This document shows, one piece after another, positions 1-32,893 of a DNA stretch of 32,893 nucleotides. The stretch covers positions 1 through 32,893 of the forward strand of contig CAUJIO010000042.1 in assembly GCA_963205315.1 (NCBI GenBank), written 5' to 3'. Within the stretch, counting starts at the first letter, position 1. Every line of letters starts with the position of its first letter. Below the pieces are notes generated by a model. The model made no database searches. It saw nothing but the letters and a program-made list of their open reading frames with translations, and was not told the origin of the DNA. The translations under genes were made by a program, and so were the position numbers. Origin of the DNA: Pseudomonadota bacterium. GTDB lineage: Bacteria; Pseudomonadota; Alphaproteobacteria; Rhizobiales; Aestuariivirgaceae.

Positions 1-1040
1 AACGACGTGATCGGCGCGATCTTGTCGCCGCTCCTGAGTGCATACCCGATGGCGATCGATTCCGGATTGCACGGCAACGGAATGATGTCGCCTTCGCCGA
101 AGGGCGTCTTGGCCTCGATGATCTTGCGGCGGATGTCGGAGAGCACGATGCGGTCCCTGGCCGGATCGAAATCTTCGTTCCGCCCGGCATCCTGGATGGG
201 CTGGAAGGTGATGCCGCGCACGCATTTCCACTGCAGGGCATAGTTGATGATCTCGCCCAGTTCGTCGTCGTTCTGGCCTTGCTTGACCACGACCACCAGC
301 GTGGTGGAAATCGATTCCCGTTCAAGGGCTTCCAGCGCCTGCCTGCGAATCCGGGTGAGGTCGGCGCCGCGCAGGTTCTTGTGAACTGAAGCCCTTAGCG
401 AGTCAAATTGCAGATAGACTTCAAAGCCCGGCGTGAAGGTCTTGAGCTGACTCACGAATTCCGGTTCCTGGGCGATGCGGATGCCATTGGTATTGAGCAT
501 CAGATGGCGGATCGGCCGGCGCTTGGCCGCTGCGAGAATGTCAAGGATCTGCGGGTGAATGGTCGGCTCGCCGCCCGAGATCTGCAACAGGTCGGGCTCG
601 CCTTCAGACGCCACCAGCGCATCCATCATCCGCTCGATCTCGGCCAGCGGGCGATGGGCGGTCTTCTGGGTCGAACTGTCTGCGAAGCATACCGGGCAGG
701 TCAAGTTGCACGCCTCGTTGACATCGATCAGCGCCAGGCAGGAATGCTGCTCATGGTCGGGGCACAGGCCGCAATCATAGGGACAGCCAAGTTCCGTGCG
801 GGTCTGGGGCGCCAGTGGCCGGTCTCCAGGTTTCAGATAGTCGTGGCAGAGCTTGTAGTAGCTGGCATCGGTGGAAACGAGCGCCTTCTCCACCCCATGC
901 GTTCTGCAGCGCTTGAGGTAATAGACATTGTTGCCTTCGATGATGATCTTGGCCGGCACCAGGGCCATGCAGGTGCCGCACATCGAAGTGGTCTGGCCAT
1001 AGAAGAGGTAGGGCGCGATCTTGCGGATGGGCGCGTTCAT
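1..1040 (-). CDS. Tes/MJ0619-like radical SAM enzyme (partial, C-terminus outside window)
   Basis: Translated by hand from the ATG at 1040; 346 codons are open to the window edge, so the C-terminus is missing. Cysteines occur in ordered groups: C21/C24 and C45 (a rubredoxin-like N-terminal knuckle, with K-R-C-R-T-H-G around C45), then C86, C90, C93 and C101 in a GCPYDCGLCPDHEQHSC stretch, then the radical SAM CxxxCxxC at C111, C115 and C118 (CNLTCPVCF). A SGGEP motif follows at 155-159. This order is that of the COG1964 family, which includes archaeal tetraether lipid synthase (Tes, MJ0619), a multi-cluster enzyme that couples lipid chains. The ATG overlaps the upstream stop as ATGA, so translation is probably coupled to two membrane protein genes. 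Family assignment is confident; a lipid substrate is inference from the family and the Lgt-like neighbour. Confidence 0.85.
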   Translation of the reverse strand, partial: MNAPIRKIAPYLFYGQTTSMCGTCMALVPAKIIIEGNNVYYLKRCRTHGVEKALVSTDASYYKLCHDYLKPGDRPLAPQTRTELGCPYDCGLCPDHEQHSCLALIDVNEACNLTCPVCFADSSTQKTAHRPLAEIERMMDALVASEGEPDLLQISGGEPTIHPQILDILAAAKRRPIRHLMLNTNGIRIAQEPEFVSQLKTFTPGFEVYLQFDSLRASVHKNLRGADLTRIRRQALEALERESISTTLVVVVKQGQNDDELGEIINYALQWKCVRGITFQPIQDAGRNEDFDPARDRIVLSDIRRKIIEAKTPFGEGDIIPLPCNPESIAIGYALRSGDKIAPITS

Positions 1041-1477
1041 GAGGCTGGTTCCTGCGAAGCGAAGAGATCGGCGGTCCAGTCCGGTCCCATGATGGCCAGC
1101 CCCACCGTCAGCAGCGACAGGATGCCGAACAGGCCAAGCACGGGGAAGCTCAGGCCCGCAAAGCCGATGAAGCCCGCCGCCCACAGCCCGCTCAGTGCCA
1201 TGAGGAGGCGCAACAAGATTTTGCCCTGCTCCCGCAGGCCGTTGCGCGCCTGCTCCACCGCATTGGCAAACAGGATGGTGAAAAGTCCCGAGAGGAAAAC
1301 CGGCAACACGAAGATGGCGATGATGATCCACATCAGGAATGCGAAGAATCCACCGTCCTCGATGTCGATCCAGCTGAACAGTATGTTCCATAAGAGCCAG
1401 ATCAGGGCACCCGTGGCCACCCCGCTTGCCACCTGCAGCCAGCCCAGAACCCGGCACCAGAAATCCGCCCGCGTCAT
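1037..1477 (-). CDS. small multi-spanning membrane protein, unknown function
   Basis: Encodes 146 residues starting MTRADFWCRVLG. The start is set by the ATGA overlap with the upstream stop codon; a longer in-frame version exists but would run deep into the preceding gene. I see about four hydrophobic segments: roughly residues 14-36, 44-70, 86-104 and 107-128. A short charged loop (ANAVEQARNGLREQGK) lies between the second and third. No catalytic motif or conserved domain is recognisable. Its stop overlaps the start of the radical SAM gene by the same ATGA arrangement, so the three genes are almost certainly one translationally coupled operon. A role as membrane anchor or partner of the radical SAM enzyme is inference only. 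Confidence 0.75.
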   Translation of the reverse strand: MTRADFWCRVLGWLQVASGVATGALIWLLWNILFSWIDIEDGGFFAFLMWIIIAIFVLPVFLSGLFTILFANAVEQARNGLREQGKILLRLLMALSGLWAAGFIGFAGLSFPVLGLFGILSLLTVGLAIMGPDWTADLFASQEPAS

Positions 1478-2175
1478 GCCGAGGCCTTCCTCCCGCTTAT
1501 CATGACGGCAGAATAGATCATGAGTCCCGCACAAATGAAATGGAACAGATTTAACAGATTTAACTGCGCCAGCACCGCCCCATAGGGCTTGAGGAACTCC
1601 CACAGGAAGCGCTGCGCGGCATAGGTCAGCACCAGCAGATAGAAGCCGTTGCGCATGAACATCGCATTGCGGCGGCCGATCAGTACCAGAGCCAACAGCA
1701 GGAATCCCGCCATTGTGAAGGACTCATAGAGCTGCACGGGATGGCGCAGAATGCCGTCGCCAAAGTCATGGCCCCAGGGCAGCGTGGTTGGTGTGCCGTA
1801 GGTCTGGTCGTCGAGGCCCGACAGGAAGCAGCCCCACCGCCCCACCATCACGCTGGTGGCAAAGGCCGGAACGAAAATGATCCCCGTCGATCCCCTGAGG
1901 CCTCGCCGTGCCTTGAAAATTTCGATGGCCGCAATGGCCCCCGCCAGCGCGCCGACGATGCTGCGGCCAATCCCCGGCAAACCCGTGAGCCAGAGATTGA
2001 GTGTCCCTGCTCCAAACCCGCCAATGACAGCACCCACCACCAGCGCAAGCGCATAGCCGATCCCCGCGGTCTCAATGACCTGCGCAGCACTGCTCAACCG
2101 CCAGCGATAGGCCAGCAAAGTCATTGTGAGGGCCGAGGCCGCGGCAAGAAGATCAAAAACGGTGTGAACGAACAT
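1474..2175 (-). CDS. Lgt-like (prolipoprotein diacylglyceryl transferase family) membrane protein, divergent
   Basis: 233 residues from the ATG at 2175 (MFVHTVFDLL); a TTG at 2205 would add ten residues but has no better ribosome site. Six to seven hydrophobic segments are visible. Lgt hallmarks are present in altered form: GRWGCF at 112-117 stands where Lgt has GRxGNFxNGE, RHPVQLYE at 144-151 is intact, and R189 and E193 (QRFLWEF) match the conserved Arg/Glu of Lgt helix 7. The Lgt HGG segment reads SIVGALAG, so the essential His appears lost, and the signature Asn is Cys116. The protein therefore belongs to the Lgt fold but probably does not perform standard phosphatidylglycerol-to-prolipoprotein transfer. 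First gene of a coupled operon ending in a Tes-like radical SAM enzyme; a role in handling a lipid substrate is inferred. Confidence 0.8.
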   Translation of the reverse strand: MFVHTVFDLLAAASALTMTLLAYRWRLSSAAQVIETAGIGYALALVVGAVIGGFGAGTLNLWLTGLPGIGRSIVGALAGAIAAIEIFKARRGLRGSTGIIFVPAFATSVMVGRWGCFLSGLDDQTYGTPTTLPWGHDFGDGILRHPVQLYESFTMAGFLLLALVLIGRRNAMFMRNGFYLLVLTYAAQRFLWEFLKPYGAVLAQLNLLNLFHFICAGLMIYSAVMISGRKASA

Positions 2176-2201
2176 GCGGCCGAAACTAGCGCATTGGGCG
2201 A

Positions 2202-2219
2202 GCAAGTGGAATCACTTGC
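2202..2219. promoter_or_regulatory. perfect 7-bp inverted repeat upstream of the Lgt-like operon
   Basis: GCAAGTG, spacer GAAT, CACTTGC. It lies 27-44 bases upstream of the ATG at 2175. A second inverted pair overlaps it: CTTGCG at 2215-2220 and CGCAAG at 2233-2238, flanking an A-run. The position and symmetry suit an operator for a dimeric regulator, or a 5'-UTR hairpin. No clear -35/-10 pair was found. Confidence 0.45.
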
Positions 2220-2262
2220 GATGCGAAAAATGCGCAAGATTCAAAGTGATCGAGCAACTTAT

Positions 2263-2282
2263 CGGCACTCAATTGAGCGCCG
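2263..2282. promoter_or_regulatory. 20-bp near-perfect palindrome centred on CTCAATTGAG
   Basis: The core CTCAATTGAG at 2268-2277 is self-complementary. It is extended by CGGC on the left and GCCG on the right with a single mismatched pair, and has no loop, which suits a protein operator better than an RNA hairpin. It lies about 90-105 bases upstream of the Lgt-like start and past the terminator at 2322-2348, so it most likely belongs to the promoter of the radical SAM operon. Confidence 0.4.
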
Positions 2283-2321
2283 GTTGCTCTAGGGTGAACG
2301 CGCGCCACCTGCCAGACAAAG

Positions 2322-2348
2322 TCATCGCCGGACCAGGTCCGGCGATGA
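2322..2348 (-). terminator. strong stem-loop, likely rho-independent terminator of the 125-residue gene
   Basis: An 11-bp perfect stem (TCATCGCCGGA paired with TCCGGCGATGA) closes a five-base loop CCAGG. On the minus strand it begins 16 bases after the stop at 2365 and is followed by CTTTGTCTGG, a weak T-rich tail. Its position directly behind the small membrane protein gene supports a terminator acting on minus-strand transcripts. Confidence 0.75.
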
Positions 2349-2364
2349 TCATGCAGGGTGAGCC

Positions 2365-2742
2365 CTATGCAGTTTTCAGCGCGGGCATTGCGTTCCAGGC
2401 AAACAGCAATGTGCCAGCCAGGAACCCGAATGAGGCCAGAGCCGTCACCGGTTCAAGCGCCTCGTTGCCGGCCAGCAGGAAGAACAGCGACACCACCAGC
2501 ACGACACCGCTGACGGCCTGCACCCAGAAATGCACAAGAGCCATGCGGCTTCCGCCGATGGCCGGGAACAGATGGTAGAAATATGCAAAGATCGCCGACA
2601 TCACCCATCCCGCCACCATCGTATGGGCATGAACCGGCATTTCCGAATGATCATGGCTGGCGGCCATGTAGATACCCAGCACCATGCCGCAAATGGCATA
2701 GGCGAGAGCAAGCATAAAAAAGAGTCGAGCAGCACCCTTCAT
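2365..2742 (-). CDS. small four-helix membrane protein with heme-copper-oxidase-like His motif
   Basis: 125 residues with four predicted membrane helices, at about 7-27, 39-60, 69-91 and 102-121. After helix 1 comes a His-rich patch (H30, H32, H38, H40), then HAHTMVAGWVMSAIFAYFYHLFP with H57 and the GW pair, and H71 opens helix 3. The HxH..GW...Y..FP pattern resembles one helix pair of heme-copper oxidase or nitric oxide reductase subunit I, but the protein is only about a quarter of that size and has no copper-B His pair. I would call it a subunit-I-like small protein of unknown function, possibly binding heme or copper. The start has a good GGGGAC ribosome site 7-12 bases upstream. It is followed by the terminator at 2322-2348. 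Confidence 0.7.
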   Translation of the reverse strand: MKGAARLFFMLALAYAICGMVLGIYMAASHDHSEMPVHAHTMVAGWVMSAIFAYFYHLFPAIGGSRMALVHFWVQAVSGVVLVVSLFFLLAGNEALEPVTALASFGFLAGTLLFAWNAMPALKTA

Positions 2743-2812
2743 CGTAAGTCCCCATTATCACTGTCGCCCCCCGGCGGAATCACATTAGTGCCATTGGGGC
2801 AAACCGCACACG

Positions 2813-2828
2813 AACTCAGCGTTGAGTT
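2813..2828. promoter_or_regulatory. inverted repeat AACTCA-GCGT-TGAGTT between kinase and small membrane protein genes
   Basis: A perfect 6-bp inverted repeat with a four-base spacer, extendable with imperfect flanks (GCAC/GTGTGC on the minus strand). It lies 71-86 bases upstream of the 125-residue gene's ATG and just past the kinase stop. It could be an operator for the small gene or a weak kinase terminator; there is no T-run, so an operator is slightly preferred. Confidence 0.3.
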
Positions 2829-2866
2829 GGTGCGAGGGAAATACAGTGTGAGGGTGGCGCCTGTGC

Positions 2867-4960
2867 CTAGTTCTGAAATTCCAGCGCGTCGCGGATGATC
2901 TTCTGAAGGTCCTCGCGGCGATATGGCTTCATGATGATGAAGCCTTCACGGAACCGCGGCTCCTCCTGGTGCACCATGGCGCCCTTGGGATAGCCCGACG
3001 TATGAACCACCTTCAGGTCCGGCCTGATGCCGCGCGCAGCTTGCGCGAGGTCGAAGCCATTGAGGCCGCCCGGCATGACCACGTCAGAGAACATCAGATC
3101 GATATCGGGATTCTCCTGCAGCTTGGCCAGCGCCTGAAGCCCATCCTCAGCCTCGATCACGTCATAGCCAAAGTCCTCGAGGAAACCGCAGGCCACGGCA
3201 CGCACCGCTTCCTGATCTTCGACGACGAGGATCTTGGGCAGCCGCGGCGCGGCCGGTTCGGGCGCTGCGGCAATCGTCTCGGCCTCGCCTGGCGCGATCA
3301 TTTGAGGTGCCACGCCCAGCACTTCCGGAATGGTTTCGCCTGCCGCGAACTTGCGCGGCAGATACATCTTCACCGCCGTCCCATGACCGACTTCGCTGTA
3401 GATGGCGATATGGCCACCAGACTGCTTGATGAAGCCATAGACCATGGAAAGCCCGAGCCCGGAGCCCTTGCCCTGCTCCTTTGTCGTGAAAAACGGCTGG
3501 AACACCTTTTCGAGCAGTTCCGACGACATGCCGGCACCGGTGTCTGACACGGCGACCATGACATAATGGCCGGGCATCACGTCGGCGTTCTTGTCGGCAT
3601 AGGCCTGATCGAGATAGACCGGCTGCGTCTCGATGGTCAGATGTCCGCCCCGCGGCATCGCATCGCGTGCGTTGATCGACAGATTGAGAATTGCGGATTC
3701 AAGCTGCGACGGATCGATGACCGCCATTGGCTCGCCCGCCATCATGTCGGCACGCAACTGGATCTGCTCTCCGATGGTGCGGGCGATCAAAGGCGCAATG
3801 CCACTGACCAGATCGTTGACCTTCACTTCGCGCGGCTCGAGTTCTTGCTTGCGCGCAAAGGCCAGCATCTGGCGGGTGAGGCCCGCCCCTTTCCGCGCTG
3901 CATCGATGGCTTCCGACAGCCGCTTGGTCGTGCGGTCGTCCGGCAGTTTGCCTTCGAGCAATTCGAGATTGCCGATGATGACAGTGAGCAGATTGTTGAA
4001 GTCATGCGCCAGGCCGCCGGTCAGTTGGCCGATGGCTTCCATCTTCTGCGCCCTCTGCAGTGATGATGCTGCCTGCTTCTTCTCGCTGGCATCGCTCACC
4101 TGAACGATAAGCTGTTCGATGGTGCCGGTCTCACTGCGCACCAGCGTGACATTCGTATCGGCCTGCAACACGCGGCCATCAGGCACCGCAAAGCGCAACT
4201 CCAGCCGGGCCGTATCCTTGCCGCCCTGCAGCAAGTCGCTCATCACCATGAGGAATCCGTTGCGGTCAGCGGGCAGGATCAGCTGATCGAGGGAGATGTC
4301 GGATGCGTCGCGCCCCATCAGTGTCCAGAAGGCCGCGTTGCCGAGGTTGATCTCGCCCGTCGGGCCGGCCAGCGCCATGCCATGCATGGCATGTTCAAAG
4401 GCACCCTTGAAGCGCTGATCGTCGACCACGGTCACCGGTTGCTCGACATTGACGGAGACCGGCTGGTCGATCAGGCAGACCGAGCGGTCGATGCGGCCCT
4501 TGTCGCCGCGATAGGCTGTCATCGACAGGAGGATCTGGGCAGGCGAGCCGTCGCGGCGGATCACCGTCAGCAACTCCGCACGGCAGGCGCCAGACTGGAA
4601 ATAGTTGGGGTAGATTTCCTGCACGAGGCGCGCACGTGACTCTGGCGCCAGGAATTCATTGAACGACCGGCCCTGCACCTCGTCTGGCGCATAGCCCATC
4701 GAAGCCGCCCACTGCTTGTTGACAGAGGTGATGCGGCCCTGCCCGTCCATGCAATGCAGCATGACCGGAAGATTGGCCAGCAACAGTTCATAGACCTTGC
4801 CGTTCTGGTCGGGAAAGAACGGCACCAGCGTCTCATGCCGGGCCTGAACCTGCGGCTTCTCAATCTTCCAGGCCGGTGCCGGAGCCGCCGCACCCGAGCG
4901 CAGTTCCTCCCACCCTGTGAAAGGCTGGTTCAGACTGGCGGAATTGACTGGCGGGTTCAT
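2867..4960 (-). CDS. soluble PAS-PAS hybrid sensor histidine kinase with C-terminal receiver
   Basis: 697 residues with no membrane helix, so a cytoplasmic sensor. PAS domain 1 is about 55-165 and PAS domain 2 about 182-292. The HisKA domain carries the phospho-acceptor H319 in GGLAHDFNNLL, the form found in NtrB/FixL/CckA-type kinases. The ATPase domain has N-box residues N426 and N430, G1 DTGAGM at 473-478 and G2 GKGSGLGL at 497-504. A Pro/Ala-rich linker (about 545-574) leads to a receiver at 576-693 with E581/D582, phospho-acceptor D626, T654 and K678. No PAS heme or flavin residue can be assigned from sequence alone. An AAAGGG ribosome site precedes the ATG. The 145-base gap upstream gives it its own promoter region. 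Its signal and output partner are unknown; no separate DNA-binding regulator lies beside it. Confidence 0.9.
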   Translation of the reverse strand: MNPPVNSASLNQPFTGWEELRSGAAAPAPAWKIEKPQVQARHETLVPFFPDQNGKVYELLLANLPVMLHCMDGQGRITSVNKQWAASMGYAPDEVQGRSFNEFLAPESRARLVQEIYPNYFQSGACRAELLTVIRRDGSPAQILLSMTAYRGDKGRIDRSVCLIDQPVSVNVEQPVTVVDDQRFKGAFEHAMHGMALAGPTGEINLGNAAFWTLMGRDASDISLDQLILPADRNGFLMVMSDLLQGGKDTARLELRFAVPDGRVLQADTNVTLVRSETGTIEQLIVQVSDASEKKQAASSLQRAQKMEAIGQLTGGLAHDFNNLLTVIIGNLELLEGKLPDDRTTKRLSEAIDAARKGAGLTRQMLAFARKQELEPREVKVNDLVSGIAPLIARTIGEQIQLRADMMAGEPMAVIDPSQLESAILNLSINARDAMPRGGHLTIETQPVYLDQAYADKNADVMPGHYVMVAVSDTGAGMSSELLEKVFQPFFTTKEQGKGSGLGLSMVYGFIKQSGGHIAIYSEVGHGTAVKMYLPRKFAAGETIPEVLGVAPQMIAPGEAETIAAAPEPAAPRLPKILVVEDQEAVRAVACGFLEDFGYDVIEAEDGLQALAKLQENPDIDLMFSDVVMPGGLNGFDLAQAARGIRPDLKVVHTSGYPKGAMVHQEEPRFREGFIIMKPYRREDLQKIIRDALEFQN

Positions 4961-5043
4961 GATGGCCCTTTCGGAATATCGTTACCATCATGTTTAGGAG
5001 GCCCGCAGTTAATGGACCCTTGCCTCGGTCCTGAAACTTGCAC

Positions 5044-5071
5044 CTTTGCTGCACACGCTTTCGCAGCAAAG
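5044..5071 (-). terminator. 9-bp stem-loop after the hydantoinase-family gene
   Basis: CTTTGCTGC and GCAGCAAAG form a perfect 9-bp stem around a ten-base loop. It begins 35 bases past the stop at 5106 and lies in the 145-base gap before the kinase gene. There is no U-tract on the minus strand, so it may be a factor-assisted terminator, a 3'-end stabiliser or an operator for the kinase promoter. Confidence 0.5.
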
Positions 5072-5105
5072 AACCCTATGGCTAAGAAGCGATTAACGCA
5101 GCCGT

Positions 5106-7094
5106 TCAGGCCGTTTCGGGACGCCCGATCGCCTCGGCGCGGACGAGCGCTTCCAGGATGCCATTGTCGTCCACGGCATCCGGCAAATGAGACTTGGTAA
5201 CACTCATCTGAACCTGCGGATCATGTGCCCCCATCTGCATCACGGCGGCGAGCGCGGCTTGTCGCGCGATCCCTTCTGCCGCCGCAAGTGCTGCGCTGCC
5301 CGATGTGAATGACTGCACGCCAGCGCCGCCGTGAACGCGGAACAAGCCACTGCCGTCGCCTTCGACCGCCACGCTCACCACGCTTGCGATGACCCCGGTG
5401 GCCGCACCCACCGCATTGGCGACATCGAAGAATGGCGGGAAAATCATCTCGCAATCCAGGCGCTTCGCCACTTCGCCGTAATAGACCTTGACCGGACCGC
5501 CGACCGCAACGACCGGCACGGTCGGCGACAGCGACACTTTGGCCAGGCCAAGGCTGCGCCGTCCGGAACACACGGAATCGATCAGTCCGTCTTCACCGAA
5601 ACTCTTGCCAAATGCCGTATCGAGGATCACTTTGGACGTCCGCCGAACGGTTTCGGACCACACGTCGCGGCAGAAAGCCTCGACCCGTTCCGCATCGCCC
5701 AGCCGCATGTCGCGGAACCGCACGATCAGCTTTGCGGCAATCCTGGCGGCCTCGCCTGGCCAGTTGTCCTGCAGGCCCAGCACATGTGCCGCATCCGACG
5801 GGGTAAAGCCGCCGGTCTGCACCAAACCCTTGCGTTTCAATGAGGCAAGGGCGCGCTGTGCAGCCGCGGAGACGGCGATCTTGCGGATCGGACGGGGACG
5901 TTCATCGACCAGCGCCAGAATTTCTGCCTCACGCGGGCTGACTTCGGCCGATAGTGTCTCGGCACCGGCTCCAAACGGCCGCAGGACAAATTTGCCATGC
6001 ATCGAGCCGCCATCGGTATCGGCGAGATCAGCCTCCAGCAAGGCAACGACTTCCGGGTAGCGCGACGCCAGCAGCGCAATCGGCGCCACCCGCTGCGGAC
6101 CGACATCGATCCGTCCATTGAGACCAATCGAAATCTCGCTGTCGCCACCCAGTCCGATGGTTTTGACGTCGATCGCCTTCACCATGGTGCGCCAGCCGCC
6201 CACTTCCGCGCCGTGCTCTGCCACCTGCGGCCGCCCATGGGCGAGCACGCCGAGATCGGTGGTGGTGCCGCCCATGTCGGACATGATGAAGTCCTTGCGG
6301 CCGCATAGCCACGAGGCACCAACCAGGCTGGCGGCGGGTCCTGACAGAACTGTCTCGATCGGCCTCAGCGCAACGCGTTCGGCCAGTGCCAGCGTGCCGT
6401 CGCCCTTGACGATCATCAGCGGGCAGGAAATGCCAAGCTCGGCCATCGAGCGCCGCACCGCCGAAATCAGCATCGAGACACGCGAGATCAGTCTCGCGTT
6501 CAGTACGGCCGTGAGTGCCCGTCGCGGCGCATCGAGCGCCGAGGTCAGCTCGGTCGACAAGGTCGCGGGCTTGCCCGTGATCCGCATGACGATGTCACGC
6601 GTCCTGTGTTCATGCGACGGGTTTCGCACCGCAAAGGCCGACGCGATGGCGAACGCATCGACCGGCATGGCGGCGACCGCAGTTTCAAGGGCCGCAACAT
6701 CGAGCGGGCACACCTCGTCACCGCTGTGGTTATGGCCGCCCGCAATCATCGCAATCGGCATGCCGGGAAATGCCTTGGCAATTCCGGTGCGCTCGGCCAT
6801 CGCCGGATCGAAGCCAATGAGGATGACACCCACGGCACTGCCATGGCCTTCGACCACGGCATTTGTTGCAAGCGTGGTTGACACCGAGACCAGCGAGATG
6901 TTCTCCGGCTTCAATCCTTGTGGCAAACGGGCCACGGCAGCGCGGATGGCCCCCGACACGCCAATCGACAGATCACCCTTGGTGGTGATCGATTTGGCCG
7001 ATGCCACGACCTTGTGGCCCTGCGCCTCGATGACGGCGGCGTCGGTGTAGGTGCCGCCGGTATCGACGCCGATGAGATAGGTCTTGCTGCTCAT
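5106..7094 (-). CDS. hydantoinase/oxoprolinase (HyuA-type) family ATPase-fold protein
   Basis: 662 residues, close to the usual length of N-methylhydantoinase A / HyuA subunits. The N-terminal hydantoinase domain starts with the phosphate-binding loop GVDTGGTYTD (9-18), a second glycine-rich loop DMGGTTTDLG lies at 273-282, and the long C-terminal half carries VAVGGP and a Gly-rich tail. These are ASKHA-type nucleotide-binding signatures of ATP-dependent ring-opening enzymes (hydantoins, 5-oxoproline) and acetone carboxylase subunits. Most such proteins work with a HyuB partner, which is absent here. The ATG lies only 6 bases after the malic enzyme stop and has no strong ribosome site, so it is probably cotranscribed and translationally coupled to maeB. 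The substrate cannot be deduced. Confidence 0.85.
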   Translation of the reverse strand: MSSKTYLIGVDTGGTYTDAAVIEAQGHKVVASAKSITTKGDLSIGVSGAIRAAVARLPQGLKPENISLVSVSTTLATNAVVEGHGSAVGVILIGFDPAMAERTGIAKAFPGMPIAMIAGGHNHSGDEVCPLDVAALETAVAAMPVDAFAIASAFAVRNPSHEHRTRDIVMRITGKPATLSTELTSALDAPRRALTAVLNARLISRVSMLISAVRRSMAELGISCPLMIVKGDGTLALAERVALRPIETVLSGPAASLVGASWLCGRKDFIMSDMGGTTTDLGVLAHGRPQVAEHGAEVGGWRTMVKAIDVKTIGLGGDSEISIGLNGRIDVGPQRVAPIALLASRYPEVVALLEADLADTDGGSMHGKFVLRPFGAGAETLSAEVSPREAEILALVDERPRPIRKIAVSAAAQRALASLKRKGLVQTGGFTPSDAAHVLGLQDNWPGEAARIAAKLIVRFRDMRLGDAERVEAFCRDVWSETVRRTSKVILDTAFGKSFGEDGLIDSVCSGRRSLGLAKVSLSPTVPVVAVGGPVKVYYGEVAKRLDCEMIFPPFFDVANAVGAATGVIASVVSVAVEGDGSGLFRVHGGAGVQSFTSGSAALAAAEGIARQAALAAVMQMGAHDPQVQMSVTKSHLPDAVDDNGILEALVRAEAIGRPETA

Positions 7095-7100
7095 GATTGA

Positions 7101-9395
7101 CTATCGGCTTCCCACGGCGCGTGTGGCTGCTTCGGCAACGGCAATTGCCGTCATGTTGACGACACCACGCGACGTTACAGAGCCAGTGAGAATATGCGCC
7201 GGCATGGCGGTGCCGAGCAGTATCGGGCCGACGGGCAGCGCCTCGCCGAAGACCTTGACGATCTGGTAGGCGACGTTGGCGGAGGACAGATCTGGCATGA
7301 CCAGCAGATTGGCCTCGCCCTTCAGCGTCGAGCTTGGCAGCTTGCGCGCCCGAACCGCTTCGATCAGTGCCGTATCGGCCTGCATCTCGCCATCGATCTC
7401 AAGCTCCGGCGCGCGGTCGTGGATAATATCCAGCGCCTTGCGCATCTTGAGCGACGACGGCGTGTCAAAATCACCAAAATCCGAATGCGCCACCAGTGCG
7501 ATCTTCGGCGCTATGCCGAAGCGCCCGACATGCGCCGCGCACATCAGCACAGTGTCGGCAATGGCTTCCGCCGAAGGATCGGCCTGGACGTGCGTATCGG
7601 TGAGAAACACGATGCCGCGCGAGGTGATCATCAGGCTCATCGCAGCGAATTCCCGCACGCCGGGAGCCAGCCCGATGACGTCGCGGATGTGGCGCAGCTT
7701 GGCGCGGTAGCGGCCTTCGAGACCGCAGATCATCGCATCCGCCTCACCACGCCGCATGGCGACGGCAGCGATGACCGTCGTCGAGGTGCGAACCAGGGTG
7801 CGTGCAGCGTCTGGCGTGATGCCCTTGCGACCTGCCACCTCGGCATAGGTCGCCACATAGTCACGGTAGCGCGGATCGTCTTCGGGGTTGACGATGTCGA
7901 AGTCCTGCCCCGGTTTGATCGAGAGACCGTAACGCTTGAGGCGCGTCTCGATGACGGCGGGGCGGCCGATGAGAATTGGCTTGGCGATCCGTTCTTCGAT
8001 CACCACTTCGGCGGCCCGCAGCACGCGCTCGTCCTCGCCATCGGCATAGATAACGCGTTGCGGCGATTTGCGTGCGGCCGCAAAGATTTGCCGCATGACG
8101 AAGCCCGAGCGGAAGACGAAACGCTGCAAGGTCTCGGCATAGGCCTCGAGATCGGCGATAGGCCGCGTGGCGACCCCGGAGTCGATCGCCGCCTTCGCAA
8201 CCGCCGGCGCCACGCGCAGGATCAGACGCGGATCAAACGGCGCCGGAATCAATGAGTCCTTGCCGAACAGCCGTGTCTCGCCGCCATAGGCGCGCGCCAC
8301 CACGTCGGAGGGCGCCTCGCGCGCCAGCCCGGCAATGGCATTCACCGCCGCCTGCTTCATCGCCTCGTTGATGGTCGAAGCGCCGACGTCGAGCGCACCC
8401 CGGAAAATATAGGGGAAACACAGAACGTTGTTGACCTGATTCGGATAATCCGACCGGCCGGTGCAGATCATCGCATCGGGACGCACTGCCACCGCTTCTT
8501 CGGGCATGATCTCCGGGTTGGGATTGGCCAGCGCCAGAATCAATGGATCGGGCGCCATTTGCTTCACCATCTCAGGTTTCAGCACGCCCCCGGCGGAAAG
8601 ACCAAGGAAGATATCCGCGCCCGCGATCACATCAGCGAGCTTGCGCGCCTCGGTCTCTTGCGCGAACACATCCTTCCAGCGGTCCATCAGCTTTTCGCGG
8701 CCCTTGTAGACCACACCTTCGAGATCGCTGACCCAGATGTTCCGGACCGACGCGCCAAGGCTCACCAGCTGGTTGAGACAGGCGAGTGCGGCCGCCCCGG
8801 CTCCCGACGCGACGATCTTGACCTTGGCAATGTCCTTGCCCGCCAGCATGAGCGCATTGGTGACCGCGGCGCCGACAATCACGGCAGTGCCATGCTGATC
8901 GTCGTGGAACACCGGAATGTTCATGCGCTCGCGCAGTTGCTGCTCGATCTCGAAACACTCGGGCGCCTTGATGTCCTCCAGGTTGATGCCGCCGAAGGTG
9001 GGCTCAAGCGCAGCGACAGTGTTGACGAAGCCCGCAACATCAAACTGAGCGACTTCGATGTCGAAGACGTCGATGTCGGCGAATTTCTTGAACAGCACCG
9101 CCTTGCCTTCCATCACCGGCTTGGCGGCGAGCGGCCCGATGTCTCCCAGTCCCAGCACCGCTGTGCCGTTGCTGATGACGCCGACCAGATTGGCGCGGGC
9201 TGTATATTTCGACACAAGAGCCGGATCGGCCGCGATTGCATCGGATACCGCTGCAACGCCGGGCGAATAGGCCAGCGCCATGTCGCGCTGGTTGCCAAGC
9301 GGCTTGGTGGCGCGGATTTCGAGTTTACCCGGCTTGGGTTCCGCATGGTAAATGAGCGCGCCCGACTTGAGGTCGCTCGAGATCGGCGATGCCAT
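7101..9395 (-). CDS. maeB: NADP-dependent malic enzyme with C-terminal phosphotransacetylase-like domain
   Basis: 764 residues from the ATG at 9395, chosen because GGGAGGA stands 8 bases upstream; an in-frame extension to 9470 lacks support. It converts malate to pyruvate, CO2 and NAD(P)H. The malic domain (about 1-430) shows Y43 in YSPGVA, K98, metal ligands around E140/D141 and D165/D166 (HDDQHGTA), and a Rossmann segment [10 protein letters not shown]. The C-terminal portion (about 430-764) is a phosphate acetyl/butyryl-transferase-like domain, typical of the large MaeB/Tme enzymes, where it is regulatory (acetyl-CoA sensing) rather than catalytic. NADP preference is taken from the family. 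It probably heads a two-gene unit with the hydantoinase-family gene. The window also holds a CrbS/CrbR-like acetate-type regulatory pair close by. Confidence 0.95.
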
Positions 9396-9499
9396 GAAAC
9401 TGGTCCTCCCTGGCCCCGCCATAGACCCCCTTTTGCGGCGATTTGCAACAGGACGGGAGATGGTGGCCAAAGCATCAAACAGCCCCTAAGATACTAGTC

Positions 9500-10138
9500 A
9501 TGCTCACGCCCCTCAAAGACGAAGTGCAAAAGGTTGGCGATCTCGCGCATGAGGCGCGGCGGTTTCGTACGATCCTCTGGTCGTTCGAGAAGAATATCGA
9601 CTTGCTGTTCAAGGGAACGGGCCTGGCCGCCGAGGTCGACCACGAGGCCCTGGCCATGGCCTTTTCACGCTGGCGCCAGGCCTTCGACCAGACCAAGCAC
9701 CTGGCTGACATCAACCGGCAGGATTTCGTGATATTTGCTGCCGGCATGATGCTGAAGGAACTGCTGGCGGCGCGGCCCATCACCGCCATCGTGCCCTCCG
9801 AGCTGGGTCTGCCCGCAATTCCGGACAAGCTTGACCACCGGCTGAAACGCTGGCCGGAAGGCTATGCCTATACAAGTTTCTGCCTTTCGGTCGCAGGAGC
9901 GGTACTGCACGAGACCGGCGATCTGGAGCCGACGGAATCGGGCATTGCTGATGATCCCCGCTTCTGGGATTCATTCCGCGAAAACGCCGCTGAAAACCCC
10001 GCCAACGCCATTGCCTTCTTTGATATGGTGGTGGGCCTGCAGCCCAACTGGACGGCTCCTGATGTGCCGTGGATGCGGAAAACCTTCCTTGATCGCAAAC
10101 TGTCGCTTGAGGAAGTGTCACGGCCGAAGATCGGTTGA
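9500..10138 (+). CDS. conserved-looking hypothetical protein, 212 residues
   Basis: I do not recognise this family. From the ATG at 9500 (MLTPLKDEVQKVGDL) it encodes a soluble, mainly helical protein with no signal peptide. A first helical part (1-75) has many aromatic and basic residues (RRFRTILWSFEKNIDLLF), then a hydrophobic stretch FVIFAAGMMLKELLAARP, a middle segment with aromatic residues and one Cys (GYAYTSFCLSVAGAVL), and an acidic, Trp/Pro-rich C-terminus (DDPRFWDSF, VPWMRKTF). The ribosome site is weak. It diverges from maeB across a 104-base gap and lies 101 bases upstream of the response regulator in the same orientation, so it could be part of that transcription unit. Function unknown. 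Confidence 0.75.
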   Translation: MLTPLKDEVQKVGDLAHEARRFRTILWSFEKNIDLLFKGTGLAAEVDHEALAMAFSRWRQAFDQTKHLADINRQDFVIFAAGMMLKELLAARPITAIVPSELGLPAIPDKLDHRLKRWPEGYAYTSFCLSVAGAVLHETGDLEPTESGIADDPRFWDSFRENAAENPANAIAFFDMVVGLQPNWTAPDVPWMRKTFLDRKLSLEEVSRPKIG

Positions 10139-10239
10139 ACGGCGAAGCCTGCAAGCACCGAGCTTGATCTTGTCGCTGCCATGGTGGAACATGCCGGCAA
10201 GAACTGGAAACGTCAGCAGGCTGGGGGGAGTACCGGGAC

Positions 10240-10890
10240 GTGTCGGCCACGCGCATACTGATTGTCGATGACCATCCGTTATTTCGTGAGGCGCTGAAGG
10301 GCGCCATCGCCGGTGGTGTGAAAGGCGCCGAGATCGCGCAGGCGGGTTCCCTCGATGCTGCCCGGACACTGCTCGACAAGAACGACAATTTCGACCTCAT
10401 CCTGCTCGACCTCCGCATGCCCGGCGTTCAGGGCCTCTCGGGGCTGATCTACCTGCGCGCGCAGTACCCGAACATACCCGTCGTCATCGTCACAGCTGCA
10501 GACGACGGGGGACTGGTGCAAAAGGCACTCAATCTCAATGCTGCTGGCTTCATTCCCAAAACCTCCGGCATCGAAACAATCGTCACAGCAGTCAACGCCG
10601 TCTTGAACGGCGAGATCTGGGCCCCGGAAGGTTATGACCGGCCGCAAGTGGCTGACAAGGAAGGCGAGGACATTGCCCGGCGCATCGCAACCCTGACAGC
10701 GCAGCAGATCCGCGTATTGATGATGTTGAAGGAAGGCTTGCTCAACAAGCAGATCGCCTATGAACTCAATGTCTCAGAGGCGACGATCAAGGCGCATGTG
10801 TCGGCCATCCTTCAGAAACTCAACGTTTCAAGCCGCACGCAGGCGGTGATTGCCGCCGGCCGCATCGACGGAGTCTCATCAGCCGACTGA
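10240..10890 (+). CDS. NarL/LuxR-type response regulator (CrbR/ErdR-like)
   Basis: 216 residues from a GTG start at 10240, supported by GGGGGAG about ten bases upstream and by the receiver beginning at ATRILIVDD. The receiver (about 4-120) has D10/D11, phospho-acceptor D57 in LLDLRMPG, T85 and K107. A linker leads to the LuxR-type HTH (about 150-212), with LTAQQIRVLMMLKEGLLNKQ and the recognition helix VSEATIKAHV. It is a DNA-binding transcription regulator. It converges exactly on the SLC5-domain hybrid kinase, whose stop codon abuts its own. In CrbS/CrbR and MxtR/ErdR systems such a pair controls acetate (acs) metabolism; pairing here is inferred from the same combination of unusual kinase and NarL-type regulator. 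Confidence 0.9.
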   Translation: MSATRILIVDDHPLFREALKGAIAGGVKGAEIAQAGSLDAARTLLDKNDNFDLILLDLRMPGVQGLSGLIYLRAQYPNIPVVIVTAADDGGLVQKALNLNAAGFIPKTSGIETIVTAVNAVLNGEIWAPEGYDRPQVADKEGEDIARRIATLTAQQIRVLMMLKEGLLNKQIAYELNVSEATIKAHVSAILQKLNVSSRTQAVIAAGRIDGVSSAD

Positions 10891-13800
10891 TCACTCCGCC
10901 GCTGCCGACCGCAAGGCAACGTGCGACATGGCGGCACGCAATGCGGCAGGCTTTACAGGCTTGCGCAGCAGATGCACGTCATGCGCCAGTGCAAGATCGG
11001 CGACGGCAGGCGTACGGTCTGCGGTGATCAGCACGGCGGGGATCAACCGCCTCGCCCTGGCCCTCAGTGTTCTGATGACCGAAATGCCATCCTCATTGTT
11101 CAGGTGATAGTCTGCGAGGATCATGTCAATCTTGCTGCCGGTTTCGGCCAGCACCTTCAACGCTTCAGCCTCACCGCTTGCGGTAAAGACCGTGTTGCCC
11201 CAGCCGCTGAGCAGCAGTTCCATGCCCTCGAGAATCGCTTTCTCGTTGTCGATGACCAGCACGTTGAAGGCGCCCGCCAGCACCGGAGGCTGAATGCGCC
11301 TGGGCTTGGCGGCCTGTGCCACGGGCTGCGCCGCTGCCAGCGGTACATCGATGGCGAACACGGATCCCTTGCCCGGGGCCGACCGCAGCGTGATCGCCGA
11401 ACCCAGAACCTTGGCAATGCGTTCGACAATCGACAGTCCTAATCCAAGGCCCGTCGTGCCGTCGCCGTCCGCCTGCAGGCGCTGGAATTCGCGAAAGATG
11501 ATGTCGAGCTTCGACTCCGGAATGCCGGCGCCGGTATCGTAGACCTCGATCCGCAGCGCTCCACCCCGGCGGCGGCAGCCCATCAGCACCCGGCCTTCCT
11601 TCGTGTACTTGATCGCGTTCGACACGAAGTTCTGCAGCACGCGCCGCAGCAGGCGGCGGTCGGACATGACGGTCAGCCCGCAGGCCATCACTTTGAAGCG
11701 CAGACCCTTCTTGCGTGCAGCGGCTCCATATTCAAGCGCCAGCGCCTGCAAAATATCATCGATGCGGAAAGGCGCGGGGTCAGCTTTCATGGCGCCCGCA
11801 TCGAGCCGCGAAATATCCAGCAGCACGTTGAGAATTTCCTCCACCGCCTCAAGCGATGAATCGACGTTGCGAATGAGTTCACCATCCTTGGTGCGCTTTG
11901 ACCGTTCGACCAGGCTCGACGTGAACAGCCGTGCGGCATTGAGCGGCTGCAAGATGTCGTGGCTCGCCGCCGCGATGAACCGGGTCTTGGATAGATTGGC
12001 GTCATCGGCTTCGGCTTTGGCTTTCGCGAGTTCGTCATTGAGCCGGGTCAGCTCTGCCGTTCGCTCCGCCACTCGTCTCTCAAGCGATTCGTTCGAGCGC
12101 TGCAGAGCTTCCGCTGCGGCCACGCTCTCCGTCGCATCGATAACGGTAACGACAATGCCACCATCCGGCATCGGGCTTGAGCGGATCTCCAGAACCTGTC
12201 CGGTATCGACCCTCCGTTCACGGAAGACGTCATGCGTGATGGCCACGCGTTCGACCCTGTCATCGAGAGCGCCCCGGCCGCTTTCGGTGCGCGACAGGAA
12301 CTGGCTGAAGACCTCCGTCATCGGCGCGCCAACCCGGCTGAGGTCCTGCCCCAATCCGAAAAAACCAGGCAAGGTGTTGTTCCAGCACACCAGAGTCATG
12401 CCCGGTTCGAAAACGGCAAGGCCCTGATCCACGCTGTCGATGGCGGACTGCAGCAAATCCCGATTATGCTGGATGGCCGCGGATGCATCATCCAGCAGCT
12501 TCATTGCGCCGCGCGCATTGGTCGAATGCCGCTCGAGCATGAGCGCGATAACGAGCCGCGCCGAGGCCACGCCCACCGCGCTCGCCAGGAGATGTTCGGC
12601 AAAGCGGATCAGCCGCACGTCGGCCTCCCCGCTGCGGACCGCCCCCTGTTGTGCGCGGAATCCTTCAAACGCAGCGCGTGCTCTTTCGGAACCGACATAG
12701 CGCGCCACCGTCTGTTCCAAGCGGTCTGCGGTGACCGCCGTACGCCACAGCTTGAAGCCGCTGCCGAGGCCGGTCTGCGACTCGCGCGCCATGAAGCTGG
12801 CTGCCTGAACGCGCTCAATCGGTGTCGGCTGGCGCATCAATGAGCCTGCCACATAGCCCGTGACATTCGCCAGCAGGCTCCAGATCACGCCATGCGTCAG
12901 TGGATTGAAGTCCAACGCAAACAGCGTGCGGGCCTTGAGCAGACCGATGCCGAAAGGTCCCTCGTCGAGGAAACTCCGGCCGATCCAGCCGGCATCGGCG
13001 AAGGATGGCAGCAGCAAGGTGTAAAGCCACACCGCAAAGCCCGCCGTGATGCCCCACATCGCTCCGCGCGCCGTTGCACGCTTCCACATCATGGCGCCAA
13101 AGAAAGCCGGCGCGAACTGGGCAACCGCCGCAAACGAAATCAGGCCGACCTGCGCCAGTGCTGCTGACGAGCCGATCATCCGGTAATAGGCATAGGCAAG
13201 GCCGAGGACGAAAAAGATGGCGGTGCGACGGATGAGAATGAGCGTCTCGCCCATATTCTGGTGCATGGCCGAGCGCGCACCCCGCCGCCGGAGCAGGAGC
13301 GGCACCACCAGGTTGTTGCAGACCATGATCGACAGCGCCACGCATTCGACGATCACCATGGCGGTGGAAGCCGAAAGACCTCCCAGAAAAGCCACCAGCG
13401 CAAACAGCTTGCTGCCATCCGCCACCGGCAGGGCGAGAACGAAGGTGTCACCGTCGGCGCCTTGAGGCAGCAGCAGAAGGCCGGCAATGGCAATGGGAAT
13501 GACGAAGATATTGATGGCCACCAGATAGGCCGGGAACATCCAGGCGGCGCGGCGCAATTCCTGGCGGTTGGTGTTCTCGACGGCCGCCACATGGAATTGC
13601 CGGGGAAGCAGCACAATGGCGAAGGAGGCGAGCAAGGTCATGGTGAGCCACTGGCCGCCGTCCAGACCGCCGGAAAACAATGACGTTACAGATGATTCGG
13701 CCGCCGCCCGATCCAGAAAGGGACCTAGTCCCCCCATCATGCCGAAGACGACGAAACATCCTACAGCCACGAAGGCCATGAGCTTCACAAGCGATTCAAC

Positions 13801-14409
13801 GGCGATGGCGAGGATCATCCCGTCTTGATGCTCCGTCGTATCGATGTGACGGGTGCCGAAGAGCATGGCGAATATGCCCATGGTCAGCACGACAAGCAGA
13901 GATAAGCCGTCCAGTCCCGTGGATGGCCTGAGAAACTCGCGCGACCAGTCGGGCTCGCTGATCAGTACCTCAAGTGAGGCCGAGACCGCCTTCAGCTGAA
14001 TCGAAATATAGGGCACGATGCCGATCACCGCGATGACCGCAACAAGTGCGCCGAGGGCCTCGCTCTTGCCATAGCGCGCGGACAGGAAGTCGGCGATCGA
14101 CGCGATATTGTGCCGCTTCGTGATGGCCGCGATCTGCTGCAGCAGTTTCCAGCCCAAGGCAAAAACGAGGATCGGCCCAAGATAGATGGGGATAAAGTCG
14201 AGTCCCGTTCTGGAGGCGATTCCGACGCTGCCAAAATACGTCCAGGACGTGCAGTAAACCCCCAGTGACAAAGCATAAATGAACGGCCGGCCAGCACGGA
14301 TATTCCACTGACGCGCCATCCGGTCGCCATAGGTCGCGACACCGAAAAGCGCCCCCAGATAGACAAGGCCGGCGGCAAGTATGGTCCATTCTCCGATCAC
14401 ATCTGGCAT
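10891..14409 (-). CDS. SLC5-domain hybrid histidine kinase (CrbS/MxtR-like)
   Basis: 1172 residues from the ATG at 14409, which has AGGA about seven bases upstream; an earlier in-frame ATG at 14457 has less support. Residues 1-525 form about 13 membrane helices of a sodium:solute symporter (SLC5) domain. A STAC-like linker follows (about 540-640), then a PAS-like domain (about 650-765), a coiled coil (765-805) and HisKA with H817 in FIAAASHDILQPLNAARL. The ATPase domain has N927/N931, G1 DTGAG 958-962 and G2 GLGLG 987-991. The C-terminal receiver (1048-1165) has D1054, phospho-acceptor D1100, T1129 and K1150. This order is that of CrbS/MxtR, in which the transporter-like domain senses or imports a small substrate and signals to a LuxR-type regulator. 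Its stop touches that of the regulator at 10890. It diverges from ccoN, and a FixK-like box lies between them. Confidence 0.93.
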   Translation of the reverse strand: MPDVIGEWTILAAGLVYLGALFGVATYGDRMARQWNIRAGRPFIYALSLGVYCTSWTYFGSVGIASRTGLDFIPIYLGPILVFALGWKLLQQIAAITKRHNIASIADFLSARYGKSEALGALVAVIAVIGIVPYISIQLKAVSASLEVLISEPDWSREFLRPSTGLDGLSLLVVLTMGIFAMLFGTRHIDTTEHQDGMILAIAVESLVKLMAFVAVGCFVVFGMMGGLGPFLDRAAAESSVTSLFSGGLDGGQWLTMTLLASFAIVLLPRQFHVAAVENTNRQELRRAAWMFPAYLVAINIFVIPIAIAGLLLLPQGADGDTFVLALPVADGSKLFALVAFLGGLSASTAMVIVECVALSIMVCNNLVVPLLLRRRGARSAMHQNMGETLILIRRTAIFFVLGLAYAYYRMIGSSAALAQVGLISFAAVAQFAPAFFGAMMWKRATARGAMWGITAGFAVWLYTLLLPSFADAGWIGRSFLDEGPFGIGLLKARTLFALDFNPLTHGVIWSLLANVTGYVAGSLMRQPTPIERVQAASFMARESQTGLGSGFKLWRTAVTADRLEQTVARYVGSERARAAFEGFRAQQGAVRSGEADVRLIRFAEHLLASAVGVASARLVIALMLERHSTNARGAMKLLDDASAAIQHNRDLLQSAIDSVDQGLAVFEPGMTLVCWNNTLPGFFGLGQDLSRVGAPMTEVFSQFLSRTESGRGALDDRVERVAITHDVFRERRVDTGQVLEIRSSPMPDGGIVVTVIDATESVAAAEALQRSNESLERRVAERTAELTRLNDELAKAKAEADDANLSKTRFIAAASHDILQPLNAARLFTSSLVERSKRTKDGELIRNVDSSLEAVEEILNVLLDISRLDAGAMKADPAPFRIDDILQALALEYGAAARKKGLRFKVMACGLTVMSDRRLLRRVLQNFVSNAIKYTKEGRVLMGCRRRGGALRIEVYDTGAGIPESKLDIIFREFQRLQADGDGTTGLGLGLSIVERIAKVLGSAITLRSAPGKGSVFAIDVPLAAAQPVAQAAKPRRIQPPVLAGAFNVLVIDNEKAILEGMELLLSGWGNTVFTASGEAEALKVLAETGSKIDMILADYHLNNEDGISVIRTLRARARRLIPAVLITADRTPAVADLALAHDVHLLRKPVKPAALRAAMSHVALRSAAAE

Positions 14410-14523
14410 GATCGGTCCTAAGGGTCTGCGAATCAAGCCGAATGCGCCTTTGCCCAATTTTGCGCCGACATAGGACTATTTCCCTTGGTCGGACGAAAGA
14501 TGAGCCGGGCCAGGACCGGTATT

Positions 14524-14537
14524 TTGATCCAGGTCAA
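14524..14537 (+). promoter_or_regulatory. FixK/FNR-type box upstream of ccoN
   Basis: TTGATCCAGGTCAA: half-sites TTGAT and GTCAA with a four-base centre, one base off the FNR/Anr consensus and a full match to the rhizobial FixK pattern TTGA-N6-TCAA. Its centre is 67 bases upstream of the ccoN ATG. A possible -10 (TAGCAT, 14557-14562) would place transcription start near 14569-14572, about 39-41 bases from the box centre, the usual distance for a class II activator site. It implies induction of the oxidase at low oxygen. Confidence 0.85.
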
Positions 14538-14597
14538 TGCTGGTGCGTGCGCCTGCTAGCATGCACGCAACTGAACGTTATCAGAAAGGGGTCTCTC

Positions 14598-16202
14598 ATG
14601 GGGGCTGGATCACTTGTGCAAATGGGCCTTTGGGCACTGCTTGCACTTCTCGCCATAACCATGGGCGCAAAGGCGGAAGATCTGCCATTTGCCGTCCATA
14701 TGTACATTTTCGCGGCTGCCGCCCTGCTCGCCTTGGTTTTCAAGGCCCGCAGCTTCGGCAAGCCCGCACCTGACACGTCGGGGTATCTCGACGGCGTCGT
14801 GCGCTACGGCGCGATCATCACCGTTTTCTGGGGAGTCGTCGGCTTCCTTGTCGGCGTGGTGGTTGCCCTGCAACTGGCCTTCCCGGGCTGGAACCCGGAT
14901 CTTGAATGGTTCAACTTCGGCAGGCTGCGTCCGCTGCACACCTCGGCAGTGGTCTTTGCTTTCGGCGGCAACGCGCTCATCACGACGAGCTTCTACGTGG
15001 TCCAGCGGACCAACCGCACGCGCCTCGCGCTTGGCAATCTCTCCTGGTTCGTGTTCTGGGGCTACCAGCTGTTCATCGTGCTGGCTGCCACAGGTTACCT
15101 TCTGGGTGTTACGGAAGGCCGCGAATATGCCGAACCCGAATGGTATGTCGATCTCTGGCTGACGATCGTCTGGGTCGCCTATTTCCTGGTGTTCTTCGGT
15201 ACGCTTCTGCAGCGCAAGGAATCCCACATCTACGTGGCAAACTGGTTCTACCTGTCGTTCATCGTGACGATCGCCATGCTGCACATCGTCAACAACCTGT
15301 CGATCCCGGTTTCGATCTTCGGCTCGAAGAGCTACTCGGCTTTCTCAGGCGTGCAGGATGCCCTCACCCAGTGGTGGTACGGCCATAACGCCGTGGGCTT
15401 CTTCCTCACCGCAGGCTTCCTCGGCATGATGTATTACTTCGTGCCAAAGCGCGTCGAACGTCCGGTCTATTCCTACCGTCTGTCGATCGTCCACTTCTGG
15501 TCGCTGATCTTCCTTTATATCTGGGCCGGTCCGCACCACCTCCACTACACTGCCCTGCCCGATTGGGCGCAGACGCTCGGCATGGTGTTCTCGATCATGC
15601 TGTGGATGCCCTCATGGGGCGGCATGATCAACGGCCTCATGACGCTGTCCGGCGCCTGGGACAAGCTGCGCACCGATCCGGTTCTGCGCATGATGGTGAT
15701 CTCGGTCGCCTTCTACGGCATGTCGACCTTCGAAGGCCCGATGATGTCGATCAAGGCAGTGAACTCACTGTCTCACTACACCGACTGGACCATCGGCCAC
15801 GTGCATTCCGGCGCTCTCGGCTGGGTTGGCATGATCTCCATGGGCTGCATGTATCACCTGATCCCGCGCCTGTGGGGCCAGAAGGAAGTCTACTCGCTTC
15901 GTCTCGTCAGCTGGCATGTCTGGCTCTCCACCCTCGGCATCGTGGTTTACGCCTCGGCCATGTGGGTGTCGGGCATCATGCAGGGCCTGATGTGGCGCGA
16001 GTATGATGACCAGGGCTTCCTCGTCTACTCCTTCGCGGAGACGGTCGCGGCCATGCATCCTTACTATGTCATCCGCGCTTTCGGCGGCCTGCTCTTCCTC
16101 GTGGGCGCGCTGATCATGGTCTACAACCTCTACCGCACCATCGGCGGCCAGAGGCCCGTGAAGGTCGCGGTTCCCGGTGCAGCGCTCGCAGCGGCCGAAT
16201 AA
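14598..16202 (+). CDS. ccoN: cbb3-type cytochrome c oxidase subunit I
   Basis: 534 residues from the ATG at 14598, set by AGGGG six bases upstream; the frame is open further but would cross the FixK box. It is the catalytic, membrane-embedded subunit that reduces O2 to water at a heme b3-CuB centre. All key ligands are present: H114 (heme b), H263 with H313/H314 (CuB), Y307 six residues before H313 (the cbb3-specific Tyr that cross-links to the CuB His), H401 (heme b3) and H403 (heme b) in [10 protein letters not shown], and E379. The spacings match those of characterised cbb3 enzymes (50 residues H263 to H313, 87 H314 to H401). The N-terminal 50 residues add an extra hydrophobic hairpin, common in alphaproteobacterial CcoN. 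First gene of ccoNOQP, under a FixK-type box. Confidence 0.98.
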
Positions 16203-16223
16203 GAGAATAAGGAAACACGTGTC

Positions 16224-16955
16224 ATGAAACACGAATCTCTCGAAAAGAATGCCACGCTGCTGCTGATCTTCAGCTTCCTCGTGGTCACCGTCGGCGGCCT
16301 CGTCCAGATCGCTCCACTGTTCTATCTCCAGAACACCATCGAGTCGGTCGAAGGCATGCGCCCCTACACGCCGCTCGAACTGGCGGGCCGCAACGTCTAC
16401 GTCCGTGAAGGCTGCTACGTCTGCCACAGCCAGATGATCCGCCCCTTCCGCGATGAGGTGGAGCGCTACGGCCATTACAGCCTGGCGGCCGAGTCGCAAT
16501 TCGACCACCCCTTCCAGTGGGGCTCGAAGCGTACTGGTCCCGATCTTGCCCGCGTCGGCAACAAGTACTCCGACGACTGGCATCGCGAGCATCTGATGAA
16601 TCCGCGCAACGTCGTGCCGGAATCGGTGATGCCCGGCTACGCCTACCTGATGAACAAGGAGGTCAAGATTGCCGGCTTCGGCAAGCACCTCGCGACGCTG
16701 AACCTGACCGCCAACAACGGCAAGGGCAACATGTACAGCGATGAACAAGTGGCCAGCGCCGAGGCCGACCTGCAGGCCCAGGCCACCGGTGTCGACGCCG
16801 ATGCAATGCTCGCCCGCTATCCGAAGTCACAGGCCCGCGACTTCGACGGCCAGCCCGCCAAGGTGACCGAGATGGACGCTCTCATCGCCTATCTCCAGAT
16901 GATGGGTACGCTTGTCGACTTCTCGACCTTCAAGACAGAAGTGGAGCCGCGCTGA
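16224..16955 (+). CDS. ccoO: cbb3-type cytochrome c oxidase subunit II (monoheme c)
   Basis: 243 residues. An N-terminal membrane anchor (about 10-30) is followed by a periplasmic cytochrome c domain with the heme site CYVCH (C64, C67, H68) and a likely Met ligand in SVMPGYAY. It passes electrons from CcoP toward CcoN. It begins 21 bases after ccoN with AAGGAA as ribosome site. Its TGA overlaps the ccoQ ATG by one base, indicating coupled translation. Length and motif order are normal for the family. Confidence 0.97.
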
Positions 16956-17116
16956 TGAGCACCTACGACACAATGCGGCATTTCGCGGACAGCTGGGGCC
17001 TCATCGCCATGTTCGTGTTCTTTGCCGCCGCGACGGCCTTTGTCTTCCGGCCCGGTTCCCGGGCTCACTATGAAGAGGCCGCGCGCATCCCCCTGAAGAA
17101 TGCCTCCGAGGACTGA
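16955..17116 (+). CDS. ccoQ: cbb3-type cytochrome c oxidase subunit IV (CcoQ/FixQ)
   Basis: A 53-residue protein, [16 protein letters not shown]..., with one membrane helix (about 15-31) and a charged C-terminal tail containing FRPGSRAHYEEAA. CcoQ/FixQ proteins are of this size, have a single helix, and stabilise the CcoP-CcoNO assembly. It starts inside the ccoO stop (TGATG) and ends 4 bases before the ccoP ATG, as expected for the NOQP order. Confidence 0.93.
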   Translation: MSTYDTMRHFADSWGLIAMFVFFAAATAFVFRPGSRAHYEEAARIPLKNASED

Positions 17117-17120
17117 TCCC

Positions 17121-18026
17121 ATGGCAACGAAAATCGAAAGAGACGAAATATCCGGCACGGACACAACCGGCCACGAGTGGGACGGCATCAAGGAGCTGAA
17201 CACTCCACTTCCCAAGTGGTGGCTCTACACCTTCTATGCCTGTGTCATCTGGGCACTTGGCTACACCGTGTTCTACCCGGCGTGGCCGATGATCTCGGGA
17301 GCGACACCGGGCGTTCTGGGCTATTCCTCGCGCGCCGAACTGGTGAAGACCGTCGACGTGGCCAAAGCCGCCCAGAAGGAGAACCTCGACAAGATCGCCG
17401 CGGCGAGCGTCGAGGACATCCTGAAGGACGAAAAGCTGCTGGCCTTCGCCCGTGCCGGCGGTGCCGCTGCCTTCAAGGTAAACTGCGTGCAGTGCCATGG
17501 CGCCGGCGCGGCCGGTTCGGTTGGCTATCCCAATCTCAACGATGACGACTGGCTTTGGGGTGGCCAGCCCGAGCAGATCCACACCACGCTCAAGAACGGC
17601 ATCCGCTACGTGCAGAACGCCGACACGCGTGTGATGGATATGCCGGTTTTTGGACCCGATCCCGCCAACGGCAACGCAGCCGTGCTGAAGCCTGAAGAGA
17701 TCGCCAGTGTCGCGAATTTCGTGATGACGCTCTCGGGTGGTGAAGCCGACGCCGCCAAGGCAGCAGCGGGCAAGGAGCTCTATGCGACCAACTGCGCCTC
17801 GTGCCATGGCGATACCGGCCTCGGCAACAAGGACATGGGTGCGCCCAACTTGACCGACAAGATCTGGCTCTATGGCGGCAAGATCGAGAACGTCGAAGCG
17901 CAGATCTCCAAGCCGCGCGTGGGTGTGATGCCGGCCTGGTCTGCCCGCCTCGACGAGGCGACGATCAAGCAGCTTGCCGTCTATGTCCACGCACTCGGCG
18001 GCGGCGAGGCGCCTGTCGCACAGTAA
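17121..18026 (+). CDS. ccoP: cbb3-type cytochrome c oxidase subunit III (diheme c)
   Basis: 301 residues from the ATG at 17121, with GAGGA eight bases upstream (within the end of ccoQ). An N-terminal amphipathic part precedes one membrane helix (about 33-56, WWLYTFYACVIWALGYTVFYP), then two cytochrome c domains with heme sites CVQCH (C122, C125, H126) and CASCH (C225, C228, H229) and Met ligands likely in VMDMPVFG and VGVMPAW. It accepts electrons from a soluble or membrane cytochrome c and relays them to CcoO. The gene is complete and of normal length. A strong hairpin follows at 18040. Confidence 0.97.
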   Translation: MATKIERDEISGTDTTGHEWDGIKELNTPLPKWWLYTFYACVIWALGYTVFYPAWPMISGATPGVLGYSSRAELVKTVDVAKAAQKENLDKIAAASVEDILKDEKLLAFARAGGAAAFKVNCVQCHGAGAAGSVGYPNLNDDDWLWGGQPEQIHTTLKNGIRYVQNADTRVMDMPVFGPDPANGNAAVLKPEEIASVANFVMTLSGGEADAAKAAAGKELYATNCASCHGDTGLGNKDMGAPNLTDKIWLYGGKIENVEAQISKPRVGVMPAWSARLDEATIKQLAVYVHALGGGEAPVAQ

Positions 18027-18039
18027 CGAAACGGCTTCG

Positions 18040-18077
18040 GTGGCCGCGCCAAGTGTGGCAACATGGCGCGCGGCCAC
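18040..18077 (+). terminator. strong GC-rich stem-loop between ccoP and ccoG
   Basis: GTGGCCGCG (18040-18048) pairs perfectly with CGCGGCCAC (18069-18077). Inside it CCA pairs with TGG after a two-base bulge, leaving a 12-base loop. It starts 14 bases after the ccoP stop. No T-run follows, so it may be a partial terminator or a processing and stability element that sets the ccoNOQP : ccoGHIS ratio, rather than a classic rho-independent terminator. Confidence 0.55.
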
Positions 18078-18150
18078 TGGCCAACTTCAATCGAACAGAC
18101 ACGGCGCCTACCTGACAGCCAAGGCCCTAGTCCGTGATCTGAGGGGAACG

Positions 18151-19674
18151 ATGGTTCAAGTCATCAATACGGTCGACTCTTCCGAGGTCGACAAGCACGA
18201 CGTCGCGGCGGTCAACAAGGCCGAGAACCGCCCGATGTATGCCTCGCGGGTGAAGATCCACCCCAAAGCCGGCGCCGGCACCTTCCGCCGCCTCAAGTGG
18301 ATTCTCGTCTTCGTTCTTCTCGGCATCTATTATATCTCGCCGTGGCTGCGCTGGGACCGGCCCGGCAATGCGCCCGATCAGGCGATCCTCATCGATCTAG
18401 CGAACCGCCGCTTCTACTTCTTTTTCATCGAGATCTGGCCGCAGGAATTCTATTATATCGCGGGCCTGCTCATCATGGCGGGCGTCGGACTTTTCCTCGT
18501 CACCTCGCTGGTTGGCCGTGCCTGGTGCGGCTATGCCTGCCCGCAAACCGTCTGGACTGACCTTTACATTTGGGTCGAGAGCAAGGTTGAGGGCGACCGC
18601 AATGCCCGCATCCGGCTTGATGCTGCGCCCTGGAGCGTTTCCAAGATCAGCAAGCGCGTCATCAAAATGGCGATCTGGCTGGTGATTGCAATCGCGACAG
18701 GGGGGTTCTGGGTCTTCTATTTCGCCGACGCGCCGACACTCCTGCATCAGCTGGTCACCGGGCAGGCTGCACCGGTCGCCTATTTCACCATTGCCATCCT
18801 GACCGCGACCACTTTCACCTTCGCCGGTTTCATGCGCGAACAGGTTTGCACTTACATGTGCCCGTGGCCGCGCATTCAGGGCGCCATGCTCGATGAGGAA
18901 TCGCTGATCGTCACCTACAATGCCTGGCGCGGCGAGCCCCGGCATGCGGGCCGCAAGAAGGCCGAGGCACAGGGATTGAAAGTGGGCGATTGCGTCGACT
19001 GCAATGCCTGTGTCGCCGTCTGCCCGATGGGTATCGACATTCGCGACGGCAACCAGCTCGAATGCATCAACTGCGCCCTGTGCATCGATGCGTGCGACAC
19101 GGTGATGGACAAGATCGGCCGTCCCAAGGGCCTGATCAACTATACGACGTCGAGCCTCTACAATGCGAATGTCGCCGGCAAGAACGAACATTGGAACGCC
19201 AGCCACCTGCTTCGTCCACGGACGGCAATCTATTTCACCGTGTGGGCCGCCGTCGGCATTGCCATGCTGGTGACGCTGATCAATCGCTCGCAGCTCGATG
19301 TCAATGTCGTGCCCGATCGCAATCCGCTGTTCGTACAGCTTTCCGATGGTGCTATCCGCAATGGCTACACCGTCAAGATCCTGAACCAGAAACAGGAGCT
19401 GCGGACGTTCCGCCTGTTGATCGATGGGCTGAAGGGCGCCACGATGGAAATGGTCGGCGAGGAAGGCGCGCCGCGCGAAGTTGTCGAGATCGCTGTGGAA
19501 CCGGACAAGCTCAAAGCCGTGAAGATCTATGTGTCGACGGCCGACCATGACGTTCTGAAGCATGGGAAGTCGGAATTCACATTCAGGGTCGAAGAATTGA
19601 ACGTCACGGGCGAGCCCGAAACAGCGATGGAACAAACGGTGTTCCACGCACCTGATAACGACGAAGAGGACTAA
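18151..19674 (+). CDS. ccoG: cbb3 oxidase accessory protein, polyferredoxin CcoG/FixG
   Basis: 507 residues from the ATG at 18151, which has AGGGG four bases upstream; the frame is open to 17974 but would overlap ccoP. Membrane helices lie at about 50-66, 100-120, 170-192, 208-226 and 420-440. Cysteine motifs are WCGYACPQT (C126, C130), VCTYMCPWP (C233, C237), and two ferredoxin clusters C281/C284/C287/C291 and C305/C308/C311/C315. A C-terminal Ig-like periplasmic domain completes it. CcoG is proposed to reduce copper for delivery to the oxidase CuB centre. First gene of the ccoGHIS maturation unit, which continues with short spacings. Confidence 0.96.
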   Translation: MVQVINTVDSSEVDKHDVAAVNKAENRPMYASRVKIHPKAGAGTFRRLKWILVFVLLGIYYISPWLRWDRPGNAPDQAILIDLANRRFYFFFIEIWPQEFYYIAGLLIMAGVGLFLVTSLVGRAWCGYACPQTVWTDLYIWVESKVEGDRNARIRLDAAPWSVSKISKRVIKMAIWLVIAIATGGFWVFYFADAPTLLHQLVTGQAAPVAYFTIAILTATTFTFAGFMREQVCTYMCPWPRIQGAMLDEESLIVTYNAWRGEPRHAGRKKAEAQGLKVGDCVDCNACVAVCPMGIDIRDGNQLECINCALCIDACDTVMDKIGRPKGLINYTTSSLYNANVAGKNEHWNASHLLRPRTAIYFTVWAAVGIAMLVTLINRSQLDVNVVPDRNPLFVQLSDGAIRNGYTVKILNQKQELRTFRLLIDGLKGATMEMVGEEGAPREVVEIAVEPDKLKAVKIYVSTADHDVLKHGKSEFTFRVEELNVTGEPETAMEQTVFHAPDNDEED

Positions 19675-19679
19675 GGATC

Positions 19680-20162
19680 ATGGCCATTGCCGCCACCGAG
19701 AAGCAGTTCACCGGCAAGCACATGCTGATGTCGATCATCGCTTTCTTCGCTGTGATTTTCGGCGTCAACTTCACCATGGCCTTTCTGGCCAACTCCACAT
19801 GGTCCGGGCTCGTGGTCGCCAATGGTTATGTGGCGAGCCAGAGTTTTGACAAGGATCTTGCCCGCCAGCGCGCGCAAGAGGCACTGGGCTGGACTGTGGC
19901 CCTCTCACACGCCGACGGCCGCATCCGCATCACGTTTGCCGACGCCGGCAAGGCTAAGATCGAAGGCTTGAGCATTACCGGCAAGCTTGAACGCCCGGTG
20001 ACCGACAAGGAAGACCAGGTCTTGACCTTTTCCAGCATGGGCTCTGGCGTCTATACGGCCCCCGCCGTCCTGAGCCCCGGTGTCTGGGACGTCGAGATTG
20101 ACGCCAAGGGCGGCGCCGGTGCGGATTACCGCAAGACCTTCCGCTTCATCACCAAGGGCTGA
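19680..20162 (+). CDS. ccoH: cbb3 oxidase assembly protein CcoH/FixH
   Basis: 160 residues. One N-terminal membrane helix (about 15-37, MSIIAFFAVIFGVNFTMAFL) carries a periplasmic beta-rich domain ending FRFITKG. FixH proteins are this size and are needed for stable assembly of the cbb3 complex. TAAGGA lies across and just after the ccoG stop as ribosome site, and the ATG is 5 bases from that stop, so translation is closely coupled. Identity is supported by order between ccoG and ccoI and by the NGYVASQSFDKD segment after the helix. Confidence 0.92.
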   Translation: MAIAATEKQFTGKHMLMSIIAFFAVIFGVNFTMAFLANSTWSGLVVANGYVASQSFDKDLARQRAQEALGWTVALSHADGRIRITFADAGKAKIEGLSITGKLERPVTDKEDQVLTFSSMGSGVYTAPAVLSPGVWDVEIDAKGGAGADYRKTFRFITKG

Positions 20163-20166
20163 AGCC

Positions 20167-22458
20167 ATGACCCTTCCCTGCTGCACCATCGATGGCGAAT
20201 ATTTCCAGCCGTTCAAGCTCGAGGGCGAGGACGCGGACCGCTGGACATCGACGGCAGGGCCGGGACTGAAGCGCATTGAATTCCTTGTCCCGCAGGCAAA
20301 CCGGCCACAGGCGATGAGTGAGATCGAGCGGGAAATGCCGAAACTTGACGGCGTGAAATCAGTCCGCGTCAATCTCACCGGCCGCCGCGTGACATTCATC
20401 TATGCCGACGACGTTGTAGAACCCCAGGTGCTGATCGATCAGCTTGGATCACTGGGATACATGGCAAGGCCCTTCGATCCGCGCGAGACGGGTCTGACCA
20501 AGGATGATCGTGACGGCGGAAAGCTGCTGCGGGCCCTGGCGGTGTCCGGCTTCGCTGCCGGCAACGTCATGTTGCTCTCGGTCTCCGTCTGGTCTGGGGC
20601 CGAAGACGCGACACGGGACTTTTTTCACTGGCTCTCGGCGATGATCGCCCTGCCCGCCGTCGCCTACGCCGGCCGGCCATTCTTCTATTCCGCCGTGAAC
20701 GCCCTGCGCCTCGGCCGGGTCAACATGGATGTGCCGATCTCGCTCGGCGTGCTGCTGGCCTCCTTCATGAGCCTGTACGAAACCATCAATGGTGCAGAGC
20801 ACGCATATTTCGATGCTTCAGTCACCCTGCTATTCTTCCTGCTCGCCGGACGTTATCTTGATCACCTAATGCGGGCGCGGGCGCGTTCAGCCATCGCCCA
20901 GCTCGTCTCGCTATCCGCCGATGGCGCCGCCGTTGTCGAGCCCGACGGCAGCCGCCGCTATCTTGCTGCCCGCGATCTGAAGCCCGGCATGCTCATCGCC
21001 ATAGCGGCCGGCGACAAGCTGCCCGTGGACGGCCGCATCGTCGACGGCATCAGCGACATGGATCGCTCGCTCCTGACCGGAGAATCCGCGCCCGAAACCG
21101 TGCGGCCCGGAAACCTCGTACACGCCGGCGAAACCAATTTGACAGCACCGGTGATTGTCGAGATCACCGCCGCAGGCAACGATACCTTCCTCTCGGAACT
21201 GGTGCGCCTCGTGACGGCAGCCGAGCAGAGCCAGTCCCGATACATCCGTATCGCCGACCGGCTGGCGCGTTATTATTCTCCGGCCGTCCACACCCTGGCC
21301 GCAATCACGCTGGCTGGCTGGCTGCTCATGGGCCATGGCTGGCACGACGCCCTGATGGCGGCCGTCGCTGTCCTCATCATTACCTGCCCCTGCGCGCTCG
21401 GCCTCGCCGTTCCGGCTGTGCAGGTGGTGGCGAGCGGCCGCCTGTTCCGGGCCGGTGTGATGATCAAGGATGGCGCGGCGCTGGAGAAACTGGCGGATGT
21501 CGACACCGTGATCTTCGACAAGACCGGCACGCTGACCCGTGGCGAACCGGCTCTCGTTTCGCCGCTGACCGTATCCACCGAAACGCTGGCGATCGCCGCC
21601 GGCCTGGCGCAATCGAGCAAGCATCCCCTGTCACAGGCGCTGACGCGTGAAGTCGCGCGGCGCGGTTTGACGCCGCTATCGGTGAGCGACATCGTCGAGC
21701 ATCCGGGACAGGGCCTGTCTGGCACCTATCATGGCGAAAGATTGCGGCTCGGCAACCGGGCCTGGTGCGGCGCAGAAGAAAGTGCAGAGGACCACGGGCT
21801 GTTGGAATTCGCCTTCCGCCGTGGCGCCCGTGCGCCCGTGATGTTCCACTTCGAAGACAAGCTGCGCAGCAATGCTGCCGAGACCATCCGAACGCTAAAG
21901 GACATGGGGCTGAACGTGTCGCTGCTGTCGGGTGACCGTGAGGCAGCAGTAAACCGCGTGGCCATTGCAGTCGGCATCGAGACTGCTGTGCCACGCGCCT
22001 CCCCGCAGGCCAAGCTTGCTTATGTTGAGGCCCTGAACAAGGCCGGACGCAAGGTGCTGATGGTTGGTGACGGCATCAACGACGCACCCGCCCTGGCCGC
22101 CGGCTATACGTCCATGGCGCCGTCCTCTGCCTCCGACATCGGCCGCACCGCGGCGGAAACCGTCTTCATGGTGGAATCGGCCTCCGCTGTCGCTGAAGCC
22201 ATCCAGGTCAGCCGCCGGACCCAGGCCATTGCCAAGGAGAACTTCCTGCTGGCCGTCGGCTACAACGTTCTCGCCGTGCCGCTCGCCATGGCGGGTCTTG
22301 TGTCGCCGCTGGTGGCGGCGGTGGCGATGTCCACCTCCTCGATCATCGTTGTCGCCAACGCACTGCGGGTTGGATTGGGCAAGACCAAGAAAGCTGGTAC
22401 GAGCACCCCCGCGGCAAAGCACAGCGTCGCTGCCGCAAACCTGCGAGATGCTGCATGA
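20167..22458 (+). CDS. ccoI: copper-translocating P1B-type ATPase CcoI/FixI
   Basis: 763 residues from the ATG at 20167, four bases after ccoH; AAGGG inside the end of ccoH is the ribosome site. Motifs of a P1B ATPase are all present: TGES (304-307), CPC in a membrane helix (C407, P408, C409; the copper path), DKTGT with phosphorylated D451, the HP pair H485/P486, and GDGINDAP (634-641). Eight membrane helices are expected. It exports copper for assembly of the CuB centre. Oddity: the N-terminal HMA-like domain (about 35-100) has lost the CxxC; where the metal loop should be it reads VPQANRPQAM. A vicinal Cys pair remains at C5/C6. The last base triplet overlaps ccoS as ATGA. Confidence 0.95.
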   Translation: MTLPCCTIDGEYFQPFKLEGEDADRWTSTAGPGLKRIEFLVPQANRPQAMSEIEREMPKLDGVKSVRVNLTGRRVTFIYADDVVEPQVLIDQLGSLGYMARPFDPRETGLTKDDRDGGKLLRALAVSGFAAGNVMLLSVSVWSGAEDATRDFFHWLSAMIALPAVAYAGRPFFYSAVNALRLGRVNMDVPISLGVLLASFMSLYETINGAEHAYFDASVTLLFFLLAGRYLDHLMRARARSAIAQLVSLSADGAAVVEPDGSRRYLAARDLKPGMLIAIAAGDKLPVDGRIVDGISDMDRSLLTGESAPETVRPGNLVHAGETNLTAPVIVEITAAGNDTFLSELVRLVTAAEQSQSRYIRIADRLARYYSPAVHTLAAITLAGWLLMGHGWHDALMAAVAVLIITCPCALGLAVPAVQVVASGRLFRAGVMIKDGAALEKLADVDTVIFDKTGTLTRGEPALVSPLTVSTETLAIAAGLAQSSKHPLSQALTREVARRGLTPLSVSDIVEHPGQGLSGTYHGERLRLGNRAWCGAEESAEDHGLLEFAFRRGARAPVMFHFEDKLRSNAAETIRTLKDMGLNVSLLSGDREAAVNRVAIAVGIETAVPRASPQAKLAYVEALNKAGRKVLMVGDGINDAPALAAGYTSMAPSSASDIGRTAAETVFMVESASAVAEAIQVSRRTQAIAKENFLLAVGYNVLAVPLAMAGLVSPLVAAVAMSTSSIIVVANALRVGLGKTKKAGTSTPAAKHSVAAANLRDAA

Positions 22459-22607
22459 ACGGCCTGCTGATTCTCATTCCCGTCGCTCTGTTTCTCGGCG
22501 GACTGGGCCTGGCGGCCTTCATCTGGTCGCTGCGGTCAGGACAGTTTGATGACCTCGAAGGCGCGTCCTGGCGCATTCTGCAGGATGACGACAAGCCGAA
22601 ACCCTGA
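22455..22607 (+). CDS. ccoS: cbb3 oxidase maturation protein CcoS
   Basis: A 50-residue protein that starts within the ccoI stop (ATGA). It reads MNGLLILIPVALFLGGLGLA followed by AFIWSLRSGQFDDLEG. A single helix (about 3-25) followed by W-(S)-x-(R)-SGQFDDLEG is the signature of CcoS, needed to insert cofactors into the cbb3 oxidase. The C-terminal tail is short and charged (DDDKPKP). Last gene of the ccoGHIS unit. Confidence 0.95.
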   Translation: MNGLLILIPVALFLGGLGLAAFIWSLRSGQFDDLEGASWRILQDDDKPKP

Positions 22608-22704
22608 GTTTCGCGACCAAGATCCAACAAGCTTCACCAAAATGCCGCAAACCTTGCCGATCAGTTAAGGTGCCCGTTGACAAGCGGGCGGCGGCGGTCG
22701 GAAG

Positions 22705-22735
22705 CTCCGTCGTATAACAACATATCGACGGAGGA
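22705..22735 (+). promoter_or_regulatory. 5'-UTR hairpin overlapping the ribosome-binding site of the alpha-2-macroglobulin gene
   Basis: CTCCGTCG (22705-22712) pairs perfectly with CGACGGAG (22726-22733) around a 13-base A/T-rich loop. The 3' arm includes most of the GGAGGA Shine-Dalgarno sequence at 22730-22735, which stands six bases before the ATG at 22742. Such pairing could hide the ribosome site and make translation sensitive to temperature, a protein or a small RNA. The pairing is seen; regulation is inferred. Confidence 0.5.
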
Positions 22736-22741
22736 TCCACG

Positions 22742-25700
22742 ATGACGGCGCATCGCAACCCTGTTCATGCCTTGCCGTGGATTCAGGCGAGAGTGGTCTG
22801 GTTGGCTATCCTCAGCCTGTTTGCTCTTTTGATGCCGTCGATACCGGCGCAGGCGGCCAAGCCCTTCCCCGTCGATCAGTTCAGCTATTACCTCAGTGAC
22901 TACGATTATGAGCTCGCCAAGCTCGCCAAGGATCTCAAGAAGACCGAAGCGGAGCTGCTAGCCGATATCCAGTCGGCGGAAACTGCCGGCAATGCCAGGC
23001 TGACGGCAGCGGCCATTGAACAGCTTCTGACCAAGCGCCCGACCGATAGCGCGTTGTGGCTGAAGCTTGCACAGCAGCTGGCTGTCTCCACTCCGATCAA
23101 TGATTCAGATGGCTACCAGCTTCCGTCCAAGATGATCGGCGCAGGACTTCGCGCCTACACCTATGCGAAGACCGCACCCGATGAGGCTGCTGCTCTTCTG
23201 ATCGCCGGTCAGGGCTTTGCCAAGCGCGAGAACTGGCGCCCGGCCCTCCTGGCCTACAAGGAAAGCCTCAAACTCGTCGAAATGGCCGAGGTCCGCGACA
23301 CCTACGAAACCATGCGCATCGATCATGGCTTCCGCGTTGCCGACTACAAGGTCGAGAATGATGCGACACCGCCGCGCGCCTGCTTTGAAATGTCCGAGCC
23401 GATCTCGCGCACCGTCACCGATTTCACCTCCTACTTCACCCAGGAACCAGGCCCCGTCGCCGCTGTCACGGCGGAGGGAACCAGACTCTGCGTTGAGGGC
23501 CTGAAGCATGGCGAGCGCTACACCATCACCGCCCGCAAGGGCCTGCCCGCCGCCGCCGATGACACCATGGCCAAGGACTTCTCCTTCGATTTCTATGTGA
23601 AGGATCGCAATCCCTCGGTGCGTTTCGCCAGCAAGAGCTATGTGCTGCCGCGCACCGGCCAGACCGGCATTCCGGTGATTTCGGTCAACAGCAAGGAAGC
23701 CAAGCTGGCGCTCTATCGCATCGGCGACCGCAACCTCATCGACAACGTGATGGGCTCTGATTTCCGCTCCCAGATCAACGGATACTCCGCCCAGGACATT
23801 GCCAACCAGAAGGGCAATCTTGTCTGGGAAGGCACCATGGAAACACCCGCTCCTCTCAACGAGGACGTAACAACCGCCTTCGCCGTTGATGAGGCGATGG
23901 GACAATTGCAGCCCGGCCTCTATGTGATGACGGCGACGCCCGCCGACATCGAGACTGACAGCTATGACCAGGTGGCGACGCAGTGGTTCGTGGTTTCCGA
24001 TCTCGGCCTCTCGACCATGAGTGGTAAGGATGGTCTGCACGTGGGCCTGCGCTCGATCGCCACGGCCGATCCGCTGGCGGATGTCGAGGTGCGCCTCATC
24101 GCCCGCAACAACGACATCCTGGCCACCGCCAAATCCGACGCCACGGGCACGGTGATATTCGCGCCTGGCCTGCTGAAGGGCGAAGGCGGATTGAGCCCGG
24201 CACTGGTCGTCGCCCAAAGTGCCGCCAGTGACTACAGTTTCGTCGACCTGACGCAGCCCGCCTTCGACCTCACCGACCGTGGCGTTGACGGCCGCGCCCC
24301 ATCCGGCGCAATCGACGCTTTCGTCTATGCCGAACGCGGCGTCTATCGCCGTGGCGAAACCGTTCATGCGACCGTGCTGCTGCGCGACGATGCCGCCAAC
24401 GCTCTGAGCGGAACACCCGTGACGCTGGTCGTGGAACGCCCTGACGGCGTCGAATACCTCTCCATCACGCTCGATGACAAAGGCGCCGGCGGGCATTCCC
24501 ATGACTTCGCCATCAATGCGGTGGCGCAGGGCGGAACCTGGCGCATCAAGGCGCTGACCGATCCCAATGGCGAGACCATCGGCGAGACGTCCTTCCTGGT
24601 CGAGGACTATGTGCCGGACCGCATCGAGTTCGATCTGAAGTCGAAATCGGCAACGGCAACCGTCGGTGAAGGCGCAGCCTTTGCGATCGACGGACGCTAT
24701 CTGTTTGGCGCGCCCGCCGCCGGTCTTGATCTCGAGGCCAGCCTGTCGATCACCGCAGACGGCCGGCCCTTCGCTCAGTGGAAAGACTATCAGTTCGGCC
24801 TGATGGACGAACGCATCGATACCATCCAGACGACGCTGAGCGATCTGCCGCAGACCGACATCAACGGCCATGCCGATGTCGTGGTGCGCCTGCCCGATCT
24901 GCCGGTGACATCGCAGCAATTGCGTGCCGATATTTCGGTGCGCATGCGCGAACCGGGCGGCCGTGCCGTCGAACAGACGGCGAGCCTGCCCATTGAGGCC
25001 ACCCAGCCGATGCTCGGTTTGAAGGCCGGGTTCGACTACGGTGCGGCTCCCGAAGGCGAGCCCGCGGCCTTCAAGCTGATCGCCATCGACAAGACCGGCA
25101 AGCAGGTGGCGGCCAAAGGTGCGGCCTGGACGCTGAAGCGTCTGTCGCGTGACTGGCAGTGGTTCAAGATGGATGGCGAATGGCGCTGGGAGGGCATCAC
25201 CCGCACCTCGAAGATCGCCAATGGCGTCATCGACATTGCGGCCGACAAGCCAACCGACTTTGCCCGCACCCTGTCCTGGGGCGAATATCGCCTCGAGATC
25301 GCGGCGGATGGCATGACGCCGGTGAGCATGGATTTCTCCGCCGGCTATTATTACGGCGATACCTCCAAGGCCGATACGCCCGACACGCTGAAAGTGGCGC
25401 TCGACACCACCGACGCCAAGTCCGGCGACACGGTGAACGTCAAGATCGAAGCCCGCTACGCCGGCAAGGCGACCGTGCAGGTCGTCGGTGACCGCCTGCT
25501 CTCCAGCCAGACCATCGACGTGCCGGAAGGCGGTCTCACCCTGCCAATCAAGGTCGGCAGCGACTGGGGCACCGGCGCCTATGTACTCGCCAGCCTCTAC
25601 AAGCCGATGGACGTCAAGGCCAAGCGCATGCCCTCGCGTGCCATGGGCCTCGCCTGGTTCGGCATTGACCGCGCCTCGCGGACTCTCGGCATCAAGCTGA

Positions 25701-28000
25701 CGCCGCCCGAGATGATGAAGCCGCGCCAAAAGCTCACCGTTCCGGTGAAGGTCGAAAATCTGTCGCCCGGCGAAGAAGCCTTTATCACGCTTGCGGCCGT
25801 CGATGTCGGCATCCTCAATCTCACCCGCTACGATCCTCCCGCGCCCGAGAATTATTACTTCGACCAGAAGCGCCTGACGGCGGAACTGCGCGACATCTAT
25901 GGCGTGCTGATCGACGGCATGCAGGGCGAACGCGGCAAGCTGCGCTCAGGCGGTGACGGCGGTGCAGCCTTTACCGCTCCTCCCCCGGCGCAGAAGCCCC
26001 TCAGCCAGTATTCCGGCATCGTCAAGGTGAATGACGATGGCACGGCCTCCATCGACTTCGAGATTCCGGCCTTCAACGGCACGGTGCGGGTGATGGCGGT
26101 AGCCTGGAGCAAGACCAAGGTCGGCCATGCCTCGAGCGATGTCATCGTGCGCGACCCGATTGTGGTTTCGGGCACCCTGCCGCGCTTCATGGCGGTGGGC
26201 GACACTTCGCGCCTGCGCTTCGACATCGTCAATGCCGAAGCACCGGCCGGCGACTACACGCTCGGCATCTCGATCGACGGCCCGGTCTCAGCCGATGCCG
26301 CAGCGAAAATCCAGAAGGTGACGATCGCAGCAGCTGGCGCACGCTCCACCATCCTCGTGCCGATCACCGCGACCGGCCCCGGTGTGGCGAGCGTCATCGC
26401 CACGCTGAAAGGACCGGGCGACCTGATCCTCGATCAGGATTTCGCGCTGGGCGTGGTGCCTGCCAACCCACTGGTGACGCACCGCACCACCATGCCGCTT
26501 GCGGCAAAGGGGGGCTCGCTCACCCTGAGCAAGGATATCGTGGCCGACATGCTGCCGGGCACGGCGTCGGTCGCGCTCTCGGTCAGCCCGCTGCCCGAGA
26601 TTGATGTCGCGGGCCTCGTCCGTGATCTCGACCGCTATCCCTATGGCTGCTCGGAGCAGACGGTCAGCCGCGCCTTGCCGCTGCTTTACCTGAGCGATCT
26701 TGGCGTCGATCCCAAGGACATCGACGGCGAATTGAAGGAACGCATGCAGCAGGCCGTGGCCCGTCTCGTCAACCGTCAGTCCGGTTCGGGTTCGTTCGGC
26801 CTTTGGTCGGCCTATGGCGACGACTCCAGCCTGTGGCTGTCGTCCTTCGTCACCGACTTCCTGTTGCGGGCCCGCGAAAAGGGCTTCGAGGTGCCGGAAG
26901 ACGTGCTGGTGAACGGCATCGACTATATCCGCAACATGGTTGGCAACGCGCCGGACATCGAGCAAGGCGGTGGCCAGGACATGGCTTATGCGCTTTATGT
27001 TCTCGCCCGGGCCGGCCGCGCTCCGGTGGGCGACCTCAAGTATCTCACCGATACCAAGCTCGATGACTTCGGTTCGCCGCTGGCCCGTGCGCAGGTAGCG
27101 GCCGCCCTCTCAATGCTCGGCGACCGCGATCGTGCCGACACAGCCTTCGCTTCCGCCATCGAAAAGCTCGGCGAGGATGTGGAGGACACGAATCGTGGCT
27201 TCTGGCGTGCCGACTATGGCAGCGTGTTGCGCGATGCCTCGGCCATTCTGGCGCTGGCCACCGATGCCAAGGCGAAGCCCGAGATCCTTCGCACGGCGAT
27301 GAGTGCGATCGAGGTTGAGCGCGCCCGCACACGCTATGCCTCCACTCAGGAAATGTCCTGGATGGTGCTGGCGGCGCGCGCCGTCATCGAGCAGTCGAAG
27401 ACGATTGCGCTCGACGTCGGTGGCTCCGTTCACAACGGCACCCTCAACCGCATGTTCCGCGATGGTGCGCTGGAACAGGATGTCCGCGTCACCAACAAGG
27501 GCGACCAGCCCTTGCGCGCCGTGGTCGCCGTGTCGGGATCGCCGCTGGTGGCGGAACCGGCCAGCAGCAATGGTCTGACGGTGGAACGGAAATACTTCAC
27601 CACCGCCGGAGAGCCCGTCGATATCGCCACAGTCCAGCAGAACACCAGGCTTGTGGCGGTGCTGAGCGTGATGAAGCCTGACGGCCAGTCGGAGAACGGT
27701 ACATTCCTGCTGGTCGACCCGCTGCCCGCCGGCTTCGAGATCGAGAACCCGACGCTGGTGGCCTCTGGCGGTACGGCCAATATCCCGTGGCTCACCGACA
27801 CGACCTGGGCGAGCTACACCGAGTTCCGAGATGATCGCTTCGTGGCGAGCTTCACCAACTCGACGGCCAAGCTCGCTTACATGATCCGCGCCGTGGCACC
27901 GGGCACTTATGCGCATCCGGGCGCCTATGTCGAAGACATGTACCGGCCCGAGCTGAATGCCCGCGGCCCGACCACATCCGTCATCGTCTCGGCGCCCTGA
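22742..28000 (+). CDS. yfhM: bacterial alpha-2-macroglobulin family protein (YfhM-type), thioester-containing
   Basis: 1752 residues. A long N-terminal signal sequence (hydrophobic core about 18-34, cleavage near AQA-AK at 38/39) sends it to the periplasm. There is no lipobox Cys, unlike E. coli YfhM, which is a lipoprotein. A helical N-terminal part (40-200) is followed by macroglobulin-like beta domains; AFVYAERGVYRRGETVH at about 526-542 marks an MG2 domain, and FNGTVRVMAVAWSKTKVG lies at about 1110-1128. The thioester motif CSEQ is intact at C1303-Q1306 (PYGCSEQT), inside an alpha/alpha toroid domain (about 1290-1560). These proteins trap proteases that breach the envelope. GGAGGA gives a strong ribosome site, which lies in a hairpin. 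The stop is two bases from the pbpC ATG, matching the common yfhM-pbpC pairing. Confidence 0.95.
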   Translation: MTAHRNPVHALPWIQARVVWLAILSLFALLMPSIPAQAAKPFPVDQFSYYLSDYDYELAKLAKDLKKTEAELLADIQSAETAGNARLTAAAIEQLLTKRPTDSALWLKLAQQLAVSTPINDSDGYQLPSKMIGAGLRAYTYAKTAPDEAAALLIAGQGFAKRENWRPALLAYKESLKLVEMAEVRDTYETMRIDHGFRVADYKVENDATPPRACFEMSEPISRTVTDFTSYFTQEPGPVAAVTAEGTRLCVEGLKHGERYTITARKGLPAAADDTMAKDFSFDFYVKDRNPSVRFASKSYVLPRTGQTGIPVISVNSKEAKLALYRIGDRNLIDNVMGSDFRSQINGYSAQDIANQKGNLVWEGTMETPAPLNEDVTTAFAVDEAMGQLQPGLYVMTATPADIETDSYDQVATQWFVVSDLGLSTMSGKDGLHVGLRSIATADPLADVEVRLIARNNDILATAKSDATGTVIFAPGLLKGEGGLSPALVVAQSAASDYSFVDLTQPAFDLTDRGVDGRAPSGAIDAFVYAERGVYRRGETVHATVLLRDDAANALSGTPVTLVVERPDGVEYLSITLDDKGAGGHSHDFAINAVAQGGTWRIKALTDPNGETIGETSFLVEDYVPDRIEFDLKSKSATATVGEGAAFAIDGRYLFGAPAAGLDLEASLSITADGRPFAQWKDYQFGLMDERIDTIQTTLSDLPQTDINGHADVVVRLPDLPVTSQQLRADISVRMREPGGRAVEQTASLPIEATQPMLGLKAGFDYGAAPEGEPAAFKLIAIDKTGKQVAAKGAAWTLKRLSRDWQWFKMDGEWRWEGITRTSKIANGVIDIAADKPTDFARTLSWGEYRLEIAADGMTPVSMDFSAGYYYGDTSKADTPDTLKVALDTTDAKSGDTVNVKIEARYAGKATVQVVGDRLLSSQTIDVPEGGLTLPIKVGSDWGTGAYVLASLYKPMDVKAKRMPSRAMGLAWFGIDRASRTLGIKLTPPEMMKPRQKLTVPVKVENLSPGEEAFITLAAVDVGILNLTRYDPPAPENYYFDQKRLTAELRDIYGVLIDGMQGERGKLRSGGDGGAAFTAPPPAQKPLSQYSGIVKVNDDGTASIDFEIPAFNGTVRVMAVAWSKTKVGHASSDVIVRDPIVVSGTLPRFMAVGDTSRLRFDIVNAEAPAGDYTLGISIDGPVSADAAAKIQKVTIAAAGARSTILVPITATGPGVASVIATLKGPGDLILDQDFALGVVPANPLVTHRTTMPLAAKGGSLTLSKDIVADMLPGTASVALSVSPLPEIDVAGLVRDLDRYPYGCSEQTVSRALPLLYLSDLGVDPKDIDGELKERMQQAVARLVNRQSGSGSFGLWSAYGDDSSLWLSSFVTDFLLRAREKGFEVPEDVLVNGIDYIRNMVGNAPDIEQGGGQDMAYALYVLARAGRAPVGDLKYLTDTKLDDFGSPLARAQVAAALSMLGDRDRADTAFASAIEKLGEDVEDTNRGFWRADYGSVLRDASAILALATDAKAKPEILRTAMSAIEVERARTRYASTQEMSWMVLAARAVIEQSKTIALDVGGSVHNGTLNRMFRDGALEQDVRVTNKGDQPLRAVVAVSGSPLVAEPASSNGLTVERKYFTTAGEPVDIATVQQNTRLVAVLSVMKPDGQSENGTFLLVDPLPAGFEIENPTLVASGGTANIPWLTDTTWASYTEFRDDRFVASFTNSTAKLAYMIRAVAPGTYAHPGAYVEDMYRPELNARGPTTSVIVSAP

Positions 28001-28001
28001 C

Positions 28002-30104
28002 ATGACCGGCACGCCCCGCAGCAGATGGCCCTTGCGCCTCTATGCGGGGCTGCTCACGCTGGGACTGCTTGCCAATGGCATCGGCTTCACCGCCACCGAA
28101 ACGCTGCGGCGCCTTGGACCGGTGCCGCTTGGCAAGGACCTCACCTTCTCGACGCTGGTAACGGACCGCGACGGCAAGCTGTTGCGGCCCTTCATCACCC
28201 ATGATGGTTACTGGCGTTTGCCGGTCACCGCCGACGACGTCGATCCACGCTTCCTCAAGATGCTCATCGCCTATGAGGACAAGCGCTTCTACGAACATGG
28301 CGGCGTCGATCCGCAGGCGCTGATACGCGCCGGCTGGCAGGCGCTGACCAGCGGCCATGTGGTCTCCGGCGGTTCAACGCTGACGATGCAGGTGGCACGT
28401 TTGCTGGAACCAAGGCCGCAGCGGCGCTTGGCAGACAAGATCGCCGAGATGATCCGCGCCGTGCAGATCGAGCGGCGCCTTTCGAAGCGCCCGATCCTCG
28501 ATCTCTATCTGCGGTTGGCACCCTATGGCGGCAATATCGAAGGCACACGCGCCGCCTCGCTCGCCTATTTCGGCAAGGAGCCCAAACATCTGTCGACGGC
28601 AGAGGCCGCACTCCTCGTCGCGTTGCCGCAAGCTCCAGAAACCCGTCGGCCAGACCGCAAGCCGAAACTTGCAGCTGAAGCGCGCAACCGCGTAATCGTC
28701 CGTCTGCGGAACGATGGCATCATCAATGCCGATCAGGCGGAAGCAGCGGCAATCGAAAGCGCACCGAAAGGACGCCTGGCTTTCCCGATGCTGGCGGCAC
28801 ATGTCGCCGAGCGCCTGGCTAAATCGGCCCCCGATGGCACGGTGGAACAGACCACCATTGCCCGCGACCTTCAGGCTTCGCTCGAAACGCTCGCACGTGA
28901 ACGGGCCCTGGCCATTGGCTCCGGCGTTGCCGCCGCCATCATCGTGGTCGACAACGACAGCGGCGAGGTGCGCGCGCATGTCGGCGGCACCGGCTTCTTC
29001 GATATGTTGCGCGCCGGACAAATGGATCTGGCACAGGCGCTCCGCTCCCCGGGTTCGACGCTGAAGCCCTTCATCTATGGCCTCGCCTTCGAGGATGGCG
29101 TGGTTCATCCCGAAACGCTCATCGATGACCGCGCCATCCGCTATGGTGCCTATGCGCCCGAGAATTTCGACGACTCATTCCATGGCACGGTGACGGTGCG
29201 CACCGCGTTGCAGCAATCGCTGAACGTGCCTGCCCTGCAGATTCTCAATACCGTCGGTCCAGATCGCCTCATGGCACGCATCGGCAATGCTGGCGTGAAG
29301 CTCGTGTTGCCGAAGGATGCCGCCGCACCCGGCCTCGCCGTGGGCCTCGGTGGTGCGGGCGTGCGCCTTACCGAACTTGCAGCGCTGTACCTTTCGCTGG
29401 CGCGCGGCGGCGATTCAAAACCTCTGGTCTGGCGGTTGCAGGATTACGACACAGCTCCGAAGCTGCGCCGCCTGTTCGAGCCGAACGCCGCCTGGATGGT
29501 GAGTGATGTGTTGAAGGGAGCACCTGCGCCCACCAATGCGCTGAGCGGCCAGATCGCCTTCAAGACAGGAACGTCCTACGGTTACCGCGATGCCTGGTCA
29601 GTGGGTTACGACGGCGCCACCACCATTGCGGTCTGGGTGGGGAGGCCGGATGGTGCCGCCGTGTCCGGCATCACCGGGCGCACGGCGGCGGCCCCCATTC
29701 TGTTCGAGGCCTTCCAGCGCCTGGGCAAGGCGCGCAAGCCGCTGCCCCCGGCACCGCCGGGAACGGTGATTGCCCGCACCAATGAACTGCCAGCCGCGCT
29801 GCAGCGCTTCCGTCCCGATTCCCTGCCGCAGATTGCCAGCGTCACCACGGGTGAAGGCCCACTCTCCATCGCCTTTCCGCCCGATGGCGCGCGGATCGAC
29901 CTGAGCGGCGCCGATACGGCCTCCGTCAGTTTGAAAGCCTATGGCGGAACCCCGCCCTTCACCTGGCTTGTCGATGGCGTCCCAGTGGCGGCACACGAGT
30001 TCCGGCGTGACACCTTCTGGGAGGAACCGGGGCGCGGCTTCGCGCGGCTCTCGGTGATCGATGCCAAGGGCCAGACGGCAACTGCCCGCATCCGCCTGGA
30101 ATGA
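28002..30104 (+). CDS. pbpC: penicillin-binding protein 1C (bifunctional glycosyltransferase/transpeptidase)
   Basis: 700 residues from the ATG at 28002, one base after the yfhM stop. A membrane anchor (about 10-30) is followed by a GT51 glycosyltransferase domain with catalytic E92 in IAYEDKRFYEHGGVD, then SGGSTLTMQVAR and the APYGGNIEG motif. The transpeptidase domain has S352-T-L-K355 (active-site Ser), SLN in LQQSLNVPA and KTGTSYGYRDAW. A C-terminal beta domain (about 610-700) is the BiPBP_C module characteristic of PBP1C. It polymerises and cross-links peptidoglycan in the periplasm. Pairing with alpha-2-macroglobulin suggests repair or defence after envelope damage. Confidence 0.95.
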   Translation: MTGTPRSRWPLRLYAGLLTLGLLANGIGFTATETLRRLGPVPLGKDLTFSTLVTDRDGKLLRPFITHDGYWRLPVTADDVDPRFLKMLIAYEDKRFYEHGGVDPQALIRAGWQALTSGHVVSGGSTLTMQVARLLEPRPQRRLADKIAEMIRAVQIERRLSKRPILDLYLRLAPYGGNIEGTRAASLAYFGKEPKHLSTAEAALLVALPQAPETRRPDRKPKLAAEARNRVIVRLRNDGIINADQAEAAAIESAPKGRLAFPMLAAHVAERLAKSAPDGTVEQTTIARDLQASLETLARERALAIGSGVAAAIIVVDNDSGEVRAHVGGTGFFDMLRAGQMDLAQALRSPGSTLKPFIYGLAFEDGVVHPETLIDDRAIRYGAYAPENFDDSFHGTVTVRTALQQSLNVPALQILNTVGPDRLMARIGNAGVKLVLPKDAAAPGLAVGLGGAGVRLTELAALYLSLARGGDSKPLVWRLQDYDTAPKLRRLFEPNAAWMVSDVLKGAPAPTNALSGQIAFKTGTSYGYRDAWSVGYDGATTIAVWVGRPDGAAVSGITGRTAAAPILFEAFQRLGKARKPLPPAPPGTVIARTNELPAALQRFRPDSLPQIASVTTGEGPLSIAFPPDGARIDLSGADTASVSLKAYGGTPPFTWLVDGVPVAAHEFRRDTFWEEPGRGFARLSVIDAKGQTATARIRLE

Positions 30105-30109
30105 GCGGT

Positions 30110-30137
30110 TTGACCGGCCTTGGCCGCCGCGTATAAA
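30110..30137 (+). promoter_or_regulatory. sigma-70-like promoter for the AGE-family isomerase gene
   Basis: TTGACC (30110-30115), a 16-base spacer and TATAAA (30132-30137), beginning 6 bases after the pbpC stop. Transcription would start near 30144, about 27 bases before the ATG at 30171. Sequence match is good for a GC-rich genome; activity is not shown. Confidence 0.55.
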
Positions 30138-30170
30138 CCTGCACATCGCATTGCTTTCGCAGGATTGATC

Positions 30171-31376
30171 ATGACCGCCGACACGCCCTGGACCACTCGC
30201 CCCTATCACCGCCAGTGGCTGATGAACCAGGCCGAGCGCCAGTTCGACCTGTTCCAGTTCAATGCGGTCAATCCGAAAGGCGGCTTCTACGATCTCGATG
30301 CCACGGGAAAACCGTTCGGCAGCCTGCGGCAGATTCACGTGACGGGCCGCATGGTGCATTGCTTCGCGATTGGCCACAAGCTGGGCCGTCCCGGCTGCGA
30401 TTCCATTGTCGACCACGGCATGCAGTTCCTCTGGCACGGCCACCGTGACCCGGCTTATGGCGGCTACTGCTGGTCGCTCGATGACGATGGCTTCAAGGAT
30501 GATTCCAAGCAGGCCTATGGTCATGCCTTCGTGCTGCTTGCCGCCGCTGATGCCAAGGTGCTGGGCCATCCTCTCGCCGACCGGATGCTTGCCGACATCA
30601 CCGAGGTGATCGAAACCCACTTCTGGGAGGAACGTCACGGCGCCGTCTCGGAGGAATACGCCCGCGGCTGGTCGAAGATCGCCGACTATCGCGGGCAGAA
30701 TTCCAACATGCACATGACGGAAGCACTGATGGCCGCCTTCGAGGCGACGGGCGATACCAAGTACTTGGGGATGGCAGAGCGTATCGCCAGCCTTATCATT
30801 GGCCGGCATGCGGCGGCCCTTGACTATGTCGTTGCCGAACATTTCGACGAGAACTGGAATCTCGACAAGGATTACAAGGGTTCCGACATGTTCCGCCCGG
30901 CGGGCACCACCCCCGGCCACTGGCTCGAATGGTCACGATTGCTGGTGCAGCTTTGGGTGCTAGGCGGCAAGAAACTGGACTGGCTTCCCGATGCTGCGGC
31001 CAAGCTGTTCGAAAGCTCTGTGTCGCGCGGTTGGGACCACGACAAGGGCGGCTTCTACTACACGCTCGATTTCGACCATAAGCCCGCGCTCGCCCACAAG
31101 ATCTGGTGGCCTGCCACTGAAGCCATCGGCGCCGCCGCTTTCATCAACGCCCACCGGCCCAATCCGATCTATGAAACGTGGTATCGCAAGGTCTGGAGCT
31201 TCTCGGCCAATCATTTCATCGACCCGTCAAACGGTGGCTGGTTCAGCGAACTGGGTGACGACCTGAAACCGGTGGATCTGTTCTTCACCGGCAAGCCAGA
31301 CCTCTATCACGCGCTCCAGGCCTGTCTCATCCCATTGTTTCCCGCCACAGGAAGCCTGATGCAGGCAATCACTTAG
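30171..31376 (+). CDS. AGE-family sugar epimerase/isomerase (mannose isomerase/YihS-like)
   Basis: 401 residues from the ATG at 30171, with AGGA six bases upstream. No signal peptide, so cytoplasmic. The all-helical (alpha/alpha)6 barrel family is recognised by RQIHVTGRMVHCF (53-65), GQNSNMHMTEALMAAF (175-190), TPGHWLEWSRLL (247-258), WWPATEAIG (312-320) and KPDLYHALQACL (375-386). H181, H250 and H380 align with the catalytic histidines of YihS-type aldose-ketose isomerases. Likely substrates are mannose/fructose or related sugars; N-acylglucosamine 2-epimerase is less likely. It follows pbpC by 66 bases with its own promoter. Its stop overlaps the convergent DUF4202 gene by four bases. Confidence 0.85.
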   Translation: MTADTPWTTRPYHRQWLMNQAERQFDLFQFNAVNPKGGFYDLDATGKPFGSLRQIHVTGRMVHCFAIGHKLGRPGCDSIVDHGMQFLWHGHRDPAYGGYCWSLDDDGFKDDSKQAYGHAFVLLAAADAKVLGHPLADRMLADITEVIETHFWEERHGAVSEEYARGWSKIADYRGQNSNMHMTEALMAAFEATGDTKYLGMAERIASLIIGRHAAALDYVVAEHFDENWNLDKDYKGSDMFRPAGTTPGHWLEWSRLLVQLWVLGGKKLDWLPDAAAKLFESSVSRGWDHDKGGFYYTLDFDHKPALAHKIWWPATEAIGAAAFINAHRPNPIYETWYRKVWSFSANHFIDPSNGGWFSELGDDLKPVDLFFTGKPDLYHALQACLIPLFPATGSLMQAIT

Positions 31377-31936
31377 CCCGCCAGCGCCTCGCCCAGCAAC
31401 CGCGCCAGCCGCGCATCCATCGGCAGCTGGCCCGCCGCCTCGAGCCCGTTGGCCGACATCTTCTTCGCGGTCTTGGCGAGAATATCCTTCACCTTCTCGT
31501 CGTCGTGCTTGGCGATGAAGGCAGGCGCCTCGAACTCCAGAAAGACAAGGCAGATGACGTCTTCCAGCATCTGGGCATCGGCATCTTGCTTCAGCCGTTC
31601 CTTTCGAAGCAGTGAGCCGGTGCGGGCGATCTCGTCGTCCGAATAGCCACAGGACGCCATGATCTCGCCTGCGCGGCGGGCATGCAGCTTCTGCAGTTCC
31701 TTGCGCCAGGTGAGGTAGGGGATGCGGCCTTCAGGGTATTCACTGCGCGGAATGGTCCAGCGTTCGATATGCTGGGCCCGCGCCGCGATCTTCAATGTCT
31801 CCGGGGCGTCCGGTGCGAGGCGCTCAAGAACCGCACTCATGCGCTCGCCATAGAGCTGCGCCTGCCCTGCTGGATCCGCTGCATTTGCCGCATCGATCAG
31901 CGCCAGCGCCCGGGAAATTCTGTCCGTCATCGTCAT
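31373..31936 (-). CDS. DUF4202 family protein
   Basis: 187 residues if started at the ATG at 31936; a second ATG at 31930 is as plausible and neither has a strong ribosome site. The family motif block is clear: ARAQHIERW (52-60), PRSEYPEGRIPYLTWRKELQKLHARRA (63-89) and LEDVICLVFLEFE (124-136). The His/Asp/Glu pattern suggests an all-helical HD-like metal-binding fold, but the family has no established function. Soluble, no signal peptide. Its stop TAA overlaps the TAG of the convergent isomerase gene. It lies just behind the cytochrome c gene, separated by a strong hairpin. Confidence 0.85.
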   Translation of the reverse strand: MTMTDRISRALALIDAANAADPAGQAQLYGERMSAVLERLAPDAPETLKIAARAQHIERWTIPRSEYPEGRIPYLTWRKELQKLHARRAGEIMASCGYSDDEIARTGSLLRKERLKQDADAQMLEDVICLVFLEFEAPAFIAKHDDEKVKDILAKTAKKMSANGLEAAGQLPMDARLARLLGEALAG

Positions 31937-31944
31937 GACTTTGC

Positions 31945-31968
31945 CAGGCGCGGACGAATCCGCGCCTG
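31945..31968 (-). terminator. 10-bp perfect stem-loop after the cytochrome c gene
   Basis: CAGGCGCGGA and TCCGCGCCTG pair perfectly around a four-base loop, 15 bases beyond the cytochrome stop on the minus strand and eight bases before the DUF4202 ATG. No U-tract follows (GCAAAGTC), so it may terminate inefficiently or stabilise the abundant cytochrome mRNA. Because it sits just ahead of the DUF4202 start it could also limit read-through into that gene. Confidence 0.6.
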
Positions 31969-31983
31969 TCACGTCTCTGGCAA

Positions 31984-32364
31984 TCAGGGATGCGCCTTGA
32001 GATAGGCGATGACGTTCGCCACGTCTTCCGGCTTCTTCAGGCCGGCATAGGCCATCTTGGTCTTCGGCACGAAAGCCTTGGGATCGGGCAGATAGGCAGC
32101 AAGCGTCGCCTCATCCCAGACGATACCTTCTGCACCCTTGGCAGTCATGGCCTCGGAATACTTGTAGTCTGCGACGCTTGCAGCTTTGCGGCCGACGACG
32201 CCCTTCAATGTCGGACCGACCTTGTTAACGCCCTTCTCGACATCGTGGCAGGCCTTGCAGGCGTTGAATGTCTTCTCACCCTTTTCAGCATCGCCGTCGG
32301 CCAGTGCCGGCGCGGCAATCAGAACAGTGGTGGCAAAGGCGGCGAGAACGGTGCGCTTGAACAT
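31984..32364 (-). CDS. class I soluble cytochrome c (cytochrome c2-like), periplasmic
   Basis: 126 residues from the ATG at 32364, set by AAAGGGG upstream and by a clean signal peptide (MFKRTVLAAFATTVLIAAPALA, cleavage before D23). The mature protein of about 104 residues has heme site CKACH (C36, C39, H40) and the Met ligand M104 in PKTKMAY, with the GPTLKGVVGR and ANVIAYLKAH helices usual for class I cytochromes c. It carries electrons in the periplasm, plausibly from cytochrome bc1 to the cbb3 oxidase encoded in this window. The gene diverges from hemA. Confidence 0.93.
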   Translation of the reverse strand: MFKRTVLAAFATTVLIAAPALADGDAEKGEKTFNACKACHDVEKGVNKVGPTLKGVVGRKAASVADYKYSEAMTAKGAEGIVWDEATLAAYLPDPKAFVPKTKMAYAGLKKPEDVANVIAYLKAHP

Positions 32365-32724
32365 GGAATTCCCCTTTGGGTTGCTGTCAAGAAACAGTAC
32401 GGTGCGATACCGCTTGAGGATCGTGCCGGACCTGCAAACGCCATCTAGGGCGAACCCGTCGGGTTGCGCAAGCAGGCTGCCCACTCTGAGGATTGCGACA
32501 TAGAGCCTCTCTCCTTCATCGCTGGCCTTCCCAGAATATGACGAATTGAGCGAAGTCAATGTCGGCCCGGCCGGTTGGCCTCAAAAAGGACCAGAGCGCG
32601 GCCGATGGACAGCTTTTTCGACGCGGCGAAATCGCGCAAATCCTCATGGGGGAGATTGAGTTATATGACACCGAAATCGCGAGAGCTGCCCCAGGGCGAA
32701 TCCGGCCGGTCAGGAGAGAACAAG
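32365..32724. promoter_or_regulatory. 360-base divergent regulatory region between cytochrome c and hemA
   Basis: No convincing gene: open frames through it lack coding support. It holds the ribosome sites of both flanking genes (AAAGGGG for the cytochrome, AGGAGA at 32712-32717 for hemA) and one FixK-like box near its middle. I see no clear -35/-10 pair for either direction. The nonamer GAAATCGCG occurs twice, near 32628 and 32671, without obvious function. Confidence 0.6.
32546..32559. promoter_or_regulatory. FixK/FNR-like box between cytochrome c and hemA
   Basis: TTGAGCGAAGTCAA fits the rhizobial pattern TTGA-N6-TCAA and shares its right half-site GTCAA with the ccoN box. It is about 170 bases from the hemA ATG and 190 from the cytochrome ATG, so either or both could be the target. 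Oxygen control of hemA by FixK/FnrL is known in related bacteria. It is a weaker match to the FNR consensus than the ccoN box. Confidence 0.6.
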
Positions 32725-32893
32725 ATGGACTACGAGAACTTTTTCAAATCTGAACTCGACGTCCTGCGCTCTGAAGGCCGCTACCGTGTGTTTGCGGATC
32801 TGGAGCGGCGCAATGGGGCGTTCCCGCGCGCCATGCGGCATGGGGCCGATGGCACGGCGGAGATCACCGTGTGGTGCTCCAACGACTATCTCG
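32725..32893 (+). CDS. hemA: 5-aminolevulinate synthase (partial, C-terminus outside window)
   Basis: The first 56 codons are visible, from the ATG at 32725 with AGGAGA seven bases upstream. [20 protein letters not shown], then [16 protein letters not shown] and [10 protein letters not shown] are the characteristic N-terminus of the PLP-dependent ALAS of alphaproteobacteria. It condenses glycine and succinyl-CoA to 5-aminolevulinate, the first step of heme synthesis. A FixK-like box upstream suggests increased heme supply at low oxygen, when the heme-rich cbb3 oxidase is made. Confidence 0.95.

Follow-up and report, generated by a model that had tools for sequence, protein, structure and literature searches.

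The closest described relatives of the locus analysed here are the radical SAM enzymes Tes, Mss and TrsS, and the diacylglyceryl transferase Lgt. Tes, or GDGT-MAS (MJ0619 of M. jannaschii; PDB 7tol and 7tom), was assayed with archaetidylglycerol as the lipid, and the accessible part of the paper on its structure leaves as a question the bacterial Tes homologues in species without known lipids of this kind (PMC9433317). Such homologues have been proposed, in the portion of text available, to make branched tetraethers (PMC8941075), and TrsS is named without a function in the accessible part of another source (PMC13188914).

The window, the whole 32,893-nt stretch of alphaproteobacterial DNA under analysis, is an entire contig (C42) whose end falls inside a radical SAM gene, and therefore holds only 346 of the 470 residues of the encoded protein; the gene is completed on a second contig, C63. 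As the preliminary description had claimed, an LGT-like gene, a gene for a small membrane protein and the radical SAM gene lie on the same strand, and the sequence confirmed both of the ATGA overlaps that join them (Table 1). On C63, the stop codon of the radical SAM gene overlaps, in the same ATGA manner (L004 13841-13844), the first of five genes for small membrane proteins, S1 to S5, all of which carry the motif F[GAS]GGC. Four-base overlaps likewise join S1 to S2 and S3 to S4, and the spacing between S2 and S3 and between S4 and S5 is one base. The conserved small partners of the system thus sit outside the window.

Table 1. Position of the genes and gene overlaps at the locus
Feature	Position	Strand	Basis
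LGT-like gene, 233 aa	1474..2175	minus	Pfam LGT, 59.6 bits (cut-off 24.9)
ATGA stop/start overlap, LGT-like gene and middle membrane protein	1474..1477	minus	sequence
Middle small membrane protein, 146 aa	1037..1477	minus	ORF with ATGA overlap at both ends
ATGA stop/start overlap, middle membrane protein and radical SAM gene	1037..1040	minus	sequence
Radical SAM gene, first 346 of 470 aa	1..1040 (reads 1040 to 1)	minus	Pfam Radical_SAM, 76.8 bits; HMPTM N-terminal zinc ribbon, 57.5 bits
Radical SAM gene, remainder	contig C63, L004 14353 to 13841	minus	exact 140-base overlap of C42 and C63
S1 to S5, five small membrane-protein ORFs	contig C63, between L004 13844 and 12276	minus	directly after the radical SAM gene

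To examine linkage, we compared the neighbourhood of the radical SAM gene in 80 loci. In 77 of these relatives, from seven or more phyla, the radical SAM gene was closely preceded by a divergent LGT-fold gene in the same orientation; in the other three, the contig started too close for the neighbour to be judged. Among 299 Pseudomonadota genomes, nine contained the radical SAM gene and exactly the same nine the LGT-like gene, the latter scoring 267-314 bits against 92 for the next best match. Likewise, 19 of 37 genomes of the genus carried the radical SAM gene; the LGT-like gene was found in 18 of these and in none of the other 18, the single miss (G012) being a genome in which the radical SAM match begins at base 107 of its contig. 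A small protein of the A4 type, with the motif FxG[GS]C, followed the same pattern (16/19 versus 0/18). Additionally, 11 of 12 loci of this clade had an LGT gene no more than 1.5 kb away, as compared with one of 39 other Tes-, Mss- or TrsS-type loci taken from samples of Acidobacteriota and Bacillota. Together, these counts rule out chance or local linkage, bear out the adjacency that the preliminary description had suggested searching for, and show that the LGT-fold gene and the Tes-fold radical SAM gene are inherited jointly, as a single locus, across many bacterial phyla. Most of these loci also encode at least one small membrane protein with a characteristically placed cysteine. Flanking ORFs of the 80 loci were clustered with Bradyrhizobium and Paenibacillus each counted once. 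The radical SAM cluster occurred in 55 groups, as against 34 for the main LGT cluster; the clusters that came after, named by eye as sensor-like (19), antisense (15) and ABC-like (11), were spread over many offsets, and we discarded them as further conserved neighbours. In literature searches for the LGT/radical SAM pairing and for COG1964, no title or abstract described such a pairing (incidental mention is possible), and this widespread gene set is apparently novel to the literature.

The cysteine layout reported previously for the radical SAM enzyme (C21, C24, C45, C86, C90, C93, C101, C111, C115 and C118) proved invariant in all 39 relatives aligned, out of the 80 loci. As in Tes, it comprises a rubredoxin site of three cysteines and a histidine (C21, C24, C45 and H48), an N-terminal cluster of the same composition (C86, C90, C93 and H96) and the radical SAM motif CxxxCxxC (C111, C115 and C118), all three conserved in 40/40 rows of the clade; Mss, of the same superfamily, shares the N-terminal metal sites. 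The AlphaFold model of L057, a 94% identical relative (pLDDT 82.7, with most of residues 356-401 at low confidence), matched Tes over the whole chain (TM 0.80/0.76, with 0.80 for 7tol; E 3.7e-38). Going by this predicted structure, the enzyme is a member of the Tes-fold superfamily.

Within this superfamily, however, the clade differs from the described enzymes. The columns of Tes C455 and C470 contain Ser/Thr and Asp/Glu in 40/40 clade rows, whereas they contain cysteine in Tes, in 15/15 Mss-like rows (our label for acidobacterial rows grouping with Tes), in 13/13 rows from other Bacillota and in 6/6 intermediate rows; the Tes residue numbers are our own, and the conservation of these cysteines suggests that they may act as cluster ligands. 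Unlike in Tes, the column of Tyr459 is Phe, Ile or Met, and C395 C396 are invariant in the clade. Candidate ligands of a C-terminal cluster in the clade are C324, C395, C396 and C434. Four near-full-length members scored 279.8, 296.3, 286.1 and 280.6 bits with the NCBIfam Tes model, below its cut-off of 450, which the Mss-like control L168 passed with 551.9 bits. TrsS (NF045646) was the best NCBIfam model by score, yet the same number of members reached only 303.7-331 bits against a cut-off of 490, a value attained by none of 249 Pseudomonadota genomes. In a tree of 99 rows, the clade was recovered with a support of 100, and the Mss-like rows grouped apart from it, with Tes (support 99). The score and the lost cysteines rule out membership in Tes, the cysteine columns membership in Mss, and the score membership in TrsS. 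The preliminary assignment to the Tes family therefore holds for the nearest solved structure and fails for the curated cut-off and the two cysteine columns. Its expectation that the enzyme would not fall within a clade of known non-lipid function agrees with the tree, which contains no row with such a function and in which Tes is the only characterised enzyme.

The earlier description of the partner as a member of the Lgt fold agrees with the Pfam profile: besides the protein from the window, four distant members passed Pfam LGT with 72.3, 83, 92.4 and 73.9 bits. Lgt (PDB 5azb and 5azc) uses phosphatidylglycerol as its lipid donor, and Arg143, Tyr235 and Arg239 (E. coli numbering) are important for its function. 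Their equivalents, R113, Y185 and R189, as well as those of the RHP motif, are kept in 69/69 rows of the LGT-like family. Unlike in Lgt, C116 replaces Asn146 in 69/69 rows, and the His103 column is Val or Ala in the nine rows printed; since these two positions belong to the Lgt signature and matter in Lgt, the ability to transfer diacylglyceryl may have been altered or abolished. The family has also acquired invariant residues of its own (H4, E85, K88, K196 and P197), and the protein from the window reached only 27.2 bits with TIGR00544 (cut-off 118.9). Its AlphaFold model (pLDDT 91.3) gave no Foldseek match at E 0.001 or better, and no Lgt structure (5azb) was among the best 50 of 169 matches. 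The genome contains a full Lgt (236 bits) and another LGT gene (153 bits) elsewhere, which rules out that the gene is the housekeeping lgt. Judging from these residues and profiles, the LGT-like protein is a divergent relative of prolipoprotein diacylglyceryl transferase. It is a partner specific to the radical SAM enzyme.

Conversely, the middle membrane protein does not belong to the conserved system, of which the preliminary description had made it a coupled part. In tblastn searches, it matched its own locus and 6 of 15 loci of the genus, and was absent from 8/8 distant proteobacterial loci; it has no conserved cysteine motif, and profile searches returned no family above cut-off. The three genes of the window are thus ruled out as a conserved unit, and the middle protein is a lineage-specific accessory.

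The small proteins downstream of the radical SAM gene vary in copy number, up to the five found in this genome, with four in L059. In 22 of 24 non-redundant small ORFs, the last charged residue, mostly a basic one, is followed at a distance of 13-24 residues (median 19) by a cysteine, with a hydrophobic stretch in between as in lipoproteins; the same spacing occurs in 7 of 45 controls. The criterion was set after the sequences had been seen, and this larger non-redundant control supersedes an earlier, smaller one (46/46 ORFs versus 2/19). Conservation was complete within types: GGC with Arg at -17 in 11/11 proteins of the TM2 type, the cysteine in 10/10 of the NAAC type, and both Lys at -17 and the cysteine in 11/11 of the A4 type. 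A lipobox has Leu at -3 and a small residue at -1, with a soluble chain after the cysteine. In the 22 small ORFs, Leu did not rank within the eight most frequent residues at -3, Gly occupied -2 in 13, position -1 was Leu in nine, Gly in seven and Ala in four, and hydrophobic residues were commonest from +2 to +4. A lipobox is ruled out by these residue preferences at -3, -2 and -1 and by the hydrophobic chain past the cysteine. No recognised cysteine mini-protein was found in the flanks searched of 21 of the 80 loci, nine of them from Bradyrhizobium and three with a flank of less than 1.6 kb after the gene. Neither the five proteins from this genome nor three from relatives matched any named family above its cut-off. 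The small protein of L034 gave a sub-threshold match to Pfam Cation_efflux (24.0 bits against a cut-off of 26.6; E 3.8e-5).

With cysteine mini-proteins encoded past the end of the contig, a protein rather than bulk lipid becomes the likely substrate, and we infer from their sequences that they are probable substrates. We tentatively propose, with a probability of roughly 0.42, a three-part protein-lipidation system in which membrane-embedded cysteines would be lipidated with a lipid modified by the radical enzyme. The small proteins would be the substrates, their cysteine lying close to the distal end of a helix, at the distance from the charged residue given above, as in a lipoprotein signal peptide; because the chain stays hydrophobic past the cysteine, lipidation would take place without cleavage. 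The LGT-like enzyme, with both key arginines kept, would move a diacylglyceryl-type lipid onto the cysteine, and the radical SAM enzyme would modify the lipid, or the protein-bound lipid, through hydrogen abstraction on a chain; the divergent LGT would be specialised for the resulting product. This reading has in its favour the linkage, the retained residues of the LGT-like protein, the placement of the cysteine in the small proteins, the match to the Tes fold, and the use of archaetidylglycerol in the Tes assay and of phosphatidylglycerol by Lgt. Against it are the replaced Asn146 and His103 columns, the departure from the lipobox, the 21 loci in whose searched flanks no cysteine mini-protein was recognised, the late choice of the cysteine criterion and its occurrence in controls, the sub-threshold Cation_efflux match of the L034 protein, and the lack of an Lgt structure among the best 50 of 169 Foldseek matches. 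In a bolder version, which we regard as decidedly unlikely, the small proteins would form a new lipoprotein class, embedded in the membrane. Here, the Tes-fold enzyme would activate the tail of phosphatidylglycerol by joining it either to another tail or to sulfur, and the LGT-like enzyme would hang the resulting membrane-spanning or tail-modified lipid on the cysteine of tiny uncleaved membrane proteins. If so, numerous bacteria common in the environment would anchor proteins in the membrane by radical chemistry known so far from tetraether-type membrane lipids.

Other divisions of labour among the three components are less probable. The pair could make a free modified lipid, with the small cysteine proteins as accessory subunits (recruiters, or thiol or sulfur donors); this is unlikely, although it deserves serious attention. 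Free lipids are the substrates of Tes and Mss in the accessible parts of the literature (PMC9433317, PMC8941075, PMC13274423), the 21 loci lacking a nearby small cysteine protein agree with such a product, and the LGT-like protein has an invariant cysteine of its own, C116. It would, however, leave unexplained both the variable number of small proteins with a preserved cysteine segment and the protein-lipidating fold of the partner. We consider it somewhat less likely still that the radical SAM enzyme acts directly on the small proteins in a membrane form of radical peptide maturation, for instance linking the cysteine through a thioether to a lipid chain or a neighbouring residue, while the LGT-like protein presents the lipid or the helix. 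Tandem divergent copies that keep little beyond the cysteine segment do resemble precursor arrays, and the peptide maturases SkfB and SuiB are among the next folds after Tes, but they match the radical SAM core only (TM 0.36-0.39 of the query), whereas Tes matches the whole chain, and a lipoprotein-like topology would put the cysteine across the membrane from a cytosolic enzyme.

A narrower form of the idea in the preliminary description has the enzyme joining bulk acyl chains into membrane-spanning lipids, in the manner of Tes or Mss, with the LGT-like protein as the lipid presenter. The shared metal sites and the position of Tes as the nearest solved structure favour this, but the one Mss-like row tested passes the Tes model from a locus without an LGT gene in its 1.5-kb flanks, as is the case for the Mss-like rows, while the four clade members remain at 280-296 bits and the clade has lost the two cysteine columns. 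We find this explanation very improbable: with the Tes and TrsS cut-offs missed and both columns lost, C-C coupling of acyl chains is not simply transferable to these enzymes. The general idea of lipid modification retains the conserved linkage and the structural proximity to Tes in its favour; a direct carry-over of acyl-chain coupling from Tes is not supported, given the differences in scores and cysteines.

One large bacterial clade of Tes homologues now has a fixed partner, probable substrates and a testable product, and bacterial Tes homologues in soil metagenomes should not all be taken as makers of membrane-spanning lipids. If the proposed lipidation of small cysteine proteins is true, these bacteria would possess a protein-lipidation route beside Lgt/Lsp/Lnt, which would be, to our knowledge, the first such route to recruit a radical SAM enzyme.

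The window is the entire contig C42 of a 4.67-Mb genome in 112 contigs, and the contig end falls inside the radical SAM gene; positions 1-140 correspond to 14214-14353 of L004, a stretch of contig C63 from the same genome, through an exact 140-base overlap. The preliminary description of three genes at 1-2175, on the minus strand and joined by two ATGA overlaps, is borne out by the sequence, and it covered the operon only in part because the contig stops inside a gene. Across C42 and C63 the radical SAM protein is complete (470 residues), and L004 encodes five small membrane proteins. These are followed by a gene at L004 11439-12236 that we take to encode a TerC-like membrane protein; in the genus, such a gene often lies behind small cysteine proteins, with a matching place in L024, L025, L027, L031, L033, L034 and L036. 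Elsewhere, the window contains a small protein adjoining the operon (2365-2742) with a COX1 match below cut-off, cbb3-type cytochrome oxidase genes (COX1, FixO) with an E1-E2 ATPase (14442-22458), and a bacterial alpha-2-macroglobulin followed by a penicillin-binding protein with BiPBP_C (22742-30104).

Genes of the operon across contigs C42 (window) and C63 (L004)
Feature	Location	Strand	Basis
LGT-like gene	window 2175→1474	minus	sequence
Membrane protein, 146 aa	window 1477→1037	minus	sequence
Radical SAM gene, part in window	window 1040→1	minus	sequence
Small membrane protein 1, 84 aa	L004 13844-13590	minus	F[GAS]GGC motif
Small membrane protein 2, 121 aa	L004 13593-13228	minus	F[GAS]GGC motif
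Small membrane protein 3, 85 aa	L004 13226-12969	minus	F[GAS]GGC motif
Small membrane protein 4, 131 aa	L004 12972-12577	minus	F[GAS]GGC motif
Small membrane protein 5, 99 aa	L004 12575-12276	minus	F[GAS]GGC motif

The radical SAM gene occurs in 19 of 61 genomes (own and relatives), all 19 within the genus, and all 15 genus loci fetched have the LGT-like gene upstream. Among 299 sampled Pseudomonadota genomes, nine carry the radical SAM gene, our own included, and the other eight all have an LGT gene upstream, at distances of, for instance, ~0.8 kb (L053) and ~0.2 kb (L051). A scan of a species-genome collection yielded at least 584 radical SAM loci, of which we used the best 80. These span Pseudomonadota, Bacillota, Cyanobacteriota and Melainabacteria, Acidobacteriota, Bacteroidota, Verrucomicrobiota and Omnitrophota, plus one Planctomycetota MAG that, with its protein nested among Sphingomonadaceae, may be mis-binned. 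Conserved adjacency of the two genes, which the preliminary description had proposed to look for, was indeed found: 77 of the 80 have a same-strand LGT-like ORF no more than 1.4 kb upstream, and in the other three (L058, L106, L128) the contig starts only 5 to 332 bases ahead of the radical SAM match. The reverse search agrees, since an LGT-like profile gave nine strong matches (267-314 bits) in the same 299 genomes, exactly the nine carriers, with the next-best score at 92 bits. Two loci depart in detail. In L035 (genome G021) a frame change interrupts the radical SAM gene (4947-6313), through either decay of this copy or faulty assembly, and the ORFs of the LGT-like and small proteins appear intact; in the acidobacterial L205 (G416) an opposite-strand ORF of 653 codons lies between the two genes.

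The radical SAM profile also picks up many paralogues in 149 Acidobacteriota and 199 Bacillota genomes. Among 51 loci from these samples, examined with 1.5-kb flanks and with the clade set at 660 bits or more, 12 belong to the clade; 11 have an LGT ORF within the flanks and the twelfth ~2.5 kb off, beyond an inserted gene. Only one of the 39 non-clade loci has an LGT gene (L185, from a Bacillota genome), there downstream, and none was found in wider stretches (L206-L208) around three non-clade genes, two of them from the other 38. A tree with Tes, the comparison suggested at the outset, unites 59 clade rows, including nine that repeat a genome, at support 100, apart from M. jannaschii Tes and 16 other rows (support 99), in 99 rows analysed by a quick method and with several long branches. 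On the curated Tes model (cut-off 450), four clade members score 280-296 bits, and L168, a Tes-side row without LGT neighbour, 551.9. In the Bacillota genome G699, L204 5442-7963 encodes an intermediate radical SAM protein (433 bits) with Tes-type cysteine columns plus a CC pair; a small membrane protein precedes it and an LGT gene follows. This intermediate may show how the clade arose.

By sequence, the solved structure best matched by the radical SAM enzyme is Tes (292.7 bits). The model of a 94% identical relative (L057) fits Tes (PDB 7tol) over the whole chain with a TM of 0.80; among the best 50 matches listed, no other protein exceeds 0.41 of the query. All 40 clade rows keep the ligands that PMC9433317 assigns in Tes to the rubredoxin site, the N-terminal cluster and the radical SAM cluster. 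These comparisons show the fold and the metal-site residues of the radical enzyme. The clade differs from Tes in its C-terminal cysteine columns: those of Tes C455 and C470, numbered by our own count on a sequence alignment, hold Ser/Thr and Asp/Glu in 40/40 clade rows and Cys in Tes, 15/15 Mss-like, 13/13 other Bacillota and 6/6 intermediate rows. Conservation thus suggests candidate ligands for the Tes C-terminal cluster, for which passages of PMC9433317 name labile Met439 alone. A C395 C396 pair is invariant in the clade and, of the outside rows compared, just the intermediate row L185 has it in full; C101, C324 and C434 are also clade-invariant, but occur in some other groups.

The LGT-like protein clears the Pfam LGT score and fails the curated Lgt models. 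We aligned its family with the genome's two other LGT proteins (236 and 153 bits), numbering through PDB 5azb, whose chain runs one ahead of the E. coli Lgt numbers. Arg143, Tyr235, Arg239 and the RHP segment are kept in all 69 LGT-like rows, so that the arginines are retained; the Asn146 column is Cys in 69/69, nine family rows inspected at the His103 column have Val or Ala there, and H4, E85, K88, K196 and P197 are invariants new to the family. The second own gene (153 bits; G000:C58:39731-40441, L055) retains both the His103 and the Asn146 residue and bears a C-terminal extension. The LGT-like predicted structure has a pLDDT of 91.3, and Foldseek placed no Lgt structure among the best 50 of its 169 matches.

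Small membrane ORFs start between 60 bases before and 650 after the radical SAM stop in 42 of the 80 loci, and in all 42 a hydrophobic run leads from a charged residue, or from the N-terminus, to a cysteine 13-26 residues further on. A looser look that included the region upstream of the LGT gene added 17 loci (L057, L064, L069, L075, L078, L080, L089, L090, L093, L108, L110, L112, L114, L115, L118, L119, L121), giving 59/80 and leaving 21 without any, in a count by eye in which some ORFs overlap others. With related copies merged, this cysteine position, a criterion fixed only after the sequences had been looked at, is present in 22/24 candidate ORFs versus 7/45 in a larger control (Fisher 5e-10), whereas a cysteine of any kind occurs in 23/24 versus 40/45; the two failing ORFs are presumably rhomboid-like and DsbA-like genes. 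In sets chosen by type, we found GGC with Arg at -17 (11/11), FxG[GS]C with Lys at -17 (11/11), Cys in the NAAC type (10/10), and PG separated from C by one or two residues in the Bradyrhizobium type (8/8). Among the 37 genus genomes, the A4-type (FxG[GS]C) protein is present in 16/19 radical SAM carriers and 0/18 others; a different type occurs in two of the three carriers lacking it, G005 and G009 (L029, L036). The components are inherited together. The gammaproteobacterial L110 and L111 also have short ordinary-lipoprotein-like ORFs (ALGCS) ~2.6-2.7 kb before the radical SAM stop, left out of the cysteine mini-protein count.

We propose, with a probability of roughly 0.4, that the small proteins are substrates whose cysteine would be lipidated by the LGT-like enzyme at the outer face, and that the radical enzyme would modify the lipid before or after its attachment. 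Lgt uses PG. A lipid type shared by the two enzymes would make sense of the pairing: archaetidylglycerol is the Tes assay substrate (PMC9433317) and PG-bearing substrates are proposed for Mss (2026; PMC13274423).

A pathway that makes a free lipid, in which the small proteins would only assist, appears unlikely, and a peptide-type radical modification somewhat more so. Plain membrane-spanning lipid synthesis is highly improbable. As Tes forms its bond through the C-terminal cluster, according to PMC9433317, and the C-terminal part of the clade differs, Tes chemistry is not simply transferable.

No title or abstract found in the open-access literature describes the pairing. Both enzymes come from known superfamilies, yet each fails the tests of known families, and the three-part arrangement matches no system known to us; we therefore consider the system categorically new, with a putative chemistry.
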